From positions 822,001-886,000 of the forward strand of contig NC_019748.1 of NCBI RefSeq assembly GCF_000317575.1: a stretch of 64,000 bases of DNA, read 5' to 3'. A model generated the notes under the pieces. The model was given only the letters and a program-made list of their open reading frames with translations, did not search any database and was not told the origin of the DNA. Shown here one piece after another: positions 1 to 64,000 of the stretch. The position numbers and the translations under genes were made by a program. How positions within the stretch are numbered: position 1 is the stretch's first letter; each line of letters opens with the position of its first letter. The DNA comes from Stanieria cyanosphaera PCC 7437 (GTDB lineage: Bacteria > Cyanobacteriota > Cyanobacteriia > Cyanobacteriales > Xenococcaceae).

Positions 1-952
1 CTATTTTTAAAGCGAGGGGATGACCGCGATAAATTTCAATTAACTCATCCCAACGTTCTATTTCTGATAATTGCTTGTCTTCAAGTAACTGACGTGCTGC
101 TGTAGTTAAACCTTGAAGTTGCAAAGAACGGATTGATGCCGAAGCACTTTCTAGTATGGCTAAATCTTTCGGTTTTTCGTTCCCAATTAGCAATAAACAG
201 CTTTGATGTTCTAATTGAGCGATCTGACGAAATAATTCACCGTACATTTGATGCTCATCTTGATATGGTTGGGTCGCATTTCCCGTTGCCAAAATTGATT
301 CTATTTGATCAAAGATCAACAAACAACGACTTTGACGCAATTGAAATAGTAATTGAGAGATTTTTTGAGCAACTGTAGCTTCAAAAGTTTGTCTGTGTGC
401 AGTCAACACTATAGCTTCAGATAGGACAGTTTCTATCGATGGTGCATGAGCTAGACTACGCCAAAAGATATAATCAAATTCTTTTTGAAACTGTTTAGCT
501 AAGTGTACAGCGAGCGTAGTTTTACCAATACCACCCAAACCATATAAAATGATTACTCGACAGCGTTCTTGAATCAACCATTGCCGTGATGTTTCAATTT
601 CAGCTAGTCTTCCATAACAAACCATTCCATCAGGTGCTTCTCCCCAATCTTGTCCTGAATATTGAACTGTTTGCTGTTGACTAAGTTTGATTTCTCCTAC
701 ATTTAATTCTGCTACTGCCGTCTGAGGTTTGGTAAAAATAGCTAGTAACTGACTTGGTTTAAGTTCTAAAACCTGAGCGATCTTAGCTAATTTATCATGC
801 CCTGGTTTTTTGATTACACCACTAATCAGTTTACTCAGATAGGTTTTATCAATTCCAGTCTGTTGGGCGAGTCGATAGGCATTGATATTTTTTTTCATGA
901 GTAACTGTTTAAATATCTCGCCTGCCAAATAACTATTTTGAAATTTTGTCAC
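1..952 (-). CDS. STAND ATPase, XRE-type HTH plus NB-ARC domain (3' part outside window)
   Basis: The minus strand is open from a GTG at 952 to the window edge, so the C-terminal part is missing. Residues about 25-75 form a Cro/C1-type helix-turn-helix (AQQTGIDKTYLSKLISG). An NB-ARC nucleotide-binding domain follows, with Walker A GLGGIGKTTLA and a kinase-2 strand CLLIFDQIESIL. Proteins of this class are ATP-driven switches that usually carry WD40 or TPR sensor repeats C-terminally; those would lie outside the window. An alternative ATG is at 898 (codon 19), inside the HTH, so the GTG is preferred. The trigger and output are unknown; signalling, regulation or defence are all possible. Confidence 0.75.
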   Translation of the reverse strand, partial: MTKFQNSYLAGEIFKQLLMKKNINAYRLAQQTGIDKTYLSKLISGVIKKPGHDKLAKIAQVLELKPSQLLAIFTKPQTAVAELNVGEIKLSQQQTVQYSGQDWGEAPDGMVCYGRLAEIETSRQWLIQERCRVIILYGLGGIGKTTLAVHLAKQFQKEFDYIFWRSLAHAPSIETVLSEAIVLTAHRQTFEATVAQKISQLLFQLRQSRCLLIFDQIESILATGNATQPYQDEHQMYGELFRQIAQLEHQSCLLLIGNEKPKDLAILESASASIRSLQLQGLTTAARQLLEDKQLSEIERWDELIEIYRGHPLALKI

Positions 953-1205
953 TATCGGTAATTGGGTTAATTGAGCAACTACAAAAATTTAAAAACAAAC
1001 AATATCTAATCTCACTCCAAGTTAATGATGGTTTTTTATGCCAAGAGAAATTTTTTGTAATAAATATTTAAGTTTTTTTAGATAAAATTATTCAACCTGA
1101 AAATCATTCAACTAGTTGAATTTTTTTGAGGATTTTAAGCAACTTTTCATTTTCTTACTCAGGAAGTTATAAAAAAATAAGAATATCTTTGAAGGAGATT
1201 AAGTA

Positions 1206-1418
1206 ATGATCACAGTTAAAGCTTTTTGGAGAAATAATGCGCTACCTGCCCAAAAAATTAAAATTGCTGTTGCATTCAATGACTTTTTTGGAGGTGGTGT
1301 AACTGATGATAATGGTGAGATTGATTTTGATTTAGAACCAGGACACGGACAAATTTTTTATCGAGGTTGTCCTATTTATATTGGAAAAATTGATGAAATT
1401 ATAACTATTCATATTTGA
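1206..1418 (+). CDS. small hypothetical protein, 70 aa
   Basis: A clear Shine-Dalgarno sequence (GAAGGAGAT) sits eight bases before the ATG, which argues for a real gene. The protein begins MITVKAFWRNNALPAQKIKI and contains GGGVTDDNGEIDFDL, which looks like a small beta-sandwich of the carboxypeptidase-regulatory/transthyretin type; that likeness is only an impression. I do not recognise the family. Just downstream (about 1509-1577) lies a short in-frame tail (GGGDGYITSTGRQLDLVF, then a stop) that looks like the end of a second, eroded gene. Confidence 0.5.
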   Translation: MITVKAFWRNNALPAQKIKIAVAFNDFFGGGVTDDNGEIDFDLEPGHGQIFYRGCPIYIGKIDEIITIHI

Positions 1419-1698
1419 AAAACTTAATAATTCAATCTAGGCAAAATTTAGACTATTTATTTATCAGGATGACAATATTGGTCAAGCAAGATTAATTTTC
1501 AACCTATGCTTGGAGGTGGTGATGGCTATATAACTTCAACAGGTCGTCAATTAGATTTAGTTTTTTCTATCCAATAAATATTTAGCAATTATTATCAATT
1601 CTCTTCTTTTTAGGAGAGATAATTTTTTATTATTTATTGTTAATTGTTGGATATTTTTCTCTAAATATTTTATTGATTGATGTTATTTTTTTAGAAAA

Positions 1699-2238
1699 AT
1701 GGGAATAATAAATCCAGAAAAACCTAGCAATTTAATTTCGATCTCGAATCTTTATAGGTTTATTTTAGATGAATCTAAAAATCTTGAGATTAATTCAACT
1801 TTAGATACAGCCGATTACTTTCTTAGCATCAATCGTCGTGAAGATAATTTGAATACTAACTACAATCTTAGTTTTATATCTACAGCCGATCCTATCTCAA
1901 CCGTTTCCGTCACAGCACAAGATAGCGAAGCCAAAGAAGAAGGAACTAATGCAGGAAAATTTAGAATTACTCGCGATGGCGATACTTCAGAAGCACAGAC
2001 AGTAAATTATGTAATCGCAACAGGAGGCGGTCAAGCAGTTAACGGCGTTGACTACGAGAAATTATCTGGTTCGATAACTATTCCCGCAGAACATTTCTAT
2101 GTCGATCTTTTTGTTACTCCCATTGATGATAGTGTGGTTGAACGCACTGAAAAAGTAACTATCACTCTTAAAGAAGTTGATGGCGACATCGGTACGGGAA
2201 CAACCCAAACTGCTACAGTTACTATCGAAGACAATTAG
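1699..2238 (+). CDS. Calx-beta domain protein, 179 aa
   Basis: Residues about 70-178 form one Calx-beta domain: acidic strands, the VNGVDYEKLSGSITIPA segment (typical NGxDYxxxSGxxxI.A) and the closing ERTEKVTITL / TATVTIEDN strands. Calx-beta domains bind calcium and are usually repeated in very large cyanobacterial surface or secreted proteins. A single domain with a 65-residue leader lacking a signal peptide suggests a fragment of a larger gene. There is no convincing ribosome-binding site at this ATG. Confidence 0.6.
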   Translation: MGIINPEKPSNLISISNLYRFILDESKNLEINSTLDTADYFLSINRREDNLNTNYNLSFISTADPISTVSVTAQDSEAKEEGTNAGKFRITRDGDTSEAQTVNYVIATGGGQAVNGVDYEKLSGSITIPAEHFYVDLFVTPIDDSVVERTEKVTITLKEVDGDIGTGTTQTATVTIEDN

Positions 2239-2262
2239 AAATTTAAAACCTAATATTAGTGT

Positions 2263-2286
2263 AAGGGCGAACAGTAGTTTGCCCCT
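2263..2286. repeat. palindromic GGGCGAAC/GTTTGCCC repeat
   Basis: An inverted repeat (AGGGCGAAC, short spacer, GTTTGCCCCT) just after the Calx-beta gene. A diverged copy is at 6584-6606. Short hairpins of this kind are scattered between cyanobacterial genes; function unknown. Confidence 0.5.
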
Positions 2287-2307
2287 ACAAAAATTATTGA
2301 TAAGGTA

Positions 2308-2556
2308 TCAAGCATTAATTATCTCGGGTGTTGAATTAAATAAAATAGGCTCAAAATGTAACACTATTATTTGTTCTGGACGTAAACCTAAAGATTCATA
2401 AGTTTGTCCCTCCGCATCGCTAAATTCTACTTCAAAAGCTTTACCATCAGCTAAAATTTCTACAACAGTTCCTACTTGACCTCGACACAAATTTTGTTCG
2501 GGTAGATTTACTGTTAACGCGACTACATCAAGTAGTTTAATATTATCGCTTGTCAT
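2308..2556 (-). CDS. DUF4926 domain protein, 82 aa
   Basis: The sequence matches the DUF4926 pattern: LLDVVALTVNLPEQNL, GQVGTVVEIL, then FEVEFSDAEGQTY and a closing LRPEQIIVL. It is a small predicted SH3-like beta-barrel. It lies 18 bases downstream of the DUF6883 gene on the same strand, and the two families often occur as neighbours in cyanobacteria. The pair has the size and arrangement of a toxin-antitoxin or immunity module, but I know of no proven biochemical activity. Confidence 0.75.
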   Translation of the reverse strand: MTSDNIKLLDVVALTVNLPEQNLCRGQVGTVVEILADGKAFEVEFSDAEGQTYESLGLRPEQIIVLHFEPILFNSTPEIINA

Positions 2557-2574
2557 TTTAAAGAAACCTCCTAA

Positions 2575-2931
2575 TTAAACAAGAGGATAGCAACTGGTTA
2601 ATTTGGGAATCTGAGAATTATGTTCGATAATCCAACCACTACGAATAACTGCATTTTTATTTTGCCATTTTAAAGTGAAATCTAGGGTGTAACGCTGTCC
2701 AAAATTATCTTTTCGCCCTAACTTAGCTTGATGGGTTTTGATAACTTCAAGCAAAATTTGACGTAACTCAAGGGCATTTTCTGCCGTTATTCCCAGTATT
2801 GATTGAAAAAGTCGCGCTTTATGTTTGCCTATCTTGTGTTCTTGATTGAGACAATAATCACGCAGTTTGCAAAGATCGACAAATGCATTTTCTGCATTAG
2901 GTATGAGTTGAGTTAAATTAGATTCTTCCAT
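2575..2931 (-). CDS. DUF6883-like protein, 118 aa
   Basis: The protein carries the pattern LIPNAENAFVDLCKLRDYCLN, then HKARLFQSILGITAENALELRQILLEVI and a C-terminal RYTLDFTLKWQNKNAVIRSGWII strand region ending in a conserved CYPL. This matches what I remember of DUF6883, a family seen beside DUF4926 and also as the C-terminal module of some polymorphic-toxin-like proteins. It is the first gene of a two-gene unit with the downstream DUF4926 gene. A role as toxin partner is inference from size and pairing. Confidence 0.65.
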   Translation of the reverse strand: MEESNLTQLIPNAENAFVDLCKLRDYCLNQEHKIGKHKARLFQSILGITAENALELRQILLEVIKTHQAKLGRKDNFGQRYTLDFTLKWQNKNAVIRSGWIIEHNSQIPKLTSCYPLV

Positions 2932-2949
2932 AAGATTTTTTGGTCACAT

Positions 2950-3022
2950 TTTGCCACAGTAGAGAAAAGTCTAATGCTTCTAAAATTTCTCTAGCAGTTG
3001 TAAAGCGATCGCGTTTTGACAT
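2950..3022 (-). pseudogene. possible remnant of a Ser/Thr protein kinase C-lobe
   Basis: The minus strand reads [17 protein letters not shown], which resembles the end of Hanks-type kinase domains (the RYQTAREVLEAL region). No kinase motifs are left around it. The open frame runs into the start of the DUF6883 gene. It fits the decayed character of 2.9-4.3 kb, but is too short to be sure. Confidence 0.3.
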
Positions 3023-3039
3023 TGGCGAACGGGTTTGGA

Positions 3040-3162
3040 ATTTTAGATTTTTATAACAATTCTAATGTGGTGGATGTTTATATTGGTTATCTGAGAAGAA
3101 AGATTGATCGCGATTATTCTCAGCAGTTAATTCATACTATTCGAGGTGTGGTTATTGTTTAA
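3040..3162 (+). pseudogene. remnant of an OmpR-family response regulator, C-terminus
   Basis: The plus strand reads [20 protein letters not shown], followed by [10 protein letters not shown] and a stop. This is the recognition helix and wing of an OmpR/PhoB DNA-binding domain. The receiver domain and most of the winged helix are missing. It directly precedes the histidine kinase remnant, as expected for a former two-component operon. Confidence 0.6.
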
Positions 3163-3189
3163 GAGTTGAATCAATTGATTTTTCTTAGT

Positions 3190-4257
3190 TAACAGTTCGG
3201 GCGACAATTTGGCGAGTATATAATCTCCCTTTAGCGATCGCTGCTAATGAAATTGCTGAAGCAATTTGGCTTAACAATAACAAGCAATCAGAGCAAATTG
3301 TGTTACAATTCGCTCAATCTTTGCAACCTGTTTCTCAAGCTTTAGATCGTCTTTTCTTGTTAATTATATTTGGATTTCCAATTGTTTTATTATTAGCTGG
3401 TTTAGGTGGATTATTTTTAGCAGACCGAGCTTTACGTCCAATTAATAGCATTATTCAAACTGCCGAAGCAATTAGCCCTGATGATTTGAGTCGCAGAATT
3501 GATTATCAAGGGGTCAAAGACGAAGTGGGGCGTTTGGCAATGACTTTAGATAAAATGTTTGATCGAATTGAGTTAGCCTTTGAACACGAACGACGTTTTA
3601 TTGCTGATGCTCTTAGTCGTCGACGTACACCTGCTGAATATGAAACCACTTTATTAGATTTGGAAAAAGAAACAGATCGTTTAATTCATTTAACTAATGT
3701 ATTATTATTTTTAGCCCGTTTAGAGCAAGAAGAATTAGAAGGAAAAGGTACTTTATTTTGAAGTAGATTTAAGCAATTTATTAGAAGTATTAATTGAACA
3801 AATTCAGCCTTGAGCAGAAAAATCTCAGATCGATATTGTTGCTAAAATTAGTTCAGAATTGTCGCTCGTGGGAAATTGTGATTTATTTATCAGTTTATTT
3901 TTAAATCTTTTAGACAATGCGGTTAAATATACGCCTTCTTAAGGACAAGTAAAATTGAAAGCTGATCAAAATCAAACTCAAATTTTGGTAACAATTAGTA
4001 ATACAGGAACAGGAATTGCTGACAAACATCTACCCTTTCTGTTTGAAAGATTTTATCGCATCGAAGGCGATCGCGGTATTTTAGATAACGATTTAGATCG
4101 AGCTTCTAGTTATACCTATATTTTGACTGTTTGTACCAATGAAAAACAATTAAATTTTTTGATTGAAGAAATTACACCTCTCCTCAAAAAAGTTGGTGGA
4201 ATTTGTTTAGTGAAGCGGCGTACAAGCCGAGGGTTTATGAACCCCGTCCCAAATTGA
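3190..4257 (+). pseudogene. decayed sensor histidine kinase fused to a P-II-like tail
   Basis: A transmembrane segment (LFLLIIFGFPIVLLLAGLGG) and a HAMP domain (LRPINSIIQTAEAISPDDLS) are intact. The HisKA helix has lost its H-box: FEHERRFIADA joins directly to LSRRRTPAEYE, so the phospho-accepting His is deleted. A frameshift follows near 3755, then in-frame stops TGA (3811-3813) and TAA (near 3940). The ATPase part resumes (NLLDNAVKYTPS, GIADKHLPFLFERFYRIEGD) but breaks before the G2 box. The last part (YILTVCTNEKQLNFLIEEI, then a GGICLV strand) looks like the C-terminal half of a P-II-like protein, perhaps linked to the adjacent carbonic anhydrase. Not a functional kinase. Confidence 0.8.
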
Positions 4258-4285
4258 ATTCGGGGGACAGCCTCTCACTGATGCA
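4208..4285 (+). repeat. possible IS200/IS605-type right-end remnant with hairpin
   Basis: The P-II-like reading frame stops making sense exactly here. The segment contains a GTCCC...GGGAC hairpin (4246-4268) and a GTTTATGAACCCCGTCCC stretch that recalls the 3' ends of TnpB-only IS200/IS605 elements in cyanobacteria. There is no transposase gene nearby. The identification is from memory and tentative. Confidence 0.35.
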
Positions 4286-4389
4286 GCTTAGGTAAATCAT
4301 TAAACAGTTCAAGTTATTCTTTCCGACAACTAAGATTGAGGATTATGATGTCAACAAAAGCCGTTGATTTACCAACTAGGGAGTTGTCT

Positions 4390-5070
4390 ATGCCTCTTAG
4401 TCGCATTATTCAGGGATTGGGTGAATTTCAGACGAACTATTTTAATACTCATCAAGAATTATTTCAGCAACTTTCTCAAGGCCAAACTCCTGACATTCTG
4501 CTAATTACTTGTTCTGATTCCAGAATAGATCCTAATTTATTAACTCAAACTCAACCTGGAGAATTATTTATTATTCGCAATATCGGCAATATTGTTCCTC
4601 CTCATGGCATTCTTAATAGTAGCGAGGGTGCAGGAATTGAATATGCAGTAGCAGCTTTAGATATTAAACACGTTGTAGTCTGTGGACATTCTCATTGTGG
4701 CAGTATGAAAGCCTTGTTACAACTTAATAAACTAAATGAAGAAATGCCTTTAGTTTACGATTGGTTAAAACATCATGGCGAACCTGTGCGTCGTTTATTA
4801 AAAGAAAATTATGGTAATTGTAGTGAAGAACAATTATTGAAGATTGCTATTGAAGAAAATGTTTTAACTCAGATCGAAAATTTAGAAACTTATCCTGTCA
4901 TTCGTTCCAAAATGCACAGCGGTCAAATTTCTCTTCACGCTTGGGTTTATACCATAGAAACTGGCAAAATTTATGCTTATGATGCTAATAAAGGCGAATT
5001 TGCTTTGCTTAGTTCTGGACCGTTTCCTGTTCCTAATCCTTTATCAATTATTCATCACCAACAAGCTTAA
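4390..5070 (+). CDS. beta-class carbonic anhydrase (CcaA/IcfA-like)
   Basis: Zinc enzyme interconverting CO2 and bicarbonate. The zinc ligands are visible: Cys and Asp/Arg dyad in CSDSRIDPN, then the HSHCG motif about 60 residues on. NIGNIVPPHG and VYDWLKHHGEPVRRLL closely resemble CcaA, the carboxysomal enzyme of Synechocystis, but this protein (227 aa) lacks the long C-terminal extension that tethers CcaA to CcmM. Carboxysomal location is therefore unproven. I chose the ATG at 4390 because the family starts MxxLIxGLxxF; the frame is open upstream to an ATG at 4336. It follows the P-II-like remnant, a neighbour type common in inorganic-carbon loci. Confidence 0.88.
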   Translation: MPLSRIIQGLGEFQTNYFNTHQELFQQLSQGQTPDILLITCSDSRIDPNLLTQTQPGELFIIRNIGNIVPPHGILNSSEGAGIEYAVAALDIKHVVVCGHSHCGSMKALLQLNKLNEEMPLVYDWLKHHGEPVRRLLKENYGNCSEEQLLKIAIEENVLTQIENLETYPVIRSKMHSGQISLHAWVYTIETGKIYAYDANKGEFALLSSGPFPVPNPLSIIHHQQA

Positions 5071-5199
5071 AGTGTTGATGTTTATCTTTTAAAATTTGCT
5101 CTCTCTTGGAAAAGAATTATCTGATTTGATTTAATAATTAAGCTATTCTTTTCCTGTTACTTTTTTTGATTGACAATCAAGACAATTCCCAACTCAATA

Positions 5200-6498
5200 A
5201 TGAAAAAATCTTTATCTAAGAAAAATAAAGAAATTTTTCTCCAAAAAATATCTAGTTATTCCCAATCAAGCTATCGCTGGTTGATAGCCACTCCTGAAAG
5301 AGCATTAAATAAAGCTTATCAAGCAGCCTTACAAATTCAATTTTTAGAAGCAGATTATTTAGCAGCACAACAACAAATCCAGGCTACTAATAATTATAAA
5401 TCGACCATTATAGAATGTTTACAATCAGACCTGGAGCAATATTTAGCAATTATTAAAATTAATTTAGCTGAATTTAAAGTTAGTCGTTTTTTACTTAATT
5501 CTCAAAACTCTAACTCTTGGGAAAAGTTAGTTGTCATTGATGAAGTTCTGAAAAAATATCGTACAGATATCGTTGAAGCATCCGTAGTAGAACCAATTAA
5601 TACTCTTGAAAAATCTAATTCACCAACTAATTATGCTTCTGTACAAGATGAGTTTATAAATGTTCAATCAACAACAGAAAAAACTGAAGTATTACCACGA
5701 TCGCGAAGTGCCTCGCCAAGGGAGAGATCTCTATCAAGAAGTTTTCAAAGAATTAAAACAGATTTTAATAACAATAGTGAAGCAGAAATTTTACAAAATT
5801 TTCGTCGTTCTCGTTGGATAACTCAAACTGCAATTCGATGTATACTTCTGTTAATTATTATTCCATTATTAACTCAACAATTATCTAAAGAATTTTTGTT
5901 ATTACCTTTAGTTGAAGAATTTCGCGCTAGCCACAACGCAGAAATATTTATTAATAATGATATGAAACAAGAAGCTTTCAGAGAATTACAAATCTTTGAA
6001 GAAGGATTAAAATTTCAAAGTCTTCTAGGACAAATTTCTAATATTTCACCTGAAGCTACAGAATTAAAGCTCAAAGAAAAAGCTAATGAATTAGCCGAAG
6101 AATTTAGTTATAAAAGTAATGTTGCTATCAGTAATGTATTTGCTGATTTATTGGGATTAATTGCCTTTGCAGGAGTTGTACTAACCAATCAACAAGGAAT
6201 TATTGCGGTCAAAAGTTTTCTTGACAGCATGATTTACAACTTAAGCGACAGTGCTAAAGCATTTATTATTATTATGTTGACCGATATCTTTGTCGGTTTT
6301 CACTCGCCTCATGGTTGGGAAATAATTATGGAAGGTGTTGCTAATCATTTAGGAATTCAGCCTAATCGCAGTGCTATCTTTTTATTTATTGCTACTTTTC
6401 CTGTTATTCTCGATACTATTTTTAAATATTGGATTTTTAGATATCTTAACCGTATTTCACCTTCAGCCGTTGCTACTTTGAAAAATATGAATGAATGA
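5200..6498 (+). CDS. pxcA: proton extrusion protein PxcA (CemA family)
   Basis: Cytoplasmic-membrane protein required for light-induced net proton extrusion in cyanobacteria; homologue of plastid CemA. The first ~200 residues are the soluble cyanobacterial extension (SSYRWLIATPERALNKAYQAA). The CemA core begins at FRRSRWITQTAIRCILLLII, followed by further membrane helices and the signature TDIFVGFHSPHGWE. The ATG at 5200 is preferred over an upstream TTG at 5170. Between extension and core, residues about 168-186 (RSRSASPRERSLSRS) are encoded by a HIP1-type interspersed repeat (5694-5740). Confidence 0.9.
   Translation: MKKSLSKKNKEIFLQKISSYSQSSYRWLIATPERALNKAYQAALQIQFLEADYLAAQQQIQATNNYKSTIIECLQSDLEQYLAIIKINLAEFKVSRFLLNSQNSNSWEKLVVIDEVLKKYRTDIVEASVVEPINTLEKSNSPTNYASVQDEFINVQSTTEKTEVLPRSRSASPRERSLSRSFQRIKTDFNNNSEAEILQNFRRSRWITQTAIRCILLLIIIPLLTQQLSKEFLLLPLVEEFRASHNAEIFINNDMKQEAFRELQIFEEGLKFQSLLGQISNISPEATELKLKEKANELAEEFSYKSNVAISNVFADLLGLIAFAGVVLTNQQGIIAVKSFLDSMIYNLSDSAKAFIIIMLTDIFVGFHSPHGWEIIMEGVANHLGIQPNRSAIFLFIATFPVILDTIFKYWIFRYLNRISPSAVATLKNMNE
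5694..5740. repeat. HIP1-type interspersed repeat inside pxcA
   Basis: The stretch CGATCGCGAAGTGCCTCGCC continues into GGGAGAGATC and resembles the intergenic repeats at 20551-20590 and 27923-27971. It is read in frame as an Arg/Ser-rich linker in the variable part of PxcA. Confidence 0.5.
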
Positions 6499-6583
6499 AC
6501 TACTTATCTGAGATCAAAGATTTGTACTTTATTGTTAATTAAAATAGCCTTACATAAAAGGGTTAAAACTGAAAAATTTTGAA

Positions 6584-6606
6584 AGGGTAAACGGCATTCG
6601 CCCCTA
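6584..6606. repeat. palindromic repeat, second copy
   Basis: Diverged relative of the 2263-2286 repeat (AGGGTAAACGGCATTCGCCCCT), lying between pxcA and the Psb35-like gene. Confidence 0.4.
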
Positions 6607-6711
6607 GTATCTAGAATGATGTCCTAATCTTTCGTTCTAATGCTATAGGATCAAATACTCTTTTTTGATAAGATTACGTTTAATTAAGTTTTGTAAAGGA
6701 AAATTAGATTA

Positions 6712-6918
6712 ATGTATTTATTGCTCGAAGCTGCGATCGCAGGTGGTAAATTTCCTACTTATTTTGTTGCTGTTTATGTAGTTGGTTTTATTGCTGCTGT
6801 AAGTATTGGTTCTATTGCTTGGTAAAATTCCAAACGTCCTACTGGTTGGGAAGATGCGGAAAAACCTAATATTGTGCCAAACATTGATTTAGATAATGAT
6901 AAATTAAGTAAATTTTAG
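6712..6918 (+). pseudogene. Psb35-like small membrane protein interrupted by an in-frame TAA
   Basis: An ATG with an AAAGGAAAA ribosome-binding site opens 37 codons containing one membrane helix (YFVAVYVVGFIAAVSIGSIAW). A TAA at 6823-6825 follows, and the same frame then continues for 30 codons (NSKRPTGWEDAEKPNIVP) to a TAG at 6916. The continuation looks like genuine protein. The layout resembles the ~60-aa single-helix photosystem II assembly factor Psb35 (Ssl2148), where I recall a Tyr between the helix and NSKRP, so TAA may be a mutated TAT/TAC. Either a recent nonsense mutation, a sequencing error, or a truncated but functional helix. The family assignment is from memory. Confidence 0.55.
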
Positions 6919-7056
6919 TTAGCATAATTAAATTAAAGTCTTGCCCCGAGCGATCGCGAAAGAAGTGAAAAGATAACTGTCGTCAATAACAAATCAATTA
7001 GCCATGTACCTAACCGAAAAACAGTATAGCCGTTCTCAAATAAGTAAGGTACGCCA

Positions 7057-7077
7057 TTATCAGTTATCAGTTATCAG
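7057..7077. repeat. tandem heptamer TTATCAG x3
   Basis: Three perfect copies of a 7-bp unit. The same unit recurs four times at 17166-17193. Short tandem heptamers are common in cyanobacterial intergenic DNA. Confidence 0.8.
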
Positions 7078-7211
7078 TGAGCAGGAAGTAGAGACATAAA
7101 ATGTTATGTCTGTACAAAAGCGCGAAGCGTCCTGAGTAAGACGAAGGATCAAAAGTAGTAATCAACCATTAACATAAGCGAAGCGCACTACCGTAAATCT
7201 CAACTATTAAA

Positions 7212-7261
7212 GCTCAACCAGGGAAATGAACTGTATCTCATTAATCTGAGAACCCCGCTAT
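7212..7261 (+). repeat. dispersed ~50-bp repeat, copy A
   Basis: Shares GAACTGTATCTC, an imperfect CTCA/TGAG hairpin and a CGCTAT end with copy B at 11628-11675, with scattered differences. Both lie in the plus orientation outside genes. Unknown element. Confidence 0.6.
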
Positions 7262-7323
7262 TGTTTCTGGTTATTTCTTGGCAATAGCAACAATTACAAT
7301 CAACTATTTATTCGCATTCCAAA

Positions 7324-8415
7324 CTATTTCAAGATTTTAGAATAGCTTTCAGAAAATGGTTTGGCGAAAATCATTCTACCAGCAGAAGTTTGTAGAGAAG
7401 AAGTCACTACGACTTGAATTTCATCTCCAACATAATGATTGCCTTCCTCGACTACTACCATAGTGCCATCTTCAAGATAACCAATTCCCTGTTGTGGCTC
7501 TTTTCCTTCCTTCAGAATTTTTAATTCTAAATGATCACCTGGTAAGTAGATCGGACGTACTGCTTGAGCCAAATCATTAACATTGAGAATTACTACTTTT
7601 TGTAAGTTGGCAACTTTACTCAAATTGTAATCATTGGTTAAAAGCATACCACTAAGCTCTTGAGCCAAAGCAATTAATTTGGCATCTACTGTATCAATAT
7701 CTTCATAGTCAGCACTATGAATAATAATACGCTCAGGAAATGCTTCTTGAATACGATTGAGAATGTCTAAACCTCTTCTACCACGAATCCGTTTTTGATC
7801 GTTACTGCCATCAGCTAATTGCTGTAATTCTTGCAAAACGAACTTCGGTACTAAAATCTGTCCTTCCAAAAAACCAGTTTTAAGTAACTCTTCAATCCGA
7901 CCATCGATAATAGAGCTAGTGTCTAATATTTTAGTTGAGGTTGGTTTTAAAGTTCCTTCGGCGACCAACATCGTTTCTAGACTATTAGCATTGATCAAAC
8001 GTAAAAAAGTGCGTCCATGAGTATCAGCTAAACTCACTCCCATAAAAGAAAACATGACGCTGCCTAAAATAGCTAGCATCGGTTTGGCAAAACTAAGCTC
8101 TTTGGGAATTGGTAGCAAAAAGATTGGCGCAAGCATTAAATTAGCTACCAACAAACCTACTACTAAACCGATCGCACGAGTAATAATGGTTTCTATTGCT
8201 GTATTACGGATTTGAGTTTCTAATCTTCGATAGGTAGTTTGTACTACGACACCAATCCCCAAACCGATAATGGCACTAAAACCAGCGATAACGAAGCGTA
8301 AAGCGTCAATATTAGAAACTTGTTCGAGAATATCAGCAGGTAATAGTTGTAAACTCTCAAAACCAAGATTTACTGCTGCTACAATACAAATAATAATTAT
8401 GATGACATCAACCAT
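7324..8415 (-). CDS. PIN/TRAM domain membrane protein (YacL-like)
   Basis: A 363-residue protein with four predicted membrane helices in the first ~130 residues. A PIN nuclease fold starts at KILDTSSIIDGRIEELL (about residue 163), with acidic residues also in VLQELQQLAD, TVDAKLIALA and LLTNDYN. A TRAM nucleic-acid-binding domain forms the C-terminus (YLEDGTMVVVEEGNHYVGDE). This architecture is typical of the Bacillus YacL family, conserved in cyanobacteria and Firmicutes. PIN domains are often RNases, but the substrate here is unknown. Confidence 0.85.
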   Translation of the reverse strand: MVDVIIIIICIVAAVNLGFESLQLLPADILEQVSNIDALRFVIAGFSAIIGLGIGVVVQTTYRRLETQIRNTAIETIITRAIGLVVGLLVANLMLAPIFLLPIPKELSFAKPMLAILGSVMFSFMGVSLADTHGRTFLRLINANSLETMLVAEGTLKPTSTKILDTSSIIDGRIEELLKTGFLEGQILVPKFVLQELQQLADGSNDQKRIRGRRGLDILNRIQEAFPERIIIHSADYEDIDTVDAKLIALAQELSGMLLTNDYNLSKVANLQKVVILNVNDLAQAVRPIYLPGDHLELKILKEGKEPQQGIGYLEDGTMVVVEEGNHYVGDEIQVVVTSSLQTSAGRMIFAKPFSESYSKILK

Positions 8416-8712
8416 TGTTCTAGTTGAAATAAATTAGGTATATGTTTACTTTAATAAATCTGACAGACAGACTGTGAAAGACTACCTAGTTCTTAATATT
8501 GTATCTGTCTGGAATACTCTACTAAGGTAAATTGATTTATTATCATCGCAATTTCTTTCGGCAGGATTTATTACAAAATTTAGCTTTTTTCAGATTGTCA
8601 AAAATGGCTTGATAATGATTGTTCTCAACAAAAGAAGTTACTAGTCAGACTGTTTTTGTTCTATTTCAATTGTGGGTGACTGTTCGTTTAAACAAATTAA
8701 AAATCGATCTTA

Positions 8713-10002
8713 ATGACCTTAATGACGCAAAATTTATCCTTAAATCTAGAAGATTTTCTCTGCAAACAACAGCACAATTCGTTAATAGATTCTGTGCCAA
8801 CTGCGGTTTATATTCATGTTCCTTTTTGTCGTCGTCGTTGTTACTATTGTGATTTTCCTATTTCTGTAGTGGGTAATGGTAATCTCATTTCCACTTCAAC
8901 TATGGTAGTAGATTATGTTGAGGCATTATGTCAAGAAATCATAACAATTGAGCGATCGCGTCAACCTCTAACTACAATTTTTTTTGGTGGTGGCACACCA
9001 TCCTTATTACCAGTTTCCTTACTTGCTCGAATTTTAGCAACTCTTGAGCAGCATTTTGGAATTGCTAAGGATGCAGAAATTTCTATGGAGATCGATCCAG
9101 GTACTTTTAATCGAGAACAATTACAAGGTTTTTTAGTTGCTGGTGTCAATCGATTGAGTTTAGGTGTACAAGCTTTTCAAGATGAATTATTGCAAATTTG
9201 CGGACGTTCTCATACAAGTCAAAATGTTTTTGATGCGATCGCTCTGATTAATCAATTAAACATAACTAATTTTAGTTTAGATTTAATTTCTGGTTTACCC
9301 AAACAAACCTTAACTCAATGGCATGATTCTCTGAATCAAGCGATCGCAATTAGTCCTGCTCATCTTTCTTGTTACGATCTGGTATTAGAATCGGTTACTG
9401 CTTTTGGTAAGCAATATCAACCAGGACTCCAACCTTTACCAAGCGATGAAGATACCGCCACCATGTATAGACTAGCACAGCAAATGTTAACCGATGCTGG
9501 TTATCAACATTACGAAATATCTAACTACGCCAAACCAGGGTTTCAATGTCGTCACAATCGAGTATATTGGCAAAATCAACCATACTACGGTTTTGGGATG
9601 GGTGCAGCAAGTTTTTTTGCCCAAAAAAGATTTACACGTCCTCGTACTAGAAGAGAATATTATGCTTGGGTTAAAGCTGGTGCCATAATTGATGTACCAA
9701 AGTTATCTGCTAGCGATTATTTGTTAGAAACACTAATGTTGGGTTTGCGTCTAGCTGAAGGAATTCGTTTATCAAACATCACTCAGCAATTTGGCAAACA
9801 AATTCTCAAACCAATTTGTATTTGTCTGCAACCTTATGTAAATCAGGGATGGGTAGAAACTATTACCGACGAAGGCAAGCAAATCAATGCAGATTGGCAT
9901 AATCTGGAACAAAATTTAGAATTAAGCTTGCGATTAAAAGATCCAGAGGGATTTCTCTTTTCCAACACGATTTTAGCTGCTTTATTTGAAAAGTTGAGTT
10001 AG
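8713..10002 (+). CDS. hemW: HemW-like radical SAM protein (heme chaperone)
   Basis: The radical-SAM cluster motif is CRRRCYYCDF near residue 38, preceded by AVYIHVPF. Because Phe rather than Cys follows CxxxCxxC-D, this is the HemW type rather than true HemN, which has a fourth Cys. HemW binds heme and is proposed to deliver it to client enzymes; it is often misannotated as oxygen-independent coproporphyrinogen III oxidase. FFGGGTPSLL, LSLGVQAFQDELL and the HemN C-terminal domain are present. Two ATGs (8713 and 8722) are possible starts. It is divergent from the PIN-TRAM gene. Confidence 0.88.
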   Translation: MTLMTQNLSLNLEDFLCKQQHNSLIDSVPTAVYIHVPFCRRRCYYCDFPISVVGNGNLISTSTMVVDYVEALCQEIITIERSRQPLTTIFFGGGTPSLLPVSLLARILATLEQHFGIAKDAEISMEIDPGTFNREQLQGFLVAGVNRLSLGVQAFQDELLQICGRSHTSQNVFDAIALINQLNITNFSLDLISGLPKQTLTQWHDSLNQAIAISPAHLSCYDLVLESVTAFGKQYQPGLQPLPSDEDTATMYRLAQQMLTDAGYQHYEISNYAKPGFQCRHNRVYWQNQPYYGFGMGAASFFAQKRFTRPRTRREYYAWVKAGAIIDVPKLSASDYLLETLMLGLRLAEGIRLSNITQQFGKQILKPICICLQPYVNQGWVETITDEGKQINADWHNLEQNLELSLRLKDPEGFLFSNTILAALFEKLS

Positions 10003-10038
10003 TTAAAGATTGTCTATTTTAGTTATTGACAAAAATCA

Positions 10039-10073
10039 ATCTTAAGTGAAGCAATAATTGATATAATAAAATG
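10039..10073 (+). promoter_or_regulatory. candidate extended -10 promoter
   Basis: A TG-A-TATAAT extended -10 box (10059-10067) lies just after hemW. The -35 region is not obvious; a TTGACA at 10026 is too far upstream. If used, it would start a transcript near 10074 that ends at the terminator at 10192-10237. Confidence 0.35.
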
Positions 10074-10237
10074 ATTGGGTGAAAAATATATTTTTGGCTA
10101 CATCGTTTAAGTCGTTTTGTACCAAGACAATTAAATTTGTCATTATTTTTTGCTAATGTTTTAATTTTCCTTCCTTCAGAAAAAGTTTTATGTTACCTGG
10201 ATTATTGTGTAGAAAATTTTACAGGTAACTTTTTTTT
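10074..10237 (+). ncRNA. candidate ~160-nt sRNA between hemW and psbA
   Basis: Bounded by the extended -10 box upstream and a strong intrinsic terminator downstream, with no convincing ORF inside. It could alternatively be the 3'UTR of hemW. It resembles no named cyanobacterial sRNA that I can recall. Confidence 0.3.
10192..10237 (+). terminator. Rho-independent terminator
   Basis: A perfect 8-bp stem GTTACCTG/CAGGTAAC with a 22-nt loop, followed by eight Ts. It lies 190 bases after the hemW stop and 230 bases before psbA, so it ends either the hemW message or a separate short transcript. Confidence 0.75.
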
Positions 10238-10421
10238 ACTTAGAAATAATCAAAAAATGCTAGACTATTGTTAACAAATTTTAATTAATTTAACATCACA
10301 TACCTAATTCGCAACAATTAGAAACATGACTTTAATTTACTCAAAATAAATATAAATAAATTAACTAAAAAATGCGATCCAATAAAAAGAGATGTAAATA
10401 TACTTGAATATAAGCAAGCAA

Positions 10422-10446
10422 AAAACTTGCTTTTTTAAAGTAGATT
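10422..10446 (+). promoter_or_regulatory. hairpin with T-run in the psbA leader
   Basis: AAGCAAG/CTTGCTT stem (7 bp) with an A-rich 7-nt loop and a T-run, ending 20 bases before the psbA start codon. Form and place suggest a leader stability or attenuation element; no function is demonstrated. The A/T-rich stretch 10240-10420 presumably holds the psbA promoter, but I could not pick one out with confidence. Confidence 0.45.
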
Positions 10447-10465
10447 TAATTCGGAATAATAATCA

Positions 10466-11548
10466 ATGACAACTACTATACGCAGACCAGAAACTTCTGG
10501 TGTATGGGAAAGATTTTGTCAGTGGATCACTAGCACCAACAATCGTATCTATGTAGGTTGGTTCGGCGTGTTAATGATTCCCTGTCTTTTAACTGCTACT
10601 GTTTGCTACATCATAGCTTTCATTGCTGCTCCTCCAGTAGACATCGATGGTATCCGTGAACCTGTAGCAGGTTCTCTGTTATACGGAAACAACATCATCT
10701 CTGGTGCAGTAGTACCTTCCTCGAACGCAATTGGTCTTCACTTCTACCCCATCTGGGAAGCAGCTTCCTTAGATGAGTGGTTGTACAACGGTGGCCCTTA
10801 CCAGTTAGTAGTATTCCACTTCCTAATTGGAATTTTCTGCTGGATGGGTCGTCAGTGGGAATTATCCTTCCGTTTAGGAATGCGTCCTTGGATTTGTGTA
10901 GCATACAGCGCACCTGTAGCTGCTGCTACTTCTGTATTCTTAATCTATCCATTAGGACAAGGTTCTTTCTCTGATGGAATGCCATTAGGAATCAGTGGCA
11001 CATTCAACTTCATGTTCGTGTTCCAAGCAGAACACAACATCTTAATGCACCCCTTCCATATGTTGGGTGTAGCAGGTGTATTCGGAGGTTCTTTATTCTC
11101 CGCAATGCACGGAAGCTTAGTAACCTCTTCTTTGGTTCGTGAGACAACTGAAACTGAATCTTTAAACTACGGTTACAAATTCGGTCAAGAAGAAGAAACA
11201 TACAACATCGTAGCTGCTCACGGTTACTTTGGAAGATTAATTTTCCAATATGCTTCTTTCAACAACAGCCGTTCCTTGCACTTCTTCTTAGGTGCATGGC
11301 CGGTAGTGGGAATCTGGTTTACTGCAATGGGTATTTCCACCATGGCATTCAACCTCAACGGATTCAACTTCAACCAATCCATTATGGATTCTCAAGGACG
11401 TGTGGTTAACACTTGGGCAGATGTACTGAATCGTGCCAACCTCGGTTTTGAAGTAATGCACGAACGTAATGCGCACAACTTCCCCTTAGACTTAGCTAGT
11501 GGTGAACAAACTCCTGTAGCTCTCACTGCACCTTCTATCCAAGGCTAA
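10466..11548 (+). CDS. psbA: photosystem II D1 protein, 360 aa
   Basis: Core reaction-centre subunit binding P680, pheophytin, QB and most of the Mn4Ca cluster. Key residues are in place: Tyr161, Asp170, Glu189, His190, His198, His215, Ser264, His272, His332, Glu333, Asp342 and Ala344, with the cleavable tail [16 protein letters not shown]. It is therefore an oxygen-evolving D1, not a rogue or ChlF form; Gly80, Phe158 and Thr286 also argue against the microaerobic D1' type. Gln130 is the low-light D1:1 state. Position 126 is Trp ([12 protein letters not shown]), where I expect Tyr. Codon use is strongly biased compared with its neighbours, as expected for high expression. Confidence 0.98.
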
Positions 11549-11577
11549 TTGCTTCAAGTCTAACTGAATTTTTCAAG

Positions 11578-11603
11578 ACGCTCTTCTTCGGAAGGGCGTT
11601 TTT
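11578..11603 (+). terminator. psbA terminator
   Basis: 9-bp stem ACGCTCTTC/GAAGGGCGT (one G-T pair) closed by a TTCG tetraloop and followed by a T-run, 30 bases after the psbA stop. Confidence 0.9.
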
Positions 11604-11627
11604 GTTTGGTTCGGTTGCTATATCAGC

Positions 11628-11675
11628 GCTCAATCAAGGAAAGGAACTGTATCTCTAAAAATTGAGAAACGCTAT
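11628..11675 (+). repeat. dispersed ~50-bp repeat, copy B
   Basis: Second copy of the element at 7212-7261, located between the psbA terminator and the NTRC gene. Confidence 0.6.
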
Positions 11676-11752
11676 AAATTGTTGTGCCAGAAGAGAAAAG
11701 TTAAGTTATAATAACCAAAGTGTAGTCGTTATGAGTTTAATATATAATAATT

Positions 11753-13150
11753 ATGACAAATCAAACCATAGAAAACCTAGTAATTATTGGTTCAGGTCCT
11801 GCTGGTTACACTGCTGCTATTTATGCTGCGCGGGCAAATCTTAAACCAGTGATGTTTGAAGGTTTACAAGCAGGAGGAATTCCTGGTGGACAATTAATGA
11901 CTACTACCGAAGTAGAAAACTTTCCTGGTTTTCCTGATGGTATTACTGGACCACAACTGATGGAAAGAATGAAGGGACAGGCAATTAGATGGGGAACAGA
12001 ATGCTATACAGAAGATGTAGTGGAAGTAGATTTAAGTAAGCGTCCTTTTACCGTTCGTTCCAAGGAAAGAGAAGTACAAACCCACAGTATTATTATTGCC
12101 ACAGGTGCAACGGCAAAACGGTTGAATCTTCCGAGTGAAAAGATTTATTGGAATAATGGAATTTCTGCTTGTGCTATTTGTGATGGTGCAAGTCCGTTAT
12201 TTATTGGAGAAGAATTAGTAGTTATAGGTGGTGGAGATTCTGCTACAGAAGAAGCAGTTTATTTAACTAAATATGGTTCTCACGTACATTTATTAGTTCG
12301 TAAACATGAACTGCGGGCCTCTAAAGCTATGCAAGACAGAGTTTTAAACAATCCTAAAATTACTGTTCATTGGAATACAGAAGCAGTCGATGTCTTTGGT
12401 GAAAATGGTCGCATGAGTGGGATTAGAATCCGCAATAATCAAACTGGTGTAGAACAAGAGATTAAAGCTAAAGGTTTATTCTATGCCATTGGACACAATC
12501 CTAATACTTCTTTGTTTAAAGGACAGTTAGAACTAGATGAAGTTGGTTATCTAGTCGTCAAACCAGGCACAGTGCAGACTTCTGTAGAGGGAGTTTATGC
12601 AGCAGGAGATGTTCAAGACCATGAATATCGTCAGGCAATTACCGCAGCAGGAACTGGTTGTATGGCAGCTTTATCGGCAGAAAGATGGTTATCGGAACAC
12701 AATTTAATTACGGAATATCATCAAAAAGTTTCAGGAGAGGTTCAAGAACAGACTGAAGTAGTTGAAACAGAACATCAAGCTGATACGGAAGAGACTTTTG
12801 ATCTTAATGCTACTCGTCACTACGGTGGTTATGCCTTAAGAAGATTATTCCATGAAAGCGATCGCGTTTTAATGGTTAAATATGTTTCTCCTACTTGTGG
12901 TCCTTGTAAAACTCTCAAACCAATTTTAGATAAACTTGTCGAAGAATACGAAGGCAAGATTCATTTTATCGAGATTGATATTGTTGCCGAACCAGAAATT
13001 GCCAAAATGGGTCAAGTAATTGGTACACCTACTATTCAGTTTTTCCGCAATCAAGAACTAGTTCAAGAACTTAAAGGTGTAAAACAAAAGAGTGAATACC
13101 GTCAAGTAATAGAAAATTATTTACCAGTAGGAGTTAAAGCTTCAGTATAA
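11753..13150 (+). CDS. NADPH-thioredoxin reductase C (TrxR-thioredoxin fusion)
   Basis: Residues 1-~315 are a thioredoxin reductase: FAD site [14 protein letters not shown], redox motif CAICDG, NADPH site [10 protein letters not shown] and the AAGDVQD signature. A linker leads to a thioredoxin domain (about 365-460) with the CGPC active site in [14 protein letters not shown] and the cis-Pro in [13 protein letters not shown] reduces 2-Cys peroxiredoxin with NADPH and tunes redox control in cyanobacteria and chloroplasts. The 465-aa length is normal. Monocistronic by position. Confidence 0.95.
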
Positions 13151-13192
13151 CTTTTGGTTGCTTGAAGAGACTTTAAATATATAGATACTCTC

Positions 13193-13220
13193 TTAGTAAT
13201 TAGTAATTAGTAATTAGTAA
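13193..13220. repeat. tandem heptamer TTAGTAA x4
   Basis: Four head-to-tail copies of a 7-bp unit in the space between the converging NTRC and dienelactone hydrolase genes. Confidence 0.8.
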
Positions 13221-13265
13221 ATGCAACCAGGCTTTTTTATTTCAACCAATTATTAGTACTTGATA

Positions 13266-13988
13266 TTAGACAGACTTTTGCAAATGTTTGTGGAAGAACT
13301 GTGTAAGCTCATGCCATGAATCTTCGGCTGCCAAACGGTTGTAGGAAGAACGCTCGTGGCAGAAAAAACCATGATCGGCATGAGGATAAACCTTCAATTT
13401 GTACTCTTTACCAAGTTCCTTAAACCGAGACTCGATTTGCTGAATACGTTCAAGCGGAATGAATGGATCAACACCACCATGAAACAAATATATCGGTACC
13501 GCGATGTTGCTCATTGCCTCAATCCACTCATCTAGCACCATTCCGTAGAAAGGAGCAGCCACCGCAATTTCGTCTGAAAACTTACAAGCCGTGAGAAAGG
13601 TCAAACCACCGCCTAAGCAAAATCCAGTCACCCCGACCCGCTCTGGAAAAACATCGGGTTGTGATTTCACATAAGCGATCGCAACTCTCAGATCCTCTTC
13701 TACTGGCTTGCCGAAATCAAGGCGGTACATCATTGCCATCGCTTGTTCAACTTCGCTATATTCAAACTTGTTGTTTGGCAACTCACGATAGTAGAGATCT
13801 GGTGCAAGCACTACATATCCTTCGTTGGCAATTCGGGCTGCTATATCTTTGATGTGTGTAGTTAAGCCGAATGCTTCCATTAAAAGAATTATGGCTGGCT
13901 TTTTTCCATGTTCAGTAGATTTATACAAGAATGCGGGCATCTGTCCATCAAGCGTAGAAATCATCACTGCTGTCTCTTCTATTTGCAC
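13266..13988 (-). CDS. dienelactone hydrolase family protein
   Basis: Alpha/beta hydrolase of 240 residues. The catalytic triad is visible: Cys in GVTGFCLGGGL, Asp in HGGVDPFIP and His in YPHADHGFF. DLH enzymes open cyclic ester (dienelactone) rings, but cyanobacterial members are of unknown substrate. An AGGAGGT-like ribosome-binding site precedes the ATG (13988). It faces the NTRC gene and is divergent from the SRAP gene. Confidence 0.88.
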   Translation of the reverse strand: MQIEETAVMISTLDGQMPAFLYKSTEHGKKPAIILLMEAFGLTTHIKDIAARIANEGYVVLAPDLYYRELPNNKFEYSEVEQAMAMMYRLDFGKPVEEDLRVAIAYVKSQPDVFPERVGVTGFCLGGGLTFLTACKFSDEIAVAAPFYGMVLDEWIEAMSNIAVPIYLFHGGVDPFIPLERIQQIESRFKELGKEYKLKVYPHADHGFFCHERSSYNRLAAEDSWHELTQFFHKHLQKSV

Positions 13989-14149
13989 GTCATACCTCCT
14001 TCCTGTCTATTTGGTTTACGTACTATCGTAGGACATGGAACTGCCATTTAGTCTGTCTAATTATTATGGAGAAACTTTCTGTAGCTCCACTACAACAACT
14101 AAGAATTACTTTATAATCATAGATTAGTACAATAGTATCTAAAATTTAG

Positions 14150-14791
14150 ATGTGTGGTAGATTTACTTTATATCATTCTAGTTCTGAGATTGCCAAAGCT
14201 TTTAACTTGGCTAATCTTCCTGAGTTAAAACCCAGATATAATATCGCTCCTACTCAAGAGGTAGCAGCAATTGTAGGTTCTGAGGTAAAAGGCGGTCGCG
14301 AATTTAAATGGTTACGTTGGGGTTTGATTCCTCACTGGGCAAAAGATTCTTCAATAGGAGCAAAACTAATCAATGCTAGAGCCGAATCAGTTGCTCAAAA
14401 ACCCTCTTTTAGAAGTGCGTTGAGTCATTCTCGCTGCTTAATTATTGCTGATGGCTTTTATGAATGGCAGAAGACCGAAAATCGCAAACAGCCGTTTTAT
14501 ATTCAGCAGATAGACGGTGTACCATTTGCCTTGGCTGGATTATGGTCAACCTGGCAACCAAAGAACGGCGAAACAATTGCTACTTGCACCATCATTACCA
14601 CTAAAGCGAATGAGATTATGCAGCCAATTCACGAACGAATGCCAGTTATCTTAAAATCTACTGACTACGAAAAGTGGCTTGCTCCAACTGTACAACAACC
14701 AGAATTGTTACAACCACTTTTGCAGCCCTACAGTTCAGACAAACTTAAAATAGCTCCCGTAAGTACAAAAGTCGAAGATACTCCGCCTTAA
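14150..14791 (+). CDS. SRAP domain protein (YedK/HMCES family)
   Basis: The protein begins MCGRFTLY; Cys2, exposed after Met removal, forms the thiazolidine crosslink with abasic sites in single-stranded DNA. Other conserved residues are seen: Asn in LINARAES, Glu in GFYEWQKT and His in IHERMPVIL. YedK/HMCES shields abasic sites during replication. 213 aa is the normal size. It has no operon partner. Confidence 0.93.
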   Translation: MCGRFTLYHSSSEIAKAFNLANLPELKPRYNIAPTQEVAAIVGSEVKGGREFKWLRWGLIPHWAKDSSIGAKLINARAESVAQKPSFRSALSHSRCLIIADGFYEWQKTENRKQPFYIQQIDGVPFALAGLWSTWQPKNGETIATCTIITTKANEIMQPIHERMPVILKSTDYEKWLAPTVQQPELLQPLLQPYSSDKLKIAPVSTKVEDTPP

Positions 14792-14919
14792 AAAAACGAA
14801 GCCTGCTTCGACTTCGTCAATAATCCTTGTAACGATAGCCCCGAGTGTGTAAAATTGATTGAAAGTTAAAAGCGATCGCAATTTTAAAAAAAAACCTCTC
14901 TCAGTTATAAGATTATGGA

Positions 14920-15315
14920 ATGACTAATTCATTGGATCGAGAAGCAGTTTTAGCTACCAACCAAGCCTTTTATGATGCTTTCTTGAATAGAAATATTGGA
15001 AGCATGAACCTTCTTTGGTGGCAGGGTTCGACTAGTCTGTGCGTTCATCCTGGGGGAAAAGTGCTTACGGGATGGGAAGAGATTCGAGAGAGTTGGGAAT
15101 CGATCTTTAAAAACACAGACTCGTTTGAGATAGATATAGAAGTTGTCAAAGTAGAAATCGACTCTTGCCTTGCTTATGTAGTCGTTCGAGAAATAGTGTT
15201 ACAGTCGAGCCAAGGTAGAAAAGTTAAAGCACCATCGATAGCGACCAATATTTTTCAGAAAATGGCGCAGAAATGGTATTTAATCCATCATCATGGCAGT
15301 CCCATTATGCGTTAG
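14920..15315 (+). CDS. NTF2-like / SnoaL-like protein, 131 aa
   Basis: The pattern AVLATNQAFYDAFLNRNIGSM, then a LCVHPGGKVLTGWEEIRESW segment and a final KWYLIHHHGSPI strand, is typical of cone-shaped NTF2-like proteins of the DUF4440/SnoaL class. Members are enzymes or binding proteins with diverse ligands, and I cannot assign one. Standalone gene. Confidence 0.8.
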   Translation: MTNSLDREAVLATNQAFYDAFLNRNIGSMNLLWWQGSTSLCVHPGGKVLTGWEEIRESWESIFKNTDSFEIDIEVVKVEIDSCLAYVVVREIVLQSSQGRKVKAPSIATNIFQKMAQKWYLIHHHGSPIMR

Positions 15316-15693
15316 GTGACTTCCTCTCTCAGTAAAACTGAGAGCTTCCCAATCTTGCGATCTGGGGTTTACTGCCCTACGCCACTTATCTAAAACACGT
15401 TAGTACAAACGACAAAAAATGCCTCCTACCGTTGGTTTCGCGATAGCCCGACTTGACAGTCCATTTCTTACCCCCGTAGACCACGATAAACTAATTAATC
15501 GGTGGCAAAATTGAATCGATTGTTTTTTGCGTGTCTTTAAACTGAGGAAGAGACTTGCTCTCAATTAATTAACAGTACTAAAACTCAAAATCAATTTAAA
15601 CTTCTATTACTCTGTAACAAAAAGGTTTCAATTGTAAAATTACCTTCTAAAATAATGGAGTAATAAGTAGATGTACTATGGAAAAAAATACCT
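15316..15693. other. intergenic region with a hairpin and transposon-end-like DNA
   Basis: No gene seen. The first ~240 bases, read on the minus strand, end in GGGAAGC, a perfect hairpin and AGGAAGTCAC, as IS200/IS605-type right ends do. The rest is presumably the promoter region of the PedR-like gene. Confidence 0.4.
15318..15352 (-). mobile_element. IS200/IS605-like right-end remnant
   Basis: 8-bp perfect stem CTCTCAGT/ACTGAGAG with a 3-nt loop, flanked on the minus strand by GGGAAGC and AGGAAGTCAC. The 62151-62194 segment has the same plan (AGAAGC, hairpin, TAAGTCAC). No transposase ORF remains. Confidence 0.45.
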
Positions 15694-15990
15694 ATGATTA
15701 GTGACAAATTCGATCACCCTGCTTTACTATCTTCTCGCGAATTAGAAATTCTAGAATTAGTTGTCAGTGGCTTAAGTAATCATAAAATTGCTGAAGAATT
15801 GGATATTAGCAAACGAACCGTTGATAATCATATTAGTAACATTCTCAAAAAAACTCAAACCGAAAATCGCGTAGAATTAGTTCGTTGGGCTTTACAGTGG
15901 GGAAAAGTATGTATTGATGATGTCAACTGCTGTTCTTTGCCTAACTCTAATAAGTCACAAGACCGCAATGAGATGGTATCGGAAGCTTAA
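15694..15990 (+). CDS. pedR: PedR-like LuxR-family regulator, 98 aa
   Basis: A stand-alone LuxR/GerE DNA-binding domain (LSSRELEILELVVSGLSNHK, KRTVDNHISNILKKT) without a receiver. Size and the Cys-containing tail GKVCIDDVNCCSLP resemble PedR of Synechocystis, whose activity is switched off by reduction through thioredoxin when photosynthetic electron flow rises. The tail Cys residues are candidates for that redox switch. The stop overlaps the start of the next gene, so the two are probably co-transcribed. Confidence 0.75.
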   Translation: MISDKFDHPALLSSRELEILELVVSGLSNHKIAEELDISKRTVDNHISNILKKTQTENRVELVRWALQWGKVCIDDVNCCSLPNSNKSQDRNEMVSEA

Positions 15991-16582
15991 ACAACAAATT
16001 GTTATAGTTACTGTATTAGGTATCGGTATAACCATAGGACTAGGCAGTTGTAATCAAGCTAATTACATTACACCGCCTACTCAAAATTTAGGTGCTACAT
16101 TAAATACGACGGCAACAGAACAAGAACCTCATTTTTCCTATGATGGTCGTTATCTAGTGTTTGAGAGCGATCGCTACGCTCCCTGGCTACCCTCAGACCG
16201 TAACTCTCAACGTAGTATATATCTTTATGATCTGCAAAGTCGTCGTTTGATATCTCTTCCTGGACTTAATCAGCAAGGTAGTATGCAGTTTCAGGCGGAT
16301 ATTAGTGCTGATGGTCGTTACATAGTCTATGTTTCAGAACAATTGGGTAAACCAGATATTTTTCTTTACGATCGCTTTGCTTTAAAATCTGAACATATTA
16401 CTCGTAATTTTCTGGGGGAAGTACGTAACCCAACTATTAGTGGAAATGGTCGCTTTATTGCTTTTGAAGGCAATCGTTCGGGACAATGGGATATAGAAAT
16501 TTATGACCGAGGTTTGGGAACAGAGTTATCTTTACCTACTAGTGTTCCAAATAATTCTGCTCCACCGCAACCCAACAATTAA
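15968..16582 (+). CDS. TolB-like beta-propeller lipoprotein
   Basis: The ATG at 15968 overlaps the end of the PedR-like gene by 23 bases; it is preferred over an upstream ATG at 15914 because the signal peptide starts here. A lipobox GLGSC follows the hydrophobic stretch IVIVTVLGIGITIG. The mature part has WD40-like TolB/PD40 blades (SYDGRYLVFESDR, SADGRYIVYVSEQ, SGNGRFIAFEGNR) and ends in a Pro/Asn tail. Probably attached to a membrane facing the periplasm; ligand unknown. Confidence 0.82.
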   Translation: MRWYRKLKQQIVIVTVLGIGITIGLGSCNQANYITPPTQNLGATLNTTATEQEPHFSYDGRYLVFESDRYAPWLPSDRNSQRSIYLYDLQSRRLISLPGLNQQGSMQFQADISADGRYIVYVSEQLGKPDIFLYDRFALKSEHITRNFLGEVRNPTISGNGRFIAFEGNRSGQWDIEIYDRGLGTELSLPTSVPNNSAPPQPNN

Positions 16583-16614
16583 TTTATTTTTAAAATCTTT
16601 ATTAAGGATAAATC

Positions 16615-17115
16615 ATGATCAAAAAACTCAATCAAGTCATAGGAATTTGTCTTGTCACTTTAGGTTTAACTACTGCAACTTTAATTCCACAAGCTCGCGC
16701 AGAAAAAAAACCAGAATGTTTTATGATTAATGAATCAGGCACATTAGTAGATTTAACTTCTCTATGTAACTCTTCCACGCCGAAACAGCCACAAACTGAG
16801 CAAAAATATTCAGCCTCAACACCACAAACAACTGTTCAAAATTCTGTATTTCCTAGCTTTCCTGGTTTTGTCTCTCTTGGTTCAGCTAATACCATTAATT
16901 CATCAGCATCTAACCCTGTAGTCTTTGCTAGTTCTACTCCTGTTGCCTATCTTACTAGTCCTAGTTCTAGTACGGTTTACACCAGTTCTAACTTTTTAGT
17001 TAGACGTTTTCAAGAGTCTGGTTTTAATTCTTCCGATCCTTTGACTGAGTTGCTTCCTATTTTAAATCTTCTTGAGAATAATCGAACTTTAGTGATCATT
17101 ACTCGCTACGAATAA
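16615..17115 (+). CDS. secreted hypothetical protein, 166 aa
   Basis: A typical signal peptide (VIGICLVTLGLTTATLIPQ, cleavage after ARA) leads into ECFMINESGTLVDLTSLC, a motif with two Cys seen in other cyanobacterial exported proteins, then a Ser/Thr-rich region. It lies 32 bases after the TolB-like gene and is probably in the same operon. Family function unknown. Confidence 0.7.
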   Translation: MIKKLNQVIGICLVTLGLTTATLIPQARAEKKPECFMINESGTLVDLTSLCNSSTPKQPQTEQKYSASTPQTTVQNSVFPSFPGFVSLGSANTINSSASNPVVFASSTPVAYLTSPSSSTVYTSSNFLVRRFQESGFNSSDPLTELLPILNLLENNRTLVIITRYE

Positions 17116-17165
17116 ATTTCTTCTTTAACAATGTCTAATAATACTTAAAATACACCAGTGACCAG

Positions 17166-17193
17166 TTATCAGTTATCAGTTATCAGTTATCAG
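17166..17193. repeat. tandem heptamer TTATCAG x4
   Basis: Four perfect copies of the unit also found at 7057-7077, inside a 287-base gene-free stretch that contains nothing else recognisable apart from a GCGTAGCG-rich fragment at about 17240-17260. Confidence 0.8.
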
Positions 17194-17402
17194 TGACCAG
17201 TTACTAATTACTAATTATGAGGGATGAATAATCAAGCTCACCGAAGGTGCGCGTAGCGACCAACAATTAATAATTAACCATCAACTATCAACATTTTAAT
17301 AATCTTTAATTTTAAAAATTGTATCTTAACATTTTGAGTGTATCAGTCCTATTACAATAAATAAAATAAGTAATTTAAACAACAATTGCTGCCCTAAAAA
17401 TT

Positions 17403-17603
17403 ATGCAGCTAACTCCGTTTGATGAACTCAAAAAAATTCTAGAACAACTGGAAAATAGTCCAAGTGCAGGGTATCATCGCATTTATTTCCAAACTAAGCT
17501 CAAGAAAGCGATCGCTGCTTATGATCACCTTGGCATCTTAAAATATGTTGTAGTTGCACCTAGATATCATCAACTAATAAAACGAGTCCGTTCTTCTATT
17601 TAA
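17403..17603 (+). CDS. small conserved-looking protein, 66 aa
   Basis: Basic protein starting MQLTPFDELKKILEQLENSP and containing YHRIYFQTKLKKAIAAYDHLG. The ATG follows an A/T-rich leader without a strong Shine-Dalgarno sequence, as is common here. The composition is protein-like and the stop overlaps the stop of the convergent FHA-PAS-GGDEF-EAL gene by 4 bases. I do not recognise the family. Confidence 0.5.
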   Translation: MQLTPFDELKKILEQLENSPSAGYHRIYFQTKLKKAIAAYDHLGILKYVVVAPRYHQLIKRVRSSI

Positions 17604-20068
17604 TCAATAGGTAACCATTTACTCGCATCTTCTGCTGCTAAGGGACGACTAAACCAAAAACCTTGCATTTGCTCGCATTCTAAACTGCGTAGCAAATCGA
17701 TTTGTTGTTGAGTTTCTACTCCTTCTGCTACTACTCTCAGATTAAAACCTCTTCCTAAAGAAACTAAAGCAGAAATAATTGCTAAATCTTTGGGATCGTT
17801 TTTTAAATCATGAACAAAAGATTGGTCAATTTTTAAAGTATGAAATGGAAATTTCTTTAAATGCTCTAAAGAAGAAAAACCACTAGCAAAATCATCGATA
17901 GATATATGCACTCCCAAAGTATTTAATTGTTGTAAAATTTGTTGGGAATATTCAATATTTTGCATCAGAGTAACAGCAGCAATTTCTAACTCTAATAAAT
18001 TCGGTTCTAAGTCAGTTTCATGTAAAATTTTGGCAACTGTTCCTGGTAAATTAGGTTGTTGAAATTGTAAAGCAGATAGATTAACTGAGACTCGTAAAGG
18101 AGGAATTCCTGATGATTGCCAAACTTTATTTTGGGTACAAGCGGTTTTTAAAACCCATTCTCCTATAGGAATAATTAATCCAGTTTGTTCGGCTAATTTA
18201 ATAAAACTAGCAGGAGAAACTAATCCCAATTCTGGATGTTGCCAACGAAGTAGAGCTTCTACTCCTTGAATATTGCCACTATTAACATTAATTTGAGGTT
18301 GATAATAAAGTATAAATTCATCTCGTTCTAAAGCATGGTGCAATAAAGCTTCTAATCTTAATTGGACTGACGCTTGAGAGTTCATACTATAACTATAAAA
18401 CTGATATTTGTAACTTCCTTGTTCTTGAGTCCGAGATAAAGCTTGATTAGCATTTTTAAGTAAAATATTGACTTGTTCGCCATCTTGAGGATAAATAGCA
18501 ATGCCAATATTACATTTAATACTGAATTTATAATTACGAATTTTAAAAGATTTTTCTAATGATTCAATTATTCTTTGACTAATTTTAGCAGCTTCTTCTA
18601 CTCCACTAATTTGAGGCATTAAAATACCAAATTGATCTTCTCCCCAATAAGAAACTGTATCTCCCATTCTTAAACAAGTTTTTAATCTTTCTGCAAAATT
18701 AGCTAGTAATACGTTTCCCAATTCTTCACCTAAAGTTTGGTTGATTTCTGTAAAACGCTGAAGATTGAGTGAGATAACAGCAACTAATTTTTGATTTCTT
18801 TTAGCATTAGCGATCGCCATAGCTAATTGTTTTTTAAACATAGCTTGATCTGGCAATCCAGTAATTTGTTCTTGTAGATTTGATGTAATTTCTTCTGTTA
18901 ATGCATTGATTGTTAGAATATATTTATTACCCTGGGAAGTTTTGAGCAAATTAACTTTAACTTTTGCTGTAACGACAGAACCATCGCGATGACGTAAATT
19001 ATATTCTCCAATCAAACTATTTTTTTCGCTAAAATTTTGTTCTAAATCACCAATTAAGCGAGCATCTTCTTGAAGCTCTTTAATATTTAATTTGAGTAGC
19101 TCTTCAATGGAATAACCTAATAATTGACAAATATGATTATTAACTTCAATAATTTTTTTGCTTGCTTCTTCGATAAAAATAATTCCTTCATTAACTTGTT
19201 TAAATAAAGCTTGATAAATATTTTTTTGTTCGTTTAAACTATTGGCTAATTGTTTTTTTTCAGTGATATCAGTTAGATAAGTTCTAATAATTTCGTTTTC
19301 TGGTAAATAATGAGCGTTTTGGAGAAAAATTCGTTCATCCACCTGAATTTCTCGTACCAAAATTTTACTATTTTCTTGACTGAAGTGAGTAATTAAATCA
19401 GTTAGTAATGGATGACTATTTCTTTTTTGTTGAATATTTTTTAAGGCTATAATTGCCGAAGAATTAAGATAAGTTATATTACCTTGAAAATCGATTTCAA
19501 TAATTGGATGGGGATTTAATTCTGCAAAAGAAGCTAATCTAACTAATTCTAATGAATTTTGATTATTATTGGCTGGACTTTCTGAAAAATTAATCAGAGT
19601 TTCTTTGTTGATGACAGTTTTTTTATCAATAGATGAGCGATTTTTTTGAATTTGAGGGCTATCTCCTTTAACCTCATCAAACACAGTAGACTGCTCAGTT
19701 AAAATTTGATACTTAGCTTGTTCTTCGTTACCAAAGTTGATAACATCTCCATGTTTTAATTCATAAACCAAGCATTTTTTACCATTGACAAAAATTCCAT
19801 TACGACTACGATTTCCTTGTAAATCTCCATCTAAAATCCAATAGGAAAAACTGTTATTTTTAACATCTGTTCTTCGCAGTAACGTAGCATGATTACGAGA
19901 TGTTTTTGGCGATAGTAAAATAATATCATTACTAGAATGACGACCAATAGAATAGGTTGCCTCTTTAAGAATTATCTTTTTTTTTAAATCACCATCTTCT
20001 AAAATTAATACATGATAAACTTGTTGAGAATTATTCATTAATTTTACTGGCTCATTTATAACAGTCAT
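17600..20068 (-). CDS. FHA-PAS-PAS-GGDEF-EAL cyclic-di-GMP protein, 822 aa
   Basis: Residues about 15-115 form an FHA phosphothreonine-binding domain (YSIGRHSSNDIILLSPKTSR, GIFVNGKK). Two PAS domains follow (about 175-270 and 285-395), then a GGDEF domain whose signature is degenerate (YWGEDQFGIL) and an intact-looking EAL domain (GVEALLRWQHPELG, IDDFASGFSSLEHLKKFPF, VVAEGVETQQQ). It is therefore likely a c-di-GMP phosphodiesterase, with the GGDEF part possibly a GTP sensor. The FHA domain suggests control by a Ser/Thr kinase. Monocistronic. Confidence 0.92.
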   Translation of the reverse strand: MTVINEPVKLMNNSQQVYHVLILEDGDLKKKIILKEATYSIGRHSSNDIILLSPKTSRNHATLLRRTDVKNNSFSYWILDGDLQGNRSRNGIFVNGKKCLVYELKHGDVINFGNEEQAKYQILTEQSTVFDEVKGDSPQIQKNRSSIDKKTVINKETLINFSESPANNNQNSLELVRLASFAELNPHPIIEIDFQGNITYLNSSAIIALKNIQQKRNSHPLLTDLITHFSQENSKILVREIQVDERIFLQNAHYLPENEIIRTYLTDITEKKQLANSLNEQKNIYQALFKQVNEGIIFIEEASKKIIEVNNHICQLLGYSIEELLKLNIKELQEDARLIGDLEQNFSEKNSLIGEYNLRHRDGSVVTAKVKVNLLKTSQGNKYILTINALTEEITSNLQEQITGLPDQAMFKKQLAMAIANAKRNQKLVAVISLNLQRFTEINQTLGEELGNVLLANFAERLKTCLRMGDTVSYWGEDQFGILMPQISGVEEAAKISQRIIESLEKSFKIRNYKFSIKCNIGIAIYPQDGEQVNILLKNANQALSRTQEQGSYKYQFYSYSMNSQASVQLRLEALLHHALERDEFILYYQPQINVNSGNIQGVEALLRWQHPELGLVSPASFIKLAEQTGLIIPIGEWVLKTACTQNKVWQSSGIPPLRVSVNLSALQFQQPNLPGTVAKILHETDLEPNLLELEIAAVTLMQNIEYSQQILQQLNTLGVHISIDDFASGFSSLEHLKKFPFHTLKIDQSFVHDLKNDPKDLAIISALVSLGRGFNLRVVAEGVETQQQIDLLRSLECEQMQGFWFSRPLAAEDASKWLPID

Positions 20069-20228
20069 TGGGATATTAAGGTGACCAATTAAAATATATT
20101 TGTATACATATTAAGCATTTTTACTATTCTAGGCAGAAGATTTAATAAAAAAAAGTTGAGTTATTTTAATTGAGTTAAGATTCGTCAAATCTTTAATTTA
20201 CAGAACTTTTTTATAAAGTTTTGACTAG

Positions 20229-20378
20229 CTATAATAATAGATGACACTTAGTTTTACTTAAAAAAAATTGGTTGTTTTCCTTGGTTGAAGAATAAGTGTT
20301 TTGTTCAACTAACAAGCTTCCTTGAGATTTGGGATATTTACTTACTAAAACCGTATAAAATTGAGGTTGCTCGCTCAT
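20229..20378 (-). CDS. possible small protein, 49 aa
   Basis: A minus-strand ORF begins MSEQPQFYTVLVSKYPKSQG and ends TKCHLLL. The composition is protein-like and it is the only ORF in the 545-base gap, but I see no strong ribosome-binding site or recognisable family. Confidence 0.25.
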   Translation of the reverse strand: MSEQPQFYTVLVSKYPKSQGSLLVEQNTYSSTKENNQFFLSKTKCHLLL

Positions 20379-20491
20379 TATGATAGTTCTAACAAGTTGA
20401 ATAGACTCTTAAAATTTATAGTTCCCGAATCTAGCAACCAAATGATCAGATTAAAAATGTTAGATTTTTGAGCGACAAAAACAGCTAAGAC

Positions 20492-20520
20492 AAAAATACT
20501 CCCCTAGATAAACGAGGAGT
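20492..20520 (-). terminator. crtO terminator candidate
   Basis: On the minus strand, ACTCCTC/GGGGAGT (7 bp, one G-T pair) is followed by ATTTTTG. It lies about 100 bases past the crtO stop. Confidence 0.6.
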
Positions 20521-20550
20521 AAGTAATTACAAGCAAGACGTTTTTTGAAA

Positions 20551-20590
20551 GCTAAAGCGATCTGCTTCGCAGGCGCAACGAGCGATCGCA
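20551..20590. repeat. HIP1-containing palindromic repeat
   Basis: GCGATCTGCTTCGCAGGCGC runs into a GCGATCGC site. Similar to the repeats at 5694-5740 and 27923-27971. Confidence 0.45.
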
Positions 20591-20613
20591 TGGCTCAAAT
20601 CGTTTGATTGTCT

Positions 20614-22287
20614 TTATGCTTGAGCGAAAACAGAATTAAAGACTGACAGAATTGATTGCTGTGCTTTAGCAATTGGTGATTGTTGTTGCAAAAAGACTCG
20701 GGCGCAGTTTCTCCCAGGCATACCAGAGATTGAACCCCCTGGATGAGTACCTGCACCAGTAAGATATAAATTTTTAATGGGTGTAGTGTAATTAGCTATT
20801 TCGGGTAGAGGTCGCAAGAAGATCATTTGATCTAAAGTCATATCTAAATGATAGTAGTTACCTTTATAAGAACCCAATCTTTCTCCTAATTCAGCCGGAC
20901 TTTCCACTCGTCGCGCAATTACAGAAGATTTAAGATTAGGAGCATATTGAGCTAATTTATCGATAACGCGATCGGCTACTTGATTTTTTAGTTCATCTGT
21001 CCAACCAGTACCATTTAAACCTGTTCCTTCTTTTCCTGCAATCTGATACGGAGCAAAAAATTCGATCCACAAAGTATGTTTACCTGGTGGTGCTAAAGTT
21101 GGGTCTAGTACAGAAGGGACATCTAAATACATCGAAGGATTTTGATCGGGAATTTGTCCCATCATTGCCAGGGAATGAGCTTGTTCGACATGAGCTACGG
21201 AATCAGCAATTAAAATTGTGCCAATCAAATACTCATCTTGATGCTCGTAAGCTTCAAAACGAGGAGGTTCGGATAAAGCGCAGTCAATTTTGAGAATAGT
21301 TTCATTATTATTGACGATGTTACGCTGAACTTTTTCTCTTAACTCTGTCTCGACTACTCCTGGTTCAATTAATTGTAAAAATAATCTTTGCACATCGATA
21401 TTAGAAATGACTCCTTTGGTGGCACGATATTCTTTCCCACCTGTAACTTTGACCCCAACTGCACGATTGTCATCAACTATGACTTCTTTAACCATTTGCT
21501 CGGTTAAAATTACTCCTCCTAAAGCAGTAACCAACTTAACTAAGGCTTGAGTTAGTGCGCCTGTACCACCTTGTGGTCTTGCCATGCCTGGATGATGACG
21601 CATTGCCAACATCATCAAACCCGCAGTAATACCTTTTTGAGAAGGTGCAGCACCGATTTCTGCTGCCAGTCTAGCTAAAGGTGCTTTGACAATCTCCGTA
21701 TCAAACCATTGATTGAGTAAGTCTTCAGGAGAAGTAATCATAGTGCGAATAAAATTTAACGCCTTGTTTTTTGAACCTACCATTTTAAGCGCATCAAGTA
21801 GATTCTTTTGACTATAATTGCGAGCAATAGCTAAGACAGACTGGGGTGGAGCATTAAACCAAGGAGCGATCGCACCCATTAAATGCGTCCAATACTCAAC
21901 AAATTCTCGATATTTTTCGGCATCTCTAGCACTATATCTAGCGATCGCAGCACAAGTTTTTTCTAAAGATTGATGAGCTAAAAAGTACTTACCATCAGGA
22001 TGAGGACAAAAAGTATGAGGATCGCAACTGAGATATTTTAAGCCATAGCGTGTTAATTGTAATTCTTCAATGATCGGAGAGAAAAAAATAAATTCGTGAT
22101 CGATCGCACAAAGATTAAACTTAAATCCAGGAGCTTGTTCGGGAAGTGCTTCTTCTGTAGTGGCAGCACCGCCAGGAACAGGGCGTTTTTCTAACAATAA
22201 AACTTTATACCCTGCTTTAAGTAAATAAGCTGCACAAACTAGTCCATTGTGGCCAGCACCAATAATAATAACGTCATAAGTTTCCAT
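20614..22287 (-). CDS. crtO: beta-carotene ketolase CrtO
   Basis: FAD-dependent ketolase of the phytoene-desaturase fold that oxidises a beta-ionone ring of beta-carotene (to echinenone in cyanobacteria). It begins with the Rossmann motif DVIIIGAGHNGLVCAAYLL. Segments such as FNLCAIDHEFIFFSPIIEEL, ARPQGGTGALTQALVKLV and the C-terminal YLTGAGTHPGGSISGMPGRN match Synechocystis CrtO almost word for word. 557 aa is normal. It stands alone and is divergent from the STAS gene. Echinenone is the precursor carotenoid of orange carotenoid protein ligands. Confidence 0.95.
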   Translation of the reverse strand: METYDVIIIGAGHNGLVCAAYLLKAGYKVLLLEKRPVPGGAATTEEALPEQAPGFKFNLCAIDHEFIFFSPIIEELQLTRYGLKYLSCDPHTFCPHPDGKYFLAHQSLEKTCAAIARYSARDAEKYREFVEYWTHLMGAIAPWFNAPPQSVLAIARNYSQKNLLDALKMVGSKNKALNFIRTMITSPEDLLNQWFDTEIVKAPLARLAAEIGAAPSQKGITAGLMMLAMRHHPGMARPQGGTGALTQALVKLVTALGGVILTEQMVKEVIVDDNRAVGVKVTGGKEYRATKGVISNIDVQRLFLQLIEPGVVETELREKVQRNIVNNNETILKIDCALSEPPRFEAYEHQDEYLIGTILIADSVAHVEQAHSLAMMGQIPDQNPSMYLDVPSVLDPTLAPPGKHTLWIEFFAPYQIAGKEGTGLNGTGWTDELKNQVADRVIDKLAQYAPNLKSSVIARRVESPAELGERLGSYKGNYYHLDMTLDQMIFLRPLPEIANYTTPIKNLYLTGAGTHPGGSISGMPGRNCARVFLQQQSPIAKAQQSILSVFNSVFAQA

Positions 22288-22445
22288 AAATTTTGCGATG
22301 AGATAAGATTGGAATGGTCAAGACTAACTATAATTATTACTGAGCTTAGTTTACGACAATTTTCAATGATAAATCTTTGCTCTGGAAATTTGACTTACTT
22401 TGCTATACTGACTTAGGGTTACTAATTTGTAAATCTCTAATTTAT

Positions 22446-22763
22446 ATGAGTTCTGTCATTCAAGTAATTGAACCTAATGGTATATTAGATGGTACTAAAG
22501 CTCAAGAATTTCGCCAAAAGATCAACGAAAGTATCGAAAGCGGAGCAGAGATTATTTTAGTAGATTTTAATGATGTAACCTTTATGGATAGTTCTGGTTT
22601 GGGAGCTTTAGTTTTAGCTCTCAAAAGTGTTCGCGCTGCTGGAGCTAAACTATTTATATGTTCAATTAATGAACAAATTAGAATGTTGTTTGAACTTACT
22701 AGTATGGATCGAGTTTTTGAAATTTTTCCTAGTCGGGAAGATCTAGAAAAAAAGCTGCAATAG
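22446..22763 (+). CDS. STAS-domain anti-sigma factor antagonist
   Basis: A 105-residue SpoIIAA-like protein. The phosphorylatable Ser sits in VDFNDVTFMDSSGLGALV. The ATG at 22446 gives the normal family start (MSSVIQVIEPNGILDGTKA); the longer frame from 22377 is not needed. With the REC-PP2C phosphatase (23702-24841) and the RsbW-like kinase (25148-25579) it forms a partner-switching set like the IcfG group of Synechocystis. Confidence 0.9.
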   Translation: MSSVIQVIEPNGILDGTKAQEFRQKINESIESGAEIILVDFNDVTFMDSSGLGALVLALKSVRAAGAKLFICSINEQIRMLFELTSMDRVFEIFPSREDLEKKLQ

Positions 22764-22802
22764 ACATCTCTAATAAAAAACTTTAATTAATAATTAGTTG
22801 AT

Positions 22803-23246
22803 TTATTCTGACTGGTATTCTCTTAAAAAATCATCTAAAGAGTTGGGAAATTCTCCTTTGAGAATTTTTTTAGAAAAAACTTGATAACAATCTTTCTGAT
22901 CTCCTTCTTTACGAGGAAATCCCAACCAAAGAATAATGATGACTTTTTTTTCTTTAAAAGCTCTAAAAAATAGACGATAGTGATTTGGAAGTCCCATTTT
23001 TTTGAGACGACCATATTTATGTAAAGGTTTCTGCAAAGCAAAATAACTAGCAAAAGGATTTGAAGGAATTTTATCTTTGATTCCTAAATCTATAGCTTTG
23101 AGCAGTTTAGTATCTGGGTGAGTGACAAAATCTTTGGGTTCTAATTTGGTTTTGAGTTGTTTTACTTTTGCCACTAAGCTTATCCATGGAGCGTTAAAAA
23201 GAGGATGAAAAAAAATAGTCCATCCATGACAAGTTAGGGGATTCAT
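22803..23246 (-). CDS. yhaV: YhaV-type toxin (type II TA)
   Basis: Resembles E. coli YhaV along its length: GWTIFFHPLF at the N-terminus, DTKLLKAIDLGIKDKIPSNP in the middle, and LPNHYRLFFRAFKEKKVIII leading to DCYQVFSKKILKGEFP. YhaV is a ribosome-dependent RNase neutralised by PrlF. The start overlaps the stop of the antitoxin gene by 4 bases, the usual TA coupling. Confidence 0.88.
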   Translation of the reverse strand: MNPLTCHGWTIFFHPLFNAPWISLVAKVKQLKTKLEPKDFVTHPDTKLLKAIDLGIKDKIPSNPFASYFALQKPLHKYGRLKKMGLPNHYRLFFRAFKEKKVIIILWLGFPRKEGDQKDCYQVFSKKILKGEFPNSLDDFLREYQSE

Positions 23247-23572
23247 TCATCTTCATCAACAGAAACATCAGCAAGTAAATCGTCAATTTCATCACTCATT
23301 TCTTTAGTGTAGGGAACGAGAGAAGTAGAGTTAGCGATCGCGTCTTTGAGTAAGGTATCAAGAAAAAGACTCATTATTAAACTTTCATCATTATCTTCTT
23401 CTAATTGATTGTCAAGATTCAGTCTTACTAAAAGAGTCTGATCATCAATAACTTCAATATGACCACTAGCTGCAACTAAATGAGGATAGTCACGAGAAAA
23501 AGCACGAGGAAGACGAAATCCATCTTGACTACCTATTTTAGCTGGATTGATTGGGTAGTTTTTAGATGCCAT
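23243..23572 (-). CDS. PrlF-type antitoxin
   Basis: The N-terminus (IGSQDGFRLPRAFSRDYPHL) fits an AbrB/SpoVT-like swapped-hairpin DNA-binding fold as in PrlF; the C-terminal half is acidic (MSDEIDDLLADVSVDEDE), suited to toxin binding. It precedes and overlaps yhaV, and probably autoregulates the operon from the A/T-rich region at 23573-23700. Confidence 0.82.
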   Translation of the reverse strand: MASKNYPINPAKIGSQDGFRLPRAFSRDYPHLVAASGHIEVIDDQTLLVRLNLDNQLEEDNDESLIMSLFLDTLLKDAIANSTSLVPYTKEMSDEIDDLLADVSVDEDE

Positions 23573-23701
23573 AGCAATAGAAGTTAATTACACATATTAT
23601 AATTTTTTATTAAAACATCAATTAATAAGTAATAAAAGGAAGAATGAATTAATAAATTTTGTATTTTTAATTATTAAAAGTAATTTTTTTGATTAAATTA
23701 A

Positions 23702-24841
23702 CTAGAAAAAATCAACCTGCATAATTGATAAATCATCTTCAAACTGAAAATTAGGCTGCCATTCTCTGACGTGTCCGAGCAGTTGATCGAGATTACGTTT
23801 AGGGTTTTTTTGATATTTTTTGAGTAAATTAATCAATTTTTCTAATCCCCAAAAAGAACTATTATGTGGTTCAACTTCATAAATTCCATCACTAAAAATA
23901 TAAAGAGTTGAATGCGAACTAATTGAACAATAGCCATTAACATATTTCGCATCAGGAAACATTCCAATCGGAACTCCAGGAGTTTTTAACCTTTTTTCTA
24001 TTATTTGTTCTTGATCAGTAAAACTTAGTAAAATTCCAGGAGGATGACCGGCACTAGAATAAACTAGACTTTTGGTTTTACGGTTATATACTCCATACCA
24101 AATAGTAAAATACTTATCGTTGCGATCGCTCATTTGAAAAGTTTGATTTAAACTGTATAAAACTTCTTTTGGTTGATAGTAATTAACATTATTTAAACCC
24201 CGAGAACGTAATAAATTAATTACGGCTAAAGAAGGTAAAGAAGCTCGTAAACCATGACCTGCAACATCTAATAAATAGAAAACTAAATGATGAGAATCAA
24301 GCCAAAAATAATCAAAACTATCTCCGCCTAGTTGCCGAGAAGGAATAAAACGAACATCAATAGCCAAAGATTGAGATTGAAGCGGTTCTGGTAAAATAGA
24401 ACTAACATATTCTGCTGCTTCGATTAATTCAGCTTCCAGTAATTGTTTTTGTCTTTGCAAATCACGACTGAGTTGATGAATTCTTAATCCAGCACGAACA
24501 CGAGCTTTTAGTTCATACATTTCAATCGGTTTACATAAAAAATCATCTGAACCTGCATCCAAACCCTTGACTCGATCTTCCACAGAATCAAGCGAAGTCA
24601 GCAAAATAAAAAAAGTAGTCGATAATTCTGGAGTTGATTTGATCTGACGACATACCTCTAATCCATTCATACGAGGCATAATCCAATCACAAATGATCAA
24701 AGCTGGACAAATAGACTTAGCTTTAATTAAACCTTCTTCTCCATCGCTAGCTAAAGTAATCTCATATCCCTGACTTTCTAGGGTTCTTTTGAGTAAAAGT
24801 TGTGTTGCCGAGTCATCATCAATAATTAAAATTTGAGCCAT
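23702..24841 (-). CDS. response regulator with PP2C/SpoIIE phosphatase domain
   Basis: The receiver domain (1-~120) has DDD, the phospho-acceptor Asp in LIICDWIMPRMNG, Thr/Ser in LLTSLDS and Lys in DDFLCKP. A coiled linker leads to a PP2C-type phosphatase (about 185-378) with the metal-binding DVAGHGLRASL and the FSDGIYEVE motif. Such RsbU-like proteins dephosphorylate STAS antagonists; the likely target is the STAS protein at 22446. It is divergent from the RsbW-like gene across 306 bases. Confidence 0.92.
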   Translation of the reverse strand: MAQILIIDDDSATQLLLKRTLESQGYEITLASDGEEGLIKAKSICPALIICDWIMPRMNGLEVCRQIKSTPELSTTFFILLTSLDSVEDRVKGLDAGSDDFLCKPIEMYELKARVRAGLRIHQLSRDLQRQKQLLEAELIEAAEYVSSILPEPLQSQSLAIDVRFIPSRQLGGDSFDYFWLDSHHLVFYLLDVAGHGLRASLPSLAVINLLRSRGLNNVNYYQPKEVLYSLNQTFQMSDRNDKYFTIWYGVYNRKTKSLVYSSAGHPPGILLSFTDQEQIIEKRLKTPGVPIGMFPDAKYVNGYCSISSHSTLYIFSDGIYEVEPHNSSFWGLEKLINLLKKYQKNPKRNLDQLLGHVREWQPNFQFEDDLSIMQVDFF

Positions 24842-25147
24842 AGTAAATTGGTTTGCTCATCGCCGACAGCAGAGATTCAACTATTCATCCTAGGATAATT
24901 CGATTACTCTGCAATTGAATATAGTTTTTAAGCTTAATCCAAACAGGCAAAAATATTGATTATGAAAGAGAAATTTAACTCAAACAAACATTATTATTTT
25001 GATAATGCTCAATTAATGCTAAATTGCCGAGTTTTTTCTAACAGTTAGCTTGATTTATAAAACTTAAACTAACATAGAAAGTCAGTTAAATTAAACTAAG
25101 ACATAAACAAAACTACTTTGTTCGGTTAGAATTTCGAGGCAAAGCAA
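24842..25147. other. divergent promoter region
   Basis: A/T-rich DNA between the REC-PP2C gene and the RsbW-like gene. No ORF, repeat or clear operator seen. Confidence 0.4.
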
Positions 25148-25579
25148 TTGAAAGTCCTCAAAAAAATTCAGATCAAAGCTCCCAGTACATTGAAGGCACT
25201 CGATGAAGTTTTACTTCAGTTTAATCAGATTTGCCGAAATTATCTGTCTTATCAAATTTGGTTACAGTGCCAATTAGCCTTAGCAGAAGGGTTTACTAAT
25301 GCAGTACGTCATGCTCATCGTAATCTTTCAGAAGAATTTACGATTGAAATTGAAGCGATTTTAGCTCAAGATACTCTTGAAATTCGGATTTGGGATTGGG
25401 GAGAAGGTTTCGATTTACAAGCTTTTATCAACGAGCTTGAAAATAACAAGGGTAGTTGGTTAGGAAATGGACGAGGAATCGCAATTTTAACCAAAATTTC
25501 TGACCATTTAGCCTATTATCCTACTGATGATGGTCGCAATTGTCTGTTAATTGTTAAGCAATTGTCTCAACAAACATGA
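25148..25579 (+). CDS. RsbW-like anti-sigma serine kinase / HATPase
   Basis: A GHKL ATPase of 143 aa with N-box ALAEGFTNAVRHAH, G1 box WDWGEGFD and G2 box GNGRGIAIL. Such proteins bind a sigma factor or other target and phosphorylate a STAS antagonist. The start is a TTG; no ATG with suitable spacing precedes the N-box. Its stop overlaps the rhodanese ATG (ATGA), so both are probably translated from one message. Confidence 0.88.
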   Translation: MKVLKKIQIKAPSTLKALDEVLLQFNQICRNYLSYQIWLQCQLALAEGFTNAVRHAHRNLSEEFTIEIEAILAQDTLEIRIWDWGEGFDLQAFINELENNKGSWLGNGRGIAILTKISDHLAYYPTDDGRNCLLIVKQLSQQT

Positions 25580-26400
25580 ATCAAAAATATTTCGTCGATT
25601 GTCAATGGTTGGCGCAGCATCTCAACAACTCCCACGTAGTTATAGTAGACTGTCGTTTTCAGCTTAGTGACCCCAATTGGGGTTGGCTACAATATACTCA
25701 TAGTCATATTCCTGGAGCTTATTATTTAGATTTAGACCGTGATTTATCTAGTACGATTCAAGCTCATGGTGGTCGTCATCCTCTTCCTGAAGTTGAGGGG
25801 TTAGGAACTAAATTAGCTTCTATGGGAGTGGTGCAGAACGAAACTTTAGTAGTAGCTTATGATAACTCTCGGTTTGCTTTTGCTGCTCGTTTATGGTGGT
25901 TATTGCGCTATTTAGGTCATGAAAAGGTAGCCTTATTAGATGGCGGTTGGAACGCCTGGCAAAGTGATGGTTATCCTGTGACTACCGAAATACCTCCTGC
26001 TCAAACTGGTTTTTTTGAACCTCAACCTCATCAAGATTGGATAGTTAACCTTGAACAAGTTAAAGCTTGTCAAAATAAACCTGGAGTGGTTTTAGTTGAT
26101 TCCCGAGAACGCGATCGCTATGCTGGAATTAGAGAACCTATCGATCCGATTGCTGGTCATATTCCAGGTGCAGTTAATTCTCCTTGGCAGCTAGTTTCTG
26201 ATCAAGATGGTTATCTACTTCCTAGTATAAATCAAGAGCAACTATGGTCTGACTATACTTCAGCAGAAGAAATCATCGTCTATTGTGGTTCTGGAGTAAC
26301 TGCCTGTGTTAATTTATTATCTTTAAAATTGGCAGGAATTGAACGAACAAAACTTTATCCAGGTGGCTGGAGTGATTGGTGTTCTTATTTAAATCAATAG
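25576..26400 (+). CDS. sulfurtransferase, tandem rhodanese domains
   Basis: Two rhodanese domains; the first lacks the catalytic Cys, and the second carries CGSGVTAC (Cys237), the loop typical of 3-mercaptopyruvate/thiosulfate sulfurtransferases. HIPGAYYLDLDRDLS and the HIPGAVNSPW segment are family signatures. 274 aa is the normal length. It is translationally coupled to the RsbW-like gene, with no obvious functional link. Confidence 0.93.
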   Translation: MNQKYFVDCQWLAQHLNNSHVVIVDCRFQLSDPNWGWLQYTHSHIPGAYYLDLDRDLSSTIQAHGGRHPLPEVEGLGTKLASMGVVQNETLVVAYDNSRFAFAARLWWLLRYLGHEKVALLDGGWNAWQSDGYPVTTEIPPAQTGFFEPQPHQDWIVNLEQVKACQNKPGVVLVDSRERDRYAGIREPIDPIAGHIPGAVNSPWQLVSDQDGYLLPSINQEQLWSDYTSAEEIIVYCGSGVTACVNLLSLKLAGIERTKLYPGGWSDWCSYLNQ

Positions 26401-26744
26401 TTGTTAGTAGAGAAAAATTGACCAATAATTCCCGAGACAAAAGAAAGAACAATTGAACCAAATAAAGCAGGGAAAAAACCGGCAACCACAAAACCAGGAG
26501 TAAAATATCCTACCAAACTAAAAGCGACCGCATTTACTACCAACAAAAATAATCCCAGCGTCAAAATAGTTAAAGGTAAAGTAAACAGAATCAAAATCGG
26601 CTTAACAATAGCATTGACTAAACCTAACACTATTGCACCTACAGCAGCAGCCGTAAAACTTGTAATTGTTAATCCTGGTACAAGCCAAGCCGTAATTACT
26701 AAGGAAATAGCTGTCGCGAGCCAAGTCAGGACAAATTGCAGCAT
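26394..26744 (-). CDS. phage-holin superfamily IV / YvlD-like membrane protein
   Basis: A 116-residue protein with four membrane helices. The pattern AWLVPGLTITSFTAAAVGAI, then VNAIVKPILILFTLPLTILT and GFFPALFGSIVLS is characteristic of this family. It is not phage-associated here. The last codons overlap the rhodanese gene tail to tail. Confidence 0.85.
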   Translation of the reverse strand: MLQFVLTWLATAISLVITAWLVPGLTITSFTAAAVGAIVLGLVNAIVKPILILFTLPLTILTLGLFLLVVNAVAFSLVGYFTPGFVVAGFFPALFGSIVLSFVSGIIGQFFSTNNY

Positions 26745-26793
26745 AAATATTTGCTCAAGCCAGTGTTTATAAGTAATTTACTTTAATTTTAAA

Positions 26794-27579
26794 TTATTTT
26801 GCTTCTTTACCTTTAGTAGTTAAAGTACGGTACGTACTAGCAAGTTTAGTGCGAAAACTCACATTGACTCCTTCTCCATGTTGTTCTAAAAGTAATAAAG
26901 GAGTAGGTTTAGCTTTTTGATTCCAACTCATTGCGACAATATGTCCTTGAATAGTTGGTTGCCAATTTTCTCTAACTTCGGCAGGACTAAGAAAATTTTC
27001 AATACATTCAATAATTTGATTAACCGTACTAGAAGTAGATTGAGTTGGTAATTTCATGAGTTTAATTTGAATCCGAAATAAGACTCTTCTTGTCGGTTTG
27101 CCTTGAATATCAGTTTCATAAGTAACATCAAAAATTTCATCAATTTTAAATCCACCTCGACTACCAATTCCAACCTGAGAATTTTGAGATAAATTAATTC
27201 TTAAAGATGTACTAATAAATTGTTTAGCTTTAACTTTAGTTTGATTAATAATTGCATCATGGAAAATTTTTTCTTCCATTCGCATTCTAATATAATCCAG
27301 ATTACAATCGCGAGAATGAATCAAATCAGGATTTGCTTCCCATTTATGAATAGTAGTAAGAGCTACATTTAATCTTTTTTGTAAATTTTCTGATTTAGTT
27401 TGTTCGTAATTAATTAATTCCTTAAATTGATTGAATTTCCATCTTCCATAAACTACCAGAGTTAAAATCACTACCATTAATCCGACACTACTAAACATCC
27501 ACATTTGTTCTTGTTTGAGTGTTTGATTCGTAGGAGTTTGAGCAATTAAAGAATTAGATACGTACTTATACAATATCAT
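26794..27579 (-). CDS. membrane-anchored hypothetical protein, 261 aa
   Basis: One membrane helix near residues 27-45 (MWMFSSVGLMVVILTLVVYG), a coiled-coil stretch, then a soluble alpha/beta region (ISTSLRINLSQNSQVGIGSR, TRRVLFRIQIKLMKLP). It looks like a cyanobacterial conserved protein, but I cannot name a family. It is 49 bases upstream of the YvlD-like gene on the same strand and may be co-transcribed. Confidence 0.65.
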   Translation of the reverse strand: MILYKYVSNSLIAQTPTNQTLKQEQMWMFSSVGLMVVILTLVVYGRWKFNQFKELINYEQTKSENLQKRLNVALTTIHKWEANPDLIHSRDCNLDYIRMRMEEKIFHDAIINQTKVKAKQFISTSLRINLSQNSQVGIGSRGGFKIDEIFDVTYETDIQGKPTRRVLFRIQIKLMKLPTQSTSSTVNQIIECIENFLSPAEVRENWQPTIQGHIVAMSWNQKAKPTPLLLLEQHGEGVNVSFRTKLASTYRTLTTKGKEAK

Positions 27580-27922
27580 TTGTTACTTGCCAAAATCTCA
27601 AAACTTAGTCCAGATCTTTAGTATGCCCAGAGTAATCCAAAATTAATCAAAACCATAAAAAAAATCATAGCTTTCTACCATTACAAACAATTGATTTACT
27701 CACATTTCAGAACTGAAAATCTATTTAAAATAATGTATTAATAGTTTTAAAACCTGACTAAGCAGATCAAAGCTTACGATTTAATGTAGATACTTATTCC
27801 AATAATAAAATCTTAATTCTAGCGTTTCGTTGACTAAACAACTATCGCAATACTAAAAAAGCTTACCCCTGATGTTTATACGCCCCGTCCCCTAAAAAAA
27901 ATATAATAGATTTGTTGCCAAA

Positions 27923-27971
27923 AGCGATCAGCGCAGCGAAGCTGTCCGCGCTGCGCCGAAGGCGACCGCGT
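27923..27971. repeat. GC-rich hairpin repeat
   Basis: GCGCAGCG (27931-27938) and CGCTGCGC (27949-27956) form a perfect stem, bordered by GCGATCA and GGCGACCGCG. Similar short repeats are at 5694 and 20551. Confidence 0.6.
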
Positions 27972-28241
27972 CTCCTCAACACATCAAAGATTTAAGTAAG
28001 TAATTTTACTAATTCAAATTATTAGTTTGATAAAAAGTTCTGAGTTATTACTATAGCCTTCAACTTCTAACTAAGCGTATCTTTGATCGATGCAAACTTC
28101 TCTGCTTTAAAGCGATTTTCAGTTGAATAGAACACAACTAATAATAAACTTTTTTCTTCTGGAGGGGCTGTCGCCTTAATTTACTTCAGGCTATAGCAAC
28201 GCCCAGTCTACCTGTCTCCTACCTTTTGCCTAACAGCTTGC

Positions 28242-28367
28242 CTGAAAAGTACCAAATGTCATATTGAGCGTAGCGATAGCGAAGCGAAATATCTCAGTCT
28301 AACAACTCAAACCCTAGATTTTTCGTTACGTTTCACTCGACTCAGAATGACAAAAATGACTTTTCAG
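28242..28367. repeat. 126-bp inverted-repeat element
   Basis: The left end CTGAAAAGT...TGTCATATTGAG and the right end CTCAGAATGACA...ACTTTTCAG are imperfect inverted repeats of ~28 bp. The interior has GCGTAGCG/GCGAAGCG blocks facing TTTCGTTACGTTTC. It may be a MITE or a large transcribed hairpin. Confidence 0.55.
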
Positions 28368-28468
28368 ATGTCCTATAGTACCAGAGTGTAGTCTACCCAA
28401 TTGAAAACTGCTTTAAAACAAATGATTTTGTTTGCATTGAGTCAACCTAACTACTGCTGGAATGATCG

Positions 28469-29422
28469 ATGTCAACCGATGCCAGTTATCAACTCGTAAC
28501 CCAAAAATTCTCTTTTATTGAGCAAATTAATTATTCCCGCTCAGTAAATAAAACTAATGCTCGGCAAAAATTTAATTATCAATCATCTGAAACTATTAAC
28601 CCCAAAAAATCTCAGCCAGACAATCTGGCATCAACTTCCGATTCTTTTAGTTTGCCAGCTTTAACTCTCTATTCTAATTTTATTGGGAGCAATTTCCCAA
28701 ACTTAGCTTACAACTTTGATCTCGCTCAAGACATAGAATTTTCAACAGCAATTAACAATCCGCCTCAAAAAGGCAAAATTCCTTGCGATAAAATTTTATT
28801 TGCTCTTTCCTGTCTCTATGTAATTGGTGTATCTGGATGGATTTTTTATCAAACTCAGGGACAATTTACTTGGCTATTTGCACCCTGGCAACTAACTCAT
28901 CAAGTATCAGCAGAAGAACTTCAGTTTCTCGACTATTTAGAGCGATCGCTTGAAGTCATTGAACGTAAAACGCAGGCTAATCAAACAACAGAAGCAGATT
29001 CTGAAGCTAACAATCCATCTAATCATCCCACCTTAGTCTATGTTCCTGTTTATACACCTTCTCCTTATCCTACCGTCTCTTCTCAACCAGCTTGGTTACC
29101 ACCTGTAGCTCAAATTGAACCACCCCCACCTCCTCAACCGCTTCCACCTCCGCCACCACCTACTGTAGCTTCGAGCGTTGCTACACCATCTCCAATTGCT
29201 ACTGCTACTACTAATACTCTTTATAATTATGTCTTGATCGGAATATTAGAGTTGGGAGAACAATCTGTCGCCTTATTTAAAGTTGACGGAACAACTAAAA
29301 AAATTGGCATAGGAGAAACAATTGAAGATACAGGTTGGATACTCAAATCAATATCTAATCAACAAGCAACTATTAGTTTTCAAGGCAAAAATCGTTCTTT
29401 GAGTATTGGCGAAAAGTTCTAA
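28469..29422 (+). CDS. GspC/PilP-like membrane protein, 317 aa
   Basis: A long disordered N-terminus, one membrane helix (about 110-132, ILFALSCLYVIGVSGWIFYQ), a Pro-rich hinge (PPPPPQPLPPPPPPT) and a small C-terminal beta domain (YVLIGILELGEQSVALFKVD ... SLSIGEKF). The last resembles the homology region of GspC/PilP, inner-membrane clamps of type II secretion and type IV pili. A role in pilus or secretion assembly is inference. 40 bases upstream of the TIGR04376-like gene. Confidence 0.65.
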   Translation: MSTDASYQLVTQKFSFIEQINYSRSVNKTNARQKFNYQSSETINPKKSQPDNLASTSDSFSLPALTLYSNFIGSNFPNLAYNFDLAQDIEFSTAINNPPQKGKIPCDKILFALSCLYVIGVSGWIFYQTQGQFTWLFAPWQLTHQVSAEELQFLDYLERSLEVIERKTQANQTTEADSEANNPSNHPTLVYVPVYTPSPYPTVSSQPAWLPPVAQIEPPPPPQPLPPPPPPTVASSVATPSPIATATTNTLYNYVLIGILELGEQSVALFKVDGTTKKIGIGETIEDTGWILKSISNQQATISFQGKNRSLSIGEKF

Positions 29423-29462
29423 TATAAACACATAACCGCCAAACGAAATTTAGAGCGAGCCG

Positions 29463-30041
29463 ATGGGTTTATTTGAAGATTTTAATCAGTTTCTTGAAGA
29501 TCGTCTAGATGAGTTTTTAGCTAATAATCCTCATTTAGAATTGCAAGCAATTGAAGAACAACTAAGGGAACAGCAGCAAGATACACAAAGACTAATTGCC
29601 GAATTACAACTAAAAGAAAAAGAACTTCAAGATGAGATTTTAAATTTGGCTCAAGATATTCAAACTTGGCATGGTAGAGTCAGTAAAGCTCAAGCAGCAG
29701 GAAGACAAGATTTGGCTGAAGCTGCTCAAGAAAGAGAAGCTGCTTTATTACGCCAAGGTAATCAAGTTTGGGGGCAAATGGAGGGAGTCAAACAAAGAAT
29801 CGTTCAAGCTAAGGAATTGCTCAAACAAATACAACAGCGACGACAAGAAGTTACGGCTAAATACGCTGAAGTCAAAACAAGTTCTAGTTCTGGAAGTAGC
29901 AATAATGGTTATACTGTCGGTTGGAACCAAGGAGTTAATTCCACTCATTATAGTAGAGCAGCCGATCCTTTAGACGCCCAGTTTCAAAAATGGGAATTAG
30001 ATGAAGAAATCGAGCGTATGAAACGAAATTTGGGTAAATAA
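29463..30041 (+). CDS. TIGR04376 family coiled-coil protein, 192 aa
   Basis: Begins MGLFEDFNQFLEDRLDEFLA, followed by a long coiled coil (EEQLREQQQDTQRLIAEL onward) and a Ser-rich linker, ending with DPLDAQFQKWELDEEIERMK. The start and end match my memory of the cyanobacterial TIGR04376 family, function unknown. It may be co-transcribed with the GspC/PilP-like gene. Confidence 0.72.
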   Translation: MGLFEDFNQFLEDRLDEFLANNPHLELQAIEEQLREQQQDTQRLIAELQLKEKELQDEILNLAQDIQTWHGRVSKAQAAGRQDLAEAAQEREAALLRQGNQVWGQMEGVKQRIVQAKELLKQIQQRRQEVTAKYAEVKTSSSSGSSNNGYTVGWNQGVNSTHYSRAADPLDAQFQKWELDEEIERMKRNLGK

Positions 30042-30094
30042 ATTCTAATTTATCCACTTATAGCCCAAAATTTAAAATTTTTGACTTTTGTCAT

Positions 30095-30394
30095 CTAATC
30101 TGGTTTTGCGGGTTGAACTTGCTGTTGGGGAAGATAAGTCACAGCAGTTAGTTCAGTCTCTGAAATTTGGTTTGGCTCAGTTTCAATTAACGTAGCTGTT
30201 TGAGATAGCGTATTGAAAGGTACTTCTGCTTGAGAACGAAATAAAGCAAAAATACCCTTCTCATAATTAGATGCGATCGCAAGAAAAGCACCGCCCAACA
30301 AATAAATTGGTAACGGTAAAATAAAATTTTTTGCCCACAGCAAAAATTCTGCTACTACAAATAAAAGGGCAACGCTAACTAACCATACTTTCAT
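30095..30394 (-). CDS. small membrane protein, 99 aa
   Basis: Two adjacent hydrophobic segments (VWLVSVALLFVVAEFLLWA and LPIYLLGGAFLAIAS) and a soluble tail rich in Thr/Gln/Pro. It occurs downstream of prk on the same strand but beyond its terminator. Family not recognised; probably cyanobacteria-specific. Confidence 0.6.
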   Translation of the reverse strand: MKVWLVSVALLFVVAEFLLWAKNFILPLPIYLLGGAFLAIASNYEKGIFALFRSQAEVPFNTLSQTATLIETEPNQISETELTAVTYLPQQQVQPAKPD

Positions 30395-30446
30395 CGTGAC
30401 AAAAATCCATTTGGTCTGGCTGGACTAATTGTATGTTAATCCAAAC

Positions 30447-30500
30447 AAAATCGCGAGAGCTAAATAATCTAATCTTTGAAACTAGATGTATCTCTCGCGA
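30447..30500 (-). terminator. prk terminator
   Basis: On the minus strand, TCGCGAGAG/CTCTCGCGA is a perfect 9-bp stem with a 32-nt loop, followed by TTTTG; 43 bases after the prk stop. Confidence 0.75.
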
Positions 30501-30542
30501 ACTAACTTTTAATTAATGCCTAAATTTTTGATTTTCAAAAGT

Positions 30543-31544
30543 CTATGAAGAAACTTGAGCAGGTTGCTTAGTAGTAGTAGAAGTTAATTTTTCGTAAGTT
30601 TCACGCATTTTCAAACCTACTAAAACTTGGAACAAACCAGTACCATTATTAGAACCAGGATAATCTCTATGTTTGAGCAATAATTCAGTCATTTCGCCGT
30701 AATGCTGAGTTCCTGTTTTACTCAAATGGCTTTCAATGTAAATCATCTCTTCAAGATTATCAAATTGACCATCTACTTCTAAAATGGACACTTCATTGCC
30801 GTAGAAACTATCTGGTCCATAATACATTTTGATACCAGGGTAGGCACAAGTTAACTTACGACCACAAGGTCTCCAATCAATCGTTGAACCTTCATCAAAC
30901 AAATAAGCAGGTTCAAAGTTTTTCACACCCTCTTTTTGAATTAAACGTACTCGTAAAAGGTCGCTATCTTCTAATAATTGAGTTGGTAAAACTTGAATTA
31001 CTACATCAGCAAATTCTCGTTGGGGTTCGATATAGGCAGAAAAGTCAGGCTTTCTGGCATTAATTGAAGCGATCACATCATCATAGCTATGACCTCTTTC
31101 CGCCATATCCCGTTGGATTTTCCACTGGATTTTTACTTCGTCACTAATATCTAGATAAACACTGAAATCTAATAAAGAACGAACTCTCTCATCAAACAAA
31201 GGATGAAGCCCTTCAATCACAATCACTTTGTTGGGTTCAATTCTTTCAGGAGGATCGATCATCCCAGTTTCATGATTGTAAATTGGTTTATCGATCGCAT
31301 TTCCTTCTTTGAGAGCTTTGATCTGCTCATACATTAAATCAAAGTTATTCGCTTTAGGATCTAAAGCAGTAACTCCTGCTTTTTTTCTGCCTTGACGGTC
31401 TAAGCTATGATAGTCATCTAAGCAGATAACCGTCATAAATTCTTCGCCAAATAAATCTGTTAAACGACGTAAAAATGTTGATTTACCACAACCGGAGTCT
31501 CCTGCTACTCCAATAAGCACCACGCGGTCTAGATCAGTGGTCAT
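30543..31544 (-). CDS. prk: phosphoribulokinase
   Basis: Calvin-cycle kinase making ribulose-1,5-bisphosphate from ribulose-5-phosphate and ATP. P-loop GVAGDSGCGKSTFLRR near residue 10, and IEGLHPLFDERVRSLLDFSV. The regulatory Cys pair is present (in SGCGKST and TVICLDDYH), as is the C-terminal pair CGRKLTC, so redox control through CP12/thioredoxin is expected. The ATG at 31544 gives the normal 333 aa; the longer frame from 31601 adds a non-conserved extension. Confidence 0.97.
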   Translation of the reverse strand: MTTDLDRVVLIGVAGDSGCGKSTFLRRLTDLFGEEFMTVICLDDYHSLDRQGRKKAGVTALDPKANNFDLMYEQIKALKEGNAIDKPIYNHETGMIDPPERIEPNKVIVIEGLHPLFDERVRSLLDFSVYLDISDEVKIQWKIQRDMAERGHSYDDVIASINARKPDFSAYIEPQREFADVVIQVLPTQLLEDSDLLRVRLIQKEGVKNFEPAYLFDEGSTIDWRPCGRKLTCAYPGIKMYYGPDSFYGNEVSILEVDGQFDNLEEMIYIESHLSKTGTQHYGEMTELLLKHRDYPGSNNGTGLFQVLVGLKMRETYEKLTSTTTKQPAQVSS

Positions 31545-33397
<1,853 letters not shown>

Positions 33398-33419
33398 AAA
33401 TTCTTAAACTAATAATCGG

Positions 33420-33451
33420 CGCGTCTACCAAACCAAATGTAGGCGCGTTTT
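33420..33451 (+). terminator. petH terminator
   Basis: 9-bp stem CGCGTCTAC/GTAGGCGCG (one G-T pair) followed by TTTTACTTTT, 22 bases after the petH stop. Confidence 0.85.
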
Positions 33452-33645
33452 ACTTTTCTCCGCAAGAAGTTCCTCAGATGTGCAGACAGAATGAATTGTG
33501 GGTAGAGTTTAAGAAATAGATACAAAAATTCTCATAGAATAATATTAAAATACTTTGAAGGCGTTCGATTGTCTCTAGTTGACTATTTAAATTGATTAAA
33601 TTGCTATTAATATTCGCTTGACTTAATACTACTCCTCTGATGTCC

Positions 33646-34875
33646 TTAAATTTTTTTACTATTGAAATATTCTACAAATAATCGATAAGGTCTTACTAAA
33701 GAATACAAAAACGCTAAAGATTTGGGTAGTTTTAAATAATTCCATTCTTTTGCAGTGGGGGTTGTTAACATAGTAAGAAAATAAACAAGTTGAGTTGAGA
33801 TATTACTTTTAAGACTACTAATAAAAATATATTTATTTAATTCTTCTGGGGGTCTTTCAAAAATAGATCTGTAAGACTGTTGAGCTAGCCACTGAACTCT
33901 TAAATTTTTTTCAAGCGAAGCTATAATAGATTTTGGAATATTAGCTTGTAGCAAATCATAAGCCAACCAAAGACCAAGCTCTAGTATTTTTTCACAATCA
34001 ATTTTTTGAGCTTGTGCTTCCACTTTTTGCCAATCAATCTCTGGATTATTATTAATTAATTCAGCGACATCGCACACCCATTTTAATTCAGACCAACAAT
34101 GTTTTGAGCCATGAAAGCATAAGTACAGCAGTAAATCTTCTAATGAAAATTGAGCGACTTTAGCTCCACCAAGAGAAGTTAACTGAGAATTATTTATTAA
34201 ATATTCGAGATCGAGTTTGAAGAAATCATTAAGTCTTTTTTCAGTAATAGACCATTGAAGGTCTATAGCAATTTGTTTTTGAGAGTGGATAAAATCATAT
34301 TTTCGTTGAATTTCTTTTGACTCTAAAAAATTTTTATATTGTAAATAAGGTTTCTGCTCTATTTCTGCAATGGGACTAGGTAGTTCATAACCTAAAGAAG
34401 TTAGAAGATTTATTATTTTTGGAACATCTCGTTCTCGAACTAATAAATCTAAATCGCAAAACTGTCTTAAAGTTAAATTTTTGTAGGCATAATTAGCGAG
34501 AGTAGGTCCTTTAAAAGGAATTGCTTGAATGTTATTATTTTTAAATATATCTAATATTTTTAGCAATTCCGCAGTCAAAAGTAAATTACGCCTAACATGA
34601 GCTTGAAAATACTGCTCTAAAGAAGAAAATATATTGCTAGGTATAGCTTGAGGACAAAGTTTATTGAGGTTATAAAATAATAAAGGTATTAAGCCGTGTC
34701 TTTCGCCTATTTCTAATAGCAATTCCCAATTTAAATCTTGATTGACTAAATTTTTTATTTTAACTTTAGTTTGTTCATCTACTTGACTGCGAGCGCAACA
34801 TAAAAGCAGTTCGATTTCTGGTTGATTTACTATTAAAGGTGAATTAATATCTTTTTTAGTTAAAGTTGTTGTCAT
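33646..34875 (-). CDS. PF14907 nucleotidyltransferase, lasso cluster (PadeN-like)
   Basis: A 409-residue member of the uncharacterised nucleotidyltransferase family PF14907: LLLTAELLKILDIFKNNNIQ, IPFKGPTLANYAYKNLTLRQ, and the acidic CDLDLLVRERDV motif expected to bind metal. This family accompanies kinase-type lasso peptide clusters such as that of paeninodin, where it is thought to modify the peptide further, though I know of no settled activity. Last gene of the minus-strand operon, 8 bases after the ABC exporter gene. Confidence 0.85.
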   Translation of the reverse strand: MTTTLTKKDINSPLIVNQPEIELLLCCARSQVDEQTKVKIKNLVNQDLNWELLLEIGERHGLIPLLFYNLNKLCPQAIPSNIFSSLEQYFQAHVRRNLLLTAELLKILDIFKNNNIQAIPFKGPTLANYAYKNLTLRQFCDLDLLVRERDVPKIINLLTSLGYELPSPIAEIEQKPYLQYKNFLESKEIQRKYDFIHSQKQIAIDLQWSITEKRLNDFFKLDLEYLINNSQLTSLGGAKVAQFSLEDLLLYLCFHGSKHCWSELKWVCDVAELINNNPEIDWQKVEAQAQKIDCEKILELGLWLAYDLLQANIPKSIIASLEKNLRVQWLAQQSYRSIFERPPEELNKYIFISSLKSNISTQLVYFLTMLTTPTAKEWNYLKLPKSLAFLYSLVRPYRLFVEYFNSKKI

Positions 34876-34883
34876 AATTTTGA

Positions 34884-36701
34884 TTAACGATAATTCTGTG
34901 CTTGAGTTTCAAATAAATAAGCGTATTTTCCTTGTTGTTTGATTAACTCGCTGTGAGTACCACTCTCGACAATTGAACCTTGCTCCATGACATAAATTCG
35001 ATCTGCCATTCGGACTGTAGATAGACGATGAGTAATTAGAATTGCAGCTTGGTCTTTAATTAATTCACGGAATCTACTAAATACTTCATATTCCGCTTTT
35101 GGATCCATTGCGCTAGTAGGTTCGTCTAAAACAATTACTTGAGAGTCTCTCAAAAATGCCCTAGCTAAAGCTACTTTTTGCCATTGACCGATACTTAATT
35201 CTTCTCCTTGAGCAAATAATTTGCCTAAAATAGTATCGTATTTTTGAGGTAGTCTTTGAATAACATCATCTGCGCCAGAACGACAAGCAGCAGACCTGAT
35301 TTGATGATCGCCTGGTAAAATATCAATATTACCAAGGCGAATATTTTCTGCTGCCGTAAAATGATATTTAGCATAATCTTGAAATATTACGCCGATTTGT
35401 TTACGCAGATCGGCTATTTTAAAATCGCGAAGATCGACACCATCGATTGTAATATTCCCTGATGTAGGATCGTATAACCGACATAATAATTTAATTAGGG
35501 TAGTTTTACCTGAACCATTTTCCCCTACTAAAGCGATCGTTTCTCCAGGTTTAATCGTGAGATTAATATTTTTTAATGCCTGACGTGCAGAATCAGTATA
35601 TTGAAAACTGACATTATCAAAAATAATGCCTTTTGTGATTGGTTGAGGCAGTAGTTTTGGATATTCAGGTTCAACAATTTTGGGTTTTAAATCTAAGAAT
35701 TCATACAAATTTGCTAGAAATAAGTTATCTTCATAAAGTCCTGACAGACTGGTTAACAGAGCTTTAAGATTCTGTTGACCTCTTTGCAGCGCTTGATAAT
35801 AAAGTACTAAATCTCCTAAAAGTAATATTCCCTGAATAGTTTGGTAAATAATAAAAGCAAAAACACCAAAAACAAAAATCCCAGCAGTAGCTTGAGCTAA
35901 AAAATAAGCAATTGAACGTTTAGTTGCGATACTCAATCTTTCTTGATAAAGTTTATTTCTAATCTTTAAATATTCTTTACTAAACCAAGAACCTAAGTCA
36001 AATAAACGAATTTCTTTAGCATATTGATCTGCTGTAATCATCCAACCTAAATACATTGATTGTCGCTCTAATTGAGTACGTCTGCGTTGCCAATAATACA
36101 TAACGCGAGAATATTTCATCCGCACTAAAACAGCAGGAATAGCAGCGACTAAAAGAATTCCAATAATTCCCCAGTGTAGAGAGAGTAATAATCCTATCAT
36201 TGCCACTAAAGAAATTCCATTCTGACCAGCTTCAGCTAAACGATTGAGAATCTGGGGCGGTCGATAAGGTGCTTCTTGCTGCGCTCTTTGTAGAGCATCG
36301 TGATACTTGGCGTTTTCATAGTATTCTAAATCTGCTTCAATTGATTTAGCATGGATAATTCCCTGCATATAATCAGTCACTTTCTGTGAATGAGCCGTAT
36401 TGACTAATTCGGTTAGAGACTGACACAAACTGATAATAATGGTGACTATGCCAGCGATAATTAACAACGGTAAAATTTGATCAAAAGCTGCGCTAGGATT
36501 AGCTGCTCGTAAATTGCTAGTTACTGTATCGATAATTAATTTAGCAAGATAAATGGCAGCTAAAGGTAATATACCTTGGATTGAGACTAAAATGATTCGT
36601 GCGATCGTCCAACCAGGGCTACTTTGCCAAACCAAACCTAGTGCAGGTATAAAGCGTGTAGCTTGTTTAATTTTACTTTTGATTATTTTTCCCGCTTTCA
36701 T
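34884..36701 (-). CDS. ABC exporter (fused permease-ATPase), lasso cluster protein D
   Basis: Membrane domain of about six helices in residues 1-330, then an ATPase domain with Walker A GENGSGKTTLI, signature ELSIGQWQKVALARA and Walker B VIVLDEPTSAMD. There is no N-terminal C39 peptidase, so it cannot substitute for the missing leader protease. In lasso clusters the D protein exports the mature peptide and gives self-immunity. 605 aa, 15 bases downstream of the beta-propeller gene. Confidence 0.93.
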   Translation of the reverse strand: MKAGKIIKSKIKQATRFIPALGLVWQSSPGWTIARIILVSIQGILPLAAIYLAKLIIDTVTSNLRAANPSAAFDQILPLLIIAGIVTIIISLCQSLTELVNTAHSQKVTDYMQGIIHAKSIEADLEYYENAKYHDALQRAQQEAPYRPPQILNRLAEAGQNGISLVAMIGLLLSLHWGIIGILLVAAIPAVLVRMKYSRVMYYWQRRRTQLERQSMYLGWMITADQYAKEIRLFDLGSWFSKEYLKIRNKLYQERLSIATKRSIAYFLAQATAGIFVFGVFAFIIYQTIQGILLLGDLVLYYQALQRGQQNLKALLTSLSGLYEDNLFLANLYEFLDLKPKIVEPEYPKLLPQPITKGIIFDNVSFQYTDSARQALKNINLTIKPGETIALVGENGSGKTTLIKLLCRLYDPTSGNITIDGVDLRDFKIADLRKQIGVIFQDYAKYHFTAAENIRLGNIDILPGDHQIRSAACRSGADDVIQRLPQKYDTILGKLFAQGEELSIGQWQKVALARAFLRDSQVIVLDEPTSAMDPKAEYEVFSRFRELIKDQAAILITHRLSTVRMADRIYVMEQGSIVESGTHSELIKQQGKYAYLFETQAQNYR

Positions 36702-36716
36702 TATTGATCACTTTGT

Positions 36717-37994
36717 TTAGGTAGGTGTGTAGCTTAAAATTTCTCCTGAATTATTAATCGGCTCGCCGTAATCTTGTCCTAAACCAAAATAAAATTTTCC
36801 ATTTAAATATTCAAAAGAACGAGCTTTGTTACTACTTTTAAAACTCAAGACTTTTTGCCATCCTCTTTTGTTACTAAGATTGCTAGTTTTATATATATAA
36901 ATTATAAAGCGATCGCAAAAGATTTTTCTATTAGCTAAAACATATAATTCGTTATTAATAACTAAAATATCTTCCCCTATAGCATGGTGAGGTAAATGGA
37001 CTACTTCAGGAGTTTTTCCCATACCTTTTTTTAGATACATTCCCAAAGAATTCATGTAATTTTCTTCGTATTTTTGCTTATTACTGCTATTAGAATAAGA
37101 ACGTACAGAATAAATTAAACTATGATTAAATTCTACTGGATGCCAAATTCGATAAATAGTTTCAAATCCATATTTACCCTTGTTTTCTTTGATCTGTTTT
37201 TGAGGTATAAACTCACTATTATCTAATTGGGGAGCTAAAATAAAACTTTTTTCTTGAAGTTCATATACAGCAATAGTACCTGGTGAGTTCCAAGCATCTT
37301 TTAACATCGAAGTAGGAGCATAAATTTTATTTTGATAGGAAAAAACTGAAAAAAACCAATTATAATCAGCTAAAACTACATTATTTATAGAGGGAGAATT
37401 ATTTACTCCTGCTCCTTGAAAAGAAGCACCATTATCTGTAGTAATTGCCGTTCCAGGAGCATCTTGATTTATATTATTAGGATTACGATTATTACCAACT
37501 AACAGTAAATCACCACTTTTAGTTTCGATTAAATCGCGAACGTGTGCTAACTTCACAGCATTAGAAGCATATTTAGTCCATTGTCCATCGCTTGCTTTAC
37601 AATAAAATTTATTGGCATCATTACCTCGCGGATCTGCTGCTGGTATATAAAGCTGATTATCAAACACTTTATAATGTTCGATCGCTTCTTCGTTAACTGT
37701 ATATTCTTTTATAAAACTTTGAGTTGCAGGATTATATGCCCAGACATTTATCGGTCCTGCATTATTAACAGTACTTCCACCAGCAATATATATTTTGCCG
37801 TCAAAAACTTGCAAATCCCAAACGTTAAGAGCGCGGTCTACCTTACCATCATTTAATGATGGATTTCCCAATCTAACTACGGCATGATGATTATAATGTT
37901 CTCGGCTTAAAGTTTCGCAGGTTAAAATTAGTATTGTGAGCGAAAACAGCAATACAGATAATAAGATTTTTTGTCTGTACTTCTGCCTTATCAT
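36717..37994 (-). CDS. secreted beta-propeller-like protein in the lasso operon
   Basis: An N-terminal signal segment (ILLSVLLFSLTILILTCETL) contains a Cys, but the -1 Thr is unusual for a lipobox. The mature part shows repeated blade-like strands: VFDGKIYIAGG, VFDNQLYIPAA, SYQNKIYAPTS, VINNELYVLAN and YLNGKFYFGLG, about 60-80 residues apart, suggesting a kelch-like propeller. It lies between the kinase and exporter genes with short gaps. It is not a known lasso gene; a role as peptide-binding, immunity or receptor protein is inference. No S9 peptidase domain is visible. Confidence 0.7.
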   Translation of the reverse strand: MIRQKYRQKILLSVLLFSLTILILTCETLSREHYNHHAVVRLGNPSLNDGKVDRALNVWDLQVFDGKIYIAGGSTVNNAGPINVWAYNPATQSFIKEYTVNEEAIEHYKVFDNQLYIPAADPRGNDANKFYCKASDGQWTKYASNAVKLAHVRDLIETKSGDLLLVGNNRNPNNINQDAPGTAITTDNGASFQGAGVNNSPSINNVVLADYNWFFSVFSYQNKIYAPTSMLKDAWNSPGTIAVYELQEKSFILAPQLDNSEFIPQKQIKENKGKYGFETIYRIWHPVEFNHSLIYSVRSYSNSSNKQKYEENYMNSLGMYLKKGMGKTPEVVHLPHHAIGEDILVINNELYVLANRKIFCDRFIIYIYKTSNLSNKRGWQKVLSFKSSNKARSFEYLNGKFYFGLGQDYGEPINNSGEILSYTPT

Positions 37995-38026
37995 TTACTT
38001 ATTTTTGTCCTTTAGAGCTAATATTA

Positions 38027-38962
38027 CTAACTAGCCATTGTTAAAAAAGGTTCTTGATTGAGATCTGCTTCTACTAAACGTGCTACTTCAGGAAGTAAAT
38101 CTAGCGATCGCGGTCTTTCTAAGCTGCAAATTTTTACTTTGTTGACGAGACTTGCGCTTTGGCAAAAATGTTGAGCAACATTATTAAGCTGAGAAAACTT
38201 ATCTCCTAAAGTCATAGCAATATAAGAATTACCGATTAACTCTTTGATTGCTTCTTGAGGATTTAACTGTTTAATACCCAGATTAGAACCTATCTGTAAA
38301 ATATAGATGCGGTGCAAGGATAAAGGTTTTGAGAAAAAACCGTCAAATGTAGGACGAGCGCGTTTTTCAACCAAAGGATGTATTTTGCTAAAGCTTTCAG
38401 GAGTATCTCCTAAAGCCGATTTAACAGAATCAGGCCATAATTTGATCTGAGGAAACCCAGGAAGTAAGATGGGATTGCCACTATTATCAAAAGAGACCGC
38501 AGCAACATCATCTACCATCATTTGATGTCCCCGTCCATATAAAGTGGCTGCCATTGTCGATTTGCCTTGTCCTTTGACACCCAAAAATAAACAAGCGCGA
38601 TCGCCAATTTTAACTCCGCTAGCATGAAGAATTAAGTAGTTACGTTGATGAAGAATCATTCCTAATAAAGGACCTAAAATAGGCTGACGGATTATATAGT
38701 CTTCTTCTAGGTTGGGGATAGGATCAACAACAATTTTTCTTCCCCCTTTGACTAAAAACTTACCGCCGTATTTCCAGTAAAAATAAGCTGATTCACCCTC
38801 TATGTGCCAATAACGAGGTGTTTCAGCGCATTGTGGCGGTTGCCAATCAATTGATTGGCAATCGATTGTAATTTCAGTTGGAGCAGTTTTGGAAATTGGT
38901 AATTCTGGTAAAGGCATTGCCGATTGAATACCCAAACCATATGCCATGTATTTATACATCAA
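38027..38962 (-). CDS. HPr-kinase-like lasso peptide kinase (PadeK-like)
   Basis: A 311-residue HprK-related protein. P-loop FLGVKGQGKSTMAATLYGRG and the metal-binding MVDDVAAVSF motif are present; YKYMAYGLGIQSAMPLPELP is the usual start of this family. Homologues in lasso clusters (paeninodin PadeK) phosphorylate the C-terminal Ser of the precursor. The precursor encoded 259 bases upstream ends in Ser, consistent with the same chemistry. Substrate assignment is inference from context. Confidence 0.87.
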   Translation of the reverse strand: MMYKYMAYGLGIQSAMPLPELPISKTAPTEITIDCQSIDWQPPQCAETPRYWHIEGESAYFYWKYGGKFLVKGGRKIVVDPIPNLEEDYIIRQPILGPLLGMILHQRNYLILHASGVKIGDRACLFLGVKGQGKSTMAATLYGRGHQMMVDDVAAVSFDNSGNPILLPGFPQIKLWPDSVKSALGDTPESFSKIHPLVEKRARPTFDGFFSKPLSLHRIYILQIGSNLGIKQLNPQEAIKELIGNSYIAMTLGDKFSQLNNVAQHFCQSASLVNKVKICSLERPRSLDLLPEVARLVEADLNQEPFLTMAS

Positions 38963-39026
38963 TACTTTTGATTATTTTGACTAGTAGTAAATTTAGATAT
39001 ATCTAAATATTTATTAAATAAGAACT

Positions 39027-39191
39027 ATACTTAGAAATACTAAGTATGGAGTTAACAGGGAGGGATAACTAGACTTTAGAAACCTAGTTATCTTGGCTAA
39101 AACACTAGCTGTCTTTTAGTCGCGATTTAACCCAAAGATACTAACGTTACTAAAAATATTTGTTTATATATTTTTGAGCCATCCCTGTTAA
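39027..39191 (-). promoter_or_regulatory. hairpin-rich region after the lasso precursor gene
   Basis: Contains three perfect inverted repeats: ATACTTAG/CTAAGTAT (39027-39047), GATAACTAG/CTAGTTATC (39064-39092) and a long-range TTAACAGGGA (39052-39061)/TCCCTGTTAA (39182-39191). None has a T-run typical of a terminator. Position between precursor and kinase genes suggests an RNA element that stabilises or limits read-through from the precursor message. A small mobile element is the alternative. Confidence 0.5.
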
Positions 39192-39221
39192 TTTACTAAC
39201 TTACTTGAGCTTAAAACTAAA

Positions 39222-39362
39222 CTAGGAAATAGTAAGTTCAGTCAGAGGAGTACCTGCTTCAAAACTAGCATCTAGCTTTGTTCCTACTTTAGTTTTTTGA
39301 GTTAAAGTTTCAACGTTACCGTGAACGGATAGTTGAGGTTGAGTGTATGCTTTTTTGCTCAT
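39222..39362 (-). CDS. lasso peptide precursor, 46 aa
   Basis: Too short for ordinary gene calling. The leader matches the RRE-recognised lasso motif exactly: Tyr6-x2-Pro9-x-Leu11-x3-Gly15-x5-Thr21, within YTQPQLSVHGNVETLTQ. If Thr21 is the -2 residue, the core starts at Lys23 (KTKVGTKLD...) with Asp31 at position 9 as ring-closing acid. Cleavage before Gly27 would instead put Glu35 at position 9. The chain ends TELTIS with a C-terminal Ser, the residue phosphorylated in paeninodin. The gene lies between the cyclase and kinase genes, with a 172-base leader region. Confidence 0.88.
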   Translation of the reverse strand: MSKKAYTQPQLSVHGNVETLTQKTKVGTKLDASFEAGTPLTELTIS

Positions 39363-39534
39363 GATTTTTTGCGTTTTTTAGTTAGTTGTGTTTAGTTTAC
39401 AGCTTGCTAATATTTACCTAAATCAATAACAGTATTTGGGTAATTACCAGGTTCGCTGTGCTGGAAGACAAAATACAGTAATTACATTGTCTTGTCTCCC
39501 AGGACAAAGAACTTGTTTGGTTAATGATTTTTCA

Positions 39535-41508
39535 TTAGCCTATTTGCTGTAAAGATTCTTTTTGCTCTATGGTTGAAAAATTACCATTGTTATCAGCCAC
39601 GAAATTAAGCCACAAACCCAAAGAAGTAGCTCTCCAAATGAACCGAATATCTTTAAGGTCGGGTTTAGATTTTTCCGATGAAACCTGATCATCATAGATA
39701 CTTTGTAAAATCTCAGTATTGATATAGTTACTTAAGATTTGATAATTGTGAAAAATTAGTTGCTTCAAAGTTCGTTTTTCTTGATTTAGCAAACCATAAA
39801 CTAGATTGGGTGTAAAATCCATTTTGCTAGTACGCCACTGAACTTCTGATGGCAAAATATTTTCCATAGCACGGCGCATTATTATACGACTCCAGCCTTG
39901 AGATAGTTTTTGTTCTGGAGGCAGGGAAAAACAAAACTCAACTAAGCGTTTATCCCAAAAGGGATAACGCAGTTCAAGGGAAAAAGCAGCAGCAGCCTTA
40001 TCAAATATTTCTAAACCAAAAGCATGAATCCCTTGAGTAAGAATTCGGTAATGTTCAGCTTGACAAGTTTGATTAGAACTATTTTCAATTTCTTCCAGTT
40101 TTTGCTCTCGCTGTTTTAGATCGATGCGCCTAACAAAATCTAGATTAAAACTACTATAAATCGACTGTGGCAAATCTTTCTGGATACTGAATGTTTTTCT
40201 TAATTTCCCCTTAATTTTTCGCCAAAGTTTTATTGGCTTACTTCGACTCAGAGTGTAGGTATAAAAGTAATTCCAAAATCCTTGCCAGGCTGATTCATTG
40301 TATACTTTGGCTACTCCTCGAATCTCTTGCCATAATCTTAACCAATATCCCTCCTTAGCTAATTCGTGCAAATATCCAGAACCGTGGCATACTGTGCTAT
40401 CTCCATCGTAACCGTCAAGAATTATATTTACTCCCTTATCGCGAGCTAGTTCGCAAATCCCCCAAGTCATCATGGCAAATCCAGGGGCAAAAAAAGCTTC
40501 GTCTTCATGTTCAAAAATTTTATTGATATCAGTCAAAGGGGTGCGAAGATCTGCATTGAGATAATGAGGTTGATAATTACCTTTTTTTAAAACTGTATTA
40601 ATGTACTGGCGTTCGTCACATTCCTTAATGCGATCAAAAATAGCTGAAAAAGTAGGTAGTTGTTGTTCTTCTGGTAATAATTTTCTCGCTACGCAAGTAA
40701 TTGAAGAAGAATCGAGTCCTCCACTGAGCATCGAACCGACATTTGAGCAACTGCGAAGACGACATCTTACTGCTTCGGTAAATATCTCTAAAAACTTAGC
40801 AGCATATTCTTCATTTGAATCAAAACGAGTCTCTTTAGTAACATCGAGACTCCAATAAGAATTTATATTGATTCCTTCAGAAGTAACAGTCATAAAACTG
40901 GCAGGAGGAAGTCTAAATATATTTTGATATGAAGTTATGGCGAGATCGTCAAAATTACCGATTAAATAATCTCCGATCCTTTCTTCATTAATTACCTGTG
41001 GTATTTCTGATAAACAAAAAATTGCTTTAATTTCACTAGCAAATACAAAAATAGAATCTGAGGAATGGTAATACAGTGGTTTTATGCCAAAATGATCTCT
41101 AGCACAGAAAAGTTGCTGTTTTTGTTTATCCCAGATGGCAAAAGCAAAATCACCAATCAATTTTTCTGGACATTGTTCACCCCAGGTTTGATAAGCAGCT
41201 AAAATAAGACCGCTATCGGTAATTTTTTCTTTCGGTAAATGATTTAATTCTAAAGCTGAAATTAGTTCATCTCGATTATCAATGCGAGCATCGGCAGTAA
41301 TTACTAAATTATTTTTTTCTAGAGGCAAACTTTCCAATAAAGATTCTGGAGTAGTCCAAAGCATCCGATGAATAAAACCGACATTATCTTCAGACCAAAT
41401 ATTTGCTCCATCTGAGCCTCGGTGTGCCAGTATGTCAAGCATTTTTGTTAAATGGTTTCGCTCTACTGGCTTTTTATCTATATAAAAGATACCCGCGATC
41501 GCGCTCAT
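39535..41508 (-). CDS. lasso cyclase (asparagine synthetase-like, protein C)
   Basis: Has the glutamine-hydrolase-like N-domain but starts MSAIAGIFYIDKK, lacking the catalytic Cys2 of true AsnB, as lasso cyclases do. The synthetase domain has the ATP pyrophosphatase motif GSMLSGGLDSSSITCVARK and the C-terminal LRYPFWDKRLVEFC. It should adenylate the ring Asp/Glu side chain of the core and close the macrolactam. 657 aa. It follows the B1 gene and precedes the precursor gene. Confidence 0.92.
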   Translation of the reverse strand: MSAIAGIFYIDKKPVERNHLTKMLDILAHRGSDGANIWSEDNVGFIHRMLWTTPESLLESLPLEKNNLVITADARIDNRDELISALELNHLPKEKITDSGLILAAYQTWGEQCPEKLIGDFAFAIWDKQKQQLFCARDHFGIKPLYYHSSDSIFVFASEIKAIFCLSEIPQVINEERIGDYLIGNFDDLAITSYQNIFRLPPASFMTVTSEGININSYWSLDVTKETRFDSNEEYAAKFLEIFTEAVRCRLRSCSNVGSMLSGGLDSSSITCVARKLLPEEQQLPTFSAIFDRIKECDERQYINTVLKKGNYQPHYLNADLRTPLTDINKIFEHEDEAFFAPGFAMMTWGICELARDKGVNIILDGYDGDSTVCHGSGYLHELAKEGYWLRLWQEIRGVAKVYNESAWQGFWNYFYTYTLSRSKPIKLWRKIKGKLRKTFSIQKDLPQSIYSSFNLDFVRRIDLKQREQKLEEIENSSNQTCQAEHYRILTQGIHAFGLEIFDKAAAAFSLELRYPFWDKRLVEFCFSLPPEQKLSQGWSRIIMRRAMENILPSEVQWRTSKMDFTPNLVYGLLNQEKRTLKQLIFHNYQILSNYINTEILQSIYDDQVSSEKSKPDLKDIRFIWRATSLGLWLNFVADNNGNFSTIEQKESLQQIG

Positions 41509-41588
41509 AGTAAAATATATCTATAGCTTGACTTAAAATTTATCGATAATAATCTTGGAATAATTTAAGTAGAAATAGCTGTTTTTTC

Positions 41589-41870
41589 CTATTTAGCTAT
41601 CTCGATGATTCCTGCTTCAAGCATTTCCTGTAATAGATTTTTGACATCAATAGCTCCTTGCTCTGGAGTTACGTCATATTCTGCTAAAACTAAGTCGATA
41701 ATTTCTGACTCGGTTTTAGGTTCTTGTAACCATTGCCAAATTTGATTACCAGTTTCATTCAAACCAAAATATACTCCTGATTTGAGGTCTAAAATTACGG
41801 CTTCAGAGCCTACCTCTGAATGGAGTTGCTCGGAAGAAACTTGATAACTCACTAAAACTTGTTGCAGCAT
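41589..41870 (-). CDS. PqqD-like RRE protein, lasso protein B1
   Basis: A 93-residue winged-helix RiPP recognition element: LHSEVGSEAVILDLKSGVYF, LNETGNQIWQWLQEPKTESE, IDLVLAEYDV. In lasso systems B1 binds the leader Tyr-Pro-Leu region and hands the precursor to the B2 protease. No B2 (transglutaminase-like, ~140 aa) is encoded before, after or fused to it here. First gene of the operon. It is not part of a PQQ cluster, as no pqqB/C/E genes are present. Confidence 0.9.
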   Translation of the reverse strand: MLQQVLVSYQVSSEQLHSEVGSEAVILDLKSGVYFGLNETGNQIWQWLQEPKTESEIIDLVLAEYDVTPEQGAIDVKNLLQEMLEAGIIEIAK

Positions 41871-41915
41871 ATTTTTTGTTCTTTAAATTATCGAATGAGT
41901 ATATTAATTTAGGTA

Positions 41916-41940
41916 AACTCTATTTTTTTTTCGTAGAGTT
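41916..41940 (-). promoter_or_regulatory. hairpin in the leader of the lasso operon
   Basis: AACTCTA/TAGAGTT (7 bp) with an 11-nt A-rich loop (minus strand), 46 bases upstream of the B1 start. It lies in the 253-base gap that must carry the operon promoter; the rest of that gap shows nothing clear. Confidence 0.35.
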
Positions 41941-42123
41941 AAATTTAGAACTTACAGTAACTGAAGATATTTCTTGCAAACAATTTACTTTGTAAGGATA
42001 ATAGCAGTTGCATCTATAGTTTTAAAGTAGTAAAAAAGTTATTGGAAAGTAACTTTGAGAGTTTAAGCGAGTATTGCTTAGCTAATTTATGATTATTTTT
42101 GTCTAAAATATTGTTTATATAGA

Positions 42124-43278
42124 TTAAGTATCGATCGTTTTGATAGCTCGATCAAAGCTATTTAAAATTGTTTCTAAAGAAAAGTTAGTTTTGGCACTAA
42201 TATAACCATGGTGTGCTATCTTATCAGCAAAAGCAGAATCGTCAATTAATTTTTGAATTTGCTGTTGGAGAGCAATCTGATCTCCAAGAGGAAATAACAA
42301 ACCTGTTTTGCCATCTTCGATTAACTCTAATGCTCCTCCCGCAGCCGAAGCAATGACTGGTTTTTGCGCCAATTGTCCTTCGACGATTACTCTGCCAAAT
42401 GGTTCTGGTTCGGTGGAAGTATGAGCTATAATATCGCAAGCTTTCATTAAGGTTGGAATGTCATCACGAAAACCTAACCAATGAACTCTTTCTTTCAGTT
42501 CTGGTTCGTTGGCTAGAGTCTTGAGATAAGAAACATATTCTTCTTCACCAAATAAAGCATCTCCTACTAAGATAACGTGGACTTGAGGTAGTTGTTTAAT
42601 CGCAAGTAACAGAATATGTTGTCCTTTCCAGTAAGAAAGCCGGCTAAATAATCCCACTAAAATTTTATTGCCGATTGCTAAAGAATCTCGTATTTGCTGA
42701 ATTGCTTGTGTTGATACGCAATCGAAGGATGCTGAATCAAAGCCATTATATACAACGCTGACTAGACTTGCTTTACCTCCAGCAGCGATAAAAGCTTTAC
42801 CTGTAGCTTGAGAATTAACTAATACTTTAGTAGCAAATTGATTAGCTAAAGTTACAGCAATACGACGATTGAGTCGACTAAAATGTTTGGCAGTAATAAT
42901 ATCTCTTAAATGCCAAACTACAGGAGGACTACCTTGTAGAGTTGCTAGTGCAGCAACAATAAAGGCTTTTTGGGAGTTGGCATGAATTAAATCAAATCCT
43001 TTTGCTTCAGTTGCTACTTGTCGAGCTATTCGCCATAATTCTGGTATTGTCTTTAGAGCCTTTAGTCCTCCCGAAGTACGAAGTCCGAGAATTTGTTGGG
43101 AAGCTTCAACAAGTTTAACTGTGACACCTAAATTTTCAAGACGGGGACGCAAAATTCCATCGGTAAATAATAATACTTGGCTTGAGCGACGGTAGGCAAA
43201 GGCTAAATCAATTAAACTTAGTTCGGCACCTCCTAAAGTAGCAGTATGGTCGACAAAAAGAATTTTGGGTTGTTTCAT
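42124..43278 (-). CDS. glycosyltransferase family 4
   Basis: GT-B fold with the family-1/4 signatures: N-terminal FVDHTATLGGAELSLIDLAF, acceptor-domain HANSQKAFIVAALATLQ, and the nucleotide-sugar site TSTEPEPFGRVIVEGQLAQK. 384 aa. It starts within the last codons of the STAND gene (ATGA overlap), so the two are translationally coupled. It could act on the surface polysaccharide of the neighbouring locus; a role in lasso glycosylation cannot be excluded but is not supported. Confidence 0.9.
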   Translation of the reverse strand: MKQPKILFVDHTATLGGAELSLIDLAFAYRRSSQVLLFTDGILRPRLENLGVTVKLVEASQQILGLRTSGGLKALKTIPELWRIARQVATEAKGFDLIHANSQKAFIVAALATLQGSPPVVWHLRDIITAKHFSRLNRRIAVTLANQFATKVLVNSQATGKAFIAAGGKASLVSVVYNGFDSASFDCVSTQAIQQIRDSLAIGNKILVGLFSRLSYWKGQHILLLAIKQLPQVHVILVGDALFGEEEYVSYLKTLANEPELKERVHWLGFRDDIPTLMKACDIIAHTSTEPEPFGRVIVEGQLAQKPVIASAAGGALELIEDGKTGLLFPLGDQIALQQQIQKLIDDSAFADKIAHHGYISAKTNFSLETILNSFDRAIKTIDT

Positions 43279-44633
43279 TCTTGAATAATTATTTCGATTA
43301 GTTTTTTTTGCATATAATTTTTCATTAAAGGTTGCAAAATATAATTATTATCTTTTTTATAAATCAATCCTCGCTCTCTAAGAAAATCAAAGCTTTCGTG
43401 TAACTTAGATTTAGGTCTAAAATGAGAAAATTGTCGCTCTAATAGCTCATTTTTAGTGTAACCACTATTAATGGCAAGCCAATACAACATTTCTTTTTCT
43501 AATTTTGATAAATTGTTTAATTCTTGTTCTAGAATTTTAGTAACTTCTTTTAAGAGTGATATTTCTTGAAGAATACAATTAAAGTCTTCTTCTAAAATAT
43601 TGTTGATATTGCTAACAAAAATATTGATAATTTGCGGATTATACTGACAATATTTGATTAAGCTGTGCCACTGTAATTCAGTTAAATTATTGTTTTTTAA
43701 TCGATTTCGATAAACCAACTCAAGGCTAGATTGATTTAAACCTTGCAAATGCATAAAAAAAACTCGTTCATTGTCGTAGTATTCAAAGATTTTAGGCTTG
43801 ATACTACTTGTAAAAATTGATAAACTTTGATGATGAGTTGCAACTAGACAACGAAGTAACTGAGCGTACTCTTCAGAATTTTGACGATAAAAAATAGTTG
43901 TAGAATCGCTTTCAAGAATTGAGTCAAGATCATCGATAATTAAAAGACAACGATAAGTCCGCAGATGTTCGACAAATTTTGTCAATAGACTGTTAATATG
44001 CTCATAATCATCCACTAAACTTTGATCTACTGAAGAGGCAAAAATTTGTAGATAGCTTTTTAACAATTCTTTGACAGAAAGAGATTCAGTTAGAGAAAAC
44101 CAAATTACATAGTCAAATTGCTCGCTTATTTGCTTACCAAACTTGATAGCCAAAGCAGTTTTACCACAACCAACCATTCCTGAAATGATAACGGCACGAC
44201 AACAAGGTTCTTGACTCCAATTATGTAATTGAGTTAGCTCCATTTGCCTACCTTGGAAATTTGTGATCTCAGGGGCAGTAGTCCAATGAATATACTCTTG
44301 CTTGCTGTTACTTGTTATAGTTGTTTCTCGTTTTTGATATTTATCAAGACTGCTATTTAGAGAGTTAATTTGACTTCTCATAAAAGGAACAAAATTGCTT
44401 TTATTAATCTGTGTTCCAAAAGATTTTGATAGCAGTTTCCAGAGTTCACAACCTTTTGTTTTGATATACTCGGTATCATAGTTATAGATATTAGCAATCT
44501 CAGAGTACGTTTTTCCTTCCCAAACTTGTTTAAGAATGATTTCTTGTATTTTATTTAAGTAAGAAGGACGAATCACTTCATCGATTATAAAAATAATACT
44601 TTCAAAACTATAAGAATTATTTATCATGCTCAA
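43275..44633 (-). CDS. STAND regulator: vMAP-type HTH plus NB-ARC
   Basis: The N-terminus (YLNKIQEIILKQVWEGKTYS, EIANIYNYDTEYIKTKGCEL) is the HTH found at the front of many cyanobacterial NB-ARC/WD40 proteins. The ATPase core has Walker A GMVGCGKTALAIKFG and kinase-2 CLLIIDDLDSIL, then a winged-helix region (LSKLEKEMLYWLAINSGYTK). Unlike most relatives it ends without WD40 repeats (452 aa). It overlaps the glycosyltransferase gene by 4 bases and is divergent from the polysaccharide array. Control of surface-glycan genes is inference. Confidence 0.85.
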   Translation of the reverse strand: MSMINNSYSFESIIFIIDEVIRPSYLNKIQEIILKQVWEGKTYSEIANIYNYDTEYIKTKGCELWKLLSKSFGTQINKSNFVPFMRSQINSLNSSLDKYQKRETTITSNSKQEYIHWTTAPEITNFQGRQMELTQLHNWSQEPCCRAVIISGMVGCGKTALAIKFGKQISEQFDYVIWFSLTESLSVKELLKSYLQIFASSVDQSLVDDYEHINSLLTKFVEHLRTYRCLLIIDDLDSILESDSTTIFYRQNSEEYAQLLRCLVATHHQSLSIFTSSIKPKIFEYYDNERVFFMHLQGLNQSSLELVYRNRLKNNNLTELQWHSLIKYCQYNPQIINIFVSNINNILEEDFNCILQEISLLKEVTKILEQELNNLSKLEKEMLYWLAINSGYTKNELLERQFSHFRPKSKLHESFDFLRERGLIYKKDNNYILQPLMKNYMQKKLIEIIIQE

Positions 44634-45066
44634 TCTTAATTGCCAAGTTTTTAAATTTGATTAAAAAAATATTGATAGCTAAAAGTAATAAAAGTTACAA
44701 AAAATAAATCCAAGTGCTACTCATATAGAAACGAGTATTTTTCTAGCTTATACGTACGTATTACAAAGTCATAGAAAATAATACACTAAAAAATCTTGAA
44801 GTTAGATGAATTATTTCAAATAATTTCAGATTTTAGGTCACTTTATAATTTCTTTTGAGTTACTAGATCAACCTGTTACTTGTTAGTCTCAAGTACATAT
44901 AATTATCGCAACACAACATACCAAAGTTTTGTTTTCTTGACTTGAGCGATCAAGCCAAAAGAAAACACGAGATTAAAACTAGCATTTAGTTGAAATTTTT
45001 AAACTAAGCATTGTTTAAGAATTGTCAAAAAACTATCAATGCGCCAAGGTCATATAGTAATAAATT
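44634..45066. other. divergent promoter region of the polysaccharide locus
   Basis: 433 bases, no gene. It has a perfect 12-bp palindrome ATACGTACGTAT (44750-44761) and an ACTC...GAGT inverted repeat just before it, candidate binding sites for a dimeric regulator. Both flanking operons start outward from here. Confidence 0.5.
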
Positions 45067-46218
45067 ATGAGAATAGCCCTGGTACATGACTATTTAACTC
45101 AAAAAGGAGGAGCAGAAAGAGTTTTTGCTCTACTATGTAAATTTTTCCATAGCGCGGATATTTATACTTCACTCTACGATTCAGTTAACACCATCGATTT
45201 AACGAACCGCTTGCCTCATACGACATTTTTACAAAAGCTTCCGGGTACGAAAAGGAATTTTCGTCTGTTTGCCCCGTTGTATTATCCCGCTTTTAGACTT
45301 TTAGACCTTCGTGAATACGATCTAATTATCAGCAGTACGTCTAGTTTTGCTAAAGCAGTAAAAACTAAACCTGGTGCAATGCATATATGTTTTTGTCATA
45401 ATGTAACTCGTTTTTTGTGGAATACTCGCACTTATTTGGAAGAATATAACAGTTTTAGAAAATATTCTTTATTAATCAAACCAATATTAGGATTGATGCG
45501 CCAAGCAGATTTTATCTATGCTCAAGAGCCAGATTTGTATATAGCCAATTCTTCGACTGTTGCTTGCCGTATCGAAAAAATTTATCGTCGGAAGTCTTTA
45601 GTAATTAATTATCCTATTGACACCAATAAATTTATATTTTCAGACCAAAAAGAAGATTTTTATTTGATTTCTTCCCGTATGATTAGTTATAAGCGTTTAG
45701 ATATCGCGATCGAAGCTTTTAACTGGTTAGGGCTACCCTTAGTAATTATTGGTGATGGTCCAGAGCGCAAACGTTTAGAAGAAAAAGCATTAAGTAATAT
45801 CAAATTTTTAGGATATGTAGACGATCAATGGCGTACTCATTTAATGGCAAAAGCCAAAGCTGTTGTGATTACGGCATTAGAAGATTATGGATTAGTTCCA
45901 ATTGAAGCTAATGCTAGCGGTACTCCAGTAATTGGCTATGGAGCGGGAGGAATTCTTGATACTCAAATTTCAGGAAAAACGGGAATTTTATTCAAACATC
46001 AATCACCAGAAGCTTTGCAATCAGCTTTATTACTCTCAGAAAAGCAAAAATGGAATTATCGCCAAATTCGCGCTCATGCAGTCAACAATTTTTCGGAAGC
46101 AGTATTTTTCGCTCAAGTCCAAAAAACTCTGGAAGAATTTTGTGGTAAATCGATGGTGGACAATTTAGCTCTTAACAGAGATTTAATCACAAAAAATGTT
46201 TTAGTGGAGGCGAATTAG
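45067..46218 (+). CDS. glycosyltransferase family 4
   Basis: A 383-residue GT-B enzyme: MRIALVHDYLTQKGGAERVF at the N-terminus, FCHNVTRFLWNTRTYLEEY as in WbaZ-type mannosyl/rhamnosyl transferases, and TALEDYGLVPIEANASGTPV at the nucleotide-sugar site. First gene of the plus-strand polysaccharide operon; its stop directly abuts the Wzc-like start codon. The sugar is unknown. Confidence 0.92.
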   Translation: MRIALVHDYLTQKGGAERVFALLCKFFHSADIYTSLYDSVNTIDLTNRLPHTTFLQKLPGTKRNFRLFAPLYYPAFRLLDLREYDLIISSTSSFAKAVKTKPGAMHICFCHNVTRFLWNTRTYLEEYNSFRKYSLLIKPILGLMRQADFIYAQEPDLYIANSSTVACRIEKIYRRKSLVINYPIDTNKFIFSDQKEDFYLISSRMISYKRLDIAIEAFNWLGLPLVIIGDGPERKRLEEKALSNIKFLGYVDDQWRTHLMAKAKAVVITALEDYGLVPIEANASGTPVIGYGAGGILDTQISGKTGILFKHQSPEALQSALLLSEKQKWNYRQIRAHAVNNFSEAVFFAQVQKTLEEFCGKSMVDNLALNRDLITKNVLVEAN

Positions 46219-48453
46219 ATGAAGCAGATTGAATGGGAAGAAAATAGCAGTGATTTAGGCTATGGGCAGCTTTTAGGAATTTTATGGCGCAGGCGTTTTT
46301 GGATAGGAGGCGTGTTTTTGGGAGTTTTGGCAGTAGCAATTCCTTTGGCTTTGATGAAACAACCCCTCTACATGAGTCAGATGCAACTTTTAATCGAGTC
46401 TAATTATCAGACTAAAGATAGTACAAGAGGTAACGATAATAATCAATATTTAGAGGAAGAATTTGCCGATTCGAGTATCGAGATCGATTATCCAACTCAA
46501 CTGAAGTTGATGCGTAGCTCTTATTTATTAAAAAAAGTAGTTAAAAAATTAGGTGTTGAAGGTTCGGATGCTGAAATTGCTGAAATTGTTGAACAATTAA
46601 AAAGCTCTCTTAGTGTCTACCAGGTTATCGATGAAAGTGAGGATAACAAAGGAACTGAAACAAAAATTATAGAAGTAGCCTACGTTAGCCAAGATTATAA
46701 CGATAGCAAAAAAATATTAGAAGCAATTGAGCAAGTTTACATCGAATACAACGTCGAGCAACAAGAAAAGCGTCTGCGTGATGGATTGGCTTTTATTGCC
46801 AAACAAATTCCCGCAGCCCAACAAGAGGTAGCTGCGATCGAAGCTAAACTAACTCAACTGCGGTCAGAAAACAATTTAGTTTCACCCCAAGGAGAATCTG
46901 AGTCGATTAAAGCAGTTTTGAATAATATTCAACAGGAAAGAGCGACTCTCAAAGCAGAACAAAAGCAAACTCAAGGAAATTATCGTCAATTACAACAGGA
47001 ATTAGGTTTATCAGCCGAAAATTCAGTCGCTATGACTCGCCTCAACCAATCATCCCAATATCAAAGTTTACTCAATAAGTTACAGCAAATTGAGATTGAA
47101 TTGGCAGACAAACAGGCACGTTTTACAGATGATAATCCCGTAGTTAAAGATTTATTAGCACAAAAAAATACTCAAACAACATTATTACTACAAGAAGTAA
47201 AAAAAATTTTAGGAGCAGTGCCACCTAACTTTGCAGTGCAATTACAATCTTTATTGAGACAAGGAGAATTAGTCAACAGCAAAACCAATTTTATCGAAAC
47301 AATTACTCAGTCGCAAGCTGACTTAAAGGGACTTGAAGAGCGAGATAGAAGCTTAGCTCAAACTGAATCAGAGCTTAGAGAAAAATTAACTCAATTTCCC
47401 GCTCTCATTGCTCGCTATGATAGTTTAACTCAGGAAGCAAATCTCAAAAAAAATGCTTTACAAAGACTACTAGCAGCCAAACAAGAACTAGAAATCGCAC
47501 TGAGTCGAGGGGCTTACAATTGGCAAGTTATTGAATCGCCTCAACTGGGTGTACAAATTGCTCCCAATACTACTAAGGATATTTTGCTTAGTTTAGTAGT
47601 AGCTTCTTTTCTGGGAGGAACTACGGCTTTTATTAAAGAGTCTTTAGACGAGCAACTTTATAATTCCCGACAAATTCAAGAAAAAATTGCTTTACCACTA
47701 TTAGGTAGTACTCCTGGATTACCTTTAGCTAAGCATGATCAATTTGTCGTAAAACTGCCTTTTCTGTCCCCTAAAGAGTCTTCTGTACAAGAAATTATCA
47801 ACTGGCAACCTTTTCGTGAGTCTTTAGATTTGATTTATGAAAACTTGCAAAGACTTGGCTCTGGTTTTGCCTTTAAATCTTTATTACTAACTAGTGCCGT
47901 AGCAGGAGAAGGTAAATCGACTTTAGTTTTGGGATTGGCTTTCAGTATTGCCCGTCATCAAAAGCGTGTTTTGGTTATTGATGCTGACTTACGTTGTCCA
48001 AGTTTGCATGAAAAATTAGGAGTGGAAAATAATTCTGGCTTGAGCGATTTATTACAGGGAACTACTGCTAGTCTTAATATTCAACAAGTTACCTTGGCGG
48101 GAGAAAATATCGATCTAGTAACCTGTGGTTCTAGAATTACAGACCCTGTTAAATTTCTTAGTTCTCCTAAATTTAAACAGTCAATCGATCAGTTACAAGC
48201 TAATTATGACTTGATCTTAATCGATACGCCTCCAGTCCTGGGAATGGTCGATGCGATTAAAATCTCTGGTTATTGTGGGGGAACGATGATAGTAAGTCGT
48301 CTCAATCAAGTTAAAGCAACCGAATTAATTGAGGCTACCAATTTACTTTGTAATTCTAATTCTAAAGTACTGGGAATAGTTGTCAATAATTCTCAAGATG
48401 TAACCATGCGATATCAAAAGCAACCTCAATATTTATTAAGCCAACCAATTTGA
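46219..48453 (+). CDS. Wzc-like polysaccharide co-polymerase and BY-kinase
   Basis: An N-terminal Wzz domain with a first membrane helix (WIGGVFLGVLAVAIPLALM), a long coiled coil (about 190-430), a second helix near 455 and a C-terminal bacterial tyrosine kinase: Walker A AVAGEGKSTLVLGLA, A' VLVIDADLRCP and B LILIDTPPVLGMVD. The tail has only two Tyr (MRYQKQPQYLLSQPI) rather than a long Tyr cluster. It controls polymer length and export. 744 aa. Confidence 0.93.
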   Translation: MKQIEWEENSSDLGYGQLLGILWRRRFWIGGVFLGVLAVAIPLALMKQPLYMSQMQLLIESNYQTKDSTRGNDNNQYLEEEFADSSIEIDYPTQLKLMRSSYLLKKVVKKLGVEGSDAEIAEIVEQLKSSLSVYQVIDESEDNKGTETKIIEVAYVSQDYNDSKKILEAIEQVYIEYNVEQQEKRLRDGLAFIAKQIPAAQQEVAAIEAKLTQLRSENNLVSPQGESESIKAVLNNIQQERATLKAEQKQTQGNYRQLQQELGLSAENSVAMTRLNQSSQYQSLLNKLQQIEIELADKQARFTDDNPVVKDLLAQKNTQTTLLLQEVKKILGAVPPNFAVQLQSLLRQGELVNSKTNFIETITQSQADLKGLEERDRSLAQTESELREKLTQFPALIARYDSLTQEANLKKNALQRLLAAKQELEIALSRGAYNWQVIESPQLGVQIAPNTTKDILLSLVVASFLGGTTAFIKESLDEQLYNSRQIQEKIALPLLGSTPGLPLAKHDQFVVKLPFLSPKESSVQEIINWQPFRESLDLIYENLQRLGSGFAFKSLLLTSAVAGEGKSTLVLGLAFSIARHQKRVLVIDADLRCPSLHEKLGVENNSGLSDLLQGTTASLNIQQVTLAGENIDLVTCGSRITDPVKFLSSPKFKQSIDQLQANYDLILIDTPPVLGMVDAIKISGYCGGTMIVSRLNQVKATELIEATNLLCNSNSKVLGIVVNNSQDVTMRYQKQPQYLLSQPI

Positions 48454-48463
48454 TTACTTATTC

Positions 48464-49393
48464 ATGACTGCAAATATCTTACTTACTACCTCCAAAGTCT
48501 TAACTTTAGACCTCGACAATCCCCAAACCGAGAAATTTATACCTGCCTGTCGTCTAAAATGGCGCAAGAAAATTCTCTGGGTAACTAAAGTTTCAGACGA
48601 TTTTAAGCCAATTCCTGCTTTAACACGTCAGCAATGGCTACAAGACTGTCTGAATAATTCTTGGGTAAAAACGGTTTGTCTGGACTATAGTTTGGAAGAG
48701 AAAGCAATCCGAGTATGGGCAGATACTTGTCGAAAAGCTAAGAAAAAGGTGTTTTTACGTATTAATTCTAGTTATCAAATTCTAAATCGCTACACCCAAG
48801 TTTGTTGGCAGATTAAAAGAATTTTTGATTGGGTTAGTGCTGCTATATTACTGTTGTTGCTAAGTCCACTAATGTTAGCGATCGCATTCTTAGTGAAGCT
48901 TTCTAGTCCTGGAAAGATTTTATTTCGTCAATGGCGCGTGGGCAAAAGAGGTCAACTATTCCAAATTTATAAATTTCGCACTATGAAGGTAGATGCCGAA
49001 CAGCAACATCATCAGGTTATGGGCGATCTCGATGGCTTACACAAGTTAGAAAAAGACCCTAGAATTACTCCTCTTGGTAAGTGGTTGCGTAAATATAGTC
49101 TCGATGAGTTACCTCAGCTATTTAACGTATTACGGGGAGAAATGAGTTTAGTTGGTCCTCGTCCTTGGGCTTTGTATGACGCGCTTCGGCTAAGAGAAGC
49201 AGACAAGAAAAGATTGAATGCTTTGCCTGGAATTACTGGTGCTTGGCAAGTCAAGTCTCGTTCTCAATTGTTGGATTTGAATGCCGTCACTAAATGCGAT
49301 CTTGAATATTTACATAGTTGGTCGTTAATTGGAGACCTCAAAATCTTAATGCTGACAATTCCTAAAGTTATTTCTGGTTTTGGTGCTTATTAA
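48464..49393 (+). CDS. priming sugar-phosphate transferase
   Basis: Transfers the first sugar-1-phosphate to undecaprenyl phosphate. The C-terminal catalytic domain has VGKRGQLFQIYKFRTMKVDA, RKYSLDELPQLFNVLRGEMS and LVGPRPW. One membrane helix (VSAAILLLLLSPLMLAIAFL) precedes it. The ~115-residue N-terminal region is soluble, replacing the four-helix region of WbaP. It follows the Wzc-like gene by 10 bases. Confidence 0.93.
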   Translation: MTANILLTTSKVLTLDLDNPQTEKFIPACRLKWRKKILWVTKVSDDFKPIPALTRQQWLQDCLNNSWVKTVCLDYSLEEKAIRVWADTCRKAKKKVFLRINSSYQILNRYTQVCWQIKRIFDWVSAAILLLLLSPLMLAIAFLVKLSSPGKILFRQWRVGKRGQLFQIYKFRTMKVDAEQQHHQVMGDLDGLHKLEKDPRITPLGKWLRKYSLDELPQLFNVLRGEMSLVGPRPWALYDALRLREADKKRLNALPGITGAWQVKSRSQLLDLNAVTKCDLEYLHSWSLIGDLKILMLTIPKVISGFGAY

Positions 49394-49397
49394 TACT

Positions 49398-51248
49398 ATG
49401 CTCGTTCGTCTTAAAATCTCCACTTACATCGGTAAATTGCTCAAAACTACAAGTTTTTGGCAAGATAACAAGATTATTCTCAGAGAGTTTAAGTACTTTC
49501 GTACGATCGCGATTATTGCCTTAACCTGTACTTTACTGGCTGCTCTTTTTGAAGGAACGACGGTTGGTTTAATTGCCTCTTTTTTACAGGTATTGACTAC
49601 TCCTGAAAAACCACCTCTAGAAACTGGGATTCAATGGTTAGATATTAATCTCTTAGCAACAAAAGCATCTCCAGAAGCGCGAATTTATCGCCTGTCTGCT
49701 TTTATTTTAGTAGCGATTTGGTTGCGATCGCTTTTAAATTACTTAGGACTTTATTATTCTAGACTGGCTCAATCTAACTTATGCGATCGTCTTCGGAAAC
49801 GTTTATTCGAGCAGTTTCAGAGTTTGAGTCTTAGCTACTATACAACCAGTCGTTCGGGAGATTTAATCAATAGCCTGACTACAGAAATTAATCAACTAAA
49901 ACAAGCTTTTGATGTATTTTCTGGCTTAATTACTAGAGGCTCTACTTTAGTAGCATATATAATCTCCATGTTTTGGCTATCTTGGCAACTTTCTTTAGCT
50001 GCATTGTCACTTTACACGCTGCTATCAGTAGGTTTATCAACACTTATTCGTCGCGTCCGCCAAGCAAGCTTTAGCATACCACAAGCAAACGGTCAATTAG
50101 CTTCGATTGGGATCCAATTTATTAACGGAATTCGCACCGTAAAGGGTTCGGCGACAGAAGACTTTGAAAGAAAAAGATTTTATCAAGCCAGTCAAGACAT
50201 AATTCGTGCTGAAGAGCGGGTCGCGGGTATTTCCGCTTTGGTTCAACCCTTAGCAGAAGGAACGGCTAGCACTATTTTGATTGTCATGGTTATCGTGGCA
50301 TTTAATCTTTTTATCTCAAAGGGAAACTTACAAACTTCATCGCTACTGACTTTTATGTTTGTCCTGTTTCGGATGATGCCATTGGTATCTCAGGTAAACA
50401 CAATCAGAGAGTATCTAGGTCGTTTTCAAGGTTCAGTTAATAATATCCAAGAACTGCTTAAAACTAAAAATAAACCTTATTTAGACAATGGCACTCTACA
50501 ATTTAAGGGATTAAAACAAGGAATAAGTTTTTTATTAGTAAATTTTGGTTATGAATTTAACAATTTTGTTTTAAAAAATATCAAGATCACCATTGAAAAA
50601 GGTAAAGTTACAGCAATAGTAGGTGGCTCGGGTGCTGGTAAAAGTACTTTGGTAGATCTGATTATCCGTTTTTATGACCCAACAGAAGGTTCGATTTTAT
50701 TAGATGGCAAGAATTTAAAAGATTTTGATATTGCTTCGGTTCGTCGCAAAATGGCAATTGTCAGTCAAGACACTTTTATTTTTAATGCTTCGGTTAGAGA
50801 TAATATTGCCTATGGTTTAGAAAAACTTAGTGAAGAAGATATTTGGCAAGCAGCCAAATTAGCTCACGCAGTTGAATTTATCAAAGAACTACCAGATGGT
50901 TTAGATACTGTTTTGGGAGACAGAGGAGTACGTTTATCTGGTGGACAAAAACAAAGAATTGCGATCGCTCGTGCCTTACTGCGTAATCCAGACATTTTAA
51001 TCTTAGATGAAGCCACCAGTGCGTTAGATTCAGTTACGGAAAAGTTGATCCAAGAGTCTTTAGAAAAGCTAACTCAAGGAAGAACCGTAATCGCGATCGC
51101 TCATCGTCTATCTACTATTGCTAAGGCAGATAAAATTGTAGTGCTTGAAGAAGGAAGAATTATAGAACAGGGAAGTTATCAAAATTTATTGGCAAGAAAA
51201 GCTGCGCTTTGGAAATATCATCAAATGCAACACCAGCTTACTAACTAA
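49398..51248 (+). CDS. ABC transporter, fused permease-ATPase (lipid-linked glycan flippase candidate)
   Basis: Six-helix exporter domain followed by an ATPase with Walker A GGSGAGKSTLVDLI, signature LSGGQKQRIAIARALL and Walker B ILILDEATSALD. It resembles MsbA/PglK-type flippases. The locus shows no Wzx gene, so this may flip the lipid-linked repeat unit. The ATG at 49398 (MLVRLKIS) is chosen over an upstream TTG at 49380 inside the previous gene. Confidence 0.9.
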   Translation: MLVRLKISTYIGKLLKTTSFWQDNKIILREFKYFRTIAIIALTCTLLAALFEGTTVGLIASFLQVLTTPEKPPLETGIQWLDINLLATKASPEARIYRLSAFILVAIWLRSLLNYLGLYYSRLAQSNLCDRLRKRLFEQFQSLSLSYYTTSRSGDLINSLTTEINQLKQAFDVFSGLITRGSTLVAYIISMFWLSWQLSLAALSLYTLLSVGLSTLIRRVRQASFSIPQANGQLASIGIQFINGIRTVKGSATEDFERKRFYQASQDIIRAEERVAGISALVQPLAEGTASTILIVMVIVAFNLFISKGNLQTSSLLTFMFVLFRMMPLVSQVNTIREYLGRFQGSVNNIQELLKTKNKPYLDNGTLQFKGLKQGISFLLVNFGYEFNNFVLKNIKITIEKGKVTAIVGGSGAGKSTLVDLIIRFYDPTEGSILLDGKNLKDFDIASVRRKMAIVSQDTFIFNASVRDNIAYGLEKLSEEDIWQAAKLAHAVEFIKELPDGLDTVLGDRGVRLSGGQKQRIAIARALLRNPDILILDEATSALDSVTEKLIQESLEKLTQGRTVIAIAHRLSTIAKADKIVVLEEGRIIEQGSYQNLLARKAALWKYHQMQHQLTN

Positions 51249-51274
51249 AAAAAAATTACAAGAAAGAACAGAGA

Positions 51275-52117
51275 ATGAAAAGTATTTTCTTGAATAAAAA
51301 TTGGCATCCAAGTTGGAAACAAGCTTATATACACGACCTCAATGATATTTATAATTGTCAAAAAAATATTATTGATTTTAAAAAACTCAATTTAAAAAAT
51401 AGAGGTTATACGTATGCTTACGCTAATCGTTTTCAGCAAACTGTTAATTTAATTCAAAAATGTGTAAACCCTGGAGGTAAAATTTTAGATTTAGCTGCTG
51501 GAGGAGGTAATTTTAGTTTAGTTTTGGCAGAATTAGGTTACGAAGTTACTTGGAATGATTTACGCGAAGAACTTGTAGATTATGTCAAATTAAAATATGA
51601 AAAAGGTAAGATTAATTATCTGCCTGGAAATATATTTGAGCTTGATTTAGAGCCAAATTTTGATTTAATTCTTATTGCAGAGGTAATCGAACACGTTGCT
51701 TATCCAGATAAGTTTTTAGAGCAAGTGTCAAAATATCTTAAACCTGGAGGTCATATAATTATGACAACTCCAAATGGTGAATATATACGAAACCAACTAC
51801 CAAAATTTTCAGACTTCCCAGAGCCAAGTAAATTTGAATCCGAACAGTTTAAGCCTGACGGAGATGGACATATATTTTTACTACACATCGACGAAGTAGA
51901 AATGTTAGCGAAAAAATCAAATTTAACGGTGAAAGAATTCTATTTAATTAATAATTTTTTTACTAGAGGTTGCTTAAAAACAGAACAAATATTATCTATA
52001 ACACCTTATTTTATTGTTGAAAATATAGAAAAAATTATTAATTTTTTGCCTTTATTAATAAAGAAAAAGCTTGCTCGGGGAATGTGTTTTATCCTAACCA
52101 ACTCGGCAAGTATCTAA
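51275..52117 (+). CDS. class I SAM methyltransferase
   Basis: A 280-residue enzyme with motif I KILDLAAGGGNFSLVLAELG, motif II region NFDLILIAEVIEHVAYPDKF and motif III LKPGGHIIMTTPNG. UbiG-like. The context suggests methylation of a glycan or its lipid carrier. Confidence 0.85.
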   Translation: MKSIFLNKNWHPSWKQAYIHDLNDIYNCQKNIIDFKKLNLKNRGYTYAYANRFQQTVNLIQKCVNPGGKILDLAAGGGNFSLVLAELGYEVTWNDLREELVDYVKLKYEKGKINYLPGNIFELDLEPNFDLILIAEVIEHVAYPDKFLEQVSKYLKPGGHIIMTTPNGEYIRNQLPKFSDFPEPSKFESEQFKPDGDGHIFLLHIDEVEMLAKKSNLTVKEFYLINNFFTRGCLKTEQILSITPYFIVENIEKIINFLPLLIKKKLARGMCFILTNSASI

Positions 52118-52154
52118 TCTAGTTTTTGCTCATGATGATACTTGTTATAGATTT

Positions 52155-53279
52155 ATGAAAATTTGTATTGTTACACATAAATTAATTAAAGGCGATGGTC
52201 AAGGTAGAGTTAATTATGAAATTGCTTCGGCAGCTATCCGGAATGGTTATCAAGTCACTCTTATAGCTACTCAGATAGATAGTAAACTACAAAATCATCC
52301 TTTAGTCGAGTGGGTCTATATTCCTGTTAAAATTTTTCCTTCAGTATTTCTACGAAATCTTGCTTTTTCTTGGCAAAGTACTAAATGGTTGAAAACTTAT
52401 CGTAAAAATCTAGATATTGTTGTAATAAATGGTGCGATTAATAGCTTTCCCGCAGATATTAATATAGCTCATTTTGTTCATAGTTCTTGGTTACAATCAC
52501 CATTTCATATTTCTAAGCAGCGTAAGAATTTATATGGATTTTATCAATGGTTTTATACATTTTTAAATTCTTATTGGGAAAAACGGTCTTTTGCTATCGC
52601 TAAATTAGTTGTAGCTGTATCAAAAAAGGTTAAAGATGAACTAATCGAAATTGGTGTACCTTCCGAAAAAATTCAAGTAATTTTTAATGGTGTCGATTTA
52701 GAAGAATTTTCTCCAGGGTATGTTAAACGGCAAAAAATCGTTCTTCCTGAAAACGTAACTTTGGCAATGTTTGCAGGTGATATTCGCACTAATCGCAAAA
52801 ACTTAGATACTGTTCTTAAAGCTTTAGTGGAATTGCCTAATTTACATTTGGCGGTATTGGGTAACGTCCAAAACAGCCCCTATCCCAAAATGGCAGAAGA
52901 TTTAGGTATAAGCCAGAGAGTTCATTTTTTAGGCTATCGCGTTGATGTGGCACAGATAATGCAAACAGTAGATATGTTTGTATTTCCCTCTCGTTATGAA
53001 GCTTGCACCTTAGTCTTGCTAGAAGCAATTGCTAGTGGTCTTCCTGTAATTACTGCTAAAATAACGGGCGGTTCTGAAGTTATAACATCTGAGTGTGGAA
53101 TACTTTTAAATTCAACGGAAGATGTTTCTGAACTATCAAAAGCTTTAGAAAGATTAACAAGCGATCGCAATTTAAGAGAGCAAATGGGTAAAGCAGGTAG
53201 AGCCATAGCAGAACAACATAGCTGGGAAAGTAAAGCAGAAAGATATTTACATTTGTTTGAGGAGTTGATTGCCTCATGA
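52155..53279 (+). CDS. glycosyltransferase family 4
   Basis: GT-B enzyme of 374 aa: MKICIVTHKLIKGDGQGRVN, acceptor-side FVHSSWLQSPFH, then IFNGVDLEEFSPG and the EX7E motif region FVFPSRYEACTLVLLEAIAS. Its stop overlaps the start of the polymerase-like gene by 4 bases. Confidence 0.92.
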   Translation: MKICIVTHKLIKGDGQGRVNYEIASAAIRNGYQVTLIATQIDSKLQNHPLVEWVYIPVKIFPSVFLRNLAFSWQSTKWLKTYRKNLDIVVINGAINSFPADINIAHFVHSSWLQSPFHISKQRKNLYGFYQWFYTFLNSYWEKRSFAIAKLVVAVSKKVKDELIEIGVPSEKIQVIFNGVDLEEFSPGYVKRQKIVLPENVTLAMFAGDIRTNRKNLDTVLKALVELPNLHLAVLGNVQNSPYPKMAEDLGISQRVHFLGYRVDVAQIMQTVDMFVFPSRYEACTLVLLEAIASGLPVITAKITGGSEVITSECGILLNSTEDVSELSKALERLTSDRNLREQMGKAGRAIAEQHSWESKAERYLHLFEELIAS

Positions 53280-54688
53280 AAATCAGCACCGTTGTTCCTA
53301 AAAATATCCCCTTTTCTTTTCAGATAGCGAAGCCAGTCCGAATTGCTATTGGAGGCTTAACTCTGTTTACTATTTTGGGTATTTTGCTAGGTGCGGGTAA
53401 TATTCTGCGCTTGATTTTCCCTGTAGCATCTTTATGTGTAGGATTATTTTTATATTTTCAATATCCAATTATCTACATTGGCTTTACTTGGTGGCTTTGG
53501 TTTTTAACCCCTCTTATCAGTCGGCTAATTGACTATCGTAGTGGTTGGGATCCGAGTCGTCTAATTTTGGTCGCACCATACTTAGTGACCATGATTACAA
53601 CAATTACCTTATTCAAATATCTTCCCAGAACCTACAGTCGTGGCGGATTGCCATTTATTTTAGTACTTGCTGCCATCGGTTATGGAACATTAATTGGCTT
53701 AGTTAATAATCAAGTTTTTGCCGTAGCACGTAGTTTTTTAGATTGGTTTTCCCCCATAGTATTTGCTTTTCACTTATGGATTAACTGGCGCGACTATCTA
53801 CGTCATCGAGAAATAATACAATCTACTTTTCTTTGGGGAGTTTTAATTATGGGGGCTTACGGTGTTATTCAATATTTGATTGCTCCGGAATGGGATAGAT
53901 TTTGGCTTAACGAATCTGGAATGTTTACTAGTTCTGGTTCTCCCGAACCTTTGGGAATTAGAGTTTGGAGTACGATGCATTCACCAGGTCCATTTGCTGT
54001 AGTCATGCAAGCTGGCTTAATACTTTTATTTACCCATAAAAAACCTTTACGAATTCCTGCTGCAATTGTAGGAATTTTAACGTTTTTACTAACTTTAGTT
54101 CGTTCTGCTTGGGGAGGTTCAATATTAGCAATGTTACTTTTTATTCCCTCTCTTAAAAGCAAACTTCAGTTACAAATAATTTCCACAATACTAATTTTAG
54201 GTCTTTGTGTACTACCTTTAGCAACTGTCGAACCATTTGCTAGTAAGATTAGCGATCGCGTTCAAACTTTAACCAACATTAAAAAAGACAATAGTTTTAG
54301 AGCAAGACAAAATAGATATGAGGAAAATCTTCAAGCCTCTCTTTCACAATTTCAAGGTACAGGATTAGGTCACACTTGGTCATTTAATGAAAGTAAAAAT
54401 GGATTATCAGTTACCGTAATTGATAGTGGAGTTTTAGATCTTTTCTCAACCTTAGGATGGGTTGGAGCTATTCCTTACTTAGGCGGTCTTATTTTGATGA
54501 TTGCCAATTTATTCAAGTTTTCTCAACTGAATTTTGATTCTTTTCTCTCTGCTTCAAAAGCTTTAATATTAAGCTATTTAATCATGTTAATTATCTCTAG
54601 CGGAATGATATCAGTTTCCGGATTGTTATTGTGGGGTTTTATAGGATTGAATATGGCAGGAAATAAATTTTATTTAAAAAATACATAG
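53276..54688 (+). CDS. O-antigen ligase / polymerase-like membrane protein
   Basis: About ten membrane helices with a long periplasmic loop in the middle (YLIAPEWDRFWLNESGMFTS) and TLVRSAWGGSILAML, characteristic of the Wzy/WaaL superfamily. It probably polymerises the repeat unit in the periplasm. 470 aa, coupled by ATGA overlap to the preceding glycosyltransferase. Confidence 0.85.
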   Translation: MKISTVVPKNIPFSFQIAKPVRIAIGGLTLFTILGILLGAGNILRLIFPVASLCVGLFLYFQYPIIYIGFTWWLWFLTPLISRLIDYRSGWDPSRLILVAPYLVTMITTITLFKYLPRTYSRGGLPFILVLAAIGYGTLIGLVNNQVFAVARSFLDWFSPIVFAFHLWINWRDYLRHREIIQSTFLWGVLIMGAYGVIQYLIAPEWDRFWLNESGMFTSSGSPEPLGIRVWSTMHSPGPFAVVMQAGLILLFTHKKPLRIPAAIVGILTFLLTLVRSAWGGSILAMLLFIPSLKSKLQLQIISTILILGLCVLPLATVEPFASKISDRVQTLTNIKKDNSFRARQNRYEENLQASLSQFQGTGLGHTWSFNESKNGLSVTVIDSGVLDLFSTLGWVGAIPYLGGLILMIANLFKFSQLNFDSFLSASKALILSYLIMLIISSGMISVSGLLLWGFIGLNMAGNKFYLKNT

Positions 54689-54734
54689 CTCAATTGATTT
54701 TTTAATATTAAAAATTTACAAATAGGTAAAATTA

Positions 54735-55451
54735 ATGGTTTTTATAAACACTAATCAAAAAAAAGAACTAGTTTCTATTAGAGGTCATCATTTTTATACT
54801 AGGTTTATTAATGAAAATTCTAATATAATTGATTTAGGTAGTCATCTAGGACAATTTTCTGAACAAGTAAGTAAGAAATTTAAATGTAAGTGTTTTGCTG
54901 TAGAGGCTTTTCCAGATTTATTTAAAAAAATCAAAGAAACTGAATTAATTAAAAAATTTAATTATGCAATTTCAATTAGTGATGAACCTGTTAGTTTTAA
55001 CATAAGTGATAATCTTGAAGCTAATCATATCAGCAAATTTTCATCAAATAATACTCAAACTATTGTTGTGCAAGGAATAACCTTTGAGAATTTTATTAAA
55101 AAATACAATATAAAATACATTGATTTACTAAAGGTTGACATTGAAGGTGCTGAAATAGATTTATTTAATTCGATTAGTGATGAAAGTTTAAAAAAAATTA
55201 AACAAATAACAATTGAGTTTCATGATTTTGTATTTCCAATAGAAAAAGAAGTTAATCTTATAATTAAAAGGTTATCTGTTTTGGGATTTTATCCAATTAA
55301 TTTCTCTTTGCGTACCAAAGAAGATTTTTTGTTCATTAATCGGAAATTGTGTAAATTTTCATTTTTTGATTTTTTATTTACCAAATATATTCTTAAAAAT
55401 AGAGAAGGGGTTATCAGGATTTTTAAAAGATTATTTAAATCAAATAGGTAA
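54735..55451 (+). CDS. FkbM family methyltransferase
   Basis: 238 residues with SNIIDLGSHLGQFSEQVSKK (SAM site) and the family hallmark YIDLLKVDIEGAEIDLF. FkbM-type enzymes O-methylate sugars or polyketides. From here to 57.5 kb the base composition is more A/T-rich than in the preceding genes, which fits acquired glycan-decoration genes. Confidence 0.87.
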   Translation: MVFINTNQKKELVSIRGHHFYTRFINENSNIIDLGSHLGQFSEQVSKKFKCKCFAVEAFPDLFKKIKETELIKKFNYAISISDEPVSFNISDNLEANHISKFSSNNTQTIVVQGITFENFIKKYNIKYIDLLKVDIEGAEIDLFNSISDESLKKIKQITIEFHDFVFPIEKEVNLIIKRLSVLGFYPINFSLRTKEDFLFINRKLCKFSFFDFLFTKYILKNREGVIRIFKRLFKSNR

Positions 55452-55484
55452 TTTATTAAGTAGAAACAATTTATAGCTCATCGA

Positions 55485-55991
55485 ATGATTTTAATCAATA
55501 AAATAAAAAGAAAAATTATTGCTGTTTTAGCTTATTGTATAGAGCCAGTAATTCAAGAAATAATTAATAATCGAATTAGAGTTTGGGGAGATCCTAAGCG
55601 TCTGAAAATAGCTTCAACGGCATCAATGGTAAACACTCTTTTTAATACGTCATCTGGATACATTACAATAGGAGACTATACTTTTACTGGTCATAACGTT
55701 TCGATTATAACTGGAACTCATAAATATCAATCTTTTCTAGAAGAAAGAAAAACAAATGTTCCATGTATTGGAAGAGATATAGTGATTGGAAAAGGAGTGT
55801 GGATTGGTTCTAATTGCGTAATCTTAGGTCCAGCAACAATTGGAGATCATGCAGTAATTGCAGCAGGGTCAGTGATCATACCAAAAACAAATATACCCCC
55901 AGCAGTTATTGTAGGTGGCATTCCAGGGAAAATAATTAAAAAGATCGTCAAAGATGATTCTTTATATTTTATTAATCAATCAAACAGTTAA
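55485..55991 (+). CDS. hexapeptide-repeat acyltransferase
   Basis: A left-handed beta-helix protein of 168 aa: ITIGDYTFTGHNVSIITGTH, then CIGRDIVIGKGVWIGSNCVI, ATIGDHAVIAAGSVI and PPAVIVGGIPGKIIKKI. The GTHK His is the likely catalytic residue of maltose/galactoside O-acetyltransferase-type enzymes. It probably acetylates a sugar of the polymer. Confidence 0.9.
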   Translation: MILINKIKRKIIAVLAYCIEPVIQEIINNRIRVWGDPKRLKIASTASMVNTLFNTSSGYITIGDYTFTGHNVSIITGTHKYQSFLEERKTNVPCIGRDIVIGKGVWIGSNCVILGPATIGDHAVIAAGSVIIPKTNIPPAVIVGGIPGKIIKKIVKDDSLYFINQSNS

Positions 55992-56063
55992 TAAACTAAA
56001 TAAAAAATTTTAATCGAGCAATTGCGAAACAAAAAAACTGTTTTATTAGAGAATTTAAAAATA

Positions 56064-56801
56064 ATGAGCGAAAAGACAAACGAAATTGAAATTCAAAAGC
56101 ATTATTATGCAACAACTGCTGCGCAATACGATGAGATGCACATTAATGAAGAAGAAATTGCTCATACTATAGCTCTATCATTTTTAATTGGTCTGATAGA
56201 TTATTTAGATGTAAAATCGATTCTTGACGTTGGTTCGGGAACTGGCAGGGCAATTTGTTATATACAAAAATATCGTCCAGATATAAATATAGTGGGCATT
56301 GAACCTGTTGAAGAACTTAGAAGAATTGGTTATTCAAAAGGAATTTCCCAAAAAAACTTAATTTATGGAGATGCAACGAAACTTCAGTTTGAAACAGCAG
56401 AATTCGATCTAGTTTGTGAGTTTGGAGTATTACATCATCTAAGAAAACCAGAATTAGCCGTTTCTGAAATGATTCGAGTTGCTAAAAAGGGAATATTTAT
56501 TTCCGATATAAATAACTTCGGGGAAGGTTCCTTATTAAGTCGCTCAATTAAGCAAATGTTAAATTTTATAAGATTGTGGAAAATTGTAAATTTGATTAAA
56601 ACCAAGGGAAAAGGTTATCGAATCTCTAAGGGAGATGGTCTTTCCTACTCTTATTCAGTTTTTAACAACTACAAACAAATTAAAAATCAATGCAATAGTG
56701 TTCATATTTTGAACACTCAAACTCCAAGTAGAGGTATCAATCCTTATCGAAATGCAGGTAATATTGCAATATTAGGTATAAAAAATCAAACGATTTACTA
56801 A
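56064..56801 (+). CDS. class I SAM methyltransferase
   Basis: Motif I SILDVGSGTGRAICYIQKYR, motif II EFDLVCEFGVLHHLRKPELA. The ATG at 56064 (MSEKTNEIEIQKHYYATTAA) gives the usual start; an in-frame TTG at 56022 would add 14 residues. Probably acts on a glycan intermediate. Confidence 0.83.
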   Translation: MSEKTNEIEIQKHYYATTAAQYDEMHINEEEIAHTIALSFLIGLIDYLDVKSILDVGSGTGRAICYIQKYRPDINIVGIEPVEELRRIGYSKGISQKNLIYGDATKLQFETAEFDLVCEFGVLHHLRKPELAVSEMIRVAKKGIFISDINNFGEGSLLSRSIKQMLNFIRLWKIVNLIKTKGKGYRISKGDGLSYSYSVFNNYKQIKNQCNSVHILNTQTPSRGINPYRNAGNIAILGIKNQTIY

Positions 56802-56827
56802 AGCAAAACAATATTATAAAAATAAAA

Positions 56828-57508
56828 ATGAAACAAGTAACCTACGCTAAACAAACCATAAACAACCCCAATCCGATAGCACGATTTGCACATCAGTCAA
56901 GAGTTAAAAAATCCATCAATTATACTTCTCATAATCTACCAGATAATGGTTCTATTTTAGATTTTGGTGCAGGACAAGGTTATTTTTTAAATATGCTTGC
57001 TAAAGAAAAACCTTATGCCAATTTATATGGCTATGAACCATACATGAATCTTCAACACAGTGAATTTATCCAAGTCAAAAATCTTGATAATTTACAATCT
57101 TCTTCTTTAGATGTTATTACTGCTTTTGAGGTTTGCGAACATCTTTATGACTACGAGTTACATGAATTTTTGCAACAAACAAAAAGATTACTTAAACCAG
57201 AAGGAACAGTTATCATTTCAGTTCCTATTATGTATGGATTTGCTTTAATTCCCAAAGAGTTAAATAGTATGTTCTTATGGAAAAGAAAACCAAATTATAC
57301 AACTGTTGAATTTTGGAACGCTTTGTGGGGCAAACAAATATTAAGACCAAATTCGCTAAAGCACAATCATAAGGGATTTGATTTTCGTTGGCTTGAAAAT
57401 ATATTAAAACAATATTTTATAATAACAAAAAAATCGTTTTCTCCTTACAAATATTTACCTTGGTATATTAATTCTCAGTGTTTTTTTGAATGTAGTAAAA
57501 AAAAATAA
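56828..57508 (+). CDS. class I SAM methyltransferase
   Basis: 226 residues: GSILDFGAGQGYFLNMLAKE, LDVITAFEVCEHLYDYELHE and LLKPEGTVIISVPIMYGFAL. Last gene of this plus-strand run, facing the minus-strand glycosidase gene. Substrate unknown. Confidence 0.83.
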   Translation: MKQVTYAKQTINNPNPIARFAHQSRVKKSINYTSHNLPDNGSILDFGAGQGYFLNMLAKEKPYANLYGYEPYMNLQHSEFIQVKNLDNLQSSSLDVITAFEVCEHLYDYELHEFLQQTKRLLKPEGTVIISVPIMYGFALIPKELNSMFLWKRKPNYTTVEFWNALWGKQILRPNSLKHNHKGFDFRWLENILKQYFIITKKSFSPYKYLPWYINSQCFFECSKKK

Positions 57509-57554
57509 TTAAGATTAGAAATTCAATCAATTAAATTTATTACAGATAACTCTT

Positions 57555-59600
57555 TTAATCAGCAAATAAAGGTGTTTCTTGTTGCAATATTGGTTGAGAT
57601 TGAGTGTTAACCAATTCTCTTTTAAGGGTTAAAAGATAAGGATAGTCTGTCGCAATTAATTCTAAACTAAAGCTATTAGACTCGGCATTTTGACTGAATT
57701 TTACGGGAATGTTTTTGTCATTAATCGGATCGTAAACGCTAACAGCAGTTAAATCCTTAATCCCTGTAATTTCTACTGTAAATTTTTCTGGCGTTAAATC
57801 TTGTTGCACGTCTCGCGTCATTACATAATAAGGAATTATCAACTTATTGGCATTAACTTGAAAAGGTAAAAAAGTGAAAACATCGCGATCATACAAATTA
57901 GGATGAGCTGTTGTCCCATCTCCCTTAAACTGATAGTGATCATGTGTATCTTTGATCGAAACTATTTGTAAAGGTTGAGTTGTTTTTAAAGTCAAATTGT
58001 GATCGACCCCTTTTTTGATTTGATTAACTATCCGACTGACAACTTTTAATGATGGAGAAACATATTGTTCTTCATTTAAAGGATAGACACTATTAGATTG
58101 TTTGGCATATTGTATAAAATTATCTTGAATTATTCCCCAGCTTTTATCTCCACCAGATGCTCCGTATAAATGAACTTGGGTAACACCCTTATTTAGATAA
58201 AAACAGAAAAAACGAGCTGCTGCTTTAGCTTTAATTGCAAGAGCGCGTTCAATTGATACATTGGGATTGCTTCCCTCTAGATGAACATTAATTTCTGTTA
58301 TCCATACAGGAACTGGAAACACTTTACCATTAAAAACTCTGGCATACCTTCCGTGTTTTATGCCATAAAATTCATTGTTTATCGGTGCTATATCGCGAAT
58401 AATAGTCTCAGTTTGTAAAGCAGTACCGATATATTCTGGGAAATATACTGAATAAGTAGGAATAAAAGAATCCTCTTGAGCAAAAGCATTCAATTTCTTT
58501 CCTGGATACTCATCTTGAGGATAGCTTTTTTTCGGTGGATAAGGATGTTTACTAATAGCATTAATTCTAGCGGGTTGTTGGGATGATGCAGACCAAGGAA
58601 TAGTATTGCTAAAGCCGTTACTAATTTGGACTCCTGCAAAATTAGTTGAATGAGCGTTAATATAAGTAACAGTTTCTTTAACTAAATTGTTCCAGATATT
58701 GTTTTGTTCATATTGATAGGGTTCATTAGTATAGTATTTATTTATATATAAAAAATTAGAGCCAAAAGTTAACTCATTCCAAATTTCTAAATCGAATCCT
58801 TTATTATTACTACTGCTTGTCCCTAATGAATTTGTAACAAATTTAGCTACTGTCTCTATATACTTATTCCAACCAACCATAGTTTTTTGATAATCGCTAC
58901 TACCAGGAATTGAAAAAGGACGATATTTAAGAGTATCAATTTTTAAGCTAGTTCCTGATGTCAAATTTTTTGGTAATGGTTTGGAAAGAGTAACAGTATT
59001 GCCAGTAATATTAGTAATTAAATACTCAGCAGCTATACCATTACCAATATTAGAAATTCCACTGTAATTGGATTGCAAGTTATTAGTACTATTTAATTCA
59101 ATTTTAGTATCTCCAGCACTAGCATTTTTGTTTAAAGTTAGCTGAATACTTGTAAGTGGACAAGGACCACCATGATGGGCATTTAATAAAATTAAAGGGC
59201 GTAAATTATATTTTTTTAAAGCAACTAAAATATTTTTAAGTCTGTCGGCGTGAACTTTAACTATTTGAGTTTCGTCATTAACATCCACTAGTCCCCAACC
59301 TATTTCAACTCTAACTCTTTTAAAACCATATTTAGCTAACATATGAGCTACTAATTCTGGGTTTACAGCAGATTCTACATTCCAAACAACACCGATTCCA
59401 TTTAAAAATTGTTTAGCAGGCACTGTTTCCATGTAGGCACGCCAGGGTTGTATCCAATGAGAATGACTACCAAAAGGAACACTAGTTAAATAAGCTGGAT
59501 CGATATAGGCTGTAGATAAAGTTCCAGCATTACCAAGATATGCATATAATGCAAATAGTAGAGTAAAGCAAGCAATTGCCAAAAACTTAAAATACTTCAT
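57555..59600 (-). CDS. secreted clan GH-A glycoside hydrolase-like protein
   Basis: The ATG at 59600 starts a signal segment (FLAIACFTLLFALYAYLGNA); an upstream ATG at 59663 is less likely. A TIM barrel follows: ESAVNPELVAHMLAKYGFKR, GFDLEIWNELTFG (Asn-Glu pair, acid/base) and VPVWITEINVHLEG (nucleophile Glu), the pattern of GH39/GH5-type retaining glycosidases. A beta insert sits near residue 180. Probably trims or releases the polymer made by the flanking genes. 681 aa. Confidence 0.82.
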   Translation of the reverse strand: MKYFKFLAIACFTLLFALYAYLGNAGTLSTAYIDPAYLTSVPFGSHSHWIQPWRAYMETVPAKQFLNGIGVVWNVESAVNPELVAHMLAKYGFKRVRVEIGWGLVDVNDETQIVKVHADRLKNILVALKKYNLRPLILLNAHHGGPCPLTSIQLTLNKNASAGDTKIELNSTNNLQSNYSGISNIGNGIAAEYLITNITGNTVTLSKPLPKNLTSGTSLKIDTLKYRPFSIPGSSDYQKTMVGWNKYIETVAKFVTNSLGTSSSNNKGFDLEIWNELTFGSNFLYINKYYTNEPYQYEQNNIWNNLVKETVTYINAHSTNFAGVQISNGFSNTIPWSASSQQPARINAISKHPYPPKKSYPQDEYPGKKLNAFAQEDSFIPTYSVYFPEYIGTALQTETIIRDIAPINNEFYGIKHGRYARVFNGKVFPVPVWITEINVHLEGSNPNVSIERALAIKAKAAARFFCFYLNKGVTQVHLYGASGGDKSWGIIQDNFIQYAKQSNSVYPLNEEQYVSPSLKVVSRIVNQIKKGVDHNLTLKTTQPLQIVSIKDTHDHYQFKGDGTTAHPNLYDRDVFTFLPFQVNANKLIIPYYVMTRDVQQDLTPEKFTVEITGIKDLTAVSVYDPINDKNIPVKFSQNAESNSFSLELIATDYPYLLTLKRELVNTQSQPILQQETPLFAD

Positions 59601-59775
59601 AAAATAATTTTTTAATTTATCTAACCTCGGCTCAATCTTATATACATATTTCCAAAATGCCAATGTATAAAAATAGAAATAAGTTATGGCAACCCTAAAT
59701 AACTAAATTATTTTATAGAGCTAATTTATAAACAAAAATTTAAGCTATCAATTTTTTTTTTAATCAAAATTTTGA

Positions 59776-59913
59776 ATGACTAAAATAAAAAGTTTTCAAA
59801 TAGGAATGGGTTGGTTTACCGATCGCCCTGGAGGACTCGATCACTATTACTACGACTGCTGCCAATATCTACCTCAAGCTGACATTGAAATTACAAGTTT
59901 ATTAGCTGGCTGA
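59776..59913 (+). pseudogene. truncated copy of the downstream GT4 gene (first 45 codons)
   Basis: ATG to TGA, 45 codons: FQIGMGWFTDRPGGLDHYYY continuing to the ADIEITSLLAG end. It is nearly identical in DNA to the first ~45 codons of the intact gene at 60921 and stops where that gene continues. A fragment, not a working enzyme. Confidence 0.85.
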
Positions 59914-60005
59914 TAGCGAGTAATCCAAGACAGCAGCCTTTATACCCTTTAAAATACTAATATTGGTTAAAAACCCTTAAGTCAAAAAAGCTTAGGGATT
60001 ACCAC

Positions 60006-60362
60006 ATGAACAGTCAATTTAACACTTACCTTTTAGATGAAGCTTTAATTAGACGCAAGGAAGCTTTAGAGCAGGAACGTCAAACAATACTCAACCAAGT
60101 ACAACAATGGCTGGAATATAATGGAAACCAATACGGAATTGATCGCGCTTACTTGTTTGGCTCTTTGACTCGTCCCCATCAATTTACACCACAATCCGAT
60201 ATCGATTTAGCAGTAGAATTGATCGCCCCAGAGTGTTTGTTTTTAGCCATGACTGCCCTAGTGGAAGCAACAGCAAGAGAGGTAGACTTAATTGAGTTGT
60301 CCAAATGTCCGTTTGCCCATCGGATTCGTCAGGAGGGAATTTTGTGGACAAAAACACCCTAA
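60006..60362 (+). CDS. MNT-type nucleotidyltransferase antitoxin (MntA-like)
   Basis: A minimal nucleotidyltransferase of 118 aa with the motif YLFGSLTRPHQFTPQSDIDL (GS...DxD) and a third acidic residue in REVDLIELS. MntA-type proteins neutralise HEPN toxins by adding AMP to a Tyr near the HEPN active site (type VII TA). It overlaps the HEPN gene by 19 bases. Confidence 0.88.
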   Translation: MNSQFNTYLLDEALIRRKEALEQERQTILNQVQQWLEYNGNQYGIDRAYLFGSLTRPHQFTPQSDIDLAVELIAPECLFLAMTALVEATAREVDLIELSKCPFAHRIRQEGILWTKTP

Positions 60363-60808
60363 TTGTTTTAAAAACCGATCTAAACACTCAAATGAAAGTC
60401 ATTAAAGCAATTTCCGAACGTTTAGAGGAACGCGCTAGAGGACTGAAACCAGAAGATGCTGTTCGATTAGAGAGCGTAGCTTATCAGATCCATAATCTCT
60501 ACAACGCTATCGAAGATTTGTTGAAAATAGTGGCAGCCCACTTTGAAAATCAGATTGCCGATACTGCTCGCTGGCATAGCTTATTATTACAGCGAATGTC
60601 TCAAGAAATCCCTGGCATTCGTCCTGCTTTTCTTTCTCAAGAAAGTTACTTGTTGTTGAATAGTTTACGTGGATTCCGACACTTTTTTCGTCACGCTTAT
60701 GGAGTTCCCATTGACTACGAACAACTTCAGATTAACCTAAACAAAGCCCGACAACTCTATTCTCTTCTCGAACAGGATTTTGAGCGATTCTTTGTCACTT
60801 TGCAGTAA
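60344..60808 (+). CDS. HEPN-domain toxin (HepT-like RNase)
   Basis: The GTG at 60344 is the right start: it has AGGAGGGA seven bases upstream, whereas the ATG at 60305 adds residues read from antitoxin DNA out of frame. The RX4H catalytic motif is in LRGFRHFFRHAYG, with a Tyr just after it as in targets of MntA AMPylation. 154 aa, all-helical. Confidence 0.87.
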   Translation: MDKNTLIVLKTDLNTQMKVIKAISERLEERARGLKPEDAVRLESVAYQIHNLYNAIEDLLKIVAAHFENQIADTARWHSLLLQRMSQEIPGIRPAFLSQESYLLLNSLRGFRHFFRHAYGVPIDYEQLQINLNKARQLYSLLEQDFERFFVTLQ

Positions 60809-60920
60809 CTATATCAGTACCTGTGCAAAATTAATTGTCTAGTCACCGATAGGTTTTAGGTTTTAGCTGTTAGGAAAATACAAAATGTACTAATAATTTT
60901 GTTTAAATACTTAAAAATAA

Positions 60921-62069
60921 ATGAAAACACTACAAATAGGAATGGAATGGTTTCCCGACCGCCCTGGAGGACTCGATCGCTATTACTACGACTGCTGCCA
61001 ATATCTACCTCAAGCTGACATTGAAGTTACAGGTTTATTAGCTGGCTCAGATCAAGTATTCCAAGAAAGCAATGGACAAGTTAAGGCTTTCGCTTCATCC
61101 AAGGATTCTCTTCCTAAACGCTGGCTCAAAATGAGAACAGCTTTTGGGCAAAATATGACAGACAATCAATACGATCTGGTTGTATCACACTTTGCACTTT
61201 ATACTTTTCCTATTCTCGATCAACTTCGCCATCTGCCTTTAGTAACCCACTTTCACGGCCCTTGGGCATTAGAAAGCGAGGTGGAAAAGCCTAAACCAAT
61301 GGCAATTTGGCTCAAAAAACAAATTGAAAAAGCTGTTTATCGGCGTTCTTCTCAATTTATTGTTCTTTCTCAAACTTTCCGCGATATCCTACATCGAGAA
61401 TATCAAGTACCTTTGAATAAAATTCACATCATTCCAGGGGGAGTAGATATTGATCGCTTTAACATTAACCTCTCTTCCATTGAAGCTCGTACCCAACTTA
61501 ATTGGCATCCAGACAAACCGATTATTTTTTGCATCCGTCGTCTAGCTAAACGCATGGGATTAGAAAACTTAATTACCGCAATGGCACAGGTACGCGATCG
61601 CTATCCCGATATTCTTCTTTATATTGCTGGCAAAGGTGCATTAGCCGATACCCTACAAACTCAGATCAACGAACTAGAATTAACAGATCACGTTAAATTA
61701 CTGGGATACGTACCCGACGAACAACTACCATTATGCTATCGCGCTGCTAACTTTTCCGTTGTTCCCACTGTCGCCTTAGAAGGTTTTGGTTTGATCGTAG
61801 TTGAATCCTTAGCTGCTGGTACTCCAGTATTAGGAACTCCTATTGGTGGTATTCCTGAAATTTTAAAACCCTTTTCTCAAGATTTAGTTTTTGAAGGCTA
61901 CCAACCAAATCAAATTGCAGAGGGAATTATCGAAGCATTGGGTGGCGATCGTGTCTTACCCAGTAGTGAAGAATGTTTAGCTTACATTCGGGCAAATTAT
62001 AATTGGAATGCGATCGCACAAAAAATTAAACTCGTTTATCAAAAAGCATCAATTGTCAAAAAGACTTAA
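60921..62069 (+). CDS. glycosyltransferase family 4, 382 aa
   Basis: Intact partner of the 59776 fragment. MEWFPDRPGGLDRYYYDCCQ at the N-terminus, LVTHFHGPWALESEVEKPKP in the acceptor domain, IPGGVDIDRFN, and the sugar-nucleotide site PTVALEGFGLIVVESLAAG. It extends the polysaccharide locus beyond the glycosidase and TA genes. Confidence 0.93.
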   Translation: MKTLQIGMEWFPDRPGGLDRYYYDCCQYLPQADIEVTGLLAGSDQVFQESNGQVKAFASSKDSLPKRWLKMRTAFGQNMTDNQYDLVVSHFALYTFPILDQLRHLPLVTHFHGPWALESEVEKPKPMAIWLKKQIEKAVYRRSSQFIVLSQTFRDILHREYQVPLNKIHIIPGGVDIDRFNINLSSIEARTQLNWHPDKPIIFCIRRLAKRMGLENLITAMAQVRDRYPDILLYIAGKGALADTLQTQINELELTDHVKLLGYVPDEQLPLCYRAANFSVVPTVALEGFGLIVVESLAAGTPVLGTPIGGIPEILKPFSQDLVFEGYQPNQIAEGIIEALGGDRVLPSSEECLAYIRANYNWNAIAQKIKLVYQKASIVKKT

Positions 62070-62150
62070 AAAAGGGAATCCCGTAGTTACCAACTCACGT
62101 ACTAATAGTACATTGAAGGAAGTTCTGCTAGCTCATCAATTTTGGGCTAC

Positions 62151-62194
62151 CCAGAAGCCTACACTGTATTCGACAGAATCAGTGTAGGTAAGTC
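62151..62194 (+). mobile_element. IS200/IS605-like right-end remnant
   Basis: AGAAGC, a perfect 9-bp hairpin CCTACACTG/CAGTGTAGG (62158-62188) and TAAGTCAC. Same plan as the minus-strand element at 15318-15352. There is no T-run, so it is not a standard terminator for the GT4 gene. Confidence 0.45.
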
Positions 62195-62226
62195 ACTCTA
62201 AAGCAAGCATAACTTTGAGAAACTTA

Positions 62227-63462
62227 TTATTGATTTGAAGATTGAGGTGTAGGTAAAACTCCTACCTCAACATTTAAGTCAATGGTTTTTCCATCTCGTT
62301 GCAAGCTCATTAAAAGTTGATTACCAATAGCGGTTTCTTCAACTAGTTGTTGAACTTCACTTGGTTCTTGCACTTCTTGCTTATTAATGCTTTGAATGAT
62401 ATCACCAGATTGTAATCCTGCTCGCTGGGCAGGTGAATTTGGCACTACATTAACAATTAAGACCCCTTGATCTGCGGTTAAATCTAAATTGCGACTGCTC
62501 TTAAGTTGTTGCTTTAACTCTGGGGTGATTGTTGCCATCTGAATTCCTAAAAAAGGATGGTCTACTTTACCTTTAGCAATTAACTCTTCAGCAATATTTC
62601 TAGCTGTATCGATGGGAATCGCAAAACCTAGTCCTTGAGCGTTTCTGATAATAGCAGTGTTGACCCCAATAACTTCTCCTTGAGCATTTAGTAAAGGACC
62701 ACCAGAGTTACCAGGATTAATGGCAGCATCAGTTTGAATAAAGCTAACTCGTTTATCAGCAACTCCGACTTGTGCGCCACTTCTACCCGTAGCACTCACA
62801 ATTCCAGTGGTAACAGTGTTATCTAAACCGAGAGGATTACCAATTGCGATCGCCCATTCACCAGGTTGTATTTCTTCGCTATCAGCAAAAGTGACTGTAG
62901 GTAAATTTTGAGCTTCTATTTTAATTACGGCAATGTCTGTTAAAGGATCGGTTCCCATCACTTTACCTTCAAAAGAGCGTCCGTTTTTCAGTGTGACTTC
63001 TACATTGTCAGCCCCGTCAACCACATGAGCATTAGTTAAAATTAAACCATCTGAACTGAGGATAAAGCCAGAACCTAGTCCTCTTTGAATTTGTTCTTGA
63101 GGCATCTCAGGAATCTGTGAACCAAAATACTCACGGAAAAAAGGCTCTTCAAAAACTGCTGGAACTTGAGTAGTAACAGTTCGAGACGCATCAATCCGAA
63201 CTACTGCCGGGCCTACTTGTTCAACGACTTGGGTAACAAAATTTTGTGGTACAGCAATTTGATTCGATGTATTATTATTCGCACTCGTTGTTTCTTGCCA
63301 ATCAATTTTATTTTCTTTACTTTCTAAAATTTCTTTGTTGGTAAGATTTGCGACCGCTTGAGGATGGTTGACTAAATAATTGCCACCAAGGGCAATGCCT
63401 CCCCCAAACAAGAGTAATAATAATGAGCCAAAGGCTTTAGAAATAGAAAATTGTTGATTCAT
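62227..63462 (-). CDS. Deg/HtrA serine protease (HhoA/HhoB/HtrA family)
   Basis: Periplasmic/thylakoid-lumen quality-control protease. N-terminal membrane anchor (SLLLLLFGGGIALGGNYLV), trypsin-like domain with His in LTNAHVVDGADN, Asp in DPLTDIAVIKIEA and Ser in NPGNSGGPLLN, and a single PDZ domain (DQGVLIVNVVPNSPAQRAGL). 411 aa is usual for cyanobacterial Deg proteases. Which of the three paralogues it represents cannot be told by eye. Confidence 0.95.
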   Translation of the reverse strand: MNQQFSISKAFGSLLLLLFGGGIALGGNYLVNHPQAVANLTNKEILESKENKIDWQETTSANNNTSNQIAVPQNFVTQVVEQVGPAVVRIDASRTVTTQVPAVFEEPFFREYFGSQIPEMPQEQIQRGLGSGFILSSDGLILTNAHVVDGADNVEVTLKNGRSFEGKVMGTDPLTDIAVIKIEAQNLPTVTFADSEEIQPGEWAIAIGNPLGLDNTVTTGIVSATGRSGAQVGVADKRVSFIQTDAAINPGNSGGPLLNAQGEVIGVNTAIIRNAQGLGFAIPIDTARNIAEELIAKGKVDHPFLGIQMATITPELKQQLKSSRNLDLTADQGVLIVNVVPNSPAQRAGLQSGDIIQSINKQEVQEPSEVQQLVEETAIGNQLLMSLQRDGKTIDLNVEVGVLPTPQSSNQ

Positions 63463-63844
63463 AGAATTTTATCTTTAAAGCAATAATATTTCAGCTTAAA
63501 TAGTTTTGATGGTAGAAAATTAATTTTATGTTTAGGTATGGTCAGTCCAATTAGGTGTGAGGGCTTAGATTGTGTGAGGAATTGGACTGACATTTTTAAT
63601 GTAACTAGAGTATATGAACTTAATGTGACAATCTTTTTAAATTCTGACGATTTTTTTGAGATGATTAAAATTAATTACCCCATGTGCGATCGCGTCAAAA
63701 AATTTGCTTTAAAGTTATGCAACTACAATCAATTAGCCTGTAAAACTTATAAAATTACCTGACTCTGTAGCTTTATTTGTATTATATTTAGCTTGTAAGA
63801 AATTGTAAGCAAGTATTTTAATTGCTAAACAACAAATTGAAAAT
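63463..63844. other. divergent intergenic region
   Basis: 382 bases between the protease and permease genes, A/T-rich with one HIP1 site. A 74-codon plus-strand ORF at 63538-63762 has no ribosome-binding site or family likeness and is not called. Confidence 0.45.
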
Positions 63845-64000
63845 GTGACTATCTTAGAATTTTCATTGCTAGTTTGGGTTTGCTCCTTTAGTGCTGGTTT
63901 TGTGGGCGCGCTTACAGGTTTAGGTGGTGGAGTTGTGATCGTTCCTCTCTTAACTGCTATGTTTGGCGTTGATATTAGATATGCTGTTGGTGCTTCATTA
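63845..64000 (+). CDS. TauE/SafE (TSUP) family permease, 5' part
   Basis: A GTG start opens a frame to the window edge: SLLVWVCSFSAGFVGALTGL followed by GGGVVIVPLLTAMFGVDIRY. The FxxGxxGGLxGxGGGxxxVPLL pattern is the first half of a TSUP transporter (sulfite/organosulfonate export or uptake). Truncated by the window. Confidence 0.8.
   Translation, partial: MTILEFSLLVWVCSFSAGFVGALTGLGGGVVIVPLLTAMFGVDIRYAVGASL

Follow-up and report, generated by a model that had tools for sequence, protein, structure and literature searches.

Among described lasso peptide systems, paeninodin (pade) and pseudomycoidin (psm) stand closest to the locus analysed here: in both, as in our locus, a precursor (A) with a C-terminal Ser is accompanied by an HprK-like kinase (a candidate one in our locus), and psm, again like our locus, has a nucleotidyltransferase, as reported in PMC9266682, where the tailoring HprK-like kinase is also described as having H-K-D-D residues. 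Firmicute clusters are described with the organisation C, A, K, B1, B2, D (PMC5067487), and lasso precursors with an RRE-binding YxxPxL motif and Thr at leader position -2 (PMC10368454, PMC13381572). By the account in PMC10368454, pade and psm each own a leader peptidase B2 (PadeB2 and PsmB2), whereas the B2 proposed here for our locus belongs to a different lasso cluster, at a distance of 244 kb. Canonical cyanobacterial clusters run B1-B2-C in overlapping frames; in our locus C comes directly after B1. The locus lies in a 64,000-nucleotide stretch of the genome of Stanieria cyanosphaera PCC 7437, hereafter the window, and its features are collected in Table 1.

Table 1. Features of the window cluster, its flanks and the B2 gene found elsewhere in the genome
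Feature	Coordinates	Strand	Evidence
PF14907 nucleotidyltransferase, PsmN-like, 409 aa	33646..34875	-	PF14907 223.6 bits, cut-off 31.2
ABC exporter, 605 aa	34884..36701	-	ABC_tran 125 bits
Kelch-like / beta-propeller-like protein, accessory, 425 aa	36717..37994	-	Weak Kelch matches
Candidate HprK-like kinase, 311 aa	38027..38962	-	PF07475 and TIGR04352 matches, sub-threshold
Lasso precursor A, 46 aa	39222..39362	-	NF033528 E 1.2e-7
Lasso macrolactam synthetase C (AsnB-like), 657 aa	39535..41508	-	NF033535 965 bits, cut-off 525; PF00733 184 bits
B1 (RRE, PqqD-like), 93 aa	41589..41870	-	PF05402 74.6 bits, cut-off 23.4
253-bp gap, glycosyltransferase to B1	41871..42123		Slot filled by B2x at syntenic site in G016, G017
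Flanking glycosyltransferase, conserved-site marker	42124..43278	-	PF00534; 69% identical to L014:5409-6569 adjoining B2x
Flanking NB-ARC/NACHT ATPase, conserved-site marker	43275..44633	-	PF00931 48.9 bits; syntenic in L014, L018
B2x	C1:1107447; L002:9430-9915		NF033537 40.9 bits, cut-off 33

An earlier note had placed seven same-strand genes at 33646-41870 and called all of them intact; each is an open frame at that place on the minus strand. Present in the window are an AsnB-like C, a precursor A with the expected motifs, and B1, all parts expected of a lasso cluster. The kinase scores below both cut-offs (PF07475, 21.6 bits against 33.3; TIGR04352, 38.5 bits against 200), and an H, the Lys of GxGKS and an Asp-Asp can be discerned by eye in its translation. 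Relatives of the kelch-like protein are confined, among the loci searched, to the lasso loci L021, L016 and L027. The exporter is 79.5% identical to that of the corresponding cluster of a relative (G017, below), in which a relative of the window nucleotidyltransferase is split over two frames. The paeninodin-type label fits, with the nucleotidyltransferase, the exporter and the C-terminal Ser of A in place; the one exception is the absent cis B2.

The predicted precursor leader contains YTQPQL and ...LTQ, and the predicted core is KTKVGTKLDASFEAGTPLTELTIS. Its score on the cyanobacterial lasso model NF033528 is 31.6 bits, just below the cut-off of 33, and it is 47-53% identical to five precursors from lasso loci L053, L054 and L058, with which it shares the core pattern [LT]D..F...TP...[LV]T[FI]S. 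Lasso precursors have an acceptor Asp or Glu at core position 7-9; Asp at predicted core position 9 is nearly invariant in an alignment of the window precursor (entered without its first Met) with nine others. The window precursor carries these hallmarks, namely YTQPQL, the Thr of LTQ and Asp9, and its C-terminus (...ELTIS) supplies the Ser.

The absence of B2, as claimed for the cluster and the gaps around B1, C and A, held up. Our own B2 profile, which included B2x, was applied with filters off to all stop-to-stop ORFs of 25 aa or more in the six frames, and had no match at E <= 10 in the window from 20 to 56 kb. No credible B2 remnant was found upstream of B1, where the best protein match in the 253-bp gap had E 0.35, nor in the 80-bp gap between B1 and C, whose three-frame translation was inspected by eye. 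A B2 concealed in the cluster, or hidden by a frameshift, was rejected on these empty searches. So was a B2 inside the exporter, whose Pfam matches include neither a C39 nor a B2 domain, as had been noted for C39. The genome (5,544,990 bases) is in six contigs and estimated to be 100% complete, which makes a faulty or gapped assembly an improbable explanation.

The whole-genome PF13471 search that the earlier note had proposed returned a single B2, which we call B2x, inside a second lasso cluster ~244 kb from the window. B2x is weak on two B2 models (42.5 and 40.8 bits), above the curated cut-off of each, and a genome search with NF033537 at E <= 10 gave no other match. Its Cys105 and His135 are invariant in all seven aligned B2s, and Asp147 in the three of B2x type. 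The genome has two PqqD/B1 matches, the window B1 and the cluster-2 B1, just 28% identical to each other. Upstream of the cluster-2 B1 no credible B2 remnant was seen. The second cluster is missing from the sister species G011, which shows neither a PF13471 match nor, at E <= 1e-100, an NF033535 cyclase; it may have lost them or never possessed them.

Synteny with related genomes, another comparison suggested earlier, placed relatives of B2x in cis at the same chromosomal site in Pleurocapsa sp. CCALA 161 (G016) and Hyellaceae CSU_1_1 (G017). There the B2x relative, the single PF13471 match in each genome, sits between the same glycosyltransferase and B1 that bound the 253-bp gap in the window. 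B2x is 65% identical to the G016 protein and 68% to the G017 protein, and at most 34% to four other B2s compared; the window B1 is 47% and 52% identical to the respective B1s. The type is rare, with two close relatives found by a search with two N-terminal peptide patterns, to which distant relatives could be invisible.

We consider it likely that the window encodes a working, paeninodin-like lasso pathway that obtains its leader peptidase, B2x, in trans. Of the three options first offered (trans supply of B2, a different protease, or decay of the cluster), the first is favoured by the single B2 of the genome, located in a second lasso cluster. The window B1 would bind the leader of A and present it to B2x, which would cut after ...LTQ; C would then close a ring, probably between residue 1 and Asp9. 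Modification of the C-terminal Ser may fall to the kinase and nucleotidyltransferase, and the product would leave through the exporter. A macrolactam cut after LTQ has a calculated mass of 2488.34 Da, or 2568.31 Da with a phosphate; a cut one residue later would give 2360.25 or 2440.21 Da, and the cluster-2 peptide is calculated at 3467.51 Da ahead of methylation or other changes. The arrangement is probably one of two leader-specific B1 adaptors and one protease common to both pathways. Two putative cluster-2-type precursors have the leader motif YS[PA][MI]KI, in which the YxxP proline is missing, so that one B2 would need to accept two B1-leader pairs. Also counting against sharing, the B2x gene overlaps the B1 of the other cluster, which is so different from the window B1 (28% identity).

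Lacking a B2 in cis does not make this cluster unique. A survey of the order, covering 388 genomes and 73 cyclase loci, found 12 loci with no B2 nearby (within 12 kb on one contig, B2 matches counted at E <= 1e-3). B2 is encoded elsewhere in 8 of the 9 genomes having such a cyclase, while of the 52 genomes whose clusters are complete, 11 have an additional B2 (Fisher p 1.9e-4, indicative only, since genomes such as G099, G115 and G131, of one family, are not independent). Where the B2-less locus has both B1 and C, B2 lies elsewhere in all seven genomes. On the cyclase tree the B2-less state (13 rows, two from G037) needs 8 changes. The survey scored no more than two cyclase candidates in each genome, at E <= 1e-100, so further cyclases were missed, including the second cyclase of the window genome itself; B2 is present in 46 of the 327 genomes with no scored cyclase, in one of them (G353) below the curated cut-off. 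In G025 the cyclase is ~220 bp from a contig end and its B2 may be cut off. G037 was rejected as a lasso genome free of B2: both of its 'C' matches have complete Asn synthase and GATase domains, no B1 was found at the locus, and the cyclase candidate scored in the survey is below the NF033535 cut-off; it was retained in the count of nine. We lean slightly towards a general reading in which cyanobacteria would repeatedly run split lasso pathways, with a shared B2 subunit, pathway-specific B1 adaptors for different leader motifs docking onto it in trans, shedding of a cluster's own protease when the genome has a further B2, and recapture in cis of a B2 whose N-terminus is overprinted on a foreign B1 tail.

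In the B2 tree the three B2x proteins form a 100/100 clade, with a weakly supported internal branching order (88/34); long branches may meet in the B2 and B1 trees. These trees left out 4 of 40 B2 pieces shorter than 120 aa and 1 of 40 B1 pieces shorter than 90 aa. The cyclase tree, a short search without bootstrap, left out 1 of 50 pieces (< 590 aa), which came from a frameshifted G017 gene that the tree represents by its longer piece. The window B1 groups weakly (88/71) with that of G020, owner of a canonical cis B2, while the window C groups with G072, G346 and G240, apart from G016 and G017. Given these discordant placements, the B1-C-A-K module is a mosaic here, and the B2 that the window cluster lost could have been a canonical one, a point against the trans reading.

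The final 98 nt of the cluster-2 B1 gene double as the start of B2x. This stretch matches B1 proteins at E 1e-6 with a B1 model built without it, and 62 of 79 aligned bases are identical in G017; in G016 and G017 the corresponding DNA encodes the B2x N-terminus. This dual coding points to a B1-B2 pair of cluster-2 type as the probable source of B2x, whose N-terminus would derive from the end of that B1 in a different reading frame; capture in cis, beside cluster 1, probably followed in the lineage of G016 and G017. Alternative-frame fossils of B1 in G016 and G017 are marginal against the G232 B1 (7 and 13 of 500 shuffles equally good), do not stand out against the window B1 (70 and 424 of 500) or the G023 B1 (25 and 362 of 500), and are absent from the best 12 rows of the B1-model search. 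The reverse route, excision of B2x from the window site and transfer into cluster 2, is weakened by the mosaic B1 and C trees and by the overlap, which makes a cluster-2-type pair the likelier source. A cluster-2 cyclase fossil was sought downstream of B2x in G016 and G017; the protein search was empty and DNA matches were at chance level.

Three other accounts of the missing B2 have to be weighed. The window cluster could be an early relic that lost B2 recently and makes no mature peptide, its other genes being still undecayed. This we think unlikely: B2 is indeed absent in cis, and G011 suggests that the genus can do without such clusters, but all seven ORFs are open, including that of the 46-aa precursor with its conserved core, and simple decay would not predict eight changes to the B2-less state with B2 so often elsewhere in the genome. 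The earlier note held that a second complete lasso cluster would mark this one as a relic; such a cluster exists, and the relic status does not follow from it, given the open ORFs, the conserved core and the B2x relatives at the same site.

A little less probable still is that the leader is removed without any B2, by another cellular protease or by a cyclase using core released in general proteolysis. Pseudomycoidin has reportedly been made in vivo without leader and without leader peptidase, to go by the title of a 2019 report by Zyubko. A signal-peptidase-like enzyme is also described in a lasso-related Bacillota RiPP family (PMC13381572). None of the seven cluster proteins is a protease, however; PadeB2 activity reportedly depends on PadeB1 (PMC5067487), and the window retains its B1; and the association with a B2 in trans and the B2x at the syntenic site would go unexplained. 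It seems very improbable that B2x serves cluster 2 alone and that the window cluster relies on some other B2, too diverged for these models to recognise. The weak scores of B2x itself make a still more divergent B2 conceivable, but the unfiltered locus search was empty with B2x in the profile, and the permissive NF033537 search found one match in the genome. Supply of B2x in trans remains the preferred reading.

Lasso clusters lacking B2 look incomplete to genome miners. Should sharing of B2 in trans be possible, they may nonetheless be functional, with pathway specificity set by B1 and not by B2. A 2026 study of Bacillota RREs (PMC13381572) describes a pressure in the other direction, under which pathways come to tell apart their precursors and leader peptidases. 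A natural genome with two B1s and one B2 would make B1-B2 modularity directly testable and offer a ready adaptor-protease set for engineering.

Among the literature matches listed (titles and abstract openings), we found no lasso cluster served by the B2 of another; the parts of the system are already known, and the shared-protease arrangement and its recurrence were not found there. RiPP maturation proteases encoded away from their cluster are described for lanthipeptides (PMC8960859); these belong to another RiPP class and are other proteases, whereas here a dedicated lasso B2 sits in a second lasso cluster. From pade and psm the window cluster differs further by the added kelch-like protein. 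With canonical cyanobacterial clusters (NF033535/NF033528; G072, G240) it shares the cyclase clade and the precursor core. The B2x-B1-C clusters of G016 and G017 occupy the same chromosomal site with the same flanking genes, and of the B2s found, theirs is most closely related to the sole B2 of the window genome; unlike the window, they hold B2x in cis, and their C belongs to another cyclase clade.

The window holds, as the earlier note had described, a lasso cluster of seven open genes that lacks the leader peptidase B2; open reading frames and profile searches bear this out. The genes encode B1 (a PqqD-like RRE), the macrolactam synthetase C, the precursor A, an HprK-like kinase, a kelch-like protein, an ABC exporter and a PF14907 nucleotidyltransferase. 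B1, C, the exporter and the nucleotidyltransferase pass curated cut-offs; the kinase and kelch-like assignments are weak. No hidden B2 emerged either: a B2 profile built in this analysis and grown to 40 members found none at E <= 10 among unfiltered six-frame ORFs of window 20-56 kb, and the gaps flanking B1 on both sides contain no recognisable remnant.

Among the loci searched, relatives of the kelch-like protein occur in lasso loci only (L021, L016 and L027), which points to a possible accessory or immunity role tied to lasso peptides. To the eye, the N-terminus of the protein is signal- or lipoprotein-like.

Against a cyanobacterial lasso model, precursor A scores 31.6 bits (cut-off 33). 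Its alignment with nine precursors of other lasso loci, to which it is 33-53% identical, shows invariant Lys, Tyr, Pro, Leu, Gly and Thr in the leader and, at predicted core position 9, a nearly invariant Asp. Should the leader end at LTQ, the core would begin with Lys; the five closest precursors (L053, L054 and three in L058) all have Gly there. Alternatively, the ring may start at Thr2.

Coordinates of the features discussed
Feature	Location	Content or note	Basis
Window lasso cluster	window 33646-41870 (-)	seven genes	ORFs, profile searches
Kelch-like protein	window 36717-37994		
Precursor A	window 39222-39362		
Polysaccharide-type locus	window 42124-51245	adjoins the lasso cluster; two glycosyltransferases, Wzz/ParA-like protein, bacterial sugar transferase, ABC transporter	Pfam
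B2x	C1:1107429-1107914	161 aa	PF13471
Transposase-like gene	L002:1044-2237	at one edge of the cluster-2 island	
PRMT-like methyltransferase	L002:4178-5296	cluster 2	PRMT_C domain

The genome-wide PF13471 check proposed in the earlier note gave one B2, inside a second lasso cluster (cluster 2). NF033537 also has one match, even at E <= 10, and PqqD/B1 has two. This B2, here B2x, lies ~244 kb from the window B1. Cluster 2 comprises B1', B2x, C', a weakly matched methyltransferase, A', an HprK-like protein, the PRMT-like methyltransferase (whose C-terminal tail looks PqqD/RRE-like by eye) and an ABC exporter. The sister species, G011, lacks the ~9.6-kb stretch that carries this cluster; there, about 90 bases separate the two flanks. 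The transposase-like gene is presumably of IS605 OrfB type. G011 yielded neither a PF13471 match nor a cyclase, be it by NF033535 (E <= 1e-100) or of the cluster-2 type (E <= 1e-80). Similarity of window 20-60 kb to a 19.9-kb G011 stretch stops at window 33457, just before the window cluster, where the flanking gene is one we take to be ferredoxin-NADP-reductase-like.

Among the matches listed, the window neighbours up to 51245 (glycosyltransferase, NB-ARC ATPase and polysaccharide-type genes) keep their order in Pleurocapsa sp. CCALA 161 (G016), in G020 and, traced by way of G016, in Hyellaceae CSU_1_1 (G017). G016 and G017 have a B2 between the glycosyltransferase and B1; the corresponding interval of the window is a 253-bp gap. 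B2x is 65% identical to the G016 enzyme and 68% to that of G017 (161 residues), and the trio forms a clade (100/100) with unsettled branching order. Each of the two genomes (estimated completeness 99% and 95%) has a single PF13471 match, the B2 at this site, so a B2x-type enzyme is the only B2 found there for the site's cluster; at E <= 1e-80, a cluster-2-type cyclase is absent from both. Elsewhere in 388 genomes of the order that cyclase occurs only in G232 (56% identical), whose B2, upstream of its B1, differs in kind from B2x (34% identity over 102 residues). A search of 386 genomes of the phylum (E <= 1e-12) brought up no more B2x, G000 (the window's genome) being the sole match, and a pattern-limited scan returned the two known relatives and no further ones. 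Capsule loci are likewise reported beside paeninodins of Bacilli (PMC13381572).

Across the order, 73 cyclase loci were found in 61 of 388 genomes (NF033535, E <= 1e-100). B2 lies within 12 kb of 61; the other 12 are in nine genomes. Eight of these nine have a B2 elsewhere, versus an extra B2 in 11 of the 52 genomes with complete clusters (Fisher p 1.9e-4, with two cyclase candidates scored per genome, draft contigs included and the genomes related). B2 is also present in 46/327 genomes lacking a scored cyclase. The sole exception, G037, has Asn synthase-type proteins, and no B1 was found at its locus. Both B1 and C are present at B2-less loci of seven genomes (G000, G025, whose cyclase is at a contig end, G041, G051, G099, G115 and G232), and all seven have a B2 elsewhere. 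On a quick cyclase tree the B2-less label (13 rows, two of them G037's) undergoes 8 changes, all forced by starred branches, which argues that the B2-less state arose repeatedly; the label is somewhat clustered (4/500 shuffles equally low).

The lasso genes of G051 lie on three contigs (loci L029, L030 and L031): one set is B1 and C, another C, exporter and nucleotidyltransferases, and the third B1-B2-kinase. Lone B2 genes occur in G099 (L034) and G115 (L036), genomes whose B1 and C clusters lack one, and no B1 or cyclase was found in the surrounding ~19-20 kb of either.

The last 98 nt of B1' double as the beginning of the B2x reading frame. Read as B1', the stretch reaches E 1e-6 on a B1 model built without it and, compared with three other B1 proteins, outscores all 500 shuffles each time, so it is genuine B1 sequence. 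The other frame is homologous to the N-terminus of the G016 and G017 enzymes (62/89 and 62/79 aligned bases identical; scores 49 and 58 versus shuffle maxima of 35 and 27). The 60 bases upstream score 36 against G017 (shuffle mean 13, maximum 27) and 30 against G016 (mean 13, maximum 30), with no signal farther upstream; since this match falls partly in the last glycosyltransferase codons of G016 and G017, microhomology is possible. On the economical reading, overprinting of a B1 tail within a cluster-2-type pair gave rise to the B2x N-terminus, and the G016/G017 lineage later captured B2x on the upstream side of the site's B1. Against this reading, the G016 and G017 fossil frames are marginal against the G232 B1 (7 and 13 of 500 shuffles equally good), show little or nothing against the G023 B1 (25 and 362) and nothing against the window B1 (70 and 424). 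In trees, the window C groups with G072, G346 and G240, each with canonical B1-B2-C, the window B1 groups weakly with G020, and the G016/G017 C is placed elsewhere. The B1-C-A-K module at the site is thus a mosaic, so the B2 lost by the window cluster could have been canonical or of B2x type.

Among the options that the earlier note had offered for the missing B2, supply in trans is now favoured; it is the best reading, and probably the right one. Its rivals are that the window cluster is a relic and that another protease removes the leader. Under supply in trans, two leader-specific B1 adaptors would feed one protease, B2x. We infer this from the putative cluster-2-type leaders (YSPMKI and YSAIKI, in G000 and G232), in which the YxxP proline is absent, and from the 28% identity of the two G000 B1 proteins.

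The component families of this arrangement are already known; our literature search found no print account of one B2 serving two lasso clusters, of recurrent trans B2 in cyanobacteria or of B2 overprinted on a B1 tail. Published work on related systems backs the individual steps: PadeB1 has nanomolar affinity for the leader and is required by PadeB2 (PMC5067487); recognition involves the Thr at leader -2 (PMC10368454); and PadeK adds phosphate to the C-terminal Ser of its precursor, while hexose addition is linked to PsmN (both PMC9266682). The window precursor has a C-terminal Ser, and LTQ precedes its core.
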